NCBI RefSeq assembly: GCF_001936335.1 | Contig: NZ_CP018888.1 | Location: 310,001 to 374,000, forward strand | Direction: 5' to 3' | DNA: 64,000 bases | DNA from: Amylolactobacillus amylophilus DSM 20533 = JCM 1125 | GTDB lineage: Bacteria; Bacillota; Bacilli; Lactobacillales; Lactobacillaceae | Shown: positions 1-64,000 of the stretch, in pieces | Numbering within the stretch: position 1 is the first letter of the stretch | Layout of the letters: every line of letters begins with the position of its first letter | The notes under the pieces: model-generated | Told to the model about the DNA's origin: nothing | Database searches by the model: none | What the model saw: the letters and a program-made list of their open reading frames with translations, nothing else | Translations under genes and position numbers: made by a program

Positions 1-1274
1 CGGTCAAGCTGGTCATTATAACCCGGACGAATTAGTCCGCCATCTGTGGTGGAAACGGGTGGGTCATCGACCAATGCTGTCGTAATCAGCTCTGCCACAT
101 TTTGCATTGGGTCAAGTTGTGAAGCAAAGTCTAGCAGCGTCTTGCTCTGGGACTGGCGAAGTGTAGCGAGTATCAAAGGAACCTGCTTCAACGAGCGGGC
201 CAGCTGCAACAATTCACGTCCATTGACGCTGCCAAAAGCAATGCGGCCAGTCAAGCGCTCCAGATCATACACACCGGCAAGTGCATCTAGAACACTCTCC
301 CGCGTGAAGTAATCGTCTAGCAGAGCTTCGACCATCTCTTGGCGTGCCACAACATCCTGTTTCCTAATCAGGGGGCGGTCAATCCACTGTTTAAGGAGGC
401 GTCCACCCATCGCTGTCTTTGTTTGATCCAACAACCAGTACAGCGAACCCGCCTTTTTCTGTGTTTTGTTGGAATTTAGCAACTCCAAATTCTGCTTCAC
501 GACGTGACTCATCTGGAGGTAACTACTTGGCTCGTATGTCTTGGCTATTTGGAGGTGAGCGAGGCTCCTCTTCTGGGTAGCCACCAGATAATCGATTAGC
601 TGGCTCGTGCTTAGACGTTCCTCTTCGTTAGTGAGGTTCTGGGTGACAAATGACGTCTCACTTGACGGTTGTTCCGGTTTAAACGGCTTTGAAATGATGA
701 TGTTAGCCTTGGCAAAATAATCTTTTTGCTGATCAGTGAGTGCGCCCGACCAAACAACCTCTTTCGTTCTGAGCGACAGTAATTCATTGAATGTGCTGTC
801 AAAGTCCACTAGATGGGTCGTCTCTATCTCACCTGTTGCGAGGTCGGCATACCCCAATCCATAACCCGCGCTGGTCAGTACAACTGAGGTCAGATAATTA
901 TTGGTCTTTGCATGATTGGGCCGATCATCAACCATTGTCCCGGGTGTGATCAGTTGAATGACATCCCTTTTGACCATCCCTTCAGCCAGCTTTGGATCCT
1001 CCAGTTGCTCGCTAATGGCGACCTTATAGCCTTTCTCAACCAGAGTATCGATGTAGCTTTGGACCGCGTGATGAGGCACACCGGCCATTGGAATTGGATG
1101 TTCAACATTCTTGTTTCTGTGCGTGAGTGTCAGTTCAAGAATCTGTGCCCCCTTCACAGCGTCGTCCTCGAAGAGTTCATAGAAATCGCCCACACGATAA
1201 AACAAGAAGGCATCAGCATACTGTGCTTTTATTTTCCTGTACTGTTGCATCATTGGTGTATCTGCTTGTGGCAT
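1..1274 (-). CDS. mutS: DNA mismatch repair protein MutS (N-terminal ~424 residues; 3' part outside window)
   Basis: MutS recognises mismatches and loops in newly replicated DNA and recruits MutL. The frame is open from position 1274 to the window edge, so only the N-terminal half is seen. The mismatch-reading motif GDFYELFEDD lies near residue 30, followed by the connector (GYGLGYADLATGEIETT) and the core domain with SLYWLLDQTKTAMGGRLL. The ABC ATPase domain would lie beyond the left edge. ATG at 1274 was preferred to the in-frame ATG at 1283 because the Shine-Dalgarno AGGAG directly abuts the latter. Identification is firm; length and integrity of the rest cannot be judged. Confidence 0.96.
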   Translation of the reverse strand, partial: MPQADTPMMQQYRKIKAQYADAFLFYRVGDFYELFEDDAVKGAQILELTLTHRNKNVEHPIPMAGVPHHAVQSYIDTLVEKGYKVAISEQLEDPKLAEGMVKRDVIQLITPGTMVDDRPNHAKTNNYLTSVVLTSAGYGLGYADLATGEIETTHLVDFDSTFNELLSLRTKEVVWSGALTDQQKDYFAKANIIISKPFKPEQPSSETSFVTQNLTNEEERLSTSQLIDYLVATQKRSLAHLQIAKTYEPSSYLQMSHVVKQNLELLNSNKTQKKAGSLYWLLDQTKTAMGGRLLKQWIDRPLIRKQDVVARQEMVEALLDDYFTRESVLDALAGVYDLERLTGRIAFGSVNGRELLQLARSLKQVPLILATLRQSQSKTLLDFASQLDPMQNVAELITTALVDDPPVSTTDGGLIRPGYNDQLD

Positions 1275-1340
1275 CTTAATCATCTCTCCTAAAAATAATA
1301 CTTTCTCATCATTATACCGTAAAATCTCCCCCGCAAACGA

Positions 1341-1375
1341 CAAAAAGAGAACAGCATGCTTGACCACTGTTCTCT
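1341..1375 (-). terminator. Rho-independent terminator of kimA
   Basis: Nine-base arms AGAGAACAG (1346-1354) and CTGTTCTCT (1367-1375) form a hairpin. On the minus strand it is followed by a T run. It lies 28 bases past the kimA stop and just upstream of mutS. Confidence 0.85.
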
Positions 1376-1402
1376 AGAATTAACATTAGTATTATTCTTA
1401 AT

Positions 1403-3235
1403 TTATTTTTTCAAATTATAGCTGTACGTTGCGACAATAATGTTTTCACGGCGCATAAAAGTCTGCTTCAAACGTAAAGCTGTCTGATTATGTAACGCGA
1501 AGTGCCAGTTCTTATTTGGGACGAACTGTGGGATCAACACTGTGGTTGAATAGTTACGTTGCGCTGCGTTGCGACTAATCACGTCCACGAAGCGACTGAC
1601 CGGCTTCACAATAGAGCGGTAAGATGAGTGGATATCGACGAAGCGAATATTCGGGTAATCTTTCGTGAACTCTGATTGAATTTCCTTCTCTTTATCGGGA
1701 TTCTCGTCCATCGAGACATGCATTGCAATGACGTAGTCACCGATTGACTCTGCATAACTGAGGGCGTTCTTAGTAACCTGAGTGACGCTTGAAACAAGCA
1801 CAATCACCGTTGAACCGTCAAATTGGTGGTAGGTTGCCTCATTATCCATGAGTCGCAGTTGTTCCGCCACATTTTTGTAATGCTGGTTAATCTTATGGAA
1901 GAGGTAGACGAGTGCAGGCATGATAACGAAAAACGGCCAGATTTCGGCTAAGCGATAGGTAAATAGAATTACCAGAATCGCGAAAGAAATCAGCGCACCG
2001 ACCAGATTGGCAGTTGCACTCCAGACCCAATTCTTTGGCCGCTCGTGCCACCACTTTAATATCATCCCAGTCTGCGATAACGTGAACGGAATGAACACGC
2101 CAGCAGCATAGAGCGGAATCAGCCGGGAAACATCGCCACCAAACATGACGATGAGAATACCGGATCCGATCGCCAGTGTAAGAATGCCGTTTGAGTAGCC
2201 CAGTCGGTCCCCACGATCCATGTAGTTATGCGGCATGAATTTATCTTTAGCCAAGTTAAAAGCGAGAACGGGAAAGGCGGAGAATCCTGTGTTGGCAGCA
2301 ACCGTGAGGATGAACGCCGTCGCAAATTGAACCAGGTAGTAGAAGATGTTCTGGCCTCCAAATGTCTTATCGGCAATTTGTGAGAGAACCGTGACCTTCT
2401 CCATTGGCACAATGCCGTACCAATAGTTTAGAAAAGAGATACCGGCAAAGAACACGCCCAGAATTGCGGCCATGATGGTCAAAGTCGCCGCAGCGTTTTT
2501 TGCACGGGGCTTCTTGAAGAATGGGACGGCGTTGCTAATGGCCTCGACACCGGTTAAGGAGCTTGAGCCACTAGAGAATGCTTTGAAAATCAGTGCGGCA
2601 GTCACACCAGGCACGACAGCGCCAATGGGCGCTGCCGCTGTAAATGGAATCTGTCCGGTCAGGATTTTAAATAATCCTGTCCCAATCATGATCAGAATCA
2701 TGACGATAAAGAAATAGACTGGAATCATCAGGAAGTTCGCAGACTCGCTCATGCCCCGCAAATTGAGAATAGTCAGGATGGTAATAATGACCAAGGAGAT
2801 GACTACTTGGTGACCATAAAGAGCCGGGATAGCCGCCACAATTGCATTTGAGCCAGCCGACACACTAACTGCAACGGTCAGCATGTAATCAATGAGTAAT
2901 GAGCCTCCAGCCACGAGTCCTGCACCTTTACCCAGATTATCGCTTGAGACCTTATAGGCCCCACCGCCACCGGGATAAGCATGAATAACCTGTCTGTAAG
3001 ATAAAGTCAGCGAAAGCAACAAGACAAGCACGAAGGCCGCGATTGGAATAGAGTACCACATTGCTGCAGCCGACAGCGTCACTAGCACAAGAGCAATCTC
3101 CTCCGTACCATAGGCCACACTTGATAAAGCGTCTGAACTCAGCATAGCTAATGCTTTGAAGCGAGTGAGTTTCTGTCCACCCTCTTCGTCTGACTTCAAC
3201 GGTTTACCCAATAGCAATTGTTTGAACTGTCCCAT
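1403..3235 (-). CDS. kimA: KimA-type potassium importer (APC superfamily)
   Basis: A 610-residue permease matching the length of Bacillus KimA (YdaO), a high-affinity K+/H+ symporter controlled by c-di-AMP. The N-terminal signature FKALAMLSSDALSSVAYGTE, the glycine-rich AYPGGGGAYKVSSDNLG and about 12 hydrophobic helices fit the family. A soluble C-terminal domain of about 150 residues starts near LMDNEATYHQFDGS and resembles a universal-stress-like fold. The start at 3235 was chosen because GGAGGAAATATTA precedes it; the longer frame to 3265 has no ribosome site. It is monocistronic. No ydaO-type riboswitch fits into the short leader. Substrate is inferred from family membership; a generic amino-acid permease is the alternative. 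Confidence 0.82.
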   Translation of the reverse strand: MGQFKQLLLGKPLKSDEEGGQKLTRFKALAMLSSDALSSVAYGTEEIALVLVTLSAAAMWYSIPIAAFVLVLLLSLTLSYRQVIHAYPGGGGAYKVSSDNLGKGAGLVAGGSLLIDYMLTVAVSVSAGSNAIVAAIPALYGHQVVISLVIITILTILNLRGMSESANFLMIPVYFFIVMILIMIGTGLFKILTGQIPFTAAAPIGAVVPGVTAALIFKAFSSGSSSLTGVEAISNAVPFFKKPRAKNAAATLTIMAAILGVFFAGISFLNYWYGIVPMEKVTVLSQIADKTFGGQNIFYYLVQFATAFILTVAANTGFSAFPVLAFNLAKDKFMPHNYMDRGDRLGYSNGILTLAIGSGILIVMFGGDVSRLIPLYAAGVFIPFTLSQTGMILKWWHERPKNWVWSATANLVGALISFAILVILFTYRLAEIWPFFVIMPALVYLFHKINQHYKNVAEQLRLMDNEATYHQFDGSTVIVLVSSVTQVTKNALSYAESIGDYVIAMHVSMDENPDKEKEIQSEFTKDYPNIRFVDIHSSYRSIVKPVSRFVDVISRNAAQRNYSTTVLIPQFVPNKNWHFALHNQTALRLKQTFMRRENIIVATYSYNLKK

Positions 3236-3350
3236 TAATATTTCCTCCAGAAATGAAACATGCATTCTTAGAATAATTAATCAATAAACCACGCAATATT
3301 ACTCCATCTACATTAAAAAAGCTAGTCTATTTTGTCAGTATTTTAGAAAT

Positions 3351-3379
3351 AAAAAAAAGAAGTAGCAGTGCTACTTCTT
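3351..3379 (-). terminator. Terminator of groES-groEL
   Basis: Ten-base perfect arms AAGAAGTAGC / GCTACTTCTT with a 3-base loop. On the minus strand a run of T follows. It begins 12 bases after the groEL stop. Confidence 0.9.
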
Positions 3380-3390
3380 AATTATATCTG

Positions 3391-5052
<1,662 letters not shown>

Positions 5053-5087
5053 TTAAGTTAAATATTAATGTGCATGAACATCAGTGA

Positions 5088-5108
5088 TAGTGAGTTTCAT
5101 ACTCACTA
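5088..5108 (-). other. Intercistronic hairpin between groES and groEL
   Basis: Perfect 8-base arms TAGTGAGT / ACTCACTA around TTCAT overlap the groES stop codon. No T run follows, so it is not a terminator. It could act as an mRNA processing or stability element between the two cistrons; this is inference only. Confidence 0.45.
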
Positions 5109-5390
5109 CTCAACAATAGCGATAATATCTTTTTCGTGTAAAACAAGGTAATCCTCATTATCAAATTTAACCTGACTACCAGAATACTTGTCGTAGTACA
5201 CGGTGTCGCCAACTTTAACAGTTAATGGTAACTTAGTGCCGTTCTCTGTCACTGATCCATCGCCCACAGCGATAACTTCACCAACTTGAGGCTTCTCTTT
5301 CGCATTTGATGCTAGTAGGATTCCTCCAACTGACTCTTCCTTCTCTTCCTGTACTTTGATAATCACGCGATCTGCAATTGGTTTTAACAC
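5106..5390 (-). CDS. groES: Co-chaperonin GroES (10 kDa)
   Basis: A 94-residue GroES cap protein, the normal length. It begins [13 protein letters not shown], has the mobile loop region [20 protein letters not shown] (residues 16-35) that contacts GroEL, and the roof motif [11 protein letters not shown]. First gene of the operon. A GGAGGG ribosome site precedes ATG 5390, with CIRCE and a promoter directly upstream. Confidence 0.98.
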
Positions 5391-5414
5391 GTTGATATCC
5401 CTCCTATTTCTTTT

Positions 5415-5441
5415 TTAGCACTCTTAATTAATAAGTGCTAA
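5415..5441 (-). promoter_or_regulatory. CIRCE operator (HrcA binding site)
   Basis: TTAGCACTC, a 9-base spacer and AAGTGCTAA match the CIRCE consensus TTAGCACTC-N9-GAGTGCTAA with a single mismatch. It lies in the groES leader, where HrcA represses groESL until heat or folding stress. hrcA itself is not in the window. Confidence 0.95.
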
Positions 5442-5452
5442 CTACAAAAATT

Positions 5453-5481
5453 ATCTTAACTTTTCCGTCAACCAAATGCAA
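5453..5481 (-). promoter_or_regulatory. groESL sigma-A promoter
   Basis: On the minus strand, -35 TTGCAT (5481-5476) and -10 TAAGAT (5458-5453) are separated by 17 bases and lie immediately upstream of CIRCE, so transcription would start beside the operator. Confidence 0.65.
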
Positions 5482-5502
5482 GTTTTTTGACATTATGAAA
5501 TT

Positions 5503-5532
5503 TAAAAAAGTCGCGAAAAGTTTCGCGACTTT
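5503..5532 (-). terminator. Terminator of rex
   Basis: Perfect 12-base arms AAAGTCGCGAAA / TTTCGCGACTTT with a 2-base loop, followed by T residues on the minus strand, 22 bases past the rex stop. Confidence 0.9.
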
Positions 5533-5553
5533 AATCTATGATTGAATGATTGA

Positions 5554-6186
5554 CTACTGGTTGTCTTGCTCCAGGAAGTAAATCAACGTCTGTAGTTCAG
5601 TTGCCAAGTCAACGTTTTGGACACGCACATTGCTTGGGGTCGAAATTCTAATTGGTGTGAAGTTCATGATGCCTTTAATTCCCGCCTCGATCAACTCATC
5701 AGCGGTGGACTGTGCCTGATCTTTTGGGACAGCAAGAATAGCAATTTCAATCTGTTGTTCACTTAACTGCTTCTTCAGATCCTCGGTATGATAGACTGGC
5801 ACACCGTTCATTATTTTACCAGTTATCTCTGCATTCACATCGAAGGCGGCAGAGATCCGAATGTTATTGGTCCGCTTGAAATTATAATTGAGCAGGGCGT
5901 GCCCCATGTTACCCACACCGACCAGCGCAACATTCGTCAGCGTATCCTGATTCAAAATCTTTTTGAAAAAATCAAGGAGTCTCTTGACATCATAGCCATA
6001 GCCACGCTTGCCGAGCGCACCAAAATATGAGAAATCTCTCCTGATTGAAGCACTATCAACTTGGACGGCCTCAGATAATTCAGTCGAGGAGACCTTCTCT
6101 TTTCCCTCATCGTTCAAGAAGACCAGATACCGATAATATAACGGTAATCTTTTTGCAGTTGCCCTAGGGATTTTAACGTCTTCCAT
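5554..6186 (-). CDS. rex: Redox-sensing transcriptional repressor Rex
   Basis: A 210-residue repressor that senses the NADH/NAD+ ratio and controls fermentative and redox genes. The N-terminal winged helix contains [20 protein letters not shown] (about residues 46-65), which contacts DNA. The Rossmann domain has [16 protein letters not shown]. The C-terminal helix ends [16 protein letters not shown] 6186 was chosen because GAGGTG lies at the right distance; the ATG at 6198 overlaps that ribosome site. Rex is a plausible regulator of the redox genes elsewhere in this window (see 30621-30638). Confidence 0.95.
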
Positions 6187-6198
6187 ACTACACCTCAT

Positions 6199-6220
6199 TT
6201 GTGAACTTTTTCATTAACAA
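6199..6220. promoter_or_regulatory. Possible Rex-like operator before rex
   Basis: TTGTGAAC at one end and TTAACAA at the other form an imperfect palindrome between the rex promoter and start codon. The half-sites resemble the Rex consensus (TTGTGAA..TTCACAA), but the 8-base spacing is longer than usual. Autoregulation is a guess. Confidence 0.3.
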
Positions 6221-6262
6221 TTCTATAATACCTAATTAAGTAGTAAAAGTTCAAGTATTTTT

Positions 6263-6290
6263 TTCACAAAAGCCAAAAATTTAGTATAAT
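6263..6290 (+). promoter_or_regulatory. Promoter of the ABC-F gene
   Basis: -35 TTCACA and -10 TATAAT are separated by 16 bases, about 65 bases upstream of the ATG at 6356. Confidence 0.55.
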
Positions 6291-6355
6291 AATTCATTGA
6301 CTGACTTCAACAACATAATTCACGAACTATGATAGAATGTTCTCTAGGTGATTAA

Positions 6356-8281
6356 ATGATTATTATGCAAGCAAATAACGTCGAACGCAGCTTCGGCGCT
6401 ACAACATTATTCAAGAATATTAGCTTTGAGATTGACGGGAAAAGTAGGATTGGCCTAGTAGGTCCAAACGGCGTTGGTAAATCAACTTTGATTAAGATTC
6501 TCACCGGGCAAGAGGCCCCTACAAGCGGCAATATTGTTAAAAGTAAAAATATCACTTTTGGCTATATTGCACAAGAGAATAACCTCAATCCAGACCAAAC
6601 CGTTTACGGGGAGATGGCCGAAGTTTTCGCGCCGTTAATCGAGCTGGGGCATGAATTAACCCGGCTTCAACAAGAGCTTGCTACCACAAGCACACCCAAT
6701 TCGGAAATGCTAGAACAATACGACCAATTACAATTCAATTTCGAGCAACAAGGTGGCTTTACATACCAGGCAGAGATCAAGAGTGTTCTAAATGGCTTCA
6801 AATTTGACGAAACAACCTATGACAAGAAAATTAGCGTGCTCTCAGGCGGTGAGAAGACGCGGTTGTCATTTGTGAAGCTCCTACTCAAAAGTCCTGATTT
6901 GCTAATCCTAGATGAGCCCACCAACCATTTGGACCTCGACACCCTGGACTGGTTGGAAAGTTTTCTGAAAACGTATAAAGGCGCAATCCTCGCCGTCAGC
7001 CATGACCAATACTTCCTGGATGCGGTCGCGACCGATATCCTAGAGTTGCGACACGGTCAACTGAATAAGTTCAAGGGAAACTATACTGCCTATACCAAAT
7101 TGCGGACGTCATTAGACGATCAACAACAAGAGGCATACGAGCGCCAACAGGCAGAAATCAAGAAACAAGAGGATTTTATTCAGAAGAATATTGTGCGCGC
7201 ATCGACGACGAAACGGGCACAAAGTCGCCAGAAACAACTGGATAAATTGGAACGAATCGAGCCACCAAAACGCGATCAAAAGGTCCGCATTAACTTCAAA
7301 ATTGAGCAGCAGACTGGTAAAGAGGTGCTGATTTTCTCTGACGTCTCTGTTGGTTATCCGAACAAAACCATGATTGAGGATGTAAATCTGCAGGTCCGCC
7401 AGCAGGATCGCCTCGCAATTATCGGGCCGAACGGAATCGGAAAGTCAACCCTTTTGAAGACAATCGTCAAGGAGCTACCGCTACTGAAGGGAAATATCAA
7501 GTACGGTGCCAACCTTAAGATTGGCTACTACGACCAAGAAATCAACCACCTTAACCCAAAGGAGACCGTGCTTGATACAATTTGGAATCGCCACAAGACG
7601 ATGCCTGAGCGAGAAGTTCGTAGCATCCTAGCTAGTTTCCTATTTGGTCCTGATGACCTCGAGAAGACAGTTGCCCAACTTTCAGGCGGCCAAAGAGCGC
7701 GACTCTCGTTAACTGTCCTCTCACTCGAATTCAACAACGTTTTGATTATGGATGAGCCCACCAACCACTTGGACATTGAGGCTAAGGAGGTGCTCGAGAA
7801 AGCACTCGAACACTATGAAGGGACAATCGTCTTCGTCTCACATGACCGTTACTTCATTAACCAACTTGCACAGAAAATTTACTCAGTCAACGAAAGACAT
7901 GGTACTATCTACGATGGCAACTACTCATTCTACCTAGAGAAGAGAAATCAACTTGAGCCAAGTAACAGTAGCGAACAGGATAATGCAACTACTGCTAACG
8001 CCAACCAAAGTAAGGTTGATTACCAGCTGCAAAAGAAGAATCAGGCTGAAAAGAGACGTCTGGAGCGGGAAGTGGACCAATTAGAACACCAAATCAGCGA
8101 GATTGAGAACAAGATTACGGAGCTACAACTAGAGATGGCACAACCAGAAGTAGCGACTGACTTTGGCAAGTTAGATCCACTCCAAAGGAAGGTTCAAGAA
8201 CTTGAGCAAGAAAATGAAGCAATATCAGCTAGGTGGGAACAGGCGCTAACGAAACTCGAAACATTTGCTGCCATAAAGTAA
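6356..8281 (+). CDS. ABC-F family ribosome-associated ATPase (YdiF/Uup-like)
   Basis: A 641-residue soluble protein with two ABC cassettes and no membrane segments, so an ABC-F translation factor rather than a transporter. Cassette 1 has GPNGVGKST (near residue 37), LSGGEKTRLS and LILDEPTNHLDLDTL. The interdomain linker rich in Lys/Gln/Arg (about residues 245-300) would enter the ribosomal tRNA channel. Cassette 2 has GPNGIGKST, LSGGQRARLS and LIMDEPTNHLDIEA. The tail (about residues 560-641) is a predicted coiled coil, as in YdiF and Uup. It starts after AGGTGATTAA and is monocistronic with its own promoter and terminator. An antibiotic-resistance role is possible but nothing specific shows it. 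Confidence 0.88.
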   Translation: MIIMQANNVERSFGATTLFKNISFEIDGKSRIGLVGPNGVGKSTLIKILTGQEAPTSGNIVKSKNITFGYIAQENNLNPDQTVYGEMAEVFAPLIELGHELTRLQQELATTSTPNSEMLEQYDQLQFNFEQQGGFTYQAEIKSVLNGFKFDETTYDKKISVLSGGEKTRLSFVKLLLKSPDLLILDEPTNHLDLDTLDWLESFLKTYKGAILAVSHDQYFLDAVATDILELRHGQLNKFKGNYTAYTKLRTSLDDQQQEAYERQQAEIKKQEDFIQKNIVRASTTKRAQSRQKQLDKLERIEPPKRDQKVRINFKIEQQTGKEVLIFSDVSVGYPNKTMIEDVNLQVRQQDRLAIIGPNGIGKSTLLKTIVKELPLLKGNIKYGANLKIGYYDQEINHLNPKETVLDTIWNRHKTMPEREVRSILASFLFGPDDLEKTVAQLSGGQRARLSLTVLSLEFNNVLIMDEPTNHLDIEAKEVLEKALEHYEGTIVFVSHDRYFINQLAQKIYSVNERHGTIYDGNYSFYLEKRNQLEPSNSSEQDNATTANANQSKVDYQLQKKNQAEKRRLEREVDQLEHQISEIENKITELQLEMAQPEVATDFGKLDPLQRKVQELEQENEAISARWEQALTKLETFAAIK

Positions 8282-8297
8282 AAAATCACAGAAAAAT

Positions 8298-8335
8298 GAG
8301 TAACTATTTCAATCGTAAATAGCTACTCCTTTTTA
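8298..8335 (+). terminator. Terminator between the ABC-F gene and tsaD
   Basis: Arms GAGTAACTATTT and AAATAGCTACTC pair with one internal mismatch and are followed by CTTTTTATT. A runs upstream could make it work for the minus-strand tsaD operon too. Confidence 0.75.
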
Positions 8336-8343
8336 TTACTATT

Positions 8344-9381
8344 CTAATCAAGCATTGATTCTGCATAAGGCAGTTCAAGTGACGGATCAGCGTTCAGCGT
8401 TAAATCAGCGAAATCTTGAGCCTTAAACTGGTGATATGCTGCTGCACCAATCATTGCCGCGTTATCACCACAAAGGCGCAGTGGGGGAATAATCACTTTT
8501 GGCTGTTGGGGCAACTTACTAATTTTCGTTGCCAGTCTTTCACGTAGTCCCTGGTTCGCCGCTACTCCACCGGCTAAGATAAATGTTTCAGGCTTGTACT
8601 CTGCGATTGCACGCAATGTTTTGTGGACCAAAACGTCGATTACACTTGCTTGAAAACTAGCTGCCAGATCATTCTGATCGAGTGTTTCACCTAACTGGTC
8701 TGCATGATGGACGGTATTTATAAAAGCGCTCTTTAAGCCACTGAAGGAGAAATCATAATCGTCATCCTCCATCATTGCCCGTGGAAAATGGAATGTGTCG
8801 GAGCCCTGATGAGCCATCTCATCAATTGTTTTACCTGCAGGATACTTAATCCCAAGCACGCGACCTATCTTGTCGTACGCCTCTCCTGCCGCGTCATCTC
8901 TAGTATCACCGATGATTTCGTAACTATTCTCATCGGTTAGATAGACCAATTCGGTATGACCGCCAGAGACTACCAGAGCCAATGCCGGGTAAACCACTTC
9001 ATTGTCCAGATTAGCTGCGTTGATATGACCAGCAATATGGTCGACACCAATTAGTGGCTTTTGCTCGACCAACGCCACCGACTTGGCGGCCGCAACTCCG
9101 ACTAGAAGTGCGCCTACGAGTCCCGGACCCTTGGTCACAGCTACTGCATCGAGATCGTCGTAGTCCACTTGTGCCTCGGCCATGGCCTCAGTCATCACCT
9201 GGTTGATTACCTCGATGTGGTGGCGGCTCGCAATTTCTGGCACGACGCCACCGAAACGCCGGTGGCTTTTTATTTGCGTGGCAATCACATTCGAGAGAAT
9301 CTCATGCCCATTCTTGACGACAGACACGCTCGTCTCGTCACAACTAGTCTCAAATGCCAAAATTAGATTATCTTTCGTCAC
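8344..9381 (-). CDS. tsaD: tRNA N6-adenosine threonylcarbamoyltransferase TsaD
   Basis: The 345-residue catalytic subunit transfers the threonylcarbamoyl group to A37 of ANN-decoding tRNAs. Visible motifs: [15 protein letters not shown] at the N terminus, [17 protein letters not shown] with the metal-binding histidines (about residues 113-117 add HIAGHINAA), VVSGGHTEL and the C-terminal [12 protein letters not shown]. It overlaps rimI by 4 bases and forms the tsaB-rimI-tsaD operon. tsaE and tsaC are not in the window. Confidence 0.97.
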
Positions 9382-9929
9382 TTAAATCCGTCTCCTTTCA
9401 AGTCTAACACCATGTTTAAACCGTCGACTTTTTCAGTGTAATAGTAGTTTTTCCTGACAATATTGGGTTTAAAGCCCAACTTCTTATATGCCGTTTGGGC
9501 CACCAAGTTGTCCATCCGCACTTCTAGGGTAATCACAGTACAATTATTTCTTCTACCGTAATCAATCATCATTGAAACTAGAAAGCTCCCAATCTTTCTG
9601 TGCTGGTATTCTGGGCTAATTGCAATATTCGTAATGTGTCCCTCCTGCTCAGAGAAGCGAGCACCAATAAAACCCACCAGCTGTGAACCATCATACACGA
9701 CAAGATAGAGTGAGTTATGATGTTTCTTTAACTCATTTCTAAATGAAAAGCGGTCCCACGGTGTGCGTCCGCGGTAGACACGTCGTTCAAGATTCAACAG
9801 GTCCTCAAGGTGACTATCATTAGCCTTCATAAACTGGAGTGAGAGGTGTGAAATTACTTTCACAAAAGGTTCAAATGAGAGGTCAAACTGTGGTACAGGT
9901 TTAAAAAAATCACTAAACTTCTTCAACAT
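9378..9929 (-). CDS. rimI: Ribosomal-protein-alanine N-acetyltransferase RimI
   Basis: A 183-residue GNAT acetyltransferase, somewhat longer than the usual ~150 because of an N-terminal extension of about 35 residues. The acetyl-CoA motif appears as [20 protein letters not shown], followed by [20 protein letters not shown], typical of RimI. It overlaps tsaB by 17 bases and tsaD by 4, the usual arrangement. RimI acetylates the N terminus of ribosomal protein S18; that substrate is from the family and context. Confidence 0.9.
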
Positions 9930-10689
9930 ACTTACTATCGTCTTTCAAGCTCTTCGCACCGGTCCTATTCTCCCACTCAACCTCAGCCTGGGTTTTTCGC
10001 AAATAACGAGGCAAGAGCTCTGCAGGACTAACTGGTGTACTAAATTCCGCTATCCAGCCAATCTGCCCGGCATGAACCAAATTTTCCTGGTCTGTCCCGA
10101 AATGAAGCTCGACATCAGTAGAAAGAAGTTGGTCCTTGATTTTAGCTGCATGTTCTGGCGTGAAGTCACCGACGAAGTTCACCCGTGTAAAGTTATATTG
10201 CCGGAGCATTTCCTGCACAAGCTCTAATAGGTGCTCCAGGGCCACATGAGCGTCTGAAAGCACCACCGCTGGACCTGAACTCTTGCTAGCAGAGTCCAGC
10301 CGATATGCTCCCGCGAAGAAATTATCATTGCGCGCGTCTAGTAGTGCGACCGTTAGCTCAGCTTTGGTTCCAGCAGGCGTCATATTCGCTGCTAGTGCCG
10401 CCAAAGTGGAGACACCAACTAGCTTCACGCCCAGCCGCTCTCCCATCACCTTCGCGGTGGTAATACCTATTCTCAGGCCGGTATACGATCCTGGACCCGC
10501 GGCAACAGCGATTTGTTCAATCTCGGTCAACTTGAGGTTTGACTGAGCAAGCACCGCCTCAATGGTAGGAATAATATTCACACTATGATTTCTTTGATCA
10601 ACGATATTGCGCTCTGCTAACGTTTCAATGCCATTATTCACGGCAACGCTCAGATTTTCCGTTGCAGTCGATATACTTAAAGTCTTCAA
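9913..10689 (-). CDS. tsaB: tRNA threonylcarbamoyladenosine biosynthesis protein TsaB
   Basis: A 258-residue ASKHA-fold partner of TsaD. It begins MKTLSISTATENLSVAV and contains AAGPGSYTGLRIGITTAKVM, the family signature. TsaB lacks catalysis and dimerises with TsaD. First gene of the tsaB-rimI-tsaD operon, with overlapping coding ends that suggest translational coupling. Confidence 0.95.
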   Translation of the reverse strand: MKTLSISTATENLSVAVNNGIETLAERNIVDQRNHSVNIIPTIEAVLAQSNLKLTEIEQIAVAAGPGSYTGLRIGITTAKVMGERLGVKLVGVSTLAALAANMTPAGTKAELTVALLDARNDNFFAGAYRLDSASKSSGPAVVLSDAHVALEHLLELVQEMLRQYNFTRVNFVGDFTPEHAAKIKDQLLSTDVELHFGTDQENLVHAGQIGWIAEFSTPVSPAELLPRYLRKTQAEVEWENRTGAKSLKDDSKYVEEV

Positions 10690-10755
10690 TTTGTATCCTC
10701 TGAATCTTGTCTTAATTCACTTTATCTCGTTAAAATTTCTGGTTAAAAAATACTA

Positions 10756-11274
10756 TTATTTAATCTTAACACGTTCTGTCGCTTTTAGAACAATCCAGGT
10801 GATTACCATCTGAATCCAAGGAACAATCAGTTCCTTTGGAATTCTTTGGAGGAGCGCGCCACGAAAGTCGAGCTTGTACATAACGGTCAGCCAATATGTG
10901 TTGAGCAGGACGTTCACAATAATCGTGACTAATAAAACAGCGCTTATCACCTTCCAAACCACGAGTTTTTGCTCGTAGAAGAAGAGACCGTAGATGATCC
11001 CCCCAACAACTGCGGAGATGGTGAAGCCAAAGAACATTCCTCCGCCAACCCCGAATAATGCAGCAGAAAGCACATCAGCTACGCCTGCGCCAATGCCACC
11101 CCAAAAAGGGCCAAAATACTTTCCAAGCAGCACCGTTGCGATAAAGCCCAACCCAACTTTGGTGACCGATGTCCCAAATGAAATTTTCTGCAAAATCATA
11201 CTAATGGCCACAATTAAGCCCAGCACAATCAACTCTCTAAGTTCTAATTTTCTAAATACATTTCTCATTGTCAT
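10756..11274 (-). CDS. folT: Folate ECF transporter S component FolT
   Basis: A 172-residue integral membrane protein with about six helices. The sequence LRELIVLGLIVAISMILQK and the ALFGVGGGMFFGFTIS region match the FolT-type substrate-binding component of energy-coupling factor transporters. It would pair with a shared EcfAA'T module that is not in the window. GGAGGG precedes ATG 11274. The leader shows no tetrahydrofolate riboswitch. Folate is the likely substrate from family similarity; another vitamin cannot be excluded. Confidence 0.8.
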   Translation of the reverse strand: MTMRNVFRKLELRELIVLGLIVAISMILQKISFGTSVTKVGLGFIATVLLGKYFGPFWGGIGAGVADVLSAALFGVGGGMFFGFTISAVVGGIIYGLFFYEQKLVVWKVISAVLLVTIIVNVLLNTYWLTVMYKLDFRGALLQRIPKELIVPWIQMVITWIVLKATERVKIK

Positions 11275-11397
11275 GGAGTCGCCCTCCGTTCACTTAATCT
11301 GCATCATTAACATAAATACAACCGTTTAAATATAACACATTCTTGTCTTAAACCCACATATTTACTATGATATGTTATTGAAAAGAGGTTAACGACG

Positions 11398-11628
11398 ATG
11401 AAAAATATTCTCGTTCTACACACCGGTGGCACAATCTCCATGTCAGAAAATGATGCTGGTGAAATCATGCCAAATGAGAGAAATCCCCTCAACCAATTCC
11501 AATTAGCTACGGATGTCCCATTGAAACTCACAACTGAAGAAATCTTCAACCTGTCCTCGCCACAAATTACACCGAATGAGATGTTACAAATTCAGCTAAA
11601 TAAGTTTGTCAGCAATGCCGTATCTTAA
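11398..11628 (+). pseudogene. L-asparaginase, N-terminal remnant (76 of ~325 residues)
   Basis: The frame starts after an AGAGG site and opens ILVLHTGGTISMSENDAG, the type I/II L-asparaginase active-site motif with the nucleophilic Thr. It stops after 76 residues, 9 bases before the stop of the convergent thioesterase gene. The second catalytic motif (TDG and the Lys) and about 250 residues are absent, and no further asparaginase sequence follows in any frame. This looks like a deletion up to the neighbouring gene. The remnant cannot be an active enzyme. Confidence 0.85.
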
Positions 11629-11637
11629 TGGCGTTTT

Positions 11638-12369
11638 TTATTTTTTCCAGGTGAAAATCGCCTCGGCTGCCTTACCTGTTCCGTTTTGAATGAGGTGGTA
11701 TGATTTAAGTTCCTCCTGCTCCTCGACCTTGACCAATGACCTCGGAGAGTCGCCGTAGCGAATCTCCTGGTCAAACTTGATGTCAATGCACTTAATTTGA
11801 GCATGCAATACCAAATCCTGTGGGAGCACATCAATCATCCACTCAAAATAATGTGAGTTGTTGACGTGACGGTTCGCGTCAATATCGTAATAACGTACCC
11901 GATATTCGACCCCGGAATCATCAAACTTAGGTAACCTAATTCTTGGCAATCGCGGTCCCCGCTTAACCTCTGGTACCGCCATTTTTGCACCAAATTCCGA
12001 CGTATTCTCGTGAATCTCTCGCTTCAACAGATCTAGCACAATCCACGTACTGGAGACCGTAATCAGGGATTCCCCCTCCTGGGTCTTCACCCAGAAATCT
12101 CTGTAACAAAAAAACCGGTTGTAACCGGTCGGTTGCGTGCCAAGAATTATTTCCTCATCCAGTTGTGGTAATCTTTTTATCTCCATGTGATACTGCGTCA
12201 CGACCCAGCCGAGGTTCTCCCTAGCAAGATTGTTTGTTCCCACCCCCATTGTATCGAGCTGATAGCTTGATACCTTCAAGAGTAGGTCAATTAGGACGGA
12301 TAATTTAATCTGGTTCAATGCATCAACATCGAAGTAAGATAATTTAGCAGTTTGTTCAAATTTTTCCAT
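11638..12369 (-). CDS. Acyl-ACP thioesterase (FatA-like, double hot-dog fold)
   Basis: A 243-residue enzyme of the family that releases fatty acids from acyl carrier protein. It has two hot-dog halves. The second carries RVRYYDIDANRHVNNSHYFE (about residues 156-175), with the Asn/His residues used in catalysis by plant and bacterial acyl-ACP thioesterases. The length is typical for lactobacilli. It follows rsmI by 10 bases and may be cotranscribed. The exact acyl preference cannot be read. Confidence 0.85.
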   Translation of the reverse strand: MEKFEQTAKLSYFDVDALNQIKLSVLIDLLLKVSSYQLDTMGVGTNNLARENLGWVVTQYHMEIKRLPQLDEEIILGTQPTGYNRFFCYRDFWVKTQEGESLITVSSTWIVLDLLKREIHENTSEFGAKMAVPEVKRGPRLPRIRLPKFDDSGVEYRVRYYDIDANRHVNNSHYFEWMIDVLPQDLVLHAQIKCIDIKFDQEIRYGDSPRSLVKVEEQEELKSYHLIQNGTGKAAEAIFTWKK

Positions 12370-12379
12370 GCTCCTAGTT

Positions 12380-13252
12380 TTACTCCCTTGGTTGATTGTG
12401 ATAATAATCGTACAATTCTTTCTTACTTAAATGGGCATGCCGTGCGACTTGGCCAATCGCATCCTTCTTACTCTGCCCATCTTCAACTAGTTGGTCAACT
12501 ACCACCGCCAACTCGGCTAACGTCGCTGTCGGTTTCTCTGACTCAACATAGCCACCCATTAGAACAACCATTTCACCGCGTGGTTCCACCGTCTCGAAGT
12601 GCTCTATTAGCTCAGCTACAGTACCACGGAGGTATTCCTCGTGTAACTTTGTCAGCTCGCGGGCGACCACCACTTGGCGGTTTAGACCCACGGTTTCGCC
12701 CAAATTAGCGAGTGTCGCTCTAATCCGGTGCGGGGCCTCATAGAAGATTGCCGTCTCTTTTTGTCTGCTGATTTCGGTTAAAAAGTCCGTTTGCTGTTTC
12801 TTCTTACGCGGTAAGAAGCCGTAATACGTGAACGGTTGAGCCGTCAAGCCAGAAGCAATCAGAGCGGTGGTGAAAGCCGCCGGTCCGGGCAAACTGACCA
12901 CCGCAATATTTGCGGCAATCGCAGACTGCACCAGTTCATATCCCGGATCACTAATCACAGGCATTCCCGCATCGCTGACTTGTGCGAGCGAATGTCCAGC
13001 CAGAATTTGCGTAACTAATTCTGGCGCCTTCTCCTTAGCATTAAACTCGTGAAAACTGACTAGTTTACCACTGGTCTCAATTCCTAGGAGCCCCAGAAGT
13101 TTACCCGTCGTCCGCGTGTCTTCTGCGGCGATTAAATCCACATTTTCTAATGTTTCTTTTGCGCGCAGCGTCATGTCCTTCAAGTTACCGATTGGCGTCG
13201 GCACCAAATAAAGCTTGCCTGCTTCGTCATTAAAACTACTTTGAATTTGCAT
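12380..13252 (-). CDS. rsmI: 16S rRNA (cytidine1402-2'-O)-methyltransferase RsmI
   Basis: A SAM-dependent tetrapyrrole-methylase-fold enzyme, about 290 residues. Motifs: LYLVPTPIGNLKDMTLRA, AEDTRTTGKLL, SDAGMPVISDPGYELV and VVSLPGPAAFTTALIASGL. ATG 13252 was chosen with GGGAAAGAAGA upstream; the longer GTG frame to 13273 has no ribosome site. It overlaps yabA by 17 bases at the end of the dnaX-to-rsmI cluster. It methylates C1402 of 16S rRNA. Confidence 0.95.
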   Translation of the reverse strand: MQIQSSFNDEAGKLYLVPTPIGNLKDMTLRAKETLENVDLIAAEDTRTTGKLLGLLGIETSGKLVSFHEFNAKEKAPELVTQILAGHSLAQVSDAGMPVISDPGYELVQSAIAANIAVVSLPGPAAFTTALIASGLTAQPFTYYGFLPRKKKQQTDFLTEISRQKETAIFYEAPHRIRATLANLGETVGLNRQVVVARELTKLHEEYLRGTVAELIEHFETVEPRGEMVVLMGGYVESEKPTATLAELAVVVDQLVEDGQSKKDAIGQVARHAHLSKKELYDYYHNQPRE

Positions 13253-13583
13253 TATTCTTCTTTCCCGCACCACGCTGATGATCGAAAATATCTAGGCAAA
13301 AAATACAGTCTTCGTTCTCCACTCTATGAGAGCCGTAATACATATTACAAATATGGTAGCCAGACTGGTAAATCTCTTTCAGTCCGGACATCCCATCCTG
13401 AGTCTTCTCTTGGTGTTTCTCCGGAATATTGTTGAACTTCTCCCGTAAGAGCTTATTCTCGATCTTTAACTCAGTATTCTCTCGCAGGGCCTCTAGCAGG
13501 TCGTTTTGTAGGCCTTCGACTGTCGTAATCATCGTGTGTAAATTATTTAATACCTGATCAAGTTGTGTGTATGGATCTGTCAA
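13236..13583 (-). CDS. yabA: Replication initiation control protein YabA
   Basis: A 115-residue regulator that ties DnaA to the DnaN clamp and limits over-initiation. The N-terminal leucine-rich coiled coil (TDPYTQLDQVLNNLHTM onward) gives the tetramer. The C-terminal zinc motif is GYHICNMYYG...CIFC, with the usual His and Cys residues. A TTG start at 13583 is preferred because AAAGGTGA lies 5 bases before it; the ATG-like longer frame to 13631 runs into holB and has no site. Conserved neighbour of holB and rsmI. Confidence 0.9.
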   Translation of the reverse strand: MTDPYTQLDQVLNNLHTMITTVEGLQNDLLEALRENTELKIENKLLREKFNNIPEKHQEKTQDGMSGLKEIYQSGYHICNMYYGSHRVENEDCIFCLDIFDHQRGAGKKNNANSK

Positions 13584-13594
13584 TTTGTTCACCT

Positions 13595-14437
13595 TTAGAA
13601 TTCTATGTTCAAAATTAGATACTGCAGACAACTACTAAAGCTCACATTAGCAGCAATCATCTTGTTCACATGAAGTAGCTCACTCAACAACTCTTGATTT
13701 TGCTTGATGTTCGTGAGCGTCAGCATTTCTCTATCGGCTTGTTGCAGCAGATAATCGAGTATAAATTGCTGCAACTCCTTTTGCTTAGCTGAATCTGCAA
13801 GGGTTTTGGCCGTCAGAATCGCCAATGGATTATTCTCCATTAATTCAGTATAAAAACGCTCAGCTAAAGGCGCCAACTCAGCTTGATCATCCTGCAGCTT
13901 ATCTTGTTCTGCCTCGTTCTTGAATTCATCCGTCACGTTAACTATTTGAACCCGTGACTTAATCGTGGGCAGAATCTGATTAACATTCGTGGTGGTTAAG
14001 ATTGTCAGCACGGGTGCTACAGGTTCCTCCAGCACATTTAGTAGTGCATTTGCTGCCGACATCGTTAATTTTTGTGCATCAGAGATGATAAAGAAGCGGC
14101 GATCGCCCTCCGTGGGACTTTTCGCAAGTTCAATCTTTAATGGCCGCACAGTGTCGATCCCGATACTCTGCTTCTCAGTTTCGGTCACCAAAAAGACGTC
14201 TGGATGGTTCAGTTCACTCACCCGCCGGCAATTGGCGCAAGTACCGTCCGGTCGCAAATCTTCGTCTGGGTGCTCACACAGAAATAAACAACTCAGCCAA
14301 ATAGCTGCTGCAGTTGTTGTCTTTTCGTCACTCCCCAAGAAAAGGTAGGCGTGACTCACAGCATCTTCTTTATATGCTTGTAAAAATTCCTGCTTAAACT
14401 TAGCAGGAATGTTGGTAAAACTACCTTCATTTATCAT
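13595..14437 (-). CDS. holB: DNA polymerase III subunit delta' HolB
   Basis: A 280-residue clamp-loader subunit. It shows SHAYLFLGSDEKTTT at the position of the P-loop (degenerate, as usual for delta'), the zinc cluster GTCANCRRVSELNHPDVFLV, and SAANALLNVLEEP followed by PTIKSRVQI, the sensor motif region. It sits between darA and yabA as in other Firmicutes. Confidence 0.93.
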   Translation of the reverse strand: MINEGSFTNIPAKFKQEFLQAYKEDAVSHAYLFLGSDEKTTTAAAIWLSCLFLCEHPDEDLRPDGTCANCRRVSELNHPDVFLVTETEKQSIGIDTVRPLKIELAKSPTEGDRRFFIISDAQKLTMSAANALLNVLEEPVAPVLTILTTTNVNQILPTIKSRVQIVNVTDEFKNEAEQDKLQDDQAELAPLAERFYTELMENNPLAILTAKTLADSAKQKELQQFILDYLLQQADREMLTLTNIKQNQELLSELLHVNKMIAANVSFSSCLQYLILNIEF

Positions 14438-14442
14438 TGTGC

Positions 14443-14772
14443 TTAATACTGTTCGAATTGGTCAACTGGCAAGACAAACACCGTTGCACCGCCAACCTGA
14501 ACCTCAATTGGGTAAGACATTGTGGCGTCGCCACCCATGTCCATATTAACTGGCGGTGTCATAAACTGCTGTCTTGCATGCGAGATTTTTTTGATGATGT
14601 CCAGCACTTCATAGACCCGCTTATCCTCAATACCGATGATAAAAGTGGTATTCCCGGCCTTTAAGAAACCACCAGTGGTCGATAGTTTAGTTGCCCGAAT
14701 ATCGTTTTCGATAAACTCACTGCTCAATAGGTTGCTGTCTTTGTCCTGTACGATTGCGAGAATTAATTTCAT
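14443..14772 (-). CDS. darA: c-di-AMP receptor DarA (PstA/YaaQ, PII-like)
   Basis: A 109-residue PII-like trimeric protein that binds cyclic di-AMP. It starts MKLILAIVQDKDSNLL and has the T-loop/B-loop segments with ATKLSTTGGFLKAGNTTFIIG. It overlaps tmk by 4 bases in the conserved tmk-darA-holB order. Its output is not fully known in the family. The window also carries kimA, another c-di-AMP-linked gene. Confidence 0.92.
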   Translation of the reverse strand: MKLILAIVQDKDSNLLSSEFIENDIRATKLSTTGGFLKAGNTTFIIGIEDKRVYEVLDIIKKISHARQQFMTPPVNMDMGGDATMSYPIEVQVGGATVFVLPVDQFEQY

Positions 14773-15425
14773 TTGTGTTCTCCTTCACGAAAAATTTGTG
14801 GTATTCTCTCTCTTATTATTTTAACACTATCGCTGATTACTTTTGCTAACTCCTGATTAGCATTCACCGCAATTATTCTGGTGGGGTTAGCTTTGATTAG
14901 CTCATGATAAGCAGTAGTCACGCGTTCATGAAACTCTACCTGTTCTTGTTCCAAGCGATCTTCCGTCCCAGAGCGACTGTTTGAGATGCGTTGTAAGCCA
15001 ATCTGCGAATCCACATCGAGGTAGATAGTCAGATCGGGCTGCAGATTGTCAGTTGCAAAGCTATTAATCATCGCCACTGGCGCAATCCCAATCTGGCGCC
15101 CGCCACCCTGATAGGCCAGCGAACTGTCCACAAAACGATCAGAAATCAATATCTCACCGCGTTCTAGCGCCGGTTTAATCACCTCAACCACATGTTGTCT
15201 TCTGGCCGCCGCAAAGAGCAGCGCCTCAGTCTTAACATCCATTTCTTTATTGTTTGGATCTAATATAATTTGGCGAATTTTTTCGGCAATCTGGGATCCT
15301 CCGGGCTCCCGGGTAACTACTGGCTTAGTAATCGTGTTGCCTGCAAGTTGTGCTAGTACACCATTCAGCGTGCTAGTTTTGCCCGAACCATCGGGCCCTT
15401 CGAAAGAAATAAATGTCCCTGTCAT
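14769..15425 (-). CDS. tmk: Thymidylate kinase Tmk
   Basis: A 218-residue kinase that converts dTMP to dTDP. Visible are the P-loop FEGPDGSGKTST, TREPGGSQIAEKIR, the DR(Y/F) type motif ISDRFVDSSLAYQGGGR and the lid. Normal length. Overlaps darA. Confidence 0.97.
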   Translation of the reverse strand: MTGTFISFEGPDGSGKTSTLNGVLAQLAGNTITKPVVTREPGGSQIAEKIRQIILDPNNKEMDVKTEALLFAAARRQHVVEVIKPALERGEILISDRFVDSSLAYQGGGRQIGIAPVAMINSFATDNLQPDLTIYLDVDSQIGLQRISNSRSGTEDRLEQEQVEFHERVTTAYHELIKANPTRIIAVNANQELAKVISDSVKIIRERIPQIFREGEHK

Positions 15426-15510
15426 TTTACGCCTCCATAGGTAAAATTGTACTTGAAATCGTAGTCAACTTAAAGTCAATTCCAAAATAAAAAGCCCAAA
15501 ACAATTGGAC

Positions 15511-15741
15511 TTAATGTGAAATAACATTGTTCAATCCCTTCGAACTAGTCTGGCGCAATCGGGCTTCTTTAAACAGGAAATTATATTTAGCTTTCAATAT
15601 CTTAAGAGCCACGATATTCTCGGGCGAATCATCTAGACTGGTTTCTGACAACGTCTTCGTCAATGCAAGCTGTTGTTGCAGATTGGCAATTGAAGTCATT
15701 AACTGACTGTCAGCCTGTTCCCTTAAATTATGCTTGCCCAT
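15511..15741 (-). CDS. DUF2508 (YaaL-like) small protein
   Basis: A 76-residue, charged, mostly helical protein located directly after recR, the conserved place of YaaL. The LKAKYNFLFKEAR segment near the C terminus fits the family. Function is unknown. Its start touches the recR stop, so the two are likely coupled. Confidence 0.8.
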   Translation of the reverse strand: MGKHNLREQADSQLMTSIANLQQQLALTKTLSETSLDDSPENIVALKILKAKYNFLFKEARLRQTSSKGLNNVISH

Positions 15742-16337
15742 TACAATTCAGTCCTTCCCGTTACTGCTCGTTTTAGCGTGAGGGAATCAGCATATTCAAT
15801 ATCAGAGCCGACTGCTAGACCACTAGCTAGTCGCGTTACCTTGATTCCAGCAGGTTTAATCAGTCGACTGATATACATGGTTGTTGCCTCACCCTCTGGT
15901 GTAGAATTCAGTGCGATGATCACCTCATTGACGTCGCTCTCTTGTAGTCGCGTAATCAGTGATTTGATGTTGATGTCTTCAACTGAGACACCGTCCATCG
16001 GTGACAGAACACCGTTCAGCACGTGATAGAGGCCATTGTATTCGCCCATCTCTTCAAAGGCCATGATGTCTTTTGGTTGTTCAACTACCAGAATCTGATT
16101 TTGGTTACGACTTGCATCCCGACAGATGGCACATGGATCAGTCTCAGTGATGTTGCCGCAGATTGAACAAAAGCGCAGTTTTTGCTGCAAATCAGCCAAA
16201 CTCTTGGCGAAATCCTGGACTGCACTCTCGGGCATGCCTAAAGTATAAAAGGCAAGTCTAGTTGCCGTCTTTTCTCCGATACCAGGTAGCTTCATATAAC
16301 TTTCAATTACCTTGGCAATTGGTAATGGATATTGCAT
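15741..16337 (-). CDS. recR: Recombination protein RecR
   Basis: A 198-residue recombination mediator acting with RecF and RecO. It has the helix-hairpin-helix [16 protein letters not shown], the C4 zinc finger [16 protein letters not shown] and a Toprim domain from about residue 80 ([19 protein letters not shown]). Normal length, part of the dnaX-ybaB-recR set. Confidence 0.97.
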
Positions 16338-16349
16338 TATCTCACCTTT

Positions 16350-16658
16350 TTACATTAATCCTTTAGAGTATTTCCCCATCTTTTGGGTCGTTGTTTCGTT
16401 AATTTGGCTAAGCCCATGATTGACCGCGTCCACAATCAAATCTTGGAGCATGTCCGGATCATCTGGATCGATTACTTCAGGCTTAAGCGCAATCTTCTTT
16501 AGGGTACTATCTCCCATGAAAGTCGCAACAACTAAGTCGTTTGCCGCATGACCGATAAATTCAGTCTCGTTGATTTCCTTCTTAGTTTGTTCCATTTCTT
16601 TTTGCATCTGTTGTGCTTGTTTCATCAATTTCTGCATATTAGGCATTCCACCACGCAT
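16350..16658 (-). CDS. YbaB/EbfC nucleoid-associated protein
   Basis: A 102-residue DNA-binding protein with the N-terminal helix MPNMQKLMKQAQQMQKEMEQ and the conserved DPDMLQDLIVDAVNHGL end. Encoded between dnaX and recR, as is usual. It probably helps organise DNA near repair sites; the molecular role is not fixed for the family. Confidence 0.93.
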   Translation of the reverse strand: MRGGMPNMQKLMKQAQQMQKEMEQTKKEINETEFIGHAANDLVVATFMGDSTLKKIALKPEVIDPDDPDMLQDLIVDAVNHGLSQINETTTQKMGKYSKGLM

Positions 16659-16685
16659 CGTTTACTTCTCCTTTATCTCAGTAAA

Positions 16686-18437
16686 TTAATCTTTAACATC
16701 AATCATGTCGTCGCCAAAAAGCTGACGCGCCTGTTCAATTATATCATTCTTTACTACATCTTTTGACTGGCTATTATCGGCCTCATCTGCCTGCGCAGCA
16801 GTCTCAGTTTCGTCCACCTCTTGGCGGTTAGTTAATTCTGCCTTATGAGTCTTCAGATAGTCAGCACGCAAAATCGGCCATTCATTCTTCGGCACGAGGA
16901 CAATCTCGGTATTGGCATGCGTTAAACTTGTTAAGCCATCATTCAATTGCTTCATTAGCTCACTATCACTAGTTGCACGTTCAAACCAAAGTTGGTAGTC
17001 AAATGCCACAACACAGGCATCAGGGCCAGCCGCAACGGGCTTTGAAACCTTCATCATCGCTCTTTGCGAAACTTCCAGCTTACTGATTAAATCTGGCCAA
17101 ACATCCTTCACTCGACTGAGGTCATCTTTAGTGGCGTGTTTCAGCACATGGTATACACTCGCACGGTACTTTGTCTTCAAGTTGGTACTTGCTACGGTTG
17201 ATTTGACGGAAGCACCAGTAGTAGTGGCAGATTTCATTCTCGGAACGACCCCGGTCTTTTGCAGTGCACCCAATTGTTGACTAAGGTGTTGGACCTGCTT
17301 TTGTAACTCCTGCATTTCCTCGCTAGTATCTGTTTGTCGACCACTTTGCTGCTCGTCACCAGCAGGGTGGAAACTAGTCACCTTCACACAGAAAATATCT
17401 AGTGGCACGTTTTGTTGTGTGGTAAATCTCAAATCGTTGAGCGCTTCGTTAGCAGTATCGATGAGATAAAGAATCGCGCGATTATCCAGACTCTCTACAG
17501 TCTCACTTAATTCATTAGTTAAGAACGCTGAACTTTTTGTCTTGGTCTTTTGACTAATTAATACCTGGGTAGCAAGTTCTACGAGTTCATTTAAAATATT
17601 TTGCGGGTTGATACCCGCTGCTAGTAATTCCTTATTCAGGGCTAGTGCCGCGCCGGTCTCTTGTTGTGTAAGCAAGAGAAATAATTCTTCGATTTTTTCT
17701 TGGTTTGCAAAACCGGTAATTTCTAGCGCATCGGCGTATGTGACGCCATCCTTCTCAAACGAAATAATCTGGTCAAGAATACTTAACGCATCGCGCATTC
17801 CACCGTCTGCAACCTGTGCAATGACTTGTAAAGCTTTATCTTCATAACTAATTTCTTCGGCAACTAGGATCTGCTTAAGACGCGCAATAATCGCATCAAG
17901 TGCAATTCTTTTGAAAGTGTACTTCTGTGTCCGTGAGATAATAGTCGCCGGCACCTTCTGCAATTCGGTCGTTGCCAGAATGAAGATGACATGCTCAGGG
18001 GGCTCTTCTAACGTCTTTAAAAGTGCGTTGAATGCGCCCATCGAAAGCATATGTACCTCATCAATGATATAGACTTTGTACTTGCCCTCGGTCGGAGCAT
18101 ACTTCACCTTATCCCGGATGTCTCTTATCTCATCGACACCGTTATTCGAAGCAGCATCAATCTCAATCAAATCACTCATCCGATTCTCATCAGCTGCCAG
18201 ACAGTTGGCACATTCATTACAAGGTTCACCGTCTTTAATATTCAAACAATTAACTGTTTTAGCGAGGATCTTTGCACAGCTAGTTTTACCAGTCCCGCGC
18301 GGACCGGCAAATAGGAATGCGTGACTGATTTTATTGATACGAATTGAGTTTCTAAGCGTGCTTGTAATTGATTCCTGACCAATTACATCCGCAAACGTTC
18401 TGGGACGCCACTTTCGATAGAGAGCCTGATATGCCAT
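16686..18437 (-). CDS. dnaX: DNA polymerase III subunits gamma/tau DnaX
   Basis: A 583-residue clamp-loader ATPase. Motifs: Walker A FAGPRGTGKTSCAK, the zinc module CNECANCLAA, Walker B VYIIDEVHMLSMGAFNALLK, and the sensor region LATTELQKVPATIISRTQKY. The C-terminal third, after about residue 370, is the less conserved tau part. First gene of the cluster; SRP RNA lies just upstream. Confidence 0.97.
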   Translation of the reverse strand: MAYQALYRKWRPRTFADVIGQESITSTLRNSIRINKISHAFLFAGPRGTGKTSCAKILAKTVNCLNIKDGEPCNECANCLAADENRMSDLIEIDAASNNGVDEIRDIRDKVKYAPTEGKYKVYIIDEVHMLSMGAFNALLKTLEEPPEHVIFILATTELQKVPATIISRTQKYTFKRIALDAIIARLKQILVAEEISYEDKALQVIAQVADGGMRDALSILDQIISFEKDGVTYADALEITGFANQEKIEELFLLLTQQETGAALALNKELLAAGINPQNILNELVELATQVLISQKTKTKSSAFLTNELSETVESLDNRAILYLIDTANEALNDLRFTTQQNVPLDIFCVKVTSFHPAGDEQQSGRQTDTSEEMQELQKQVQHLSQQLGALQKTGVVPRMKSATTTGASVKSTVASTNLKTKYRASVYHVLKHATKDDLSRVKDVWPDLISKLEVSQRAMMKVSKPVAAGPDACVVAFDYQLWFERATSDSELMKQLNDGLTSLTHANTEIVLVPKNEWPILRADYLKTHKAELTNRQEVDETETAAQADEADNSQSKDVVKNDIIEQARQLFGDDMIDVKD

Positions 18438-18453
18438 CTGATAACCTCTTATT

Positions 18454-18483
18454 AAAAAACTCTTAGCCTAAAAGACTAAGAGT
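18454..18483 (-). terminator. Terminator of the SRP RNA gene
   Basis: Perfect 8-base arms ACTCTTAG / CTAAGAGT with a 9-base loop and a T run on the minus strand. It separates the RNA gene from dnaX. Confidence 0.85.
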
Positions 18484-18492
18484 GTTGTTGTT

Positions 18493-18589
18493 CAATTTAA
18501 GGGCACATACCGCAACCTGCTTAGTGCTGCTTTCTTCCGAATCTGACACGATTCACAAGAGCAATATTGCCCTTGCCTTTCGGCACTAA
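18493..18589 (-). ncRNA. ffs: Small signal recognition particle RNA (4.5S type)
   Basis: On the minus strand the domain IV signature is present: GTGTCAG, then the asymmetric loop GGAAG and AGCAG ending in GCACTAAGC, which bind Ffh. The flanks AAGGGCAA and TGCCCTT pair to close the stem. It lies between tadA and dnaX, the standard place in Firmicutes. The ends are estimated from the closing stem to within a few bases. Confidence 0.9.
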
Positions 18590-18632
18590 CTATCATACCT
18601 TAAACGCCAATTATTTTCCACCTATTTGCAAA

Positions 18633-19115
18633 CTACTTTTGTTTTTTTCGTGCACGAATCGCGCGGAAAAAGTTCTGGAGTAGCATTGCAGATTTCTGCT
18701 CGTACAGACCCGGATAAACCACGGGATGGTGATTGAACTGTGGCACTTTGAATAAGTCGACCACGCTACCGGCTGCACCAGCCTTACGGTCGTGTGCTGC
18801 GTAGAACACATTCTCGATGCGACTATTGATAATCGCACCCGAACACATGGGGCAAGGTTCGAGTGTCACAAAGATGGAGCAGTGCTCTAACCGCCACGTC
18901 GAAAGGTTCTGACATGCCTCGGATATTGCCAGCATCTCCGCATGTTTAAGTGCATTTTGGTCCAACTCCCGCCTGTTATAGCCGTGCCCAATAACTGCGC
19001 CATTAGAATCAACTACCACGGCGCCAATAGGGACCTCATCCTGTTTTTGCGCCAATTCCGCCTGTTCGAAGGCCAACTTCATGTAATTTTCTTTAGCACT
19101 CTTTGTAAAAATCAC
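18633..19115 (-). CDS. tadA: tRNA-specific adenosine deaminase TadA
   Basis: A 160-residue zinc deaminase that makes inosine at position 34 of tRNA-Arg. The active site is HAEMLAISEACQN and TLEPCPMCSGAIINSRI. Length is normal. It overlaps the downstream end of the methyltransferase gene by 4 bases. Confidence 0.95.
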   Translation of the reverse strand: MIFTKSAKENYMKLAFEQAELAQKQDEVPIGAVVVDSNGAVIGHGYNRRELDQNALKHAEMLAISEACQNLSTWRLEHCSIFVTLEPCPMCSGAIINSRIENVFYAAHDRKAGAAGSVVDLFKVPQFNHHPVVYPGLYEQKSAMLLQNFFRAIRARKKQK

Positions 19116-19714
19116 TGTTTAACACTCCGCAAAATATAGTAGCCCTTGTCACGCGCCAAGATATCGCAGTTCCCAAAAGTCGCGGTTAACAGCTTCCTTG
19201 CAGATGGGGCCCCCTGTTTCTTCTGCAGGACCGTTACGATTTGGCCCCCCGATAACAAATGATCCAGCGCCTGTTCGTGAATTTGGTTAACCACTTTCTT
19301 ACCCGCACGAATTGGTGGATTGGTCACAATTAGCGCGTACCGTTCAGTAACGGTTTCATAAATATCTGATGTAAAAATATTAACGTTAGTTATTGCATTG
19401 AATTCCGCATTGGTGCGTGCCAGCTCAAGCGCACGCTCATTGACATCAACCAAATCGAGCGCTCTTTCAGGATACTTCTTTGCGAGCATTAAGCCCATTG
19501 GCCCATAGCCTGTTCCGAGATCCAGAATCTTACCAGGAACAAGATCTAGTTCCATCACCTGCTTCATCAGCGCAACGCTCCCGTAGTCAATCCGGCTTTT
19601 GGAGAAAACACCGGCGTCAGTTTTGAGGTGGAGGTTCAAGTCGGCCAGGTTAAATTCTATCTCATGGATGTCATGTTCAGCATGTGGTTCCTGTGCAAAA
19701 TATTGTTCAGCCAT
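19112..19714 (-). CDS. Class I methyltransferase, RsmC/YbxB-like
   Basis: A 200-residue SAM-dependent methyltransferase. It has motif I ILDLGTGYGPMGLMLAKKYP and the catalytic ALIVTNPPIRAGKKV motif, which is typical of small-subunit rRNA guanine-N2 methyltransferases. Encoded in an operon with tadA. The exact base target is inferred from the family. Confidence 0.85.
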   Translation of the reverse strand: MAEQYFAQEPHAEHDIHEIEFNLADLNLHLKTDAGVFSKSRIDYGSVALMKQVMELDLVPGKILDLGTGYGPMGLMLAKKYPERALDLVDVNERALELARTNAEFNAITNVNIFTSDIYETVTERYALIVTNPPIRAGKKVVNQIHEQALDHLLSGGQIVTVLQKKQGAPSARKLLTATFGNCDILARDKGYYILRSVKQ

Positions 19715-19858
19715 TTTACTCTCTTTTCAAATTTACTCCCTGTATCATACCAAAAAAGGACTAGCATTGTAACTAGGTCACGTGACGGTAAGAAAATCTG
19801 TGATAAAATAAATAACGTAATTATATACGATTTTATTCTGACAAAGCGAGGTAGTAAA

Positions 19859-21052
19859 TTGTTTAAGAACAGAAAACTAACAGCAGGGGGACATCTTATT
19901 GTGTTTCTTTGTCGTGCTATTCGCCGCCGGTTACGCAATCACCCGCCAGATTCACGCAAACAATGTGCAGGCACAACCGTTTACGGCATTTAAAAAGGAA
20001 CACCCAGTCAAGTTTACGGACCAGGACGTTATTGATTCGGACGAATCATTCACTATTCCTGGCAATATCACAATCCCAAACTCAGTTGCTAAGGACAATT
20101 ATTCCTATGGGTTTTACATGTGGTACAACTTCAAACGCCACACAATTACCTTCCAAAGTCATGAAAGTGATGATTTGCTAATCTACAACTTTGAAGTTTC
20201 GCTGAAAAGAGAACGGATAACTTTCGTCTACGCCTACTCTGAGAGTACCGATCCGGACAGTGGCGGCGTGTCCTTCCAACAAAATTATAGGTTAAATCCA
20301 GCAAAAACAAAGCTCATAGCGACTACAAATTTTAGCCACATTTACTACCCGAGGAAAGACCATGCGCGCCTTAAGAAGGAAGCCCAGGCTACTTGCAAGG
20401 AATATGAAAAATACTTCAATCGGATTTTACAAAATAAAGCGTCCTATACCACTTTGCAGCAGTATGCAGATCTAATAGTCAAACGCCAAAAGAAGGCTGT
20501 GCAGCAATCAAAATATGCAGGCACATCAGTCAAAAAGAAGAAGGAAAAGGAAGTACAAGATAATATTACCAATAATATTAATGTTATCGAAAAATCATAT
20601 CAGGCAAATTTTTCGGATGAAGAATGGCGGAATTATATTTTAAAACGCGCAGAATTACTAAACCTTGCTCACCCTGTGATTGGAATGAAAAAATTACTGA
20701 CTCAGAGAAGACCTGGTATTTCTCTTATTTCTATGGCGGCACAGGTACCGTACCAAGCAGTTTGAACCAAGCGGCAGGTACATATTACACGGTCACTGCA
20801 AATGGGCAGCTCTACTTTGTTGCACTGCCTACACTCATCATCACCAAGAAATATATGCAACACACAGGTCAGAGTTGGTTTCCCCAAAAGGTTGACCCCA
20901 TAGACTTCTCAGACTATCTCTACAATGCTGATTTTCCGCGAGGTACTTATGGTATGTATGACCTCGAATACGTACCAAGCAATCAAAAACCGTCAACAGA
21001 AGAGATTGTCAACAATATCATGATTGTCGCTCCCACGGATAATCAAGAATAA
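19859..21052 (+). pseudogene. Membrane-anchored exported protein, two frameshifts
   Basis: I do not recognise the family. A GAGGT ribosome site precedes TTG 19859, giving MFKNRKLTAG, then the reading frame shifts at the G run 19886-19890 into a frame that continues LLCFFVVLFAAGYAIT, a clear signal-anchor helix. That frame runs to about 20690, where a second shift at the A run 20688-20693 restores the original frame, continuing ITDSEKTWYFSYF to the stop at 21052. Removing one G and adding one A would give one protein of about 397 residues with an N-terminal anchor and an extracytoplasmic domain. Both shifts are in homopolymers, so real decay, phase variation and base-calling error are all possible. 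Confidence 0.75.
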
Positions 21053-21084
21053 TACCAGACTTTAATTAAACAGGAGGGATTTAG

Positions 21085-21372
21085 ATGAACAAAAATAGGC
21101 TGGAAGCATTCTCAGATGGTGTGCTGGTCATGCTGCTAGCCGCTCTCGCCTATTGGCTCTTAAATAAGATGTTGATTAATGCTAACGGACGCGATTCACT
21201 CGTTGCGCGGTTAACCCACCATGATTGGAAGTTGTACGTGTATACTAGTATCTTCACAATCGGGCTTGTGATGACGCTAATTCAGCCACTAAGCGGCCTG
21301 CTCAGCGTAATTATCGGTAACCTCATTTGGTTTTGGCCAAATAAAACAATTGAACGCCATATCGTTAATTGA
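21085..21372 (+). pseudogene. TMEM175/DUF1211 potassium channel, internally deleted
   Basis: The frame starts MNKNRLEAFSDGVL, the TMEM175 first-helix motif R..xFSDG, but then jumps directly to LLAALAYWLLNKMLINANG and ends with the usual IWFWPNKTIERH tail. Bacterial TMEM175 proteins have about 190-210 residues and six helices. This one has 95 residues and keeps only the first helix start and the last two or three helices. An in-frame deletion of about 100 codons explains it. It is unlikely to form the normal channel. GGAGGG precedes the ATG. Confidence 0.75.
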
Positions 21373-21379
21373 GACAAAA

Positions 21380-21422
21380 AATAATTCGCTGACCACCGTA
21401 TTGATCGGCGAATTATTTTATT
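21380..21422 (+). terminator. Terminator after the TMEM175 remnant
   Basis: Arms AATAATTCGC and GCGAATTATT with an 18-base loop, followed by TTATTG. It lies 8 bases after the stop. Confidence 0.8.
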
Positions 21423-21485
21423 GTGGCTAAATTACTCTTTGAACTTATCAGATTTCCTGGATATTTCGTTCTTGTCTGTCAAGGA

Positions 21486-22142
21486 TCACATCACCAGTTG
21501 ATATCCAGCCAAAAAGCTGTCATTAAAGTCCTGCGGTAGCTTATACTGCTGATTAAACAAGACAATCAGAGCATGTAAATTTTGCCATCCTCTGAGGGTC
21601 AGTGATTTTATACTTTGTTCGACGTAAATCTTCGCCTGCCCGTACTTTGGTGGCAAGACAACGCCTAATGACTGAAATAATCTGCGACTGTACTTATCCA
21701 CAATAAAGCCCGATTTTTGCACCGCATAGAGCATGATTGTGTCTGCAGTCTCCTCCCCTACACCATTGATGGCCAGTAATTCCTGCCGGATTACTTTACG
21801 TGGTAATTGCCGTACGGCTTCCAGATCGTCATTATATTGTGCAAAATAATTGCTTAAATGCACAATGGTCTGTGCTTTTCTAGTGTAGAATCCGGCTGAC
21901 CTAATTACTTGGGCCAATTCGTCTCCTGAAAGTTGGCGGACGCCACTTGGTCTAAGATAAAAACCAATATTTTGTTTGAGCTCAGCCAACGCTAAATCAA
22001 CGTTGCGCCAATTAGTATTTTGAATCAAAACTGCACCCCAGATAATCTCCCAGTCACTTGCTGCCGGCCACCAACCAGCCGGCGAAATCTGTGCCCCCAA
22101 TTTCTCGTAGAGCTCCTCTAGTGTTATTTTAGTTTCCTTCAT
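21486..22142 (-). CDS. Endonuclease III-like HhH-GPD DNA glycosylase
   Basis: A 218-residue base-excision repair glycosylase of the Nth/MagIII group. The helix-hairpin-helix reads LLAINGVGEETADTIML and the catalytic Asp lies in FIVDKYSRRLF. The Lys that E. coli Nth uses for its lyase step (GVGRKTA) is Glu here, and there is no C-terminal Cys4 iron-sulphur cluster. It therefore more likely acts as a monofunctional glycosylase, perhaps on alkylated bases as MagIII. ATG 22142 has GAGGGG 8 bases upstream; the TTG at 22148 does not. Confidence 0.8.
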   Translation of the reverse strand: MKETKITLEELYEKLGAQISPAGWWPAASDWEIIWGAVLIQNTNWRNVDLALAELKQNIGFYLRPSGVRQLSGDELAQVIRSAGFYTRKAQTIVHLSNYFAQYNDDLEAVRQLPRKVIRQELLAINGVGEETADTIMLYAVQKSGFIVDKYSRRLFQSLGVVLPPKYGQAKIYVEQSIKSLTLRGWQNLHALIVLFNQQYKLPQDFNDSFLAGYQLVM

Positions 22143-22233
22143 AACCAATTCCCCTCTTTAAACTCAGTATACTATAGACAATTACATTTAAAGACTTGCA
22201 TCCTTGAATCAGACAATCAAACATTGGGATAAA

Positions 22234-22276
22234 AAAACCTCCGCACGCAGAGACAGGCTCTGAATGCGGAGGTTTT
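22234..22276 (-). terminator. Terminator of rplJ-rplL
   Basis: Perfect 12-base arms AAAACCTCCGCA / TGCGGAGGTTTT with a T run on the minus strand. Confidence 0.92.
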
Positions 22277-22299
22277 GTAGTAATGTGTATTTAGCTAAA

Positions 22300-22668
22300 T
22301 TATTTAGCAGTGGCTGTAGCGCCAACCTCAGAAAGCTTAGCGATGATTTCATCAGCTTCGTCTTTAGTTACGCCTTCCTTGAAGACCTTAGGTGCACCGT
22401 CAACGATGTCCTTTGATTCTTTCAAGCCAAGACCAGTGATCTCACGAACAGCCTTGATAACTTTAACCTTTTCTTGACCAACTTCAGTCAATTCAATATC
22501 AAATGAATCCTTTTCTGCTTCAGCATCACCGGCAGCAGCACCAGCAGCAGCTACAGGAGCAGCAGCAGTAACGCCGAATTCTTCTTCGATTGCTTTAACA
22601 AGGTCGTTTAATTCAAGTACAGTAGCTTCTTTAATTTGGTCAATAATCTTTTGTGTATCTAAAGCCAT
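22300..22668 (-). CDS. rplL: 50S ribosomal protein L7/L12
   Basis: A 122-residue stalk protein: the N-terminal dimerisation helices ([20 protein letters not shown]), an Ala/Gly-rich hinge, and the C-terminal factor-binding domain ([20 protein letters not shown]). Encoded 62 bases after rplJ. Confidence 0.99.
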
Positions 22669-22730
22669 GATTTTTTCCTCCGAATTTTGTTTTATGTTTT
22701 TGTATTTGTGTTAGTTATGAATAACTATAA

Positions 22731-23234
22731 TTATGCTGCTGGCTCTTCTTTAGAATCAGCAACAGCTTTGACAGCGTAAGCAACGTTACGTACAGGTGCC
22801 TGTAAGACAGAAAGTAACATTGATAGCAAGCCATCGTGATCTGGTAATGTAGCAAGTTCGTTGATTTGATCAAGCGATGCAACTTTACCTTCGATCATAC
22901 CACCCTTGATTTCAAGAGCTTCGATCTTCTTAGCATATTTTGCCATGATACGAGCTGGTGCAACAACATCTTCATCAGAAAATGCGATTGCAGTTGGTCC
23001 AACGAAAACATCGTCCAAACCTTCGTAGCCTGCTTTGTCAGCAGCACGACGTAGGTAAGTATTCTTGATAACTTCCATCTTCACACCAGCATCACGTAAT
23101 TCCTTACGTAGTTCAGTAACTTCGGCAACAGTTAGTCCAAGATAGTCAACAACAACGGCTGACTTAGCATTGTTGAATTGTTCAACAATACCATCAACTA
23201 ATTCTGCTTTTTTTGCGATTACAGCTTCACTCAT
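22731..23234 (-). CDS. rplJ: 50S ribosomal protein L10
   Basis: A 167-residue stalk base protein that anchors L7/L12 dimers through its C-terminal helix. It has the typical [20 protein letters not shown] start region. Controlled by the L10 leader upstream. Confidence 0.99.
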
Positions 23235-23279
23235 GTATTTTTACCTCCATATTTATTTATGAATCACTATCATAGCCAA

Positions 23280-23400
23280 ATAAAAACTCCATGCCTAAAG
23301 ACATGGAGTTTAATTAACTCACTTATCTTCTGGCCTCGGCAGGATATTGAGACTTGCGTCACCTGAGTCTTAGGTAGAATTCACATATAGAGTATATTAC
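23280..23400 (-). ncRNA. L10 leader RNA with attenuator hairpin
   Basis: On the minus strand the leader of rplJ contains AAGACTCAGGTGACGCAAG and AATATCCTGCCGAGG, the conserved L10-L12 binding region of the Rfam L10 leader. It is followed by a terminator hairpin at 23285-23310 (AACTCCATG / CATGGAGTT) and a T run. Excess L10-(L12)4 complex would bind and favour termination. The window shows no promoter with certainty. Confidence 0.88.
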
Positions 23401-23475
23401 ATTGTTTATGCTATTCTGTCAACGATTACTATCACTTGAATATGAGTTTTGTAGTCCAGCATACTAGCTGTTCGT

Positions 23476-24987
23476 TTACACACGGTAATTTCGGTAGTTT
23501 TGCCCCATGAAAAACGCGACTAAGGAACCAGCCGTAATTGAATCTAAGACATTACCTGTCAAATATGCAGCGCCAAAGAACAGTGCAAAACTGAAGAAAT
23601 AGGCAAAGTTCTCAACAGTCCAGTTCTGCTTCTTGAAACAAAATTTACCTGCAAGATATAGGCAAAGCAGTACAAACGGTAAAATAAAGAGCACAATTCC
23701 GAGCAAACCTAAAGTATAAAATTGGTTAATAAAATCCCGTTCATAGTTGAAGATAAAGAAGTTGATTCTTACAAATGAAATACCAAGTAACAGGCGCACA
23801 GGCGGAACTATTTGTTGTTTCAGCAAATCAACATTTGCCTTTTCAATCTTACGAAAATTAACTTGATCTGGGGCGTTCCATGTTAATACATCAATCCAAA
23901 GTTCCGGATATTTATCAATCGGATTTGTAGCAGAAACCACGTTTCCATAAGTACCACGTACATCAAAGTGTGTATCGAGATAATTTTGCGCCAACCTCTT
24001 AGCCTGTTTAGGCTGCTGTTGCATCTCCTCCCGCAACTGCAACAACTGCTTCGAGCTGGCTTTAGAACGATCAGCAGTAGCTATGTTTACCTGATCATTG
24101 GCACTGACGCGCCCTGTTGATGGTGAGAAGGGGTAAATCAGACCTAGGACCAGTATAATCGCAGCAAGCGGAATGACTTTTTTGACCTTAACGTGCCATT
24201 GTAAACTCTCTTCGGCTGGTACATCGGCAAAGAAGTAGAACGCTGGTATCACAATAAATGCTGCCAGACTACCGAAAATTGCTGTTCTTGTGCCGATCAT
24301 CAATGCTGATAGTGCCATCACAATTAGTATTATTAACTTGTACCAACTGCTTTGCCGCAAATAATAATGAAGTGCAATAGGCAGTAAGAGAATCATAATT
24401 GCCGAGATTGAGTTTGCAAATAGGAAAAACCCATCAGATGCGAGCTGCATGAAACCAGGACGATTGACCACATCGAACCAACTGAAAATATTGGCACTAA
24501 TCATTGTTGCCTTATCATATGATGCAATTGCAAAGACCGCCAAATTAGAAACTACAATTGTGCCCGAAATTGCAGTAGCCAGCCACCATGTGATTCTTTC
24601 CAGCGTACTTTTTTCTAATGAAGTATCTGCGCTGATGAACAGGATCAGGGTGGGGAAAACAACTCGGAGTACGTAGGAGATTTCTTGAGTTACTGAGTAC
24701 GTAAAGCCATCTGTCAGGCTGCTCAAAGCGTTTTTGGTGAGCCATAAGTGCGCAACTAGGTATATTAGGACTACAAAACCATAAATAGCCAAATGGTATG
24801 ATGGCTTACTAAATTTATGGACCAAGAAGAAAATAAGTAGTAGAGCAATAACTAAGACTAAGCGAACCAAGGTCGGTATTGTAAAAGGTCCAATATTGGC
24901 CAATGTTCCTTGATAAAAGTAGATGATTTCCATAAAGGGTTGAATTAAGATGTAACAAATTAACAACCGCTGTAACACTTTTTTCAT
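23476..24987 (-). CDS. O-antigen ligase/polymerase-like membrane protein (Wzy-like)
   Basis: A 503-residue membrane protein with about 11-12 hydrophobic helices and a large extracytoplasmic loop (about residues 270-410), the layout of Wzy polymerases and O-antigen ligases. The conserved Arg-rich turn MIGTRTAIFGSLAAF fits. ATG 24987 was chosen with GGAGAAG upstream; the longer frame overlaps the preceding gene without a site. It follows the exported protein gene by 19 bases, so the two form an operon. It may act on a cell-surface polysaccharide or teichoic-acid-like polymer; the substrate is unknown. Confidence 0.7.
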   Translation of the reverse strand: MKKVLQRLLICYILIQPFMEIIYFYQGTLANIGPFTIPTLVRLVLVIALLLIFFLVHKFSKPSYHLAIYGFVVLIYLVAHLWLTKNALSSLTDGFTYSVTQEISYVLRVVFPTLILFISADTSLEKSTLERITWWLATAISGTIVVSNLAVFAIASYDKATMISANIFSWFDVVNRPGFMQLASDGFFLFANSISAIMILLLPIALHYYLRQSSWYKLIILIVMALSALMIGTRTAIFGSLAAFIVIPAFYFFADVPAEESLQWHVKVKKVIPLAAIILVLGLIYPFSPSTGRVSANDQVNIATADRSKASSKQLLQLREEMQQQPKQAKRLAQNYLDTHFDVRGTYGNVVSATNPIDKYPELWIDVLTWNAPDQVNFRKIEKANVDLLKQQIVPPVRLLLGISFVRINFFIFNYERDFINQFYTLGLLGIVLFILPFVLLCLYLAGKFCFKKQNWTVENFAYFFSFALFFGAAYLTGNVLDSITAGSLVAFFMGQNYRNYRV

Positions 24988-25006
24988 TGATAACTTCTCC
25001 AACATT

Positions 25007-25960
25007 TTAGTAAGCGTGCAAGATACTATTTGAACTATAACTGACAAATGAGAAATCACCATCTAGTGCTAGTTTAAGCCGTAAGTTCTGTCCAATAATA
25101 TTCTTTTTAGCTTCTACTACAACCCGATATTTGTGCACATTTTTTGCGTACTTCTTGATTGTTATTAACCGGACGTTAAAAGCATTCGTTGAATCTTGAC
25201 CATCTAGTCTCACAGTGAAATTTGCCACCCGTGGCTTTTTGCCAATCGAATTAATCGTAAAGCTCATCACCTTATCACGAGCCACGTAGTTTATATCATG
25301 TTGTTCAATTAATTGCTGATGTGCAATTGCTTGTTTTTGCCCAGTACTGTTTCCGTGCGTGAAGTGTAATCCCGTGAACTCGAACTGAATCTGTTGACCG
25401 CGCAATGGAAGTAAATATCTCTCATCCGGAATTTTTTTGCCATCACTGAAATTATAGCCAATCATAATCGCAAATTTTCTACTATTAGGATCCTCTCCCA
25501 CACGTTCAAAATGATTGGGAGTGTAAGTTAGAGAGTGCTCCCCGGCTTTGATAACAAGTTTAGTATTGCTGGTTACTGCGTCTACTGGAAATGGGAGGGT
25601 ACCAGTAATTAAATCTCCTCTTTTCAAATTGGCCGGTAAGGTAATCACCCCGCTAGCCTGTGCAACGCCAATTCTACCGTTTTGAAACTCAAACCCAAGA
25701 TCTCTCAGAATTTCACTTCCGTTCTGGTAAAATGCTAAGTTAGGCTGCAACAATTTCTGTCCCTTGGAAGTCAATATTATTTGACGGCCACTATTTAATT
25801 TGTATTTACCATGAGCTTTCAAGGTACGAAACATTCTTGTAGTAGCGTTTGTCAGCTGGTGATTAATTTGTCGCTTACTGTAAACATTCCCCACCAAGAA
25901 TAGACCACCAAGTATGGCAGCCACTAGCAAGGTTGTGCAGATTTTAACCACATTTTTCAA
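25007..25960 (-). CDS. Exported protein of unknown function
   Basis: A 317-residue protein with one N-terminal hydrophobic segment (LLVAAILGGLFLVGNVYS, about residues 12-29) and a hydrophilic, beta-rich remainder. It has no lipobox or sortase motif, so it is probably membrane-anchored and exposed outside. I do not recognise a family. It is the first gene of a two-gene unit with the Wzy-like protein, which suggests a role with the same surface polymer. Confidence 0.7.
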   Translation of the reverse strand: MKNVVKICTTLLVAAILGGLFLVGNVYSKRQINHQLTNATTRMFRTLKAHGKYKLNSGRQIILTSKGQKLLQPNLAFYQNGSEILRDLGFEFQNGRIGVAQASGVITLPANLKRGDLITGTLPFPVDAVTSNTKLVIKAGEHSLTYTPNHFERVGEDPNSRKFAIMIGYNFSDGKKIPDERYLLPLRGQQIQFEFTGLHFTHGNSTGQKQAIAHQQLIEQHDINYVARDKVMSFTINSIGKKPRVANFTVRLDGQDSTNAFNVRLITIKKYAKNVHKYRVVVEAKKNIIGQNLRLKLALDGDFSFVSYSSNSILHAY

Positions 25961-26029
25961 CTTATCTCTCCATAGACATGCCTAACCTGACTGGTCTGGC
26001 AATTTTTCATAAAATAATTATAGCAAAAA

Positions 26030-26072
26030 AATACCCGATGATAGAACCATCCTCGGCCTAATATCGGGTATT
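26030..26072 (-). terminator. Terminator of rplK-rplA
   Basis: Arms AATACCCGAT / ATCGGGTATT with a T run on the minus strand, 24 bases past the rplA stop. Confidence 0.88.
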
Positions 26073-26095
26073 TAATTAATATTTAACTTTAGTAA

Positions 26096-26785
26096 CTAAG
26101 CGTTAACTGGATCAAGCTTGATACCAGGACCAAATGTTGTTGAAACAGCAAGGCTAAGGATGTATTGACCCTTAGTTGATGCTGGGCGAGCCTTCAAGAC
26201 AACATCTTTCAGCGCCTTAAAGTTTTCAACTAATTTATCGTTGTCAAATGAAGTCTTACCAATTGGTGCATGGATGAGTCCTTCCTTGTCGACACGGTAT
26301 GTAACTTTACCAGCCTTAACTTCCTCAACAGCCTTAGTTACATCCATCGTAACAGTACCAGTCTTTGGGTTAGGCATCAGGCCTTTAGGTCCGAGTACAC
26401 GACCAAGTTGACCAACTTTAGCCATCATTTGTGGTGTAGCCACAACGACGTCAAAGTCTAACCAACCGTCCTTAACACGTTGTACTAAGTCGTCTGAACC
26501 AACTTCGTCAGCACCAGCGGCTTCAGCTTGTTTAGCTTGTTCTCCATCAGCAAACACAATAACCTTTTGTGACTTACCTGTACCGTTTGGTAAAACAAGA
26601 GCACCACGAATTTGTTGGTCAGCTTGCTTTGGGTCAACATTAAGGTTAAATGCAACTTCAACAGTTGCATCAAAGTTTGCATAACTAGTTTCTTTTGCTA
26701 ATGCAATAGCTTCATCAGCTGTGTAGAATTTGTTCTTATCTACCTTTTTGGCAGCTTCAATATATTTTTTACCATGCTTTGGCAT
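26096..26785 (-). CDS. rplA: 50S ribosomal protein L1
   Basis: A 229-residue protein of the L1 stalk and translational repressor. It starts [18 protein letters not shown] and has [18 protein letters not shown]. Encoded after rplK. The leader carries GTGGGAG and TTGACCACA segments resembling those before rplK. Confidence 0.99.
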
Positions 26786-26882
26786 GTGATTTCCTCCCTT
26801 GCAAATGTGGTCAACGAGCTATGCTCTCCCACTTGATTTATTAGCTTTCGCTAACAATCCGACATTTTTCAAAATAATGAGA

Positions 26883-27308
26883 TTATTCAGTAACTTCAAA
26901 TCCCATACTTCTTGCTGTACCTTCAACCATGCGCATTGCTGCTTCAACATCAGCAGCGTTTAGGTCTTGCATCTTGGTTTCAGCGATTTCCTTAACCTGA
27001 GCCTTAGTTACCTTAGCAACCTTCTTGGTATTTGGTTCGCCTGAACCCTTTTCCACGTTAGCAGCTTTCTTCAAAAGAATTGCTGCTGGTGGGGTCTTTG
27101 TAATGAAATCAAATGAACGATCTTCATAAACAGTGATCACTACAGGAATGATCATACCCTTTTGGTCAGCTGTTCTAGCATTAAAGTCCTTAGTGAAGCC
27201 AACAATGTTGACTCCGGCTTGACCCAATGCTGGTCCTACTGGGGGTGCAGGTGTTGCTGCTCCTGCAGGGATTTGTAACTTAACAACGTTTATAACTTTT
27301 TTTGCCAC
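26883..27308 (-). CDS. rplK: 50S ribosomal protein L11
   Basis: A 141-residue GTPase-centre protein with the proline-rich [20 protein letters not shown] at the N terminus. First gene of rplK-rplA; AAGGAGG precedes it. Confidence 0.99.
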
Positions 27309-27450
27309 GTGACAGACCTCCTTAAGTCAGTGATGCGGTTATAATGGAGATGAAATTTCTCCTCCCACATTTATAAACATACTTTAGTATCTTACCATCG
27401 CCAACATATTTTAGCAACGAAAAGTATGTTGATTTATCTTTCTCGATTAA

Positions 27451-27993
27451 TTAAAGTTTCTCAACCTGTTCGTAATCAAGTTCGGCAGTTGTTTCACGGC
27501 CAAACATCTCAATCTCTGCAAATACTTTAAATTTATCAGGCTGTACATCAGTGAGCTTACCCGTAAGTCCGTTAAACGCACCATCAATAATGGTAACTTG
27601 ATCGCCAACTTCAAAGTTAACAGAACTTTGTCTAGTCGTCTCACCCATTGAACGCAAGATGTGCTTAATCTCTTCATCTAGCAGTGGTGCTGGCTTGCTA
27701 CCGGCACCATGACTACCGACGAAACCAGTCACACCTGGCGTATTTCTCACGATAAACCATGACTCGTCTGTCATGACCATTTCAACTAAGACATAACCAG
27801 GGAAAACTTTTTCCATCTCCACCTCGTTCTTGCCGTTCTTCTTCTCAACTGACTGCTCTTCTGGAACAATCACACGGAAAATATTATTTTCCATTCCCAT
27901 TGATTGTGCACGCGAGAGCAGGTTGGTCTTCACCTTATTTTCATATCCCGAATAAGTATGAAGTACGTACCATTTTTTTTCGAATGTTTCCAT
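27451..27993 (-). CDS. nusG: Transcription termination/antitermination factor NusG
   Basis: A 180-residue protein with the NGN domain (KKWYVLHTYSGYENKVK), the PGYVLVEMVM segment, and the C-terminal KOW domain (VGDQVTIIDGAFNGLTG). It lies between secE and rplK. Confidence 0.98.
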   Translation of the reverse strand: METFEKKWYVLHTYSGYENKVKTNLLSRAQSMGMENNIFRVIVPEEQSVEKKNGKNEVEMEKVFPGYVLVEMVMTDESWFIVRNTPGVTGFVGSHGAGSKPAPLLDEEIKHILRSMGETTRQSSVNFEVGDQVTIIDGAFNGLTGKLTDVQPDKFKVFAEIEMFGRETTAELDYEQVEKL

Positions 27994-28015
27994 GTTTACT
28001 CCTTAAAAATTTCAA

Positions 28016-28045
28016 ATAAAAAAGCCTCGCAATTTGCGAGTCTTT
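28016..28045 (-). terminator. Terminator-like hairpin between secE and nusG
   Basis: Arms AAAGCCTCGCAA and TTGCGAGTCTTT pair with one mismatch, followed on the minus strand by TTTTTT. It lies 41-70 bases past the secE stop, so nusG may have its own promoter or be partly attenuated. Confidence 0.7.
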
Positions 28046-28085
28046 CCGTTGAATAGATTGTAGCATAAATTACCGCTCTTTGCCA

Positions 28086-28253
28086 CTAAAAGAAAATCAG
28101 GGTTAACCTAGTAAAGATTAAATCCAATAGGCCAAGGTAAACGGCAAAGAGAATGGATTGTGTAATTACGACACCTGTATCATGCCGATTTTCTTTGGCC
28201 GTTGGCCAAGTAGTCAACTTCATTTCTGAGATAACGCCCTTAATAAACTTCAT
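28086..28253 (-). CDS. secE: Preprotein translocase subunit SecE
   Basis: A 55-residue protein. It begins MKFIKGVISEMKLTTWPTAK, with the conserved amphipathic Trp-Pro segment, and has a single membrane helix (VITQSILFAVYLGLLDLIF). It clamps SecY. Its position between rpmG and nusG is the standard one. Confidence 0.95.
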   Translation of the reverse strand: MKFIKGVISEMKLTTWPTAKENRHDTGVVITQSILFAVYLGLLDLIFTRLTLIFF

Positions 28254-28262
28254 CTTTAACCT

Positions 28263-28412
28263 CTACCTTGTTTCCTTATGAATTGTATACTTACCACAAT
28301 GCTTACAAAATTTATTTACTTCCAAGCGCGTGGTGCGATTCTTGTTCTCGGTAATAGTATAGTTCCTTGAACCACAGACACTGCACGCCAGCGCAATTTT
28401 CCTAACCGCCAT
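28263..28412 (-). CDS. rpmG: 50S ribosomal protein L33
   Basis: A 49-residue L33 that carries four zinc-binding Cys: CSVCGSRNY and FCKHCGKYT, so this is the Cys-plus paralogue. AGGTGA precedes ATG 28412. The place between sigH and secE is normal for Firmicutes, apart from the inserted electron-transfer locus. Confidence 0.95.
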
Positions 28413-28505
28413 GAGTTTCACCTATATCTTAATTTAGTGGTTAATCCCACTTAACTTGCTAACAATACGACAGTTGATTATAGCATGTGTCACTAAAATT
28501 TCCAA

Positions 28506-29585
28506 TTATTTAATTAAAGTATAGTCGACGTCAGGTAATAATTCAAACTTACCTTTTAACCCGGAAGTAATATAGACCTTACGTTCCTTAGTGACAAAGA
28601 TTGCTTCGGTGTCCTTGCGTGATTCGATATACTTTATTCCTGTGGTGAGACCTTTGTCAAAAGTTGCAGTCGACAGCGCATCCCCATTAATTGACTTATT
28701 GGTGATAATTGAAACACCCATCAAATTATTCTCAAATGGATAACCTGTCTTTGGATTCATTAGATGCATGTAGGTCTTATTCCCTACTTTCAAATAGCGC
28801 TCGTAAATACCGGAGGTCACAATTGTTTTATTTGTGGCCGGTAATTTCCCCAGTGAGGTTCCACGCGGCGACTTCGGATCTTGAATTCCTACAGTCCACG
28901 GCTGCTTACTACCTTTTGGTGAATGACCCATCACAAAAATATTGCCACCAAGATCCACAATGGCCGTATTTACACCGTCGTTTTTCAACACCTTAACAAC
29001 TTCATCCGTGATATAGCCCTTAGCAATGCCACCGAGGTCCAGTTTCATTCCCACATCTTTCAAGTAGACAGTTTTCTTTCGCTCATTCAAAACAACATTT
29101 CTGTAGTTTACAAATTTCAATTCACGGTCGATTTCCGCCTGACTAGGCTTTCTAGCATCGTCAAAACCGATATGCCACAGGCTAGTGATTGGCCCGATAG
29201 CTAAGTCAAAAGAGCCTGCAGAATTATTACTATAGTACTTCGCCCGTTTGATGAGGTAGAAGACGTCATCACTCACCTTTACCGGCTCTTTTCCAGCCTC
29301 ATCATTGATATGGTCAACCTCGGAGCCCTTTTGATTAACTGTGATCTTGTTGGCCAATTCCTTCACGCGGGCAAAAGCGTCCTTTAAAGCTGCTTCCTTT
29401 TGGGCATGATAGATTTTAATTTGCACTACTGTACCCATGAGAAACTGCGTATCTTCGATGGGCGTCTGTACCACCTTTGCAGCAGGCTTAGCACCTTCGT
29501 GTGCTGTAGCACTACAACTCGTCAAAGCTACTAGGTTCAGACTAAAAGTCAGAGCAATAATTATTTTTATTATTTTTTTTGGCAT
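28506..29585 (-). CDS. fmnB: FAD:protein FMN transferase (ApbE/FmnB lipoprotein)
   Basis: A 359-residue extracytoplasmic ApbE enzyme that attaches FMN to a Thr of target flavoproteins. The signal peptide ends in the lipobox LTSC (near residue 24). Motifs are LMGTVVQIKIY, LDLGGIAKGYITDEV, IVDLGGNIFVMG and the metal-binding NGDALSTATF near the end. It lies beside pplA, whose two SGAT motifs are its likely targets. Together with ndh2, eetAB and dmkB it makes up a FLEET locus. The FmnB name rests on this context. Confidence 0.9.
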   Translation of the reverse strand: MPKKIIKIIIALTFSLNLVALTSCSATAHEGAKPAAKVVQTPIEDTQFLMGTVVQIKIYHAQKEAALKDAFARVKELANKITVNQKGSEVDHINDEAGKEPVKVSDDVFYLIKRAKYYSNNSAGSFDLAIGPITSLWHIGFDDARKPSQAEIDRELKFVNYRNVVLNERKKTVYLKDVGMKLDLGGIAKGYITDEVVKVLKNDGVNTAIVDLGGNIFVMGHSPKGSKQPWTVGIQDPKSPRGTSLGKLPATNKTIVTSGIYERYLKVGNKTYMHLMNPKTGYPFENNLMGVSIITNKSINGDALSTATFDKGLTTGIKYIESRKDTEAIFVTKERKVYITSGLKGKFELLPDVDYTLIK

Positions 29586-29601
29586 AAAATCAGTCCTTAA
29601 A

Positions 29602-29631
29602 ATAAGAAAAAGAGTAGCCTAAACTACTCTT
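29602..29631 (-). terminator. Terminator of pplA
   Basis: Arms AAGAGTAG / CTACTCTT with a 6-base loop and T-rich sequence after it on the minus strand, between pplA and fmnB. Confidence 0.8.
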
Positions 29632-29658
29632 CAACTTTTAAATTTTGCGGTTCAAATA

Positions 29659-30588
29659 CTAATCTTTAAAGACATAGTTGTCAACTGTAATCTTATCGGT
29701 ATTCCCAGCTTGCGCTGCATTCATCAACTGTTCTGCATAAAGCAAGAATGAATGTGATGTGTGAGTTGCACCGGAAACAACTTCAACCTTAGAAATGTCT
29801 CCACCCGATTTAGTCAATGATTCTGCTAATTGAGGGATGTACTCCTTCGGACCAATATTGTTGACCTTCTGCATGTTCTTTTCGTACTCTTCGTCTTCAG
29901 TCTTTGATTTACCATCCTTATCGATGTAGTCAAAGTCTGTCTTCGTAATCTTACCACCAGCAACGGTGATTGCTAGAGTTGCACGGTAGCCGTTCTTTTC
30001 GTTCTTTTCTTCGAGTGAATATGTACCGTCTTGCATCTTAGCTTCGTTCTCAATCTTGATTGTATCAGTGTTACCAGCTTGAGCAGCCTGAACTAATTGT
30101 TGTGCATAGTTCTTGAATGAGTCAGAAGAATGTGTTGCACCGGAGACAGTTTCGATTGAGCTAATATTAACACCGTTTTGTTTCCAAGCCTTCTCAAGCT
30201 CTGGAATATATTCAGAAGGACCAACGCCTGACTTTTCCTTCATCGTCTTGTTATATTCTTTGTCATCTTTCTTAGACTTGCCGTCTTTATCGACGTAATC
30301 GTAAGATGTCTTTGAGATCTTGCCATCTTTAACAGTCATTGAGAGCACTGCACGATAGCCATTGTAGTAGCCTGTCTCTTCGAGCTTGTAAGTACCATCT
30401 TGTAAATCGCCCCCGGCAACCTTAGTAGCTTCTTTTGTTTCAGTCTTCTTTGAGCTCTTTGAAGTTTGCGAAGACTTGTCTTTACTATCAGTAGAGTCCT
30501 TTGAGCTTGATTGTGCTGAGCATGCTGTCAACAACAATGCAGAAAGAGTTACTGCCGAAATCCCTGTAACAACTTTAGTGAGTTTCAT
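29659..30588 (-). CDS. pplA: Extracellular FMN-carrying lipoprotein PplA
   Basis: A 309-residue lipoprotein: signal peptide with lipobox LLTAC (Cys near 23), a Ser/Lys-rich linker, then two FMN-binding domains (about residues 60-180 and 190-305). Each ends in an SGAT flavinylation motif (TVSGATHSS and VVSGATHTS) that ApbE would modify. PplA is the cell-surface electron shuttle of Listeria and Lactiplantibacillus extracellular electron transfer. It is transcribed divergently from ndh2 and precedes fmnB. Confidence 0.92.
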   Translation of the reverse strand: MKLTKVVTGISAVTLSALLLTACSAQSSSKDSTDSKDKSSQTSKSSKKTETKEATKVAGGDLQDGTYKLEETGYYNGYRAVLSMTVKDGKISKTSYDYVDKDGKSKKDDKEYNKTMKEKSGVGPSEYIPELEKAWKQNGVNISSIETVSGATHSSDSFKNYAQQLVQAAQAGNTDTIKIENEAKMQDGTYSLEEKNEKNGYRATLAITVAGGKITKTDFDYIDKDGKSKTEDEEYEKNMQKVNNIGPKEYIPQLAESLTKSGGDISKVEVVSGATHTSHSFLLYAEQLMNAAQAGNTDKITVDNYVFKD

Positions 30589-30620
30589 AAATTAAGACCA
30601 TCCTTTTTATGATATTGTGA

Positions 30621-30638
30621 TTGTGTAGCCTTTCACAC
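30621..30638. promoter_or_regulatory. Rex-like operator in the pplA-ndh2 divergent region
   Basis: TTGTGTAGCCTTTCACAC fits the 18-base Rex consensus (TTGTGAA-N4-TTCACAA) with one mismatch in each half. It lies 33 bases upstream of the pplA start. rex itself is in this window. Binding is inferred. Confidence 0.45.
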
Positions 30639-30681
30639 AAACTTATTTTAAATCATTCACATTCATCTTGCAACAAAATTT

Positions 30682-30696
30682 TTGATAACGTTTACA
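30682..30696. promoter_or_regulatory. cre-like site between pplA and ndh2
   Basis: TTGATAACGTTTACA matches the CcpA cre consensus (WTGNAANCGNWNNCW) with one mismatch. CcpA control of this redox locus by sugar supply is plausible, not shown. Confidence 0.4.
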
Positions 30697-30744
30697 ATAT
30701 TGAGGTTATTGATAATTTTTTAAAAATTAATATTTGTGAATTTA

Positions 30745-30774
30745 TAGACATACCTTGTGATTTTTTGCTATAAT
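30745..30774 (+). promoter_or_regulatory. ndh2 promoter
   Basis: -35 TAGACA and -10 TATAAT with an 18-base spacer, about 45 bases before the start codon. Confidence 0.6.
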
Positions 30775-30820
30775 TGCTCTGATGTTAAAACAAAATATCA
30801 ACATATAAAGGGGTGTAAAT

Positions 30821-32722
30821 ATGACCCAAAAGAATATTGTGGTCGTTGGTGGAGGATTTGGTGGTCTCTATACCGCTAAGCATCTAGCCAAGAAACTGAA
30901 GAAGAACAAGGATGTCAAAATCACTTTGATTGATAAGCATTCCTACTTTACATACATGACTGAGCTTCATGAAGTTGCAGCAAATCGTGTAGATGAGAAT
31001 GCTATTCAATACGATTTAAATCGGTTGTTTAGTCGGCGTAAGAACGTTGACGTTGTAACTGATGAAGTGACAAGCATCAACAAAAAAGACAAGAAAGTCG
31101 TGACCAAGAGTGGTTCTTTCGACTATGACTATTTGGTTCTTTCGATTGGTGCTGAACCAAATGATTTCGGAACTCCAGGCGTTAAGGAACATGGTTTCAC
31201 ACTTGGAAGTTGGGACGAAGCTGTAAAACTAAAACGCCATGTCATCGATATGGTCCGTCGTGGTGCAGTTGAGCGTGATCCTGAAATTAGAAAATCATAT
31301 TTAAACTTTGTCGTTGTCGGTTCGGGTTTTACTGGTACAGAGACAATCGGCGAGCTACGCGCATGGCGTGATCGTCTGGCAGCAGAGAACAAGCTTGATC
31401 CAGAGGAAATCGTCTTTACGATGATGGAAATGGCCCCAACAATCATGAATATGCTCGATCGAAAAGATGCGGCTAAGGCAGAGCGCTACTTCGAGAAGAA
31501 GAATATTCGTGTGATGAAGAGTACTGGGGTTACAGGAGTGCATGAAGACTACGTTGACCTGAATGATGGTTCAACTTTCCCTACACGTACGCTCATCTGG
31601 ACAGCAGGTGTCAAGGCCTCATCACAGGCGGCTTCGTTTGGTTTCGAACAAGGACGTGCTGGTCGAATCTTGGTCAATAAACAAAGTCAGGTTCCTGATG
31701 ACAAGAGTATCTATGTTATTGGTGATGTCTCATTTATTGATGAAGACGGCACCGGTAAGGGACAACCACAAATCGTTCAAGGTGCTGAATCAGGTGGTGC
31801 GTGTGCAGTAGCCAACATTCTTGCCGATATGAACGGACAACCTGCGGTCGACTTCAAAGGAAAGTATCAAGGATTCATGGTCTCTCTTGGACCAGTCTAC
31901 GGTGTTGCTTACCTAATGAACACCTTCCACCTCAGTGGTTTCTTTGCAACACTGATGAAACACTTGATCAACATGCTCTACTTTGCCCAGATTTATTCCG
32001 GTTATAATTTGTTCCATTATATAATGCACGAATTCTTCCGCATTAAGGGAACGAACCTGTTTAGAGGAAATATTTCTCGTTATGGTAACGTTCTCTGGAC
32101 ATTCCCAACCAGAATCCTACTAGGAATGATGTGGCTTGTTGATTGTTGGGGTAAGGTCCAAGGCGAGGGTTCTTGGTTTACCGATAAACTCCGCCTACCA
32201 TTTACTTGGCTCTATCCAGCACAAGCAACTAGCGCGGCTAGTGGCGCAGCAGAAACCACATCAGCAGCTAGCGGTGCAGAATCATCAGCTGCTACATCTT
32301 CTAGTGTTGCACCTAAATTTGGACTTTCATACGAATATGGTCATCAACCAATGGCTGTCTTTGACACGATGCCTCAGTGGATGGAGAGCATTACGAAGGT
32401 CATGGTGCCTAATAAAGAAGTTGCCCTAGCATTCCAAAAAGGAATGACCGTTGTCGAAATCATGCTTGGTTTATTCCTAGTTATTGGTTTCTGCACATTC
32501 TTTGCCGGCGCAATGTCAGCAATCTTCGTTGTTATCTTCTCCCTTTCAGGTATGTTCTACTGGGTTAACATCTGGATGTTTATTGCTGGTATTGCCGTGA
32601 TGAATGGCTCTGGACGTGCATTCGGACTTGACCGGCGCTTTGTACCATGGCTCCAAAGAAAGCTAGGCAAAGCAAGGTATGGGGTTGAAAGATCGATCTA
32701 CTACCCGGATAGTTCCAAATAA
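30821..32722 (+). CDS. ndh2: Type II NADH dehydrogenase Ndh2 with C-terminal membrane module
   Basis: A 633-residue protein. The N-terminal ~400 residues are a flavin NADH:quinone oxidoreductase (NIVVVGGGFGGLYTAKHLAK for FAD, FVVVGSGFTGTETIGELRAW for NADH, YVIGDVSFI). The rest is membrane-bound with several helices and a low-complexity Ala/Ser/Thr linker (about residues 468-500) between two hydrophobic blocks, the second DoxX-like. This is the FLEET-type Ndh2, longer than the usual ~400-residue Ndh. It passes electrons to demethylmenaquinone made with dmkB. AAGGGGTG precedes the ATG. Confidence 0.92.
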   Translation: MTQKNIVVVGGGFGGLYTAKHLAKKLKKNKDVKITLIDKHSYFTYMTELHEVAANRVDENAIQYDLNRLFSRRKNVDVVTDEVTSINKKDKKVVTKSGSFDYDYLVLSIGAEPNDFGTPGVKEHGFTLGSWDEAVKLKRHVIDMVRRGAVERDPEIRKSYLNFVVVGSGFTGTETIGELRAWRDRLAAENKLDPEEIVFTMMEMAPTIMNMLDRKDAAKAERYFEKKNIRVMKSTGVTGVHEDYVDLNDGSTFPTRTLIWTAGVKASSQAASFGFEQGRAGRILVNKQSQVPDDKSIYVIGDVSFIDEDGTGKGQPQIVQGAESGGACAVANILADMNGQPAVDFKGKYQGFMVSLGPVYGVAYLMNTFHLSGFFATLMKHLINMLYFAQIYSGYNLFHYIMHEFFRIKGTNLFRGNISRYGNVLWTFPTRILLGMMWLVDCWGKVQGEGSWFTDKLRLPFTWLYPAQATSAASGAAETTSAASGAESSAATSSSVAPKFGLSYEYGHQPMAVFDTMPQWMESITKVMVPNKEVALAFQKGMTVVEIMLGLFLVIGFCTFFAGAMSAIFVVIFSLSGMFYWVNIWMFIAGIAVMNGSGRAFGLDRRFVPWLQRKLGKARYGVERSIYYPDSSK

Positions 32723-32786
32723 ATAGTTTAAATATCGAGGTTCTATAGTAGAATTACTATAGAACTTTTTGATTGGAGACGTCTGT

Positions 32787-33239
32787 TTGAAAAAATGGGT
32801 TAAGGGCTTAAAAGAAAACGATATGTTTGCTTGGGGAGACCTTGTGGTTATCGGCTTACTGGTCATCCTCTCTTTCCTACCCTTATTTGTTTTTGCCCAG
32901 CAACAACAGGCAAAAGTCGATGTAACCAGTTCCTCCAGTAAGGAGGTTAAGATTATGGCGGTAGTCTCACACGATGGTGAGACCATCAAGGAATTCAACC
33001 TGACCGATCATGAGGGGACCACAACGTGGACCTACCGCGATGATGACGGACATTACAATAAGATTGAGGTTAAGGGCAAGAAGATTCATATCGTTGAAGC
33101 AAATTGTGCCGATCAAGTCTGTGTCCGCCAAGGATATCGGTCGAAGGTTGGGCAGTCTATCGTCTGTTTACCTCATAAGCTATTAATTGAGATTAAGTCT
33201 TCCGATGGAAAAAACGTAGATGGCGGGTTAGTAAACTAG
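32787..33239 (+). CDS. eetA: EetA, NusG-domain-II membrane protein of extracellular electron transfer
   Basis: About 150 residues: one N-terminal helix (LVVIGLLVILSFLPLFVFA) and an outside NusG_II-type domain with the conserved EANCADQVCVRQG and IVCLPHKLLIEI motif. TTG 32787 was chosen because GGAG lies 8 bases before it; the TTG at 32769 has none. It overlaps eetB by one base. In Listeria, EetA and EetB are required for electron export; their exact chemistry is unknown. Confidence 0.85.
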   Translation: MKKWVKGLKENDMFAWGDLVVIGLLVILSFLPLFVFAQQQQAKVDVTSSSSKEVKIMAVVSHDGETIKEFNLTDHEGTTTWTYRDDDGHYNKIEVKGKKIHIVEANCADQVCVRQGYRSKVGQSIVCLPHKLLIEIKSSDGKNVDGGLVN

Positions 33240-33781
33240 TGAAGAGAGAACGAACAAATAAAAATTTAGAACGCTACATCTACATTGCTATTTTGTGTGC
33301 ACATGGTGTCATCATTGGACTAATTGAACGCTCTATTCCGTCACCATTCGTCTTCGCACCTGGTGCAAAAATTGGCTTGCCGAATAGCATCACACTACTA
33401 TCCCTGTTCACGCTCAACTTCAGAGATTCATTGGCACTGGTTCTAATTAGGCTTGTCCTGACGACCCTAATTGGAGGGACTGTATCCACTTTTATGTATG
33501 CATTCTCCGGCGCCATGCTCAGTTTCTTCTCAATGTATCTAATTAAAAAACTACACCCAAAATATATCAGTTTCATTGGTATCTCAGCTGTTGGCGGCAT
33601 CATGCACAATGTTGGCCAACTGGTCACCGCCAGTTTAATTGCACAGAGCTTCAGTGTGATGCTGTACTTACCGGTTCTTGCAGTCATGGGAATTTTAGCA
33701 GGTATTGCAGTGGGAATAGTGGTCAACTATCTCTTGAAACACGTTAAAGCTCTCGGACTCATCACAACTAAACTCTATTAA
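33239..33781 (+). CDS. eetB: EetB, Gx-transporter family membrane protein
   Basis: A 180-residue membrane protein with five or six helices, related to the heptaprenyl diphosphate synthase component I/Gx transporter family (PSPFVFAPGAKIGLPNSITLL). It starts at GTG 33239, sharing TAGTG with the eetA stop, so translation is coupled. Part of the FLEET set with ndh2, eetA and dmkB. Confidence 0.85.
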   Translation: MKRERTNKNLERYIYIAILCAHGVIIGLIERSIPSPFVFAPGAKIGLPNSITLLSLFTLNFRDSLALVLIRLVLTTLIGGTVSTFMYAFSGAMLSFFSMYLIKKLHPKYISFIGISAVGGIMHNVGQLVTASLIAQSFSVMLYLPVLAVMGILAGIAVGIVVNYLLKHVKALGLITTKLY

Positions 33782-33798
33782 CTACAGAAAGGTCTGTT

Positions 33799-34794
33799 AT
33801 GGACAACCAGCTTTATTTTTGGAATAACTACCCCATCATTCAAGAACAACTTATGCAGGTGAATGAGATTATTCACGCTGAAATAAACAAGGTTAACGGT
33901 AAAGTTGGCTTGGCCCTACGTGACTCGTTTGCAGTCAATGGCAAATTACTACGACCCGCGCTAGTGCTAATGTTTGCCCAATTTGCCGAGCTAGATAAGA
34001 ACACTAAGCGGCGCATGTTAAATGTGGCGGCCGCCGTAGAATTCCTCCATAACGCTACGCTCATCCACGACGACATTATCGATGAGTCAAAGATGCGGCG
34101 AGGTGTCCCATCGATTCAGGCAAAGTATGGCAAACACGTCGCGGTCTATGCAGGTGATTATCTCTTCGCCCTCTGTTTTAAATTGTTGAGCGATAATGGC
34201 AAAAGCATGAAGAGCCTGCAATTTGATGGCAGAACAATGCAGGGAATTCTTGGTGGTGAACTACAACAGCTTGATCATGCCTACGATTTAAACCTGACAA
34301 AGGATGATTATCTAGAGCAAATCAAGGGTAAGACGGGGTTGTTATTTGGTTTGAGCTGCTTCCTCGGTACATACGAGAGCGGCCTGAAAATCAGCTTAGC
34401 ACGGCATGCTGCGGAATACGGCGAGATCATGGGCCAGGCTTTCCAGGTCAAAGACGACATCCTTGATTATACGGTGTCCGCCAACCAGTTAAAGAAGCCC
34501 GTTCTACTAGATGTCAAAAACGGGATATACTCCGGGCCGCTCATCTTTGCGTTAGAGCGGGATAAAGATGCGACACTACGCACGCTAGTCGCAAAGAAGC
34601 AAGAACTGACTCCTGCAGAACTACGTGAAATTGAACGGCTGGTAAATGAACTTGGTGGCGTTCAAGTGGCAAACGAACTGGCCGATAAATTGACGGCTAA
34701 GAGTATCAAACTGTTAAAACAAAAGTTTCCCGAGAATAAGGCACGAGCAGATATTGAGCAACTAACTGCTCAGCTAATTTCTAGGACATACTAA
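33799..34794 (+). CDS. dmkB: Polyprenyl diphosphate synthase DmkB
   Basis: A 331-residue trans-prenyl synthase with both Asp-rich motifs, HDDIIDESKMRRG and VKDDILDYT. It makes the side chain for the demethylmenaquinone pool used by Ndh2. Last gene of the ndh2-eetA-eetB-dmkB operon. The prenyltransferase dmkA that usually accompanies it is not in the window. Confidence 0.9.
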   Translation: MDNQLYFWNNYPIIQEQLMQVNEIIHAEINKVNGKVGLALRDSFAVNGKLLRPALVLMFAQFAELDKNTKRRMLNVAAAVEFLHNATLIHDDIIDESKMRRGVPSIQAKYGKHVAVYAGDYLFALCFKLLSDNGKSMKSLQFDGRTMQGILGGELQQLDHAYDLNLTKDDYLEQIKGKTGLLFGLSCFLGTYESGLKISLARHAAEYGEIMGQAFQVKDDILDYTVSANQLKKPVLLDVKNGIYSGPLIFALERDKDATLRTLVAKKQELTPAELREIERLVNELGGVQVANELADKLTAKSIKLLKQKFPENKARADIEQLTAQLISRTY

Positions 34795-34823
34795 AAGGGA
34801 CGGAAATTTCCGTCCCTTTTTTT
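34793..34823 (+). terminator. Terminator of the ndh2 operon
   Basis: Perfect 14-base palindrome AAAAGGGACGGAAA / TTTCCGTCCCTTTT followed by TTT. It begins in the dmkB stop codon. Confidence 0.95.
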
Positions 34824-34888
34824 GTTACGCCAGCTTGCGCTAATATTCTTCTCTAGTAAAAGAACACTAGCTTTTGAATCGAACAAAA

Positions 34889-34938
34889 AATGACTTGCAA
34901 AAATTCAACGCCACCGTCGAACCCTTGAAAGTCATTTA
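34889..34938 (-). terminator. Terminator of the 73-residue protein gene
   Basis: Arms AAATGACTT and AAGTCATTT with a long loop and a T run on the minus strand. The rest of the 34824-34942 gap shows no gene. Confidence 0.65.
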
Positions 34939-34942
34939 ATAA

Positions 34943-35164
34943 TCAGTGCTTGATATTCTCTTCGATGAATTTTTTGATTTGTTCGTCGGAGTCTTTCATG
35001 AATGGAAGCATTTCTTTTTCAGTCTTCAGCGTATCACGGCTATTCTTCTCCATGAAGTAATTCCACAATACATCTCTTACAGGTGTCTTGTCGTCACTCC
35101 AGTCAAAAACCTCACGTAATTGACGATCTAACAATTCTGTCTTAAATACTGTTGTACTTGCCAT
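34943..35164 (-). CDS. Small conserved-looking protein, unknown function
   Basis: A 73-residue acidic and helical protein (FKTELLDRQLREVFDWSDDK near the N terminus, EEMLPF..QIKKFIEENIKH region at the C terminus) with a good TTAGGAGG site. No membrane helix, no known motif. It has its own terminator. I cannot assign a function. Confidence 0.7.
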   Translation of the reverse strand: MASTTVFKTELLDRQLREVFDWSDDKTPVRDVLWNYFMEKNSRDTLKTEKEMLPFMKDSDEQIKKFIEENIKH

Positions 35165-35249
35165 ACTTGATTACCTCCTAAATTATTTACAACTCTATTA
35201 TAATACTTATTTTAGGAAGTGAAGCATTTTAAATTCGGAATCCCTAATT

Positions 35250-35831
35250 TTAGACGATTTTTTTAAATTTTTGTCTGCACCGATCACGGGCAGCAATTAG
35301 CTGTGTGGGCGTACAATCGAGAATCTTCAGCGCCTCAGCCTGCGTTACCACGCCAATGTTCATCCTAAATGCGACAAGCTCAGTCAGCGATAATTCGTCA
35401 ATATACATCTCTAATTGTGTAATATTCACATCACTTGCACTAGACTCACTGATCATAAAAACGTCATTTTTAATGATCTTATCACGAATTTTCTTTGACG
35501 GGGTTACCTGACTTTCAAGTGACAACGCCTCAGAGTACGGCGCACGCTTCTTTGCCAGCTCGAATCGAACGAGACTCTTCGCATGTTGCAGAAACCTCAA
35601 CTGGAAAAAGCCACCGAAACGAACATGCATATTTTCATCAAATAGCACAGCGGACTCATAGCAGATAAACATTGCATCCTGCTGCCAGTCAAGGTAATCA
35701 TACGAGCGTAAAAAGTAGCGCCTAATTACGCCACGAATCATCGGTTGGTACCGTGCACAAAGCTCAACTAGCGCATCACTATTTTTCTGCCTTGTTAGCT
35801 CAATCAATTCTAAATCAGATAATTTTTCCAT
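35250..35831 (-). CDS. sigH: RNA polymerase sigma factor SigH-like
   Basis: A 193-residue sigma-70 family protein. The N-terminal region 2 is LSDLELIELTRQKNSDALVE followed by YDYLDWQQDAMFICYESA. The C-terminal region 4-like helix-turn-helix is VTQAEALKILDCTPTQLIAA. Its place between rlmB and rpmG is that of sigH in Firmicutes. In lactobacilli this factor may drive late-competence genes; not shown here. Confidence 0.8.
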   Translation of the reverse strand: MEKLSDLELIELTRQKNSDALVELCARYQPMIRGVIRRYFLRSYDYLDWQQDAMFICYESAVLFDENMHVRFGGFFQLRFLQHAKSLVRFELAKKRAPYSEALSLESQVTPSKKIRDKIIKNDVFMISESSASDVNITQLEMYIDELSLTELVAFRMNIGVVTQAEALKILDCTPTQLIAARDRCRQKFKKIV

Positions 35832-35964
35832 TTTCTGCCCCCGGCAAGTTTAATACGCTAACTATAGCAAGCGCTTTCAGATGTAGATACCGAACGTCTG
35901 TTTTTCTGACACAAAACCGGGAAAGTGTCTCACATTTGTGGCTTATAGAGCACTATCCACACAC

Positions 35965-35992
35965 AAAAAAGCAGTTGGCGAATGCCAACTGC
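35965..35992 (-). terminator. Terminator of the cysS-mrnC-rlmB operon
   Basis: Perfect 9-base arms GCAGTTGGC / GCCAACTGC with a 4-base loop and a T run on the minus strand. Confidence 0.92.
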
Positions 35993-36034
35993 ACAGTTTT
36001 GTTTCCTTAATTAGTTATGGATAACCGTTTATTA

Positions 36035-36790
36035 CTATCCTTCCCTACTGGTGAACATCTGATACAACAAAATACCAGTAGCGACGCCGGCGTTCAAACT
36101 CTGTACATGTCCTATCATCGGTATGGTCAACTTCTGATCCATCTGCTCTAGCAGCAACTTAGAAATTCCCTTACCTTCATTACCGATCACAAGTACGGCC
36201 TTCCCTTTAGCGTTCCATTGCCGATAATCATCACCGTTCATCGCCGTACCGAAGAACCAGTAACCCTGGTCCTTCATTTTTTTGACGGTCTGAACTAAAT
36301 TAGTCACGCGCGCGACCGGCACGTGGTCAATCGCACCCGTTGATGTCTTCGCCACCACACCGGTCAAACCAGTTGCACGGTGTTTCGGAATAATTATCGC
36401 GTCAACCCCGGTGGCATCGGCCGTTCTGAGAATCGAGCCTAGATTATGCGGATCCTCAATTCCATCGAGCATCAGAATAAATGGGTCATGCTTTCTTGCT
36501 TCGAAATCAGCTAGGAGCTCATCAAGGTCCGCGTAAGCAAAGCTTGCGATTGCTAGCACGATGCCCTGATGATTTCCCCTATCGACCAGCTGATCAAGCT
36601 TAGTTTTAGGAACCGTTTGAACCACCAGGCCTTTGGCCTTTGCGAGACCAAATACTTCCTTCGCAAAGTCTTCTTGGACACCAGACTGGAGAAATACCTT
36701 GTTAATTGTCGTTTGATCCATTTCTTTCAGATAATCCACCGCAGCGTGGCGGCCGAAAACGAAATCGGGATTAGTTGAATTTATATCCAT
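36035..36790 (-). CDS. rlmB: 23S rRNA (guanosine2251-2'-O)-methyltransferase RlmB
   Basis: A 251-residue SpoU-class methyltransferase: an N-terminal substrate-binding domain ([15 protein letters not shown]) and a trefoil-knot catalytic domain with [29 protein letters not shown] and [20 protein letters not shown]. It overlaps mrnC by 20 bases. Confidence 0.95.
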
Positions 36791-37193
36791 GAAGGGCTCC
36801 TGTTTCTACTTGTGTGATACACCAATTGGCTAGTTCTGCGATCCGCTCATCCTGTCTGTCTAACTTCAAATAGCCAAAGACTGCTTCAAACCCAGTCGAG
36901 AGGCTGTAAGTACCCACCGACGTGTTTTTGGCATGAGTATAGCTCTTGGCGTTTCTACCACGCAAGAAAATTTCTTGCTCTGTAGCCGTCAAAATCTCAT
37001 CTTCTTGCGCCTTCGTAATAAGCGCCGCCTGTGCCTTAGCAGAGACGTATTTGGTCGCAGTATTTTGTAGTTGTTTCGGCCGAACGATGCCGGTAACCAC
37101 GAGGTGTTCGCGCACGAATACCTCATAGACAGCATCGCCGACGTAGGCAAGTGTAATACCGTTTAAAACATTTGGATCCTTTAATTTAGTCAT
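36771..37193 (-). CDS. mrnC: Mini-ribonuclease III MrnC
   Basis: A 140-residue RNase III catalytic domain without the dsRNA-binding domain. [20 protein letters not shown] and [13 protein letters not shown] are the family motifs. It matures 23S rRNA. It overlaps cysS by 8 bases and rlmB by 20. Confidence 0.95.
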
Positions 37194-38607
37194 CTATCCT
37201 CTTCCATCTGGTTCCCTGTGGTGTATCTTCAATCACGATACCCATTTCTTTTAATTGCTCACGAATCTCGTCACTCTTGGCAAAATTCTTCTCGTCGCGG
37301 GCTGCATCTCTTTGCCAGAGCAAATCTGCCACCTGTGCATCTAGGTGAGTATCCTGATCTTTAAACTCGATACCAAAGATTAACATGATTTTCTTGAACT
37401 CTGTGACGAAGCGGGTTAATTGCTCCTTATCGACTTGTGCTTTAGTAATTTCTTGGTTAATGTGCCGTAACATGCCGTAAACAACGGTCAAGCCATTCTG
37501 AACGTTGAAATCATCATCCATCACAGTGGTGAATTGTTCTAGTGCCGCATCCAGTCTCGTAGCAAGATTTGGACTAGACACACTCGTGGTACTGTCATTT
37601 AATCTATAGGCAATATCGTCCAAAGTATTCTGCATCCGCTGCAGCACATTACCGGCCTCCACAAGGTTCTCCTCAGTATAGCGTATTGGACGCCGATACT
37701 GTGTGCTAGCCATGAAAAAGCGTAATGAACGTGCATCGACATGTTGTAACAGCTCATGAACCGTGACGAAGTTACCAAGTGACTTACTCATCTTCTCGTC
37801 ATTTTGGCCCACGGTCACGAAACCATTATGAAGCCAGTAATTAACGAATTTCTTGCCCGTCTTTGCTTCGCTCTGCGCAATTTCATTCTCATGGTGCGGG
37901 AATTGCAGGTCCTGGCCCCCGCCGTGAATATCAAAAGTCTCACCAAGGTACTTAGTCGACATCACCGAACACTCGATGTGCCAACCGGGACGGCCCTGTC
38001 CCCATGGTGACTCCCAGCTAATCTCATCTGATAACTTTTGCGCCTTCCAAAGAGCAAAGTCGATGGGATCTTCCTTCACCGCCAGCTCCTCATCGTTGAC
38101 GTGCTGACTAGCACCAGTCTCTAGCTCGGCGATGTTCTGGTCGGAGAGCTCGCCGTAGTGGGCAAATTTCTTAGCGCGGTAATAAACGTCGCCATTGACC
38201 TCGTATGCATAGCCATTCTCGATTAATTTAGCAATAAACGCAATAATCTCCGGGATGTTCTCCGTAGCCCGTGGATTAACAGTTGCCGGCTCAATATTTA
38301 AAGCACCGGTATCTGCCATAAAGGCATTAATATACTTGTCCGCCAGCTCACCCACAGTAATTCCGTCGGCCCGCGCCTGGTTAATCATTTTATCATCAAC
38401 GTCAGTGAAGTTTGACACATAGGTGACATCATAACCGCGATACTCGAGGTAACGCCTGATTGTGTCAAAGGCGATAGCACTTCTGGCATTACCAATGTGG
38501 ATATAGTTGTACACCGTCGGTCCACAGACGTACATTCGTACTTTTCCCTCTGTTAGGGGCTTGAATTCTTCCTTAGTTCGGGTCAGGGTGTTAAAGACTT
38601 TCAACAT
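37186..38607 (-). CDS. cysS: Cysteinyl-tRNA synthetase
   Basis: A 473-residue class I synthetase: [20 protein letters not shown] (HIGH motif and zinc Cys), zinc ligands in WHIECSVMS and [11 protein letters not shown], and KMSKSLGN. Normal length. First gene of cysS-mrnC-rlmB. No T-box was seen in the 125-base leader. Confidence 0.98.
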
Positions 38608-38671
38608 AATGGGGCTCCTTTACCATTTACTAAACAAATTGATATGTTGTCATTATATTAACACAATGAAG

Positions 38672-38703
38672 AAAAAGTCCGAACGTTGTGTGTCCGAACT
38701 TTT
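38672..38703 (-). terminator. Terminator of gltX
   Basis: Minus-strand arms AAAAGTTCGGAC and GTTCGGACTTTT pair over 12 bases with two G-U pairs; T residues follow. Confidence 0.8.
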
Positions 38704-38732
38704 GCAAATTAGTTTATTAGTTTAATTGTCAG

Positions 38733-40226
38733 CTAGCCAAGTTGTGCAAGCGTCTCGTCGATGTGTTTCAACGTCTTCTCGCGGCCCAATAACTCGATTG
38801 CCTCACCGATACCTGGACCATGCATTGAGCGAGTCGTGGCTATCCGTAGTGGCATAAAGAGCTTTCTTCCCTTGACCCCTGTATCCCTTTTAACAGCATT
38901 GATTGCTGCCATAATTTGTGGTGCAGTGAATCTCTTCAGGTCAACCAGTTTCTGTCTGAAATCCTTGATGGCAATTGCCGCGCTCTCGTCAGCCATCTCA
39001 GCGAGCGAAGCCTCATCAAGTTGAGCTGGATTTGTAAAGAAAATCGCGGCCATCTCTGAGATTTGGGCGGTGTAACTCATTTGTCCGGCATAGATATTCA
39101 CGAGCTGTCTGACCCATTCGATTTTCGCTGCATCAGGCTCTTCTTCAACTAAGCCCTTCTCCTGCAAGTTTCTCAATGAGAGATCAAGAAGGATGTCGCG
39201 ATCCGCTGCCTTCACATATTGGTTATTCACCCACTCCAGTTTCTTCTGGTCGAATGAAGCCGGTGATTTACTTAGACGCTTTGGATCGAATTGCTTAATC
39301 AAATCCTTCTGGTTGAATATTTCAGCCTCACCAACAGGTGACCAACCAAGTAGGGTAATAAAGTTGAACATTGCGTCTGGTAGGTAACCTAACTCGCGGT
39401 ATTGCTCGATGAATTGTAGTACGGATTCGTCACGCTTCGATAACTTTTTCCCGGTAGCGGTGTTGATGATTAGCGTCATGTGCCCAAATTCAGGTCGTTT
39501 CCAGCCAAGTGCATCATAAATCATTAGTTGCTTTGGGGTATTTGCAATATGATCATCACCGCGCAAAACATGGGTAATTTCCATCAAGTGGTCATCTACG
39601 ACAACAGCAAAGTTGTAAGTTGGCATCCCGTCGCGCTTTTGAATCACGAAATCGCCACCAATAGTCTCACTCTTGAATTCAATCTTCCCCTTAACGATGT
39701 CATCCCATTCGTAGGTGACGTCTGTTGGTACCCGGAAGCGGATTACAGGCTCTAGTCCTTTAGCTTCGGCTGCGGCCTGTGCCTCTTTAATCTGTTCCTC
39801 GGTCATCCCTTCGTATTCGTAGACATAATGTGGGGCAATGCTCAAAGATTTCTGAGTCTCACGCTCCGCCTCAAGTTCTTCCTCTGTCTTATATGACTTA
39901 TAAGCCAGACCTTTCTCCAGCAGTTCATTAATATATTTGGTGTAGAGTTCTCTCCGCTCAGACTGTCGGTAGGGACCAAATGGTCCGCCGATATCCGGAC
40001 CTTCGTCCCAATCGATGCCAAGCCATTTCAGGTTGTCTAGCTGACTTCTTTCACCGTCAGCAATGTTTCTTTTAGTATCAGTATCCTCAATTCTGATGAC
40101 AAAAGTACCCTTGTTATGCCGCGCGTATAAATAATTGAATAGCGCAGTTCTTGCATTACCAATGTGCAAATGTCCAGTTGGACTTGGTGCATATCTAACT
40201 CTAATTTTATCAGTTGCCAATTTCAT
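38733..40226 (-). CDS. gltX: Glutamyl-tRNA synthetase
   Basis: A 497-residue class I synthetase with [20 protein letters not shown] (HIGH) and [14 protein letters not shown] (KLSKR). In organisms lacking GlnRS it may also charge tRNA-Gln; not decidable here. Preceded by radA. Confidence 0.98.
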
Positions 40227-40293
40227 AGCCTCTTTCTTATTTATCGCTTGTTTAAGTTTACTCGTTCAGCCGCGTTTTTTCAAAAGTCATTTC

Positions 40294-41679
40294 TCACTTC
40301 CGGGGAAAAAGCCGTCGCAGTGCTTCATCGATTGAGCTCACACCAATCAATTCTATTGTCCGCGCCACCTGTAGGCCACGTTTCAGGTTATGTTTCGGGA
40401 TAAACATCCGCTGAAAGCCAATCTTTTCCGCTTCCTTAATACGGTCCTCGATCTGATTAACCCGGCGAATTTCACCAGTCAGGCCGATCTCACCAACGAA
40501 ACAATCACTGGCTAGTACTTCTTGTTCCTTATAACTGGATGCAATGGCCACGGCGATTGCTAAATCGATTGCGGGTTCATCTAGTTTCATCCCGCCCGTA
40601 GCCTTCAGGAAGGCATCCTGATTTTGCAGCATCAAATTACCCCGCTTCTCGAGGACTGCCATGAGCAATGCCAATCTGTTGTAGTCAATCCCACTCGCAG
40701 TCCTTTTTGCATTACCGAACGCTGTGGGGGAAACTAGGGCCTGAATCTCCGCCAAAATTGGTCTTGTGCCCTCAAGTGAAACAACTACGGCCGAGCCCGT
40801 GCTATTTGGTAGTCGTTCGTCCAAGAAGATCGCCGAGGGATTAGTCACCTCTTCGAGCCCACTAGTATGCATCTCGAACATCCCAATTTCGTTGGCAGCG
40901 CCGAATCTGTTCTTGACGGAGCGCAGAATACGGTAAGAGTGGTGGGCATCCCCCTCGAAATACAGCACGGTATCCACCATGTGTTCCAGAATTTTCGGTC
41001 CGGCAATGGCCCCTTCTTTAGTAACGTGGCCAATGACGAAAACCGTAATTTGATCATTCTTCGCGATTTTCATCAGTTCGCTTGTGACCTCACGTACCTG
41101 TGCTGTGCTGCCAACCACCGAATCAAGGGCCGGTTCATTCATGGTCTGAATTGAATCAATAATTAGGTACTCTGGCTTAATTTCAGCTATCTGCTCCCGA
41201 ATATTACCCATATCAGTCTCCGGGTAAAGTAACAGTTGTGGTGCGTTTACGCCCAGCCGGTCTGCACGCATCTTGATTTGACTAGCACTTTCCTCACCTG
41301 ATACGTATAAGACGGTGTGTTCCTTACCCAGGTTACCCGTAATCTGAAGCAACAATGTGGACTTGCCTATACCGGGCTCCCCACCGATGAGTACGAGTGA
41401 TCCAGGAACGATTCCACCCCCGAGAACACGATCAAGCTCCTCGTACTGGGTCTTTTGACGCAGCTCATCTCTTTGAATCACCGCATCTAGTTTAATCGGT
41501 TCATTCTGGCCCGACTTGGTCATTAGCCGACTAGGTGTTGCTTTGGTCGACGCCTTTTGCACCGTTTGTTTCTCTTCCTTGAATTGATTCCACGCACCAC
41601 AGTTAGGGCAGCGCCCCAAATAACTGGCAGAGATGTAACCGCAATTCTGGCAAACGTACTGGGTCTTTTGTCTAGCCAT
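40294..41679 (-). CDS. radA: DNA repair protein RadA
   Basis: A 461-residue branch-migration and recombination ATPase. It has the C4 zinc finger CQNCGYISASYLGRCPNC, Walker A IGGEPGIGKSTLLLQ, the KNRFG motif (SVKNRFGAANEIG) and a Lon-like C-terminal domain. ATG 41679 has GGTGG upstream and overlaps the dut stop. Confidence 0.97.
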   Translation of the reverse strand: MARQKTQYVCQNCGYISASYLGRCPNCGAWNQFKEEKQTVQKASTKATPSRLMTKSGQNEPIKLDAVIQRDELRQKTQYEELDRVLGGGIVPGSLVLIGGEPGIGKSTLLLQITGNLGKEHTVLYVSGEESASQIKMRADRLGVNAPQLLLYPETDMGNIREQIAEIKPEYLIIDSIQTMNEPALDSVVGSTAQVREVTSELMKIAKNDQITVFVIGHVTKEGAIAGPKILEHMVDTVLYFEGDAHHSYRILRSVKNRFGAANEIGMFEMHTSGLEEVTNPSAIFLDERLPNSTGSAVVVSLEGTRPILAEIQALVSPTAFGNAKRTASGIDYNRLALLMAVLEKRGNLMLQNQDAFLKATGGMKLDEPAIDLAIAVAIASSYKEQEVLASDCFVGEIGLTGEIRRVNQIEDRIKEAEKIGFQRMFIPKHNLKRGLQVARTIELIGVSSIDEALRRLFPRK

Positions 41680-42230
41680 CAATTACCACCCTTTACACCT
41701 GACGAGCCAAATCCGCCGGTCCGATCGTTGACAATTTCTTCCTCATCGTCCGTGGTCATGAATTGCGTAAAGATTCCCTGAGCAATTCTCTCGCCTTTAT
41801 GCAACTTGGCAGTGCGCACACCAAAATTGATTAGTTGAACAAAAATTTCGCCCTCATTGTTGGGATTATTGTAATAATCAGCATCAATCACACCGATACC
41901 GTTAGGTAGGATTAATCCCCTCTTTAGCGGGTTGCTGGACCGGTTCGCTAAAATCAGAACCTCATTTGCCGGCATGTACGCCTTGATGCCGGTAGGTACC
42001 AGAAATGGTTTCAAGATATCGCTAGCCAGACTATAGTCACGTTCGTTAAGTTCATGGGCATTTCTAATTAGGCGAAAAATCCGCACGAAATCCAGCCGCC
42101 AGATCGACGGAATTTCAAAGTCTTCGGCAACCTCAAAGTCATAACCAGCCGCCATCTTTGTCTGCCTGGTCGGTAAATTCAAGTTGGCATCCTGATAACG
42201 CGCAACTATTTCAAATCCCCGTTTTTTCAT
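41679..42230 (-). CDS. dut: dUTP diphosphatase
   Basis: About 183 residues, trimeric-type dUTPase with the five motifs: NLPTRQTKMAAGYDF, ANRSSNPLKRGLILPNGIGV, IDADYYNNPNNEGEI, KGERIAQGIF and the C-terminal GGFGSSG. It keeps uracil out of DNA and feeds thymidylate synthesis. It carries an insert between motifs 1 and 2 (about residues 45-75) that is common in lactobacilli. GGGAG precedes two adjacent ATGs. Confidence 0.93.
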   Translation of the reverse strand: MKKRGFEIVARYQDANLNLPTRQTKMAAGYDFEVAEDFEIPSIWRLDFVRIFRLIRNAHELNERDYSLASDILKPFLVPTGIKAYMPANEVLILANRSSNPLKRGLILPNGIGVIDADYYNNPNNEGEIFVQLINFGVRTAKLHKGERIAQGIFTQFMTTDDEEEIVNDRTGGFGSSGVKGGN

Positions 42231-42340
42231 CATTTTCTCCCATCGTATTTCTTCTCAAATTATTATACCAACAAAAAAGGTTTTTTTATTGCTATCTGGG
42301 AGTTTTTTTTAGACAATAGGCATAAAAGGAGATGACCGTC

Positions 42341-42625
42341 ATGGAATTCGAAAAAGGACCAAATCGTTACTTTAAAAACGATGATGCTGGCAAATTAATT
42401 GGCGAGGTGACTTTTGAGCAAATAAACGATGACTCTGTCATTGTGATTGAGCACACGTTTGTGAACCCGGCATACAGACACCAAGGGATGGCCGCTCAAC
42501 TCGTGCAGAAGGTGATTGACCAGGCACGGGCCGAAAACAAGCTGATTAACCCAGTTTGCTCATACGCCAAGTCAATGTTCATAAAGACGCCTGAATTAAA
42601 GGACCTGTGGTACAAACACAATTAG
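42341..42625 (+). CDS. Small GNAT acetyltransferase (YjdJ-like)
   Basis: A 94-residue protein with the acetyl-CoA loop VNPAYRHQGMAAQLVQKVID and the CSYAKSMFIK tail of the short GNAT family (YjdJ/COG2388). ATG 42341 was chosen because AAAGGAG is 9 bases upstream; the ATG at 42332 abuts it. Substrate unknown. Confidence 0.88.
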   Translation: MEFEKGPNRYFKNDDAGKLIGEVTFEQINDDSVIVIEHTFVNPAYRHQGMAAQLVQKVIDQARAENKLINPVCSYAKSMFIKTPELKDLWYKHN

Positions 42626-42649
42626 CCAGTTTTTAAAGAGGAGATTAGA

Positions 42650-43336
42650 ATGGATCAGAATCAGTTAAAAAAGGCGGCCGCGGAATACGCCGTCCGCTTC
42701 GTCGAAGATGGCATGAACCTTGGCTTAGGGACTGGCTCCACTGTAACTTACATGGTCGCCGCTTTAGCGAAACGGGCTCAAGATGAGAATATGGAGCTCA
42801 CCTGCGTGACCACCAGTTCCAGGACAAAACGCCAGGCCGAGGGCTTGGGGTTACGCGTCGTTGAACTGAACGAGGTTGACAGGCTTGATTTGACAATTGA
42901 TGGTGCAGATGAGATTGACGCAAACTATCAGGGTATCAAAGGGGGCGGTGCGGCGCACACAATGGAGAAGATCGTCGCAACCGCTAGCGACCAAGTTATC
43001 TGGATCGTCGATGAGAGTAAGATGGTGGAAACCTTGGGTAAGTTCCCGTTACCCGTGGAGGTCTTTGATTACGGGCTAACCCAGATCACAGAGCGGTTAG
43101 CTGAGCAGGGTTTAAACCCCGTTCTGAGACTAGATGAGAACAAAGAACCAGTCAGGACTCACTTCAAGAATCTGGTACTCGATCTAAATGTTGGCCAGAT
43201 AGCTGACCCGCACGCGTTAGCTGATCAGCTGGATCATGAAGTTGGCCTGGTCGAACACGGCCTGTTCTTAGATATGGTTAATAAGGTGATTGTTGGCACA
43301 CCTGATGGACCAAAGCTGATTGATCACATTCGGTAA
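42650..43336 (+). CDS. rpiA: Ribose-5-phosphate isomerase A
   Basis: A 228-residue isomerase of the pentose phosphate pathway with LGLGTGSTVTYM, TTSSRTKRQAEGLG, LTIDGADEIDANYQGIKGGG and WIVDESKMV. It follows the GNAT gene by 24 bases and may be cotranscribed. Confidence 0.97.
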   Translation: MDQNQLKKAAAEYAVRFVEDGMNLGLGTGSTVTYMVAALAKRAQDENMELTCVTTSSRTKRQAEGLGLRVVELNEVDRLDLTIDGADEIDANYQGIKGGGAAHTMEKIVATASDQVIWIVDESKMVETLGKFPLPVEVFDYGLTQITERLAEQGLNPVLRLDENKEPVRTHFKNLVLDLNVGQIADPHALADQLDHEVGLVEHGLFLDMVNKVIVGTPDGPKLIDHIR

Positions 43337-43359
43337 AATTAAGTCTAAATCCATCAAAT

Positions 43360-43399
43360 TAAGCCTAGGTTAATTATTAATTAGACCTAGGCTTTTTTT
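43360..43399 (+). terminator. Terminator of rpiA
   Basis: Perfect 10-base arms AAGCCTAGGT / ACCTAGGCTT with a 14-base loop and a T8 tail. Confidence 0.92.
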
Positions 43400-43446
43400 T
43401 GCGGTAGGATAGAAACTGTACATTTAAGAATTTGGAGGATTTACAA

Positions 43447-44784
43447 ATGACCAAGGAAATAACTAACGCTACAATCAAGTCTTTTTCCGAAAAGCTAAGT
43501 AACAAACCCGGCGCAGATGTTGTTAAGAGAACCATCATGAAGAACGGTATCCTCGCATCAAGCCAAAATATGGATTCACAAATTGCCATGGATCAAACTT
43601 TCTCAGTTGAGATTGATACAGGTGATGTTGCCAACCAGAAGCAATCTGGTCGTTGCTGGATGTTTGCCGCATTGAATACAATGAGACACCCACTCCAAGC
43701 AAACTTTAAACTCAAGGGTTTTGAACTATCCCAAAACTACATAAACTTCTGGGATAAGTTCGAGAAATCGAACTGGTTCTACGAAAATATTATTAACACA
43801 GCCGCACTCCCATTAGGTGACCGCAAGGTGGACTTCTTGTTAACAACACCACAACAAGACGGTGGCCAATGGGACATGCTTGTGGCCCTCATCCAAAAAT
43901 ATGGTTTGGTGCCTAAGAGTGTGATGCCTGAAACATACAGCAGTTCGAAATCAAACGAATTGAACAGCCAATTAAACCTGAAGTTAAGAAAAGATGCAAT
44001 TACGCTGCGTAAGTTAGTCAACGATGGTAACGACGAAACAGTGGTCGAAGCCAAGAAAGATGAGCTACTTGAGGAAGTATACCGCATGCTGGTGTTCACC
44101 CTAGGTACCCCTCCTACTAAGTTTGACTTCGAGTACCGTGATGATGACAAGGAATATCACCGCTATGCAGATTTAACACCACAATCCTTCTTTCAGAAGT
44201 TTGTGGGTTGGAATTTAGATGACTACGTGTCAATCATCAACTCACCACAAAGCGACAAACCATTTAATCACACTTACACCGTTGAATTTCTGGGTAACGT
44301 CGTTAACGGTCGTCAAGTTAAGCACTTGAACCTCGAGGTTGAGGAATTGAAACGTCTTGCTGTGACACAACTTCAGGCTGGAGAAACTGTTTGGTTTGGT
44401 TCAGACGTGGGTCAATCCTCAGAACGGCAACTAGGAATCATGGATACCGAGTACTACAAGAAAGACGAGCTGTTTGATGTCGACTTCAGCATGACAAAGG
44501 CAGAACGCCTAGATTACGCTGAAAGCTTGATGACACACGCCATGGTAATCACAGGTGTTGACCTCGTTAATGGCAAACCAACTAAGTGGAAGGTTGAAAA
44601 TAGCTGGGGCGACAAGGTTGGTAAGAAAGGTTACTTCGTCATGAGTGACGAATGGTTCTCACAATTTGTCTACCAAGTAGTAATCAACAAGCAATTCTTA
44701 GCCGATGCTGAAAAGACTACTTATGAAACAGAAGAGCCTAAGGTGCTCGCACCTTGGGATCCAATGGGTGCATTGGCGCTTTAA
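43447..44784 (+). CDS. pepC: Aminopeptidase C (bleomycin hydrolase family)
   Basis: A 445-residue C1B cysteine peptidase of the lactobacillus proteolytic system. The catalytic Cys lies in QKQSGRCWMFAALNTMR, the His in LMTHAMVITGVD and the Asn in KVENSWGDKVG. ATG 43447 has TTGGAGGATT upstream. It is convergent with the FtsX permease on the other side of the integrated plasmid, and its terminator is split by it. Confidence 0.97.
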   Translation: MTKEITNATIKSFSEKLSNKPGADVVKRTIMKNGILASSQNMDSQIAMDQTFSVEIDTGDVANQKQSGRCWMFAALNTMRHPLQANFKLKGFELSQNYINFWDKFEKSNWFYENIINTAALPLGDRKVDFLLTTPQQDGGQWDMLVALIQKYGLVPKSVMPETYSSSKSNELNSQLNLKLRKDAITLRKLVNDGNDETVVEAKKDELLEEVYRMLVFTLGTPPTKFDFEYRDDDKEYHRYADLTPQSFFQKFVGWNLDDYVSIINSPQSDKPFNHTYTVEFLGNVVNGRQVKHLNLEVEELKRLAVTQLQAGETVWFGSDVGQSSERQLGIMDTEYYKKDELFDVDFSMTKAERLDYAESLMTHAMVITGVDLVNGKPTKWKVENSWGDKVGKKGYFVMSDEWFSQFVYQVVINKQFLADAEKTTYETEEPKVLAPWDPMGALAL

Positions 44785-44792
44785 TCATCATT

Positions 44793-44808
44793 AAAAATAG
44801 TTACGGAA
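44793..44808 (+). repeat. Left arm of the split pepC terminator
   Basis: AAAAATAGTTACGGAA, 8 bases after the pepC stop. Its exact reverse complement is at 57303-57318, 4 bases from the stop of the FtsX permease gene. Together they form a 16-base stem with a T-run tail, as a bidirectional terminator between convergent genes. Confidence 0.85.
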
Positions 44809-44876
44809 AAATGACCTGTACCTGCACTAGGCCCTGTCAAGTTGACCAATGAAATAATATAAAGTTGAATCTGTCT

Positions 44877-45535
44877 CTATGCGGCTTCACTCCAGTATTC
44901 ATCTGGGGTGAGGCCGTTTCTTTGTGCTGAGCGGTTGTGGTGATTGAAATATTCGATTCCTTCCTCAACCAGTCTTACAAGCTCTTCGCAAGTCTTTGCT
45001 AGTGGATGGCGAGCCATCCACCGTAACTTGAATTCGTTCCACCAGCGCTCCATCGGTGCGTTGTCGTATGGTGTTCCTGGTCGAGGCATGCTACGTGTGA
45101 CGTTGTTACGACCAAGAAAGTTGTTGAAGGCACCAGAGGTGTAGGCTGATCCTCGATCAGTGTGAACCAATGGGTGGACGTCGCCAGAAGACTCAAAGGC
45201 TCGTTGGAAAACCTCGATTTCTGCTGCTGACGTTTCAGTAGCGCTCAAATTGTAGGACAACAAACGTCGGCCGTAGAGATTAAGGACGCCACTCAGGCGC
45301 ACCTTATACTTATTATTTACGCCGTAAGTCAGTTCCGTTGAATCGGACAACCAGACCTGATTAGGACTGTCGACGTCGAAGTTCTGATTGAGCACATTGT
45401 CTTGAATGTGCTGTTCGTTCTCCTTATGTCGACTGTGCTTCTTGACCCGAATTTGACATGTCAAGCTGAGCTCCCGCATCACACGACGTACCATCTTGAA
45501 AGTAACGGGGAAGTCAATTAGGTCATCATGTTGAA
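44877..45535 (-). pseudogene. IS3-family transposase OrfB, 5'-truncated
   Basis: The C-terminal ~205 residues of an IS3-family DDE transposase: VWLSDSTELTYG, VHTDRGSAYTSG and NAPMERWWNEFK carry the D, D and E. The helix-turn-helix OrfA part and the N terminus of OrfB are missing. In frame before about LQHDDLIDFPV is unrelated sequence from the disrupted gene at 45526-45675. The element's left end (CCCTGTCAAGTTGACC, near 44831) is beside the island border; the other end is lost. Confidence 0.8.
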
Positions 45536-45675
45536 GATTCACTAAAGGAATCATACAAATTCTTTTTAATCTCGTCAGGTTCATTGACAGAATCTTCAAA
45601 CAATTCTTGAATATCAACTTGCCAAGGATCAGCAAGCATTTCATCAATGGGCTTTAATACTTTCTTTTCGTCCAT
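45526..45675 (-). pseudogene. Gene start cut by the IS3 element, unknown function
   Basis: AGGAG lies 8 bases before ATG 45675 and opens an acidic reading frame (MDEKKVLKPIDEMLADPWQV, then IQELFEDSVNEPDEIKKN) that ends at 45526 by running into the IS3 remnant. It looks like the first ~45 codons of a plasmid gene cut by the IS. I do not recognise it. It lies next to the oriT-like site, so a mobilisation gene is possible. Confidence 0.5.
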
Positions 45676-45844
45676 CTGAGTTACTCCTAACATTAGCTAA
45701 TTATTTCAGGTTTAAATTAAAGGCATCTTTTTATAGTTAGTTATTCAAAGATTGTGATTAAGTTTAGAAAGAAAAACGGTGTAAAGCAATTAAAAGGATT
45801 TGTTTGAGCGCAGCGAAATCTAATACAATTTTTGGGGTATCGAA

Positions 45845-45969
45845 ACACGTCAAAGTTAGTTGACGTGTAAGTGCGCATTGAACTAAAAAAACCTTTTATT
45901 TTAATGATCAAGTTAGCTATTTTTTAGCGTCATTAAACGGAATGAAATGAGTTTAATGCGCACTTACAC
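45845..45969. other. oriT-like inverted repeat with MOBQ nic core
   Basis: A 9-base inverted repeat ACACGTCAA-6-TTGACGTGT (45845-45868) is directly followed by TAAGTGCGC, the core of the MOBQ nick region (RSF1010, pIP501 type). A 19-base inverted copy of GTGTAAGTGCGCATT (45865-45883) returns at 45951-45969 with one mismatch. No relaxase gene is present in the window. Function is inferred from pattern only. Confidence 0.6.
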
Positions 45970-46061
45970 ACCACTCAATTTTTGGGCGTGATTTGTGCTT
46001 AAAATGTGTACCAGAAGTTGCCGGTGGCAACAACTTAACTAACCGCCCTTTGGTTGGTATA

Positions 46062-46105
46062 AACACAAAAAGGTTTAGTGAATAATCACTAAACCTTTTT
46101 GTGTT
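46062..46105. terminator. Perfect 20-base hairpin
   Basis: AACACAAAAAGGTTTAGTGA and its exact reverse complement flank ATAA. The arms carry T5/A5 runs, so it could terminate in both directions. No gene lies within 380 bases upstream on the plus strand. Confidence 0.7.
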
Positions 46106-46236
46106 GTCAGAGTGTATTGATAAGTATAGATATATTCTATGGGTTATGGGTTACAACTAATCTATCATGGGCTGGTTAAAGCGAACTTAATTAGACCCTA
46201 ATAGATTATTTGAGTTAACTGTAAAGTGGCTGGTAA

Positions 46237-46285
46237 ATAAAAAGCTAGTTATTGCCCCAATTTGGATCGATAACTAGCTTTTTAT
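46237..46285. terminator. Perfect 16-base hairpin
   Basis: ATAAAAAGCTAGTTAT and ATAACTAGCTTTTTAT with a 17-base loop; terminator-like in both directions. The region 45676-46551 has no convincing gene, only these hairpins and the oriT-like site. Confidence 0.7.
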
Positions 46286-46403
46286 TGTTGTTGATATAGC
46301 GAATTGCTAAGAATATTTTGTGAAGATAAGGTAATTGTACCGCCAAATATCCAAATAGATAGTATTATTTTTGACCTGTTTGCGAGTAATTGGTCTAATT
46401 GTG

Positions 46404-46450
46404 AAAAAGCCTGAAACTGACGTTTGTGAAACGCCGTTTCGGGCTTTTTT
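46404..46450. terminator. Terminator-like hairpin upstream of the HNH gene end
   Basis: AAGCCTGAAAC..ACG pairs with CGTTTCGGGCTT, followed by TTTTTT. It could terminate plus-strand transcription or, with its A run, the HNH gene about 100 bases away on the minus strand. Confidence 0.65.
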
Positions 46451-46551
46451 GGAGTTTGTGAATTGGGGTTGCTGCACAAAGGTCTGGAAACCGCGCCACA
46501 ACAGGCAATTAGGATAATTCAACGTTATGTCTACTCCCTTTGGTATAGGAA

Positions 46552-47289
46552 TTATGCTAATAGTATTTTCTTTAAATATTCTACGGTTAGCACATTATAT
46601 TTATCTCTATGAATCATTCTGTGACAGTTAGAACATAAAGGAACTAAGTCATTTCTAGGATCTATATTTATTTCGGTATTGTTTAAATAGAGTGGGTTTT
46701 TATGGTGAATTTCAATAAATTCATGCCCTAGAGTGCCATACTTTTTTTCAAAATTAAATCCACAAACCTTACAATTTAAGCCGTGGATTAGAATGGCGGC
46801 CTGTCTGTTTTTGGTACTTCGCTCATAACGAGTACTATACACCTTTGTTTTTTTACCCTCTGTTACTAAAATACTTGTTAGTTCGGAGTAATCACGAATC
46901 AAAAAGTCTAAAACGTTTGCTATATCGTCATCTAGCCTTCTTAGAGACTGGATATTACCTTTTAATCCTAATTCATGAAGATCTTTTAATGAAATACATG
47001 TATCTATATTTTCAATCAGACGAAGTGTTAACCAAGGACCCTTGCTAGAAAAATCTATACCTGATGTACTATATTTTGAATCATCAATATGATACGAATA
47101 AATATCCCTGCCAATAACCTGTGTTTTTAATATAATTCTTTGAGTAGGTTTTGATTCATAGATATATATTATATCTCCTATAGAAACACTCTTGTTATTG
47201 TGCTGAACCCAGTGAATGGTATGTAAATCATTAAATGCATTTTTGGCATCGTATGTATTTGGATTTGAAGGTAATATAAATGTACTCAT
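46552..47289 (-). CDS. HNH endonuclease with N-terminal EVE/PUA-like domain
   Basis: A 245-residue protein. The C-terminal HNH nuclease has CKVCGFNF, EFIEIHHKNPLY and DLVPLCSNCHRMIHR, with the metal-binding Cys and His residues. The N-terminal ~95 residues (SIGDIIYIYESKPTQRIILK) resemble an EVE/PUA-type domain that reads modified bases. This pairing is seen in type IV, modification-dependent restriction enzymes. ATG 47289 is preferred with GTGGA upstream. Neighbours are plasmid debris with no methyltransferase. Restriction of modified phage DNA is the best guess. Confidence 0.7.
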   Translation of the reverse strand: MSTFILPSNPNTYDAKNAFNDLHTIHWVQHNNKSVSIGDIIYIYESKPTQRIILKTQVIGRDIYSYHIDDSKYSTSGIDFSSKGPWLTLRLIENIDTCISLKDLHELGLKGNIQSLRRLDDDIANVLDFLIRDYSELTSILVTEGKKTKVYSTRYERSTKNRQAAILIHGLNCKVCGFNFEKKYGTLGHEFIEIHHKNPLYLNNTEINIDPRNDLVPLCSNCHRMIHRDKYNVLTVEYLKKILLA

Positions 47290-47328
47290 GTAATATCCAC
47301 GCTTTCTATAAATATTCAATAATTAATT

Positions 47329-47952
47329 TTACAATCTACCTTGCGAAAACATAATCGCATACATGGTCAGGGTAGCATTATAATAATCGTGCTTGGTCAT
47401 TGCTTTAGCAAAAATCCACTGTTCATGAAAAAACAATGAATCGTACCCTTGATTGAGATACCAACTGGTCGCCATTAGCAAGGGCGCACTAAAACTTGCG
47501 GACTGATAGTCATTGAGTGGTTTGCCGCTCATAGTATATCCTGCTGTGACAGTAGGATGCTTGGCAAAAAAGTGCAACATTGAAGTCAATGTTTTTTGTG
47601 CTAATGGGTCATGACTTTGGGCTAACAGCATAGGAACTCTACAGGCATTATAGTAGTAATCATTGGCGTATTTATTGGTAATATGTGCACCCTTTACAGA
47701 GCTTGCATTATGTTGAGTTACCCATGAAAAATCAGGAACTAAGCCTGATTTGTGCTGTTTGCTTAATTGAAACAGTCGGTTAAGCATCTTAGTTTTAATA
47801 ACTAACCATTGACGATTGTGTGAAAAATCATAAAATTGTTCAAATGCCGTGGGCATTACATCAGAACTACGCATTAAATTGGCTGAATTAGACTCAGGAG
47901 TTGCCCAGTTACCAACTGTTAACACCTGAGTATGTTGGTTTGTTTGGATTTA
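47329..47952 (-). pseudogene. Glycoside hydrolase family 8, N-terminally truncated
   Basis: About 205 residues of the C-terminal part of a GH8 endoglucanase/chitosanase-type enzyme. NLMRSSDVMPTAFEQFYDF includes the catalytic-base Asp region. The N-terminal half with the catalytic acid Glu is missing; the in-frame sequence meets a stop before the IS150-group element at 47964. GH8 enzymes accompany exopolysaccharide synthases, so this fits with the deacetylase at 55077. No longer functional. Confidence 0.75.
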
Positions 47953-47984
47953 GGTCAAGAATCTGGACACATTTTATGTATAAT

Positions 47985-48818
47985 TTAAGCGACTAATTTT
48001 TCCTTTTCATTTGGAGTTAAATAATCAATGCTACTGTGAATTCGAGCACTGTTATAAAAGCTCTCAATGTAGCTGAATATTGCAGCATTTGCTTCTTAAA
48101 AATCCTGATAATGGTGTTGGTAAACCTCTTCTTTTTTCAAACTGGCGTGAAATGATTCCAAACATGAATTGTCATAGGGACAGCCACGCTTGCTATAAGA
48201 ATGGCGAATATGGTGTTGCGCTAAGATCTGTTCAAAGCCAGCACTGCGGTACTGGCTACCCAGATCGGTATGCACAATTAAGTTATTAGTCGTCTTTCTA
48301 GTTTCAAAGGCTTGTTGAAAAGTGCTGATCACAAGATCAGCAGTCATATGACGGCTGATCTTATGGGCAATGATTTTACGTGAATATAAATCCTGAATGC
48401 TTGATAAATAACACCAGCCATTGGCTTTGGTGTGAATATAAGTTATGTCTGCACACCACTTTTGATTTGGACTGGTTGTACGAAAATCTTGCGCGAGTAT
48501 ATTTGAATAATCAGTCGCATCAATATCATTAGTTTGTTGATAATGCCACTTCTTGCGCGTGATTGATTTTAACCCCATTTGGCGCATTAATCGTTGAACT
48601 AGCTTAATACTGGCAGTCTTACCTTCTTTTTGTAATGCTTTTAGAATTTTAGGTGCCCCGTAGATACGTCTAGAATTAAAGTAAATGCGTTTAATCGACT
48701 GGCTAAGTGTCTTACGACGCTTGGCTTGTGGCGATACATGATTCTGCTGATGTTCATAGTAAGTTGAGCGTGGAACTGAGAGTACTTTACAGGTTTCTTT
48801 GATACTATGGTGCTTCAA
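47985..48818 (-). pseudogene. IS150-group transposase OrfB with an in-frame stop
   Basis: Catalytic D, D and E are in KWCADITYIH, IVHTDLGSQY and CLESFHASLKKEE. The frame stops at a TAA (48098-48096) after HHYQDF, but continues in frame [17 protein letters not shown] to a second stop at 47985, where the family normally ends. So 36 C-terminal residues are lost by a nonsense change. Expression would need a -1 frameshift from orfA near the AAAAAG at 48856-48862. Confidence 0.8.
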
Positions 48819-48853
48819 ATTAATATCAACGGCTGTCTGCCAGTCATCTGGGT

Positions 48854-49111
48854 TTACTTTTTGGCGAATATGGTTAAGGCTTTTTTTAAGATGTCATTCT
48901 CAATTTCTAGCTGTTTCAAACGTTTTTGCAACGCTAAAACATCTGATTTGGAAATTCCACTTCCTTTGTCTTCTTTATATAGATTAATCCATTTGTAAAT
49001 AGTTACATTTGATACACCATATTCGTCTGTAAGATCAGCTACCGGGGCGCCATCCTGGTACAGCTTGACAATCATTTTTCTAAAATCTACTGAGTACTTT
49101 TTCTTGGTCAT
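48854..49111 (-). CDS. IS150-group transposase OrfA
   Basis: An 85-residue helix-turn-helix protein (YGVSNVTIYKWINLYKEDKG) followed by a leucine-rich coiled coil. It precedes orfB in the -1 frame, as usual for IS3-family elements. Confidence 0.85.
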   Translation of the reverse strand: MTKKKYSVDFRKMIVKLYQDGAPVADLTDEYGVSNVTIYKWINLYKEDKGSGISKSDVLALQKRLKQLEIENDILKKALTIFAKK

Positions 49112-49173
49112 AAAAACACAATCCTTCCTATTATGGAATTATACTAAATCGTGTCCATGATTTCATACTACCT

Positions 49174-49488
49174 TCATAGGCCTTTATGCGTACCAGCTTT
49201 AGCTACTGTTTTGGTTAAAGCTGGTACGACCTCACTTATTCTTGCTATAACATTTGAATCCTTAATTTCATAAAGCTTTCTTTCATCAAGTGTTCTTTCA
49301 GAAATTAGATCTAATGTGATAGGAATTTCAAATGGTTTGTCATCTTCCACCGTAAGACTAGGTGAAATCGATATATTTTGTTGTTCATCGTTATTGCAAT
49401 TCATATTTTTTAATTTTGATTTTTTTAGTACAAGATATATTATGATAATTACAAATAATATAAAAGTAAAAAACAAAAAACTTTTCAT
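49174..49488 (-). CDS. Membrane-anchored protein, possibly truncated
   Basis: A 104-residue protein with one N-terminal helix (FLFFTFILFVIIIIYLVL) and a soluble part ending VVPALTKTVAKAGTHKGL. The stop lies 17 bases from the right end of the IS150-group element. The abrupt end suggests that the C-terminal part was lost when the IS and its neighbours recombined. I do not recognise the family with certainty. Confidence 0.55.
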   Translation of the reverse strand: MKSFLFFTFILFVIIIIYLVLKKSKLKNMNCNNDEQQNISISPSLTVEDDKPFEIPITLDLISERTLDERKLYEIKDSNVIARISEVVPALTKTVAKAGTHKGL

Positions 49489-49585
49489 TAAACATCCCTC
49501 AATTCACTTGGTATCTAAATCATTATACCCTTTTAAATGCTAACAATAATATTTGTAGTTTATTAAATTTATTGTTAGTAGACTA

Positions 49586-50173
49586 TTATCCAAAATCAAT
49601 TTGATCGAGCATAGTTTCTCGACTGGCTTGATCTAGACCAAGATAGGTTAAGGTCATGGCTTCGCTTGAATGGTTTAATAAATGCATGACTAACCCAATA
49701 TTATAGTTTGATTGCGTATAAACACGATACGCACCTATTTTACGCATGGTATGCGTTCCTAGATAGTTAATTCCTAGAAGATCACCAACTCGTGCCATAA
49801 TCTTATAAAACTGTTTCTCCGTGATATGACGGTCAGGGTGTTGAATGGAAGGAAAGAGCCACTCAGAGGCTAGTCTATGATCAAGTAGCCATTGACGGTA
49901 CAATAAGAGCTCTGTTTGAACTGGTTTAAGATACAAGGTATTCGGTTTACCAGTTTTTCGATCGTGAATGAACGCATTTTGTTTAATAGAACCGTCCGGA
50001 TTAAAAATATCGGTTTGTTTTAAGCGCATGACATCACTCACTCGCAGTAGCGTAGCTTTGCCAACTTGAAAAACTGTATAGTTACGCCGGCCAGCTTTAA
50101 AGTTGTTGAGTGAGGTATCTTGCACCTCTTTGAGAACGTTTGAATCTTTGATGGGTAAGACAACTTGTTGCAT
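49586..50173 (-). CDS. Tyrosine recombinase (plasmid integrase type)
   Basis: A 195-residue tyrosine recombinase with an Arg in LLRVSDVMRLKQTD, GTHTMRKIGAYRV (HxxR), HLLNHSSEAMTLTYLG with the His and the nucleophilic Tyr. It consists of the catalytic domain only, as in recombinases on lactobacillus plasmids that resolve dimers or shuffle sequences. It may have played a role in the integration, though the borders show no att core. Confidence 0.85.
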   Translation of the reverse strand: MQQVVLPIKDSNVLKEVQDTSLNNFKAGRRNYTVFQVGKATLLRVSDVMRLKQTDIFNPDGSIKQNAFIHDRKTGKPNTLYLKPVQTELLLYRQWLLDHRLASEWLFPSIQHPDRHITEKQFYKIMARVGDLLGINYLGTHTMRKIGAYRVYTQSNYNIGLVMHLLNHSSEAMTLTYLGLDQASRETMLDQIDFG

Positions 50174-50276
50174 AAGCTGTTAGTTCCTTTACTTTAAAAT
50201 TAATTTAGTTGCAGAAAACCTAAAAATCGAATATTATAATGTAGTACGATGGTAAACTTAAAGGAGGCGGATTAGA

Positions 50277-50555
50277 ATGAGTAATACTATTATTAAAAAC
50301 AAGACAATTTCAACTCGTGTAACACCTGACATTAGTGAACGGGCTAAAGCTAATCTAGCAAAACAAGGGCTAACCGTTTCTGAGTATATACGCTTATCGT
50401 TAGTTAAAGCGGCCAATAATGAAGTTCGATTAGTCAGCTTTTTAGATTCTCCGGAAGCCTTAGCCGCTAAAAAAGAAGCAGAAACAGGGCAGGTCAAAAA
50501 CATTGGTTCATTGACTGACTTTGAAGATTGGATCGATAAGTTAGATGCAAATTAA
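50277..50555 (+). CDS. relB: RelB/DinJ-family antitoxin
   Basis: A 92-residue protein with a ribbon-helix-helix DNA-binding start (ISTRVTPDISERAKANLAKQ) and a C-terminal toxin-binding part. AAAGGAGG precedes the ATG. It overlaps the toxin gene by 11 bases. It would neutralise the YafQ toxin and repress the operon. Confidence 0.88.
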   Translation: MSNTIIKNKTISTRVTPDISERAKANLAKQGLTVSEYIRLSLVKAANNEVRLVSFLDSPEALAAKKEAETGQVKNIGSLTDFEDWIDKLDAN

Positions 50556-50847
50556 ACAGACCAAATCTTTTGAACGTGAATTAAAAAAACTAGTCAAAAA
50601 ACATTTTCCAATAACTGTCTTGAAACCTTGTTTAAAAGCAATTGTTGAACAAGATGTACTTGTTTTGAAACAGATTAAAGATCATGCATTAAAAGGAAAT
50701 TGGCGTGGCTATCGTGAATTTCACCCTGCCAGATATGGAAACTATGGTAAAAATTATGACAACTGGATTGTTATTTATCAGCTAGATCATGATGAATTGA
50801 TTTTGTTATTGGTTGCAACTGGCTCCCATGAAATCTTGAATCAATAG
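50545..50847 (+). CDS. yafQ: YafQ-family mRNA interferase toxin
   Basis: A 100-residue RelE/YafQ fold protein: QTKSFERELKKLVKKHFP, then LKGNWRGYREFHPARYG and NWIVIYQLDHDELILLLVAT. The H and R residues and the GSHEIL end fit YafQ. It cleaves ribosome-bound mRNA. Second gene of the relB-yafQ pair; a terminator follows at 50882. Confidence 0.88.
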   Translation: MQIKQTKSFERELKKLVKKHFPITVLKPCLKAIVEQDVLVLKQIKDHALKGNWRGYREFHPARYGNYGKNYDNWIVIYQLDHDELILLLVATGSHEILNQ

Positions 50848-50881
50848 CTATAGTTTAGGGGCACTTATAAAAAAATAAATT

Positions 50882-50929
50882 AAAATAGCCCCCAACATCT
50901 AAATTATAGATATTGGGGTCTATTTTTTC
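50882..50929 (+). terminator. Terminator of relB-yafQ
   Basis: AAAATAGCCCCCAACATCTA and TAGATATTGGGGTCTATTTT pair with two mismatches, followed by TT. Confidence 0.85.
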
Positions 50930-50975
50930 GATGTTTTCGAGGGGCGATTTGTTAAAAATGGACCCTAATATTAAT

Positions 50976-51416
50976 TTAAATGTTTCTGAAGTCGTATAAA
51001 AGATCAGATAGTGTCTGGTTTTTTTGTATGAAATTTAGTAAATACTTTCTAGTTATTATAAATTGTTCACCGGAACCTCTAACTTTAGTTGCTAATAGTT
51101 GCTCTTGATCAGGATTTGGTTCTGGGCCTGTTATTTGAAAACTATGGATTATTCGGTCACGCTGCTCTACAAGTTCTGAAAACAGACTAATTATATTTTC
51201 TGGAATAACATCGGAATATTGTTCTTTCATAACTTTATGCAGAATATTCCCTGAAGTTCGATCAATTAATTCCCACCAGTTGTGTTGATCACCACTTATT
51301 TTAAGTATATTTTCTATAATAAAAGCATTGTTGGAGTTAAAAACACTTATAGCAGAACCAAGAAGCTCCCTATAATCATCATTCGGTAATGACTGTCTTG
51401 TATATTTTTCGTACAT
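50976..51416 (-). CDS. Protein with HEPN-type RxxxxH motif
   Basis: A 146-residue mostly helical protein. The segment LVEQRDRIIHSFQI contains Arg-x4-His, the motif of HEPN ribonucleases, in a helix context that fits the fold. Similar plasmid proteins carry misleading names such as selenium-binding protein. It starts after GAGGTGAAACATA. A role in phage defence or a toxin-like function is possible and not shown. It lies between two toxin-antitoxin loci. Confidence 0.6.
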   Translation of the reverse strand: MYEKYTRQSLPNDDYRELLGSAISVFNSNNAFIIENILKISGDQHNWWELIDRTSGNILHKVMKEQYSDVIPENIISLFSELVEQRDRIIHSFQITGPEPNPDQEQLLATKVRGSGEQFIITRKYLLNFIQKNQTLSDLLYDFRNI

Positions 51417-51459
51417 TATGTTTCACCTCTTTTAACATCTAATATAGAAACGTAAATGA

Positions 51460-51674
51460 TATAATGATTAAGTCGTTCGTCACCCTTGTCATGCGGAGAG
51501 GGGGTGAAAGCCATGTACGATTTAATCGACAACATATCTCAACTTGGCAATGCACTTATTATCGTGTGGTTTACGTGGTGGCTAAACAACCGTAAACATT
51601 GATATTAGTGTAATCGAACGACTCTAACTACGCAAAAAGCCTTCAGCAACTTAGGGCCTTGCTGAAGGCTTTTG
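51460..51674 (+). ncRNA. RNA I of a Fst/par-like type I toxin-antitoxin locus
   Basis: The -10 TATAAT is at 51460-51465, so RNA I starts near 51471. Its 5' end AGTCGTTCG (51471-51479) pairs with CGAACGACT (51615-51623) across the message. TCACCC (51479-51485) pairs with the GGGTGA (51502-51507) that serves as ribosome site of the toxin. The RNA ends at the hairpin 51634-51674. This layout matches RNA I of the pAD1 par locus. Confidence 0.7.
51513..51602 (+). CDS. Fst/Ldr-type small membrane toxin (29 residues)
   Basis: ATG 51513 opens MYDLIDNISQLGNALIIVWF and then TWWLNNRKH, ending TGA 51600-51602. One short hydrophobic helix, an FxxWLxxR-type end and a charged tail match the Fst superfamily of membrane toxins. 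GGGGTGA precedes it. It is too short for routine gene finding. Confidence 0.7.
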   Translation: MYDLIDNISQLGNALIIVWFTWWLNNRKH

Positions 51675-51711
51675 TGTTTGTCATGTGCCATGCACTCGAC
51701 AACATATCTCT
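51634..51711 (-). ncRNA. RNA II, antisense antitoxin of the par-like locus
   Basis: On the minus strand -10 TATAAT (51723-51718) would start an RNA near 51711 that ends at the same hairpin (51634-51674) as RNA I. The direct repeats TTGTCATG (51486-51493 and 51678-51685) and CGACAACATATCTC (51527-51540 and 51697-51710) occur in both convergent RNAs, as DRa and DRb do in par. Because the two RNAs are antisense in these, they can pair to block toxin translation. Confidence 0.7.
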
Positions 51712-51788
51712 AAGATTATTATATCATGCTTTAGATTAATTACTACTATTGGGTCTATTTGATAGTTATGGACCCTCGATAGTTTAGA

Positions 51789-52247
51789 CTAAAGTATAAA
51801 AATAAGGAAGATGGCTAAAAGAAAACAACAAAAACAAGTCCCATAAATTGATATAAGTCGATTTTTTTTATCCTTGTTTGAAACTTTTAAATCAGAATCG
51901 TATTTAATTTGCTTTTTTTTGAGCAGTTTGGTCTTTAAAAGTTCCACAAAAAAAGTAAGGGATATCGCAAAAAAACCAATAGAGTCTGTAAGTCCAAGCA
52001 TTGATAAATTATGGTCCATAATTGTAGCATATACACCAATTGTAAGACTAATCAATGCTATTGCTCCAAATACATTACGAAGTTTATCTATTCTTTTAAA
52101 AGTATGATAGTGTTTTCCGTATAAGATTGGTAAGTTACCATGTTCAATAACAAATGCTTCACGTCTTCTTATCTTCTTTGTGCTGTAAATATAAAGAAAT
52201 AGAAAAAATAGTGTCACTAAGAGTAATAAATAAATAAAAGTAACCAT
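51789..52247 (-). CDS. Membrane protein of unknown function
   Basis: A 152-residue protein with about four hydrophobic helices (IYLLLLVTLFFLFLYIY at the N terminus, FGAIALISLTIGVYATIM, a third near SIGFFAISLTFFVELL and a C-terminal one). Strongly AT-rich, plasmid-borne. No family recognised. Confidence 0.6.
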   Translation of the reverse strand: MVTFIYLLLLVTLFFLFLYIYSTKKIRRREAFVIEHGNLPILYGKHYHTFKRIDKLRNVFGAIALISLTIGVYATIMDHNLSMLGLTDSIGFFAISLTFFVELLKTKLLKKKQIKYDSDLKVSNKDKKNRLISIYGTCFCCFLLAIFLIFIL

Positions 52248-52310
52248 GTAAAATCTTCTTTCATTATTTGAGTAGATATCTTTTTATAATTTTCCCATAA
52301 GATCAATAAA

Positions 52311-52341
52311 AAGCAAGGTTTCTATAGAAACCTTGCTTTTT
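52311..52341. terminator. Bidirectional terminator
   Basis: AGCAAGGTTTC-TATA-GAAACCTTGCT, an 11-base perfect stem with A/T runs on both sides. Confidence 0.85.
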
Positions 52342-52345
52342 ATTT

Positions 52346-52733
52346 TTATACAGTTATTGCTAATACGCCCACTAATAAAATAGTAGCACTAAGTGCAAAA
52401 GCAAATGATGTCTCTGGTTCAGGAACTTTAGGAATTGCCTCTAACGCAGACGACAAGAGCGAAGATTTATACTTTTCAAGACTTATTGCAAAGTTTGCTG
52501 CATTCTTAGTTGCGTTGACTAAATTATCTAGATTGTTATTATATTTTTTAACATCTGTGGCTGTAACACCAACTGGGACAGAGGAACCAGTATATTTATG
52601 CATATGAATTTTTAGAGTTACGGCATACCCCAGGTCATAGGTGGTATTATCTGACCCTTTGTGTTTAATTGAAGATTCAAGTCGTAAAGTGAGGACATGT
52701 TCACCAGCACTAATATTGCTGGTTGTTGTAAGG
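52346..52733 (-). pseudogene. Surface protein C-terminal fragment, cut by the ISL3 element
   Basis: The 85-residue frame from 52603 has no ribosome site, but is open upstream to about 52733 in frame (TSNISAGEHVLTLRLESSIK, then HKGSDNTTYDLGYAVTLKIH). The upstream end runs into the ISL3-type sequence. So this is the C-terminal ~129 residues of a longer protein. It has a beta-rich part and ends in a hydrophobic segment (FALSATILLVGVLAITV) that looks like a membrane anchor. Family not recognised. Confidence 0.55.
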
Positions 52734-52866
52734 GTCTAAACTTTCTGGTATTGGTGAAAGCCAATGCCAGTTTTTTATTGTCTTCTTTTGGGCATACAAA
52801 AAGGACCTCACAGTCCAATGTTATGATTTAAGCAACCAAACCAAATCGTACAAAGGAGATACTGTG

Positions 52867-54108
52867 ATGCCCCAATTAAATTCTATCTTAAATCTTCTAA
52901 ATATAACAGACACAAATATCGACATCTTAAATTCAAATGACAAAGTGATATTCCGTGGCAGTCAAAAGCTCCATATCAAGGTCATCGAAGGAAGATTATC
53001 GTATCGCTTGAAGAAATGTCCTAATTGCGGGTTCGATTGCTTAATCAAGAACGGAGCTAGAGAAACCAATGTCCGCTTAGGCAGCCTCAACGGTTCCGAA
53101 TATCATTTGAAACTCTGGAAGCAGCGCTATTTGTGTAGATCATGTAAAACGACTTGTGGAGCACACACTAACCTGGTAGAAAAGAATCAATCAATGTCTC
53201 GTCAAATAGATCAACTGATCATACTTTTGGCAAAACAATCCTTTACCTTCAAATCCATCGCTATGATGCTGGGGATATCTGCTAGCACAGTCGCCAGAAA
53301 GATATATGGCAGACTTCAATTACCTAAAAGAGCACGTTTACTACCAAAGAATATCTGCATCGATGAGTTCAGGTCTGCCAATCATTTGTTTTCTTTTATA
53401 GCTTGCGATGCAGACTCTCACCAAATGATCACCCTTTTGCCCAATCGTCTTTCGATGAAGATAATCGAACACTTTAAAAGAGAGTATTCATTATCTGAGA
53501 GACAACAAGTCGAATCAGTCTCGATAGACCTGAATGCCAATTATCAAGGTGTCATAAGAAGATTATTCCCAAACGCAAAGATAATCGTTGATAGATTCCA
53601 TATCGTTCAACTGGTCGGAAGAGCGCTGGATAAAGCACGTTTGTCTGTACTGAATAGTCTCAGTGACAAAAAGTCTCGTGAATACAAAGCTCTTAAAAGC
53701 CAATGGCGGATGTTCCACTTATTTGATGATGAATTGGATCAAGCCAACATTAGATATATCTTTGGTATCAACGAGTATATGACTCAACAGAATCTTGTAG
53801 ACATTGGTCTTGATGCCGATCCAGTATTCAAAGATGTATACCAGACTTACCAGAACGTTCTACGTTCAATAAAATCTAAGGACCCTGAATTGCTTAAGCA
53901 AACATTGCAAGAATATAAAAACAATGGGAGCTCAATGGATACTGCTATAACCACTTTTAAGAACAACTACAAATATCTAGTCAACAGCTGCGAATTGCCA
54001 TATTCCAATGGTCCTCTTGAAGGATTGATTGTAAAGATCAAAAAGCTTAAACATAACTGCTATGGGTTCTGCAATCTCCATAACTTCTTTGTGAGGATCA
54101 GATTTTAG
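52867..54108 (+). CDS. ISL3-family transposase
   Basis: A 413-residue transposase with an N-terminal zinc finger (KKCPNCGFDC and CRSCKTTCGAHTN), a helix-turn-helix around SASTVARKIYGRLQL and the DDE domain (ICIDEFRSAN, SIDLNANYQG, the Glu near GPLEGL). It is intact in length, starting ATG 52867 after AAAGGAG. Confidence 0.9.
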   Translation: MPQLNSILNLLNITDTNIDILNSNDKVIFRGSQKLHIKVIEGRLSYRLKKCPNCGFDCLIKNGARETNVRLGSLNGSEYHLKLWKQRYLCRSCKTTCGAHTNLVEKNQSMSRQIDQLIILLAKQSFTFKSIAMMLGISASTVARKIYGRLQLPKRARLLPKNICIDEFRSANHLFSFIACDADSHQMITLLPNRLSMKIIEHFKREYSLSERQQVESVSIDLNANYQGVIRRLFPNAKIIVDRFHIVQLVGRALDKARLSVLNSLSDKKSREYKALKSQWRMFHLFDDELDQANIRYIFGINEYMTQQNLVDIGLDADPVFKDVYQTYQNVLRSIKSKDPELLKQTLQEYKNNGSSMDTAITTFKNNYKYLVNSCELPYSNGPLEGLIVKIKKLKHNCYGFCNLHNFFVRIRF

Positions 54109-54133
54109 GCCTCATCTCAAGATGTTTGAGGGC

Positions 54134-54161
54134 GATCCGTTAGGGTACAATCTAACGGATC
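54134..54161 (+). terminator. Hairpin after the ISL3 transposase
   Basis: Perfect 10-base arms GATCCGTTAG / CTAACGGATC, loop of 8, followed by AATTTTTG. Confidence 0.65.
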
Positions 54162-54188
54162 AATTTTTGAAAGTTTATCAGTTAGTAA

Positions 54189-54692
54189 TCATTGAGCCAC
54201 AAGCTGTAGCCATGTTGTCAATATCGCCGTCCCAATCATTAACAGCATCTTGCTGAGAATCCAGCGTTTCTCTCCTGCAGTATTCTCTACTGGAGAAATA
54301 TTAGACAGAGGAAAAACCAACAATTTTTTGTGCCGAAATTCTAGCATCATCTGCACAATGGTTAAGATAACAAACAAGACAATTGATGTCCACAAAATCA
54401 TTACACGGACACTATCGTCCAAAGAAATTATCAGAAAATCGTTTATTGAATAGACTATCCAGCCACCTAAGAAAAACACCAATGATAAAATCTTTGTTGT
54501 GCTTTCCAATTTGACTAATTGGTTCACCTTCTTAAATAAAGTTGGATTTTCACCCAGATATTTAGCTACTTCTATATAGGCTTCACTACGCTTTTGATGC
54601 GAAGCTTGTCGCCGTACCAATATTGTCAAAAAAAGAGAACTTAATAACACTGTGAATCCAAGCACACCAAGCATTAATTGTAACAACCCCAA
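54189..54692 (-). CDS. Membrane protein of unknown function
   Basis: A 167-residue protein with an N-terminal helix, two or three central helices (ILSLVFFLGGWIVYSINDFL, VMILWTSIVLFVILTIVQMML) and a C-terminal helix. TTG 54692 has AAGGAGGCG upstream and the gene follows the small peptide gene closely, so the two are likely cotranscribed. No family recognised. Confidence 0.55.
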   Translation of the reverse strand: MGLLQLMLGVLGFTVLLSSLFLTILVRRQASHQKRSEAYIEVAKYLGENPTLFKKVNQLVKLESTTKILSLVFFLGGWIVYSINDFLIISLDDSVRVMILWTSIVLFVILTIVQMMLEFRHKKLLVFPLSNISPVENTAGEKRWILSKMLLMIGTAILTTWLQLVAQ

Positions 54693-54711
54693 TTAATCGC
54701 CTCCTTAAAAG

Positions 54712-54870
54712 CTAAGCAGCAATGAATGTCGCTGGTAATAGTTTAGCAGTCGTTCCAACAAGCGTAGCCGCTACTTCTGGAGCCATAATAATTGTTGCTA
54801 TTAATACAACAGCTCCTGCCGCCAAAATCAACCCAATGACGACAAGACTAGTTATCTTGGTTTTTATCAC
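54712..54870 (-). CDS. Hydrophobic peptide fused to a copied deacetylase leader
   Basis: About 52 residues. GTG 54870 with GGGGGAG upstream opens IKTKITSLVVIGLIL, identical to the start of the deacetylase at 56351, because both lie in a 112-base direct repeat (54815-54926). After that it diverges to AVVLIATIIMAPEVAATLVG and ends LLPATFIAA. It is a small, entirely hydrophobic protein. Origin by recombination is likely; function is unknown. Confidence 0.55.
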   Translation of the reverse strand: MIKTKITSLVVIGLILAAGAVVLIATIIMAPEVAATLVGTTAKLLPATFIAA

Positions 54871-54926
54871 AGCTACTCCCCCATAATTTTTATGAATATT
54901 AAACGACAAGTTAGTGCCATTCTATA
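54815..54926. repeat. 112-bp direct repeat, copy 1
   Basis: Nearly identical to 56296-56407 with one difference (G/C at about 54821). It covers the leader, ribosome site and first ~17 codons of the deacetylase gene. Confidence 0.95.
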
Positions 54927-54936
54927 AATATAGACC

Positions 54937-55072
54937 CTACACAAACATATTTTGTAAAAAGCCTTTTTTTGTTCTTTCAACAAATCTAACTTACGCTGAT
55001 GAAGAGTGATAGTGTTGTCTAACTGTTTGAAAAATAACCCAATTTTTTGTTGACGACTTTTGTCTCGCACTC
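54937..55072 (-). pseudogene. Type I restriction specificity subunit (HsdS) C-terminal relic
   Basis: On the minus strand SRQQKIGLFFKQLDNTITLH and then QRKLDLLKEQKKAFY is the conserved coiled-coil end of HsdS. A one-base deletion in the A run (plus-strand T run 54964-54970) breaks the frame; adding one A restores GFLQNMFV and a stop at 54937. No hsdM or hsdR is present. It is a scrap of about 45 codons, 5 bases after the deacetylase stop. Confidence 0.75.
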
Positions 55073-55076
55073 TTCA

Positions 55077-56351
55077 TTATTTATCACGATGATAAAAATC
55101 TTTTGTATTAAAGAAGTCATTTAGAACCGTGTTCTCACCAATCATTGTTTCATGTAAACGAATACCATCGACATTTATCCGCGCATTACGATAATAATCA
55201 TTTGTTAATTGACCCCATGATGTCTTTGACGCATCAACATTATCGAAAATACTGAAACCGCTACTCTTAAGATAAGTGTACTTTGCATTATCATTTGTAT
55301 AATTTGTAAATGAGCCAATATCTGCTCCAAATGGGAAAATCAATACTGGTGTTTTACCAACAATTGGTTGTACTTCCTTTTGCCAAAGTGCAGTGTCCTT
55401 TTTGATATGATCAACACTGGCCGTAGTCATATTTATATGACCCCAGGAATGCGATGCAAACTGCCAACCTTCCTTTTTCATAGCGTTAGCAACCTTTGTC
55501 GCTTTCTTAGCTTCGCGATGTGTCTTTTTTGTATCACCATATTGACTCTTTGATGAACGATAACCTAGCACCCCATTATAACCCGTTTCAGCAATCACAC
55601 CCTTTGAGCCACCGTATGAGAAATCTGGATGCTTTTTGATGAAGGTATCAATAATCGGTACCATGTCATAATCACCAATTTTCTTCTGACCATTATTGGT
55701 ATATTGATTTTTAACATCACCTTGCTTATTGACGACTAATTTATCTGCAAATCCAGAATTCTTCATATACTCATAATAGTTAACATCATCCTGTGATATA
55801 ATTAAAGGCTTCTTGCCTTCAGGTAATTTGACTGGTTTGAAAGTCACCTTCCCTTGTTTATCAATCGAAATGATATCTTTAAAGTTAATTAATACATAGC
55901 CATTATCATATAACTGATTCAGCATCGGCATAAATTCGTCGATGGTCGCCATATAATCTTTGTATCCCTGTGCCTGCTCAGATGAGAAAGCTTTACCAGG
56001 ATCAACAATTAGTGAATGATAAAAAAGATGTGAAATTTTTGTCGGATCATCCCACGTGACCAACTTTGACTGTTGCTTATTAATACTCTTTTTTAGATGA
56101 TCAACTGTTGTTCCTTTGTGCCCCGATAACACTGATTTTGCTTCTTTATATTGGTACTGTTGACTTAATGATTTTGCCTGCTTTACTGCCTTAGTTGTTT
56201 GACTATCAGTTTTTACCTGCTTTACTGTCTTAGTTGTTTGACTATCATTTTTTGTAGTCATAACATCATCATCAATATTGCCATATAACCATAAGCCTGC
56301 CCCCAAAATCAACCCAATGACGACAAGACTAGTTATCTTGGTTTTTATCAC
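55077..56351 (-). CDS. NodB-type polysaccharide deacetylase, membrane anchored
   Basis: A 424-residue protein: N-terminal anchor helix (SLVVIGLILGAGLWLYG), a low-complexity region with the tandem repeat DSQTTKTVKQ / DSQTTKAVKQ (about residues 32-55), and a NodB domain. The catalytic Asp pair is in ISQDDVNYYEYM and the zinc His pair in FASHSWGHINM. It starts at GTG 56351 after GGGGGAG. It could deacetylate a secreted GlcNAc polymer; the GH8 stub in the same island suggests a former exopolysaccharide set. Confidence 0.75.
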   Translation of the reverse strand: MIKTKITSLVVIGLILGAGLWLYGNIDDDVMTTKNDSQTTKTVKQVKTDSQTTKAVKQAKSLSQQYQYKEAKSVLSGHKGTTVDHLKKSINKQQSKLVTWDDPTKISHLFYHSLIVDPGKAFSSEQAQGYKDYMATIDEFMPMLNQLYDNGYVLINFKDIISIDKQGKVTFKPVKLPEGKKPLIISQDDVNYYEYMKNSGFADKLVVNKQGDVKNQYTNNGQKKIGDYDMVPIIDTFIKKHPDFSYGGSKGVIAETGYNGVLGYRSSKSQYGDTKKTHREAKKATKVANAMKKEGWQFASHSWGHINMTTASVDHIKKDTALWQKEVQPIVGKTPVLIFPFGADIGSFTNYTNDNAKYTYLKSSGFSIFDNVDASKTSWGQLTNDYYRNARINVDGIRLHETMIGENTVLNDFFNTKDFYHRDK

Positions 56352-56407
56352 AGCTACTCCCCCATAATTTTTATGAATATTAAACGACAAGTTAGTGCCA
56401 TTCTATA
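56296..56407. repeat. 112-bp direct repeat, copy 2
   Basis: Partner of 54815-54926. It covers the deacetylase leader and first codons and is the likely original. Confidence 0.95.
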
Positions 56408-56476
56408 TCTTATTACCTCAAAAATAAAATTATTCGTAAATTGCTTTAGTTGAAACCTTAAGGCTTACATTAACTT

Positions 56477-57055
56477 TTACCAGAATTTCCACCAACGTTT
56501 AATAGCTCTATTTGTGTGTATGCCATCTTTATTACTACCAGATTTAACAATCTTCTGTTTAGCTATTTTGCTTTTTTTATCTTGGATGTTAAAAAGATCA
56601 TTTCCGGTCGACAAGTTGTCGTTAGTTTTTTGAGTTAGTTGCCCACTTAGCTTTTGTACATGATCTTTTAATCGACGGTTATCTGCTAATGTTGCTAATT
56701 GTAATTGTTGCTGCTGATCCACCAATTTTGTTAGATGATCTATTTGTCGGTCTTTGGTCGCAAGCTGTTTGTCACGTTGAGACTTTAAATCTTCTATTTC
56801 TCTTCTTAGAGTGGCAATTAGCTCATTATTTTCTTTGCTAGTCTTTGTCACTTTTTTGCTACCTGTTTGTTGGGTATTTGCTACCAAAGGCTTTGCTACC
56901 TTGTCCCTAACAATCCTTTCAGCTGTAAGGCTGATCATGTTTGTACCTTGACTATCTTTTTGTCGGTTCTTTGTTGGTAGTCTTTGGTAGTGGTATTGAA
57001 TAGTTTGTTTAGAGACCTTCAATTCGTCAGCAAGTTCCCTAATAGTTTTAGGCAT
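56477..57055 (-). CDS. DUF536 plasmid replication-associated protein
   Basis: A 192-residue protein with an N-terminal helix-turn-helix (TIRELADELKVSKQTIQYHY) and a long coiled coil (about residues 85-150, ELIATLRREIEDLKSQRDKQ). It lies downstream of the rep stub and overlaps its end by 8 bases (ATGCCTAA), the normal layout of theta-type lactobacillus plasmids. ATG 57055 was chosen; the longer TTG frame runs into rep. It may affect copy number or partitioning. Confidence 0.8.
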   Translation of the reverse strand: MPKTIRELADELKVSKQTIQYHYQRLPTKNRQKDSQGTNMISLTAERIVRDKVAKPLVANTQQTGSKKVTKTSKENNELIATLRREIEDLKSQRDKQLATKDRQIDHLTKLVDQQQQLQLATLADNRRLKDHVQKLSGQLTQKTNDNLSTGNDLFNIQDKKSKIAKQKIVKSGSNKDGIHTNRAIKRWWKFW

Positions 57056-57292
57056 GATTTCCAAACCCCTTTCGGAGTTCAGCAAGTGCTTCTGGTCTTG
57101 CTTGATCTCTTATTTTTTTATCGTGCTCGGCCTGTTTATCAGCCAATGCTTGTTTCTCAGTAGAGCCTAAAGTTAACCCCTTAACCTTGTCAATGGCGCG
57201 CCATTTTTCCTGCTCTGTTAATTCACCATTATGCTGAATGTTAAAGAGTTTTTGACGTTCATCTTGAAATTGACCTTGTGAGAAGTGAGGTA
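57048..57292 (-). pseudogene. Plasmid replication initiator, C-terminal stub
   Basis: The frame carries FQDERQKLFNIQHNGELTEQ, then EQEKWRAIDKVKGLTLGSTE and ends ARPEALAELRKGFGNHA, the C terminus of a RepB-type initiator. Its start is cut at about 57292, 10 bases from the chromosome border. About 80 residues remain; iterons and DNA-binding domains are gone. So the plasmid can no longer replicate from this gene. Confidence 0.75.
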
Positions 57293-57302
57293 TACCTCAA
57301 AA

Positions 57303-57318
57303 TTCCGTAACTATTTTT
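57303..57318 (+). repeat. Right arm of the split pepC terminator
   Basis: TTCCGTAACTATTTTT, the exact reverse complement of 44793-44808, followed by TT. It lies 4 bases beyond the permease stop on the minus strand. Confidence 0.85.
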
Positions 57319-57322
57319 TTAG

Positions 57323-59905
57323 CTATTCATTTGATTTCAGAGCATCAATCATATCGATGCCCTTTAGTTTCCTGTGGGTCACGAGCATCACGATGATAGT
57401 GAACACGATGGTTAACAGAATCGAAGTGACATAGCCTACCACGCCAATTGTTAACGGGAAGATCACTTCGTCGGTCATCGCTTGTCGTAGTATGAACCAC
57501 AACAAGCCATTACCAAAGGCGACACCTAATATGATACCAAAGATGGTTAGGACAATATTCTCACGCACAATATACATCGTCACCTCGCGGTCAAAGAAGC
57601 CCAACACCTTGATTGTGGATAACTCACGAATACGCTCCGAAATGTTAATGTTGGTCAAGTTGTACAACACGACGAATGTTAATAGACCGGAGAGTAGGAT
57701 GAATACCGCGACAATTGGACCTAAGTTAGCAATCTGATCGTCAAGTACCTTCTTTTGCTCACGGACGAAGCTGACGTTCACGACCTGCGCATCTTCGAGC
57801 AGCTTATGACCCAAATTATCTTCCTGATTTGCTGAGAGCTGATCGTATTTCAACAGCCAGGAATTTACCGCTGGTTTACTCTTCATGACCCGCTCATAAT
57901 AAGATGGCGTCATGTACATAAAGTGGCCCAGGTAATTCTCCGCCACCGCGGCCACCTTGACTCGTACTGTCTGGTTGTCACCGTTCACTACGTTGAACGT
58001 ATCACCCCGTTTAACATGCAATAAACTTGCGGCTTTTCGCGACAAAAGCACGCCTTCATTTGTCAGCTTGGCGTTAACCTTCAAGTATCTGTCAAAATCC
58101 GCTTTTGCTGTAGGGACCATCACATTGACAGACTCAATGGTCTGCTTCTTGTTCTTGATGGTCACCGATTCGCTGTGCACGGGTAAATGGCTTTCGTGTT
58201 TAGTCTCCTTAGCTAGAATACTTGCTAGCTTATCCTGATCGGTGTTTTCGGTGATAGCCGAAATCGCCCGGTAGGAGATTACCTGGTCGAACTGTCTCAC
58301 GCTAGTCTCCGCAATCGAGTCTCTGATACCAAAGCCGGTCAATATGAGACCTGCACCACCGGCAATCCCGACGATTCCCATCCACATCCGCGATTTGAAC
58401 CGAAACAGATTCCGATAACTAACCTTACGGTTGAAACTTAGTCTGCTCCAAAGTGGTTTAATTCGTTCCAGTAGAATTCGTTTACCAACCTTTGGCGTCT
58501 TAGCGAGCATTAGGTTAGCTGGTTTCTCTCGGAGCTCTCGATAAGTCACTAGCAGGACTGCGCCAAGCGTGGCAAATAAGGCCAAAAGCACCGCTAGCAA
58601 GATAGTTAACCATTCAAATGTGACTGTTGTCTCTTTAAAGACGAACATGTTGGCCATCATTCTAGTCACGATTTTCGGCAGCGTAGTAATGCCAATCACA
58701 CTCCCCAGAACAATACCAATAACGGCAGCGATGAGCGCATAGAACACGTAGTTTCGTTCAATCTCCCTCCTGTGGTAGCCGAGCGCCTTTAGCGTACCAA
58801 TCTGGGTCCGCTCCTCCTCAACCATTCTGGTCATTGTGGTAAAAGTAATCAGAATGGCAATTAAAAAGAAGAACAAGGGGAAGACATCTGCGATGACCGA
58901 AATCTGTTCCGACAAGTCGCCGTAGGCTGAATAACCGGATAGAGCCGTGCGCTCATTCAGCTGATACTTAACGGGATGATCCGTCAACGATTGTTTATTA
59001 GCGTTCAACTGACTAAACGCCCGATCCAGTTGCTGTTGTTGTGCCGTCAACTCTGGTGTGGTAGACTGGCGGCCGCCACTAGCTGCAGTAATCTGTGCCT
59101 TTGCGGCAGTTAGCTGTTTTTGTGACTGTTCAATTTGCTTAAGCTGCGCGGCAATCTTCTTTAAGAGACTATCCTGCCGTGCTTCTGCCCTACCGGAGAA
59201 TACCTGCTTAATCTTTTTAGTTTCCTGTGCCACCTGGGTTTGATAGTCATCCTTAAATGGATTCAATGCTGCCAGGCGGTTAAAGCGAAAACTAATCTGA
59301 CTAGGCTCTCTTTGGGTGAAATTGTTCTGTCTGAGATAGACAAAATAGTCGACTGTTCCCTGACTAGAGCTCGGCCTAGAGTGCTTGTTCACGAACTGCG
59401 GTGAAGTTACAAACCCCACAATTTTGTATGATTGCTCCTTTAATAAATCGGTTTGAACCTTAACGTTCTCACCAATGCGATACTCCTTTTCTTCGCGAGC
59501 CAGATCATCAACCACAACTTCGTTGGCCGACCGCGGTAGCCGCCCCTTCGTCAGGCGCGGCAGATTCAGTTGTCGCTCGGCAGAGTATGAATAGAATTGC
59601 AGCAGGTGCTTACTGTCCGTATCAACGGTCGTGACAATCTTCTCAGCTTCGACTACAGCACCCTGAACCCGCTGGGCAAGCTCTTCATCTTTTGTCGTCA
59701 AACCAGCAGTGGACACCAACTGAACGTCACTCGCGTGTTGGGTATTCAGATAGATCCGTGCATTCTTGTACAAGTCGGGTCCGGCAGACTTGATACCGAC
59801 GAACAGAAGTACGCCGAGCAGAATAATCAAAACTATGGCAATGAAGCGTCCCCGACTAGCTGCAATCTTTCTCAACAGCAATTTAGTTTGTAGTTTACTC
59901 TGCAT
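57323..59905 (-). CDS. FtsX-type ABC transporter permease
   Basis: An 860-residue permease with ten or so membrane helices in the duplicated FtsX/MacB layout: an N-terminal helix (GRFIAIVLIILLGVLLFVGI), a large extracytoplasmic domain with a coiled-coil part (about residues 240-310, Gln-rich), three helices, a short cytoplasmic loop, another extracytoplasmic domain and three C-terminal helices (LLTFVVLYNLTNINISERIR). ATG 59905 overlaps the ATPase gene end. It likely exports a peptide or lipoprotein-like substrate; which one is not visible. Confidence 0.85.
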   Translation of the reverse strand: MQSKLQTKLLLRKIAASRGRFIAIVLIILLGVLLFVGIKSAGPDLYKNARIYLNTQHASDVQLVSTAGLTTKDEELAQRVQGAVVEAEKIVTTVDTDSKHLLQFYSYSAERQLNLPRLTKGRLPRSANEVVVDDLAREEKEYRIGENVKVQTDLLKEQSYKIVGFVTSPQFVNKHSRPSSSQGTVDYFVYLRQNNFTQREPSQISFRFNRLAALNPFKDDYQTQVAQETKKIKQVFSGRAEARQDSLLKKIAAQLKQIEQSQKQLTAAKAQITAASGGRQSTTPELTAQQQQLDRAFSQLNANKQSLTDHPVKYQLNERTALSGYSAYGDLSEQISVIADVFPLFFFLIAILITFTTMTRMVEEERTQIGTLKALGYHRREIERNYVFYALIAAVIGIVLGSVIGITTLPKIVTRMMANMFVFKETTVTFEWLTILLAVLLALFATLGAVLLVTYRELREKPANLMLAKTPKVGKRILLERIKPLWSRLSFNRKVSYRNLFRFKSRMWMGIVGIAGGAGLILTGFGIRDSIAETSVRQFDQVISYRAISAITENTDQDKLASILAKETKHESHLPVHSESVTIKNKKQTIESVNVMVPTAKADFDRYLKVNAKLTNEGVLLSRKAASLLHVKRGDTFNVVNGDNQTVRVKVAAVAENYLGHFMYMTPSYYERVMKSKPAVNSWLLKYDQLSANQEDNLGHKLLEDAQVVNVSFVREQKKVLDDQIANLGPIVAVFILLSGLLTFVVLYNLTNINISERIRELSTIKVLGFFDREVTMYIVRENIVLTIFGIILGVAFGNGLLWFILRQAMTDEVIFPLTIGVVGYVTSILLTIVFTIIVMLVTHRKLKGIDMIDALKSNE

Positions 59906-59907
59906 AA

Positions 59908-60612
59908 TTACCACTCAATCTCTTCTACTGGGACTGGGTGCTCGTTTAATTCAATCTTTCTTACCTGTGCGTCGTTAATGTAGATGACCTTATCGGCCAT
60001 TGGCGCGATGGCCGAGTTGTGGGTGATAATGATCACTGTTTTTTGCTGCTTGCGACTCACATCCTGCAGGAGCTTCAAAACCTGCTTACCAGTCTCATAA
60101 TCTAGTGCGCCAGTCGGTTCATCTGCTAGTACCAGCTTCGGATTCTTTGCCAAAGCGCGCGCAATGGCCACACGCTGTTGCTCACCACCCGATAATTGCG
60201 CCGGGAAGTTATCCAATCTTTTGCCGAGGCCCACCTCTTGTAAAACAGTGGTGACATCGAGTGCATCACTAGTGACCGCGGAGGCCAGCTCCACATTTTC
60301 TAATGTCGTGAGATTTGGAATCAGGTTATAGAATTGAAATACGAAGCCGACATCTGTCCGGCGATACGCCGTCAGCAAACGGTCGTTCATTTCGGCAATA
60401 TTAGTTCCATCGACATAAATCTCCCCGTTCGTGGGTGAATCCATCCCGCCAAGAATGTTGAGAATCGTCGACTTGCCAGCACCGCTTGGACCAAGAATCA
60501 CCGTTAACTCTCCTTGGTCAATCGTAAAGTTGATATCCTTATTAGCAATTATCTGGGTTTCGCCCATTTGGTAAATCTTATTCACATGTCTTACATCAAT
60601 ATATTTTGTCAT
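59908..60612 (-). CDS. ABC transporter ATP-binding protein (LolD/MacB type)
   Basis: A 234-residue ATPase: Walker [18 protein letters not shown], signature [16 protein letters not shown], Walker [13 protein letters not shown], and the MacB/LolD-type [20 protein letters not shown]. It pairs with the FtsX-type permease, which starts within 3 bases of its stop. Confidence 0.92.
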
Positions 60613-60639
60613 CTTGCTCCTTCGCTATGAGAATTGGTC

Positions 60640-61575
60640 CTACCAAATCTTCAGAACTTGATCGCGGCGCATATTGGACAGGTTAAATTGATGCACGTTC
60701 TGCTTCTCGTTTGGCGGAAAATCTTTCATAAAATCCAGGATGTTGACTAACCCTGTACTGTACGTCCAGACACCCTTCTCTTTTTTGATTGGGCCAATCA
60801 GCTCATTTCTGAGCGGTTTAGCAGAAATCAAGAAATGTTTGTTGTGAAACTTAAAAACAAAGAATGGTAGCTTATATTCAGCAATTAATTCTGCATCCGT
60901 CTTGGCCAAGTTAATCACATTACGGTATGACCCGAACTTCCGTGAGAAATCGTCATTAAACGAGAAATAGAAGTTACTGATATGCACCCCAGGAAAGTTC
61001 GTTGCTGTAACCTGATCCGGGATGGCATAGACGTTGTTGTACTTAAACAGATTGCGCTCACGTTGAGCCAGCGCACTATCCATGGCATTTGGTGTAATCG
61101 AGATTACACCCTCCGGAACTGTTGGACTCTCCTCGTACCAATCATACATCTTCTTAATGACATCGGGCTTTACCCAGTGGTATTGCACCCGTACCTCGTT
61201 TCTGGATAATAGTCCCTCAAGCGTATTGTGCTCCATTAAATCAACCACAAAAAGCTCGTAGTGATACTTATCGGCCAGTGGCTGATACCGCTCAATTGAT
61301 CCGGGCGCCACATGCGTGCCATCGACAATGACAGTTTCACCACGAGCCATCTTCCCCTCTACCAAACGGTCAACGAGTTCCCTTGTTTCGGCGTTTGCTT
61401 CCTGGGTGATGATGTGGTGTAACTGCTGGCTAGGCTCATCGAAACTGTAGGTTAAGTTCCGAAAGAGTAATCTGATTTCATCTTGTGAGATAGTATACGG
61501 CTGCAAATGGTGCCGTGAAATGAAGGACGATTTTCCAGAACCAGGCGCTCCCCGTAATAAAAATAATTTTCGCAC
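60640..61575 (-). CDS. P-loop kinase of the polynucleotide-kinase type
   Basis: A 311-residue protein. The N-terminal ~175 residues are an AAA_33/PNKP-like kinase: Walker A LLRGAPGSGKSSFISRH, Walker B-like VIVDGTHV and the lid RNEVRVQYHWVKPDVIKK. The C-terminal ~130 residues (from about FPGVHISNFYFSFNDDFS) form a separate domain I do not recognise. 5' kinase action on RNA or DNA ends is inferred. It lies between the ABC genes and the peptidase. Confidence 0.65.
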   Translation of the reverse strand: MRKLFLLRGAPGSGKSSFISRHHLQPYTISQDEIRLLFRNLTYSFDEPSQQLHHIITQEANAETRELVDRLVEGKMARGETVIVDGTHVAPGSIERYQPLADKYHYELFVVDLMEHNTLEGLLSRNEVRVQYHWVKPDVIKKMYDWYEESPTVPEGVISITPNAMDSALAQRERNLFKYNNVYAIPDQVTATNFPGVHISNFYFSFNDDFSRKFGSYRNVINLAKTDAELIAEYKLPFFVFKFHNKHFLISAKPLRNELIGPIKKEKGVWTYSTGLVNILDFMKDFPPNEKQNVHQFNLSNMRRDQVLKIW

Positions 61576-61629
61576 TGTTTCTTCCTCAATCTTCTAGTTA
61601 TGTCTAAATTTTAGCATAAAAACGGGCAA

Positions 61630-61655
61630 AAAAAAGAAACGATAACTATCGTCTC
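61630..61655 (-). terminator. Terminator of the M3 peptidase gene
   Basis: GAAACGAT / ATCGTCTC arms with a T run on the minus strand, 36 bases past the stop. Confidence 0.75.
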
Positions 61656-61690
61656 TTACTTTTATTACTCAAAGTAACTAATGAACTCTA

Positions 61691-63400
61691 CTATTTCAGT
61701 TCATCTTCTGACACTGAATTAAGTTGGGCCTCAATATCCGCGGTGATTTCCTTTAGTGTATCTCCCTCAAATGGTGATGCCAAGTGGCCAATCTGCAGCA
61801 ATTCCATCATCGTCTTTGAGCCACCTGCCTTGGCCATTGCTAGGTAATCACTCCAAGCGGCCTCATCGTGCTCAACCTCGCGCCGTTTCCAGAACTGTTG
61901 GGCCACAACCTGGGCAATCGTATAATCGATGTAGTAGAAAGGCACATCGAAAATATGGCCCTGGCGATACCACCAAGTACCCCGCTCAAGGTCAGGATCG
62001 GCAGAATAATCCTTGTAAGGCTGGTATTCCTGCTCCAGTTTGCGCCAAGTAGACTTCCTCTCTTCCAGTGTCATTTCCGGATGAGTGTAGACCTCATATT
62101 GGAAGTGATCAACCAAAACACCGTATGGTAGGAACGTCATCGTACCTGCGAGATGACTGAACTTGTATTTCGGTGTTTGCTCCTCGAAGAAGAGCTTCAT
62201 CCAAGGATAGGCCATGAATTCCATGCTCATGCTAAAGAACTCTGCAGCTTCAGTCGTTGGGAACTGCATGTCAGGCATCTTGATCCATTGCGCCATATAT
62301 GTTTGGAATGCGTGTCCCGCCTCGTGCGTAAGCACATCGACGTCACCCATCGTGCCGTTAAAGTTGGCAAAAATAATTGGCGCGTGCCACTTCGGAATAA
62401 ATTCGCAGTAGCCACCGCCTTCCTTGCCCTTTTTGGTTACAAGGTCCATCGTCTCATTGTTCACCATGAAGTCAAAGAAACGACCAGTTTCAGGCGACAT
62501 TTCATGATACATCTGGTTGGCTTTTGCCACCAGCTCCGCCGGCGTGCCCTTCGGAGTGGCATTTCCCGTTGGAAACTCCAGTCCGAGATCAAAGTAGTCC
62601 AGCCTATCCTTACCAAACCGCTTGGCCTGACGCTGGTAGAACCTCGTCACTGCTGGTGTGACGTATTGCTTGATCGCCGCACGATAGTCATTGATCATCT
62701 CTTGGTCATAGCCAAACCGGTCACGGTTAGCAAAACTCATCTCGGCAAAGTTAGCAAAGCCAGATTCGTGGGCAATCTTAGTCCGGAGCTTAACGAGCTC
62801 GTCGTAGATGCGATCAAAGTCGGTCTCGTGCTCAACGAACCAGGCGGTCCGGGCCTGAGCCGCAGCCTGCCTGACTTCTTGATCCGTGTCGACCGAGTAT
62901 TTACCAAGTTGTGATAAATTCAGCAACTCTCCCTGAAATTCAATCTCGGCGCTAGCAATTAACTTATTGTATTCCGTATTCAACATACTCTCTTTTTGGT
63001 AGTCCGGAATCAATTCTTGTTTGAACGTTTTAACTTTATTCTGCGCCATCAGCACAAAGGGCTCTAGGATTGTTCCGTCGGCAACCAGGTCATCCCGAAA
63101 GGGTGACGCCAGAACCGCTCTCGCAAAAGCAGTCTGTAAGTCCTCAACGTGGGGAAAATTTGTGTTCCAGAAATCATTTTCCTGACTGTAGAACTCGTCA
63201 CGTGTGTCGATTGTATAACGGAAGCTGGCTAGCTCCTGATAAGAAATCACATCGCTAAAATAGCCATTAATCTTCTCCACGGCTAGTTTCGCGCTGGCAA
63301 ATCCACCGGCGTTCTGGAAGTTGGTGAGTTCAGCTGTCACCTGCTCTTTCAACAATTCTAGGTCGGGGCGTACGTATTCCACTTCGCTTAATTTAGTCAT
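61691..63400 (-). CDS. pepF: M3-family oligoendopeptidase (PepF-like)
   Basis: A 569-residue zinc peptidase. The active site is VLTHEAGHAFQTYMAQW (HExxH) with the Glu in TTEAAEFFSMSMEFMAYPW. It degrades peptides in the cytoplasm. ATG 63400 has GAGGAG 7 bases upstream; the TTG before it does not. It is the M3B group found in lactobacilli. Monocistronic. Confidence 0.9.
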   Translation of the reverse strand: MTKLSEVEYVRPDLELLKEQVTAELTNFQNAGGFASAKLAVEKINGYFSDVISYQELASFRYTIDTRDEFYSQENDFWNTNFPHVEDLQTAFARAVLASPFRDDLVADGTILEPFVLMAQNKVKTFKQELIPDYQKESMLNTEYNKLIASAEIEFQGELLNLSQLGKYSVDTDQEVRQAAAQARTAWFVEHETDFDRIYDELVKLRTKIAHESGFANFAEMSFANRDRFGYDQEMINDYRAAIKQYVTPAVTRFYQRQAKRFGKDRLDYFDLGLEFPTGNATPKGTPAELVAKANQMYHEMSPETGRFFDFMVNNETMDLVTKKGKEGGGYCEFIPKWHAPIIFANFNGTMGDVDVLTHEAGHAFQTYMAQWIKMPDMQFPTTEAAEFFSMSMEFMAYPWMKLFFEEQTPKYKFSHLAGTMTFLPYGVLVDHFQYEVYTHPEMTLEERKSTWRKLEQEYQPYKDYSADPDLERGTWWYRQGHIFDVPFYYIDYTIAQVVAQQFWKRREVEHDEAAWSDYLAMAKAGGSKTMMELLQIGHLASPFEGDTLKEITADIEAQLNSVSEDELK

Positions 63401-63485
63401 CAATCTACTCCTCGCTTATTAATTGTTCTCATTATACTCTAAAAATACCACGCGTAAGCGGTGGATTATTAAATAAAACTTTTTC

Positions 63486-63500
63486 GTGAAAACGTAGACA
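63486..63500. promoter_or_regulatory. cre-like site upstream of pox
   Basis: GTGAAAACGTAGACA matches the CcpA cre consensus with one mismatch at the first base. It lies just before the -35 box, a position that fits catabolite repression. pox genes of lactobacilli are known CcpA targets. Confidence 0.5.
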
Positions 63501-63506
63501 AAATAT

Positions 63507-63535
63507 TTGAATTACTAACTTTTTGTAAGTATAGT
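63507..63535 (+). promoter_or_regulatory. Promoter of pox
   Basis: -35 TTGAAT and -10 TATAGT with a 17-base spacer, 48 bases before the start codon. Confidence 0.7.
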
Positions 63536-63583
63536 AATGTTGTAAGTAAAATTTTTGAATATTCAATGATGGAGGTCATAACG

Positions 63584-64000
63584 ATGACAGAGAAGATTAA
63601 ATCAGGTATTTCAATGGTCAAGGTCCTTGAGGACTGGGGTGTCGACCATGTCTATGGTATTCCTGGCGGTTCATTCAACAGCATCATGGACGCACTGCAT
63701 TCAGAACAAGACAAAATCAAGTTTATCCAAGTGAGACATGAGGAGGTAGGTGCATTAGCAGCTGTCGGTGATGCTAAGATCTCCGGTCAAATCGGTGTGG
63801 CAATCGGTACTGCTGGACCAGGTGCAACCCACCTATTACAGGGTCTATACGACGCTAAGATGGATCACGTACCAATGTTAGCGTTAGTCGGCCAAGTTGG
63901 CGCCCAGGCAATGAATACCGATGGGTTCCAAGAAATGGACGAAGTCCCAATGTTTGGTGATGTCGCTGTTTACAACAGAACGGTGATGACGCCAGAATCA
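63584..64000 (+). CDS. pox: Pyruvate oxidase (5' part; runs off the window)
   Basis: The first 139 residues of a thiamine-diphosphate enzyme: KIKSGISMVKVLEDWGVDHV, YGIPGGSFNSIMDALHS and the Glu of RHEEVGALAAVGDA that activates the thiamine. GTAGPGATHLLQGLYDAKMD also fits pyruvate oxidase. It makes acetyl phosphate, CO2 and hydrogen peroxide from pyruvate with oxygen. GGAGGT lies 7 bases before the ATG. Acetolactate synthase is less likely given the PGGSFNSIMD segment. Confidence 0.88.
   Translation, partial: MTEKIKSGISMVKVLEDWGVDHVYGIPGGSFNSIMDALHSEQDKIKFIQVRHEEVGALAAVGDAKISGQIGVAIGTAGPGATHLLQGLYDAKMDHVPMLALVGQVGAQAMNTDGFQEMDEVPMFGDVAVYNRTVMTPES

Follow-up and report, generated by a model that had tools for sequence, protein, structure and literature searches.

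Paired orphan MOBQ-type transfer origins, probable oriT mimics, in a plasmid relic of the Amylolactobacillus amylophilus chromosome

Introduction

The transfer origins (oriTs) of the MOBQ plasmids RSF1010/R1162 and pIP501 share a TAAGTGCGC-type core. For pIP501, a GpC nick together with inverted repeats has been described (PMC4981023), and the TrwC relaxase reads the nic-proximal arm of a hairpin (PMC4176350). Multiple predicted oriTs are reported to be common (PMC7755788). The idea that a plasmid may carry an oriT mimic is known from staphylococci, where work on the pWBG749 family distinguishes OT49, OT45, OTUNa, OTSep and OT408 and counts two or three such sites per non-conjugative plasmid, mostly of different subtypes (58 of 67 multi-oriT plasmids; PMC4652767, PMC8136818). 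In that family, two-oriT plasmids show no same-strand pairs, and relaxase-mediated deletion was proposed in this connection (PMC4652767). In lactococci, oriT mimics are mobilised by pNP40 and pUC11B, whose machines do not cross-recognise each other's sites; pUC11E carries a copy of its helper's nick region and inverted repeat, and paired or coded arrays do not figure in the accessible part of that report (PMC11097999).

How does the locus described here compare? With the MOBQ oriTs of RSF1010/R1162 and pIP501 it shares a hairpin placed directly before the core; unlike them, it is orphan and doubled, and its relatives carry several hairpin codes. With the lactococcal mimics it shares a setting on non-conjugative plasmids of lactic acid bacteria. 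With the pWBG749 mimics it has in common a constant core, a diverged inverted repeat, an arrangement of two or three sites of mostly different subtypes on non-conjugative plasmids and, probably, transfer in trans. There, however, the relaxase is assigned to MOBP and SmpO sets specificity, whereas the relaxases considered here are of the MOBQ type and it is one of their own segments that the code tracks; the sites, moreover, are crowded to spacings of 55-91 bp, and 8 of 27 arrays include same-strand neighbours. In place of the core CTTATGCTCTT and the MOBP relaxase SmpP that mark the pWBG749-type family, we find the core TAAGTGCGC and MobA_MobL relaxases. Literature searches, with most subscription journals outside their coverage, found neither a MOBQ mimic setting in Lactobacillaceae nor compact arrays nor a relaxase segment that tracks the hairpin, and these three points are what we consider new.

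Results

Two nic cores on opposite strands

The window, by which we mean the whole 64,000-nucleotide stretch analysed, is part of a single 1.61-Mb contig. A pattern search of it located two TAAGTGCGC nic cores head to head, one on the plus strand (45868-45876) and one on the minus strand (45958-45966). Their starts are 90 bp apart with 81 bp between the cores, the 19-base nic segments of the two strands agree at 17 of 19 positions, and a repeat search recovered the pair as 33-nt arms that are 79% complementary. The original prediction had placed a mirrored nic copy 86 bases away; the copy is there, at the spacing just given. Three copies of TAAGTGCGC occur in the window against 0.36 expected, a count reached by 1 of 100 shuffles, the third (24745) being solitary and without a GT preceding the core.

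The plus core is directly preceded by a hairpin (45845-45868, plus strand; ACACGTCAA / AGTTAG / TTGACGTGT), as had been foreseen: ACACGTCAA (45845-45853) and TTGACGTGT (45860-45868) form a perfect 9-bp inverted repeat, and the final T of TTGACGTGT doubles as base 1 of the core. Its five basal pairs (45848-45852 with 45861-45865) read CGTCA/TGACG, and as single-stranded DNA it folds at -8.6 kcal/mol (z -3.13). The minus site, in contrast to this perfect repeat, retains its core only. The hairpin module adjoining it (45967-45995, minus strand) is degraded, with no more than three of five bases of the basal arm paired and a fold of -5.9 kcal/mol (z -1.25), while its nic-proximal arm TGGTG corresponds to a code, J, also found in relatives at loci L012 and L205-L208 (L numbers are our handles for fetched loci). 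The minus site is an oriT in its own right with a different hairpin code, not a plain mirror copy, and it is degraded in the window. Further to the right, a distal box, AGAAGTTGCC..GGCAACAAC (46010-46034), resembles one that adjoins the relaxase-linked oriTs of L008 and L009. To the right of the array, two inverted 20-bp arms that match perfectly also enclose a loop of four bases (46062-46105). An Rfam search over 44000-58000 returned no matches.

A plasmid-derived stretch of the chromosome

Matches to plasmids start at 45545 and stop at 57286, within a 'replication initiation protein' gene, and GC content drops to 33-39% across 46-57 kb. In or beside this stretch lie insertion-sequence genes, a tyrosine recombinase (49586-50173, minus strand; PF00589, E 6.5e-17), a RelB-like/YafQ toxin-antitoxin pair of the plasmid backbone (50277-50847, plus strand), a polysaccharide deacetylase, and a DUF536 plasmid protein (56477-57085, minus strand) adjoining the truncated replication gene, whose remnant extends to 57286. 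From its gene content we read the region of about 45545-57286 as a plasmid relic inside the chromosome, its replication gene/DUF536 backbone apparently broken by insertion sequences and its replication gene cut. The RelB-like antitoxin (50277-50555) also scored above the cut-off for a NikA-like mobilisation protein family.

A profile search found no MobA_MobL relaxase in the 1.61-Mb contig (free plasmids, if any, possibly lie outside it). This answers the call for a search elsewhere in the genome and supports the earlier proposal of an orphan MOBQ-type oriT that would be usable in trans only. The same chromosome carries two Mob_Pre (MOBV) genes (738035-738613 and 657490-658071), one of which overlaps the single, sub-cut-off PF03432 match in the genome. 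The MOBV nic differs from the MOBQ-type nic, and for that reason these genes were not counted as helpers.

Relatives next to MobQ relaxase genes

Relatives beside relaxase genes, on which the original prediction depended, do exist. A 153-bp segment of the window matches 94 plasmid records, typed as non-mobilizable (69), mobilizable (23) or conjugative (2), and in Leuconostoc pLMCBA713102 and Tetragenococcus pTDC-A (loci L008 and L009) a gene annotated mobQ follows closely on the right half of the segment. Throughout the fetched loci, the core sits 110-120 bp upstream of a MobQ-type gene, on the opposite strand, at 92 of 100 relaxase starts. One further start has its core at 192 bp and seven have none within the available sequence, which in two cases ends too soon (contig ends). 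The linked relaxases match MobA_MobL, and their fold is that of NES (4ht4; Z 23.8, rmsd 2.5, 191 aligned) and MobA (2ns6; Z 18.9, rmsd 3.0, 175 aligned). Some relaxases from genomes of the window's own family are identical to those of named Lactobacillaceae. Loci L325-L327 gave no relaxase match.

Among viral contigs, we obtained three relaxase relatives and no match to a short-spacer double core (20-45 bases between, unlike the window form). On Lactobacillus gallinarum pMKG01 (L005), four identical orphan oriT copies lie about 4.4 kb apart, which suggests a multimer or a repeated unit.

Discrete hairpin codes before a constant core

While the core is constant, the hairpin preceding it comes in discrete forms. 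Each code is defined by the five pairs of the stem that occupy positions -7 to -3 relative to the core, and we distinguish eight: A (CGTCA/TGACG), B (CATAG/CTATG), C (CCCCA/TGGGG), D (CACAA/TTGTG), E (CTCCA/TGGAG), F (CATCA/TGATG), H (CCCTT/AAGGG) and J (CACCA/TGGTG). All five basal pairs are formed in 208 of 243 distinct sites, as against 7.1% when the right arm is taken from another code. Full pairing holds for 115 of 128 relaxase-linked sites and for 93 of 115 sites that we call orphan, meaning that no relaxase lies within 320 bp in the fetched stretch, a definition to be read with the caveat that the plasmids of L213 and L215 are typed MOBQ and MOBV, respectively.

At the sixth pair, beside the basal arm, many orphan sites differ from the linked ones. 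Linked A-code sites have A (19/20) or G (1/20) at this position and never T (0/20), whereas 8 of the 12 orphan A-code sites, among them the plus site of the window, have T; for code E, G occupies it in 13 of 16 orphans versus none of seven linked sites. These orphan variants of A and E may thus be separate labels whose relaxases lie outside the sampled sets. No linked relaxase was found for code H, for code J or for the exact plus hairpin of the window among the loci fetched, namely those from 301 genomes of the family (partial matches mostly left out), the best 80 of 142 relatives in named genomes, and those from 295 genomes of the order at one locus a genome. Code H is frequent in these loci (19 distinct sites, e.g. 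L134, L138, L141, L143 and L148). In 101 of the 243 sites, moreover, a GCAC upstream of the hairpin (e.g. L001:4579, L012:842) can pair, in folds, with the GTGC of the core.

Hairpin class and a segment of the relaxase

On a tree of relaxase N-domains, hairpin class changes 12 times, compared with a mean of 51.4 after shuffling (89 rows). This tree holds 89 of the 100 relaxases, seven having been left out for want of an upstream core and four for an N-domain shorter than 180 residues. The alignment columns that predict class concentrate within residues 150-178, which contain the nine best and 21 of the best 28. Between two deep clades, segment identity is 0.823 for same-class pairs and 0.545 for different-class pairs; across the rest of the domain the corresponding values are 0.756 and 0.750. 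With relatives more than 85% identical excluded, nearest-neighbour prediction of the code was right for 58.9 of 88 relaxases from the segment and for 12.7 of 88 from the rest, and 29-residue windows not overlapping the segment reached at most 26.0 of 86 (80% cut).

These figures come from the same data on which segment 150-178 was picked, and a fairer test is that on 30 relaxases not used earlier, in which the segment was right for 25 and the rest of the domain for 26. Left unscored were relaxases that lacked a nearby core, duplicated an earlier one or carried a code other than the eight (8 rows). At L239, L271, L286 and L288, only the rest of the domain was wrong and the segment right. All five segment errors fell on C-type rows. 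In three of these the segment is the one that L073 and seven C rows have in common, so that row order decided between equal matches; the other two differ from this L073/C segment by a single residue. L073 carries an A-type hairpin upstream and a segment identical to those seven C-type rows, which makes it a true exception to the code and the clearest one; L095 combines a C hairpin with a divergent segment. Permuting labels within a small clade gave 1/60 for the segment and 1/60 for the rest. Taken at the level of sequence, the association between label and segment is strong, with exceptions.

In the L008 relaxase, residues 154-176 fall between two blocks aligned with NES. A structure model of alignment A2 has a mean pLDDT of 77; segment 150-178 is poorly predicted in it (block means 58, 60 and 45, with residues 168-177 below 50).

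Compact arrays and exchange of hairpins

Taking as an array any two or three cores that fall within 300 bp, we obtained 27 distinct ones from the fetched loci (28 listed, 27 after merging strands), a collection assembled by likeness and not a census. Nineteen are head-to-head pairs, three combine such a pair with a further same-strand core, and five have same-strand cores only, L211 being counted among the last owing to a changed base in its left core. The double inverted layout, which the original prediction had called unusual, is found in 22 of these 27 arrays, and of 397 genomes in the family 9 contain it (the reversed control pattern gave no matches there); that description was not supported.

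Within one array, no code is repeated (0/27). Random code pairs, drawn from orphan code counts, would match in about 18% of cases; given shared ancestry, with perhaps seven lineages represented, this is a weak rather than a clean statistic. Among the 16 loci of the L204-L219 set, ten retain a head-to-head pair of exact cores, one core has decayed in L209, L211, L212 and L217, and L218 and L219 have a single core.

Alignment of 18 window-type arrays reveals where they vary. The left flank (45708-45835; mean pairwise identity 0.957) and the inter-core spacer (45877-45957; 0.963 over columns 45892-45955) are about 96% identical, in contrast to the right hairpin, where identity falls to 0.476 and the class changes. 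A single 58-bp unit distinguishes L006 from L015, and the 12-bp core GCGCACTTACAC recurs at its edge, the trace expected of an exchange at the nic core. Relaxase strand transfer may have been the route of this hairpin exchange.

Discussion

What might this pair of sites do? We consider it likely that the segment is an orphan MOBQ-type oriT pair within a chromosomal plasmid relic, belonging to a class of oriT mimics that would be used in trans and whose hairpin would serve as an address label. Behind this reading stand observations made here: the anatomy of the sites, their linkage to relaxases, the association of label and segment, the exchange of hairpins, and the lack of a MOBQ relaxase in the contig. 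From these we infer nicking, the assignment of sites to relaxases and any transfer of the relic. A MobQ relaxase supplied by a co-resident plasmid would recognise the hairpin before TAAGTGCGC, nick the core and lead that strand into the recipient; the basal stem would act as the address label, probably read by relaxase residues 150-178. Two or three differently labelled sites would then allow one plasmid lacking a relaxase to ride with several types of helper, and placing them on opposite strands would avoid relaxase-made deletions between same-strand oriTs. The deletion argument from staphylococci fits the head-to-head layout seen here, though same-strand neighbours with different codes do occur. 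As for the plus site of the window, its five basal pairs are those of A-type oriTs and its sixth pair differs, and its helper would accordingly be either an A-type relaxase or a related one not yet recognised. For the minus site, loss of function is probable.

This last point leads to the question of whether the window copy is purely a relic, with nothing in the present chromosome left to mobilise, a view that is compatible with our main reading and to which we give slightly under an even chance. The replication gene is cut at 57286, the minus hairpin is degraded, no MOBQ relaxase was found in the contig, and single cores have decayed in other carriers as well. Against it, neither the plus hairpin nor its core shows any flaw, and over 70 bases they are identical to their counterparts on plasmids L001 and L002.

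A second alternative concerns the label itself. Hairpin and segment might be associated by shared descent only, with an accessory protein reading the label, just as in pWBG749-family plasmids SmpO and not the relaxase decides (PMC4652767, PMC8136818). L073, whose segment and hairpin belong to different classes, would suit such an explanation. The agreement between segment and label, however, spans two deep clades between which the rest of the domain hardly differs by class, and we regard descent alone as unlikely.

Considerably less probable still is that the paired hairpins are recombination or resolution sites of the adjoining tyrosine recombinase, serving multimer resolution or a cassette rather than transfer. 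Relatives of this recombinase gene do directly adjoin the oriT array in plasmids L001, L006 and L204-L210, hairpin modules are swapped sharply at the core, and the 58-bp unit that sets L006 apart from L015 is in keeping with such a role. Yet the same core and hairpins recur upstream of MobQ-type genes at the 92 starts described above, which is not the placement expected of a tyrosine-recombinase cassette site; hairpin class follows relaxase sequence; and the small plasmids L003 and L004 have no recombinase in their (incomplete) annotation. That the hairpins are single- or double-strand replication origins of rolling-circle plasmids we find hardly credible. Small, sparsely annotated carriers do exist (L003, of 1.9 kb, has a rep gene, and L004, of 2.7 kb, a lone hypothetical gene), but the window-type arrays of the fetched carriers have in their vicinity a 'replication initiation protein' gene that belongs to a different plasmid type, which we take to be theta-replicating, and the core and its position fit MOBQ oriTs with hairpins that follow relaxase type.

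Our preferred reading, that of oriT mimics addressed by their hairpins, extends the original prediction by the plasmid relic with its cut replication gene, by the separate code of the second site and by the match between code and relaxase. The element itself is real and of an ordinary kind; what it led to is a fairly surprising, testable rule for the family. Tentatively, and with a confidence that stays somewhat below even, we propose that Lactobacillaceae possess an open transfer-address system, in which a five- or six-base-pair hairpin code before a constant core would be matched by a 29-residue relaxase segment, this segment being itself exchanged between relaxase lineages, and in which compact multi-code arrays would arise through exchange of hairpin units at the nic core, perhaps by relaxase strand transfer. 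On this proposal, codes H and J, together with the six-pair variants of A and E seen in orphans, predict relaxases as yet unrecognised. Should the code prove right, five or six base pairs would be enough to name the helper of a plasmid from lactic acid bacteria that lacks its own relaxase, ideas on which plasmid mobilises which could be tested from sequence, and the family would offer a MOBQ system whose relaxase specificity maps to a single, exchangeable segment.
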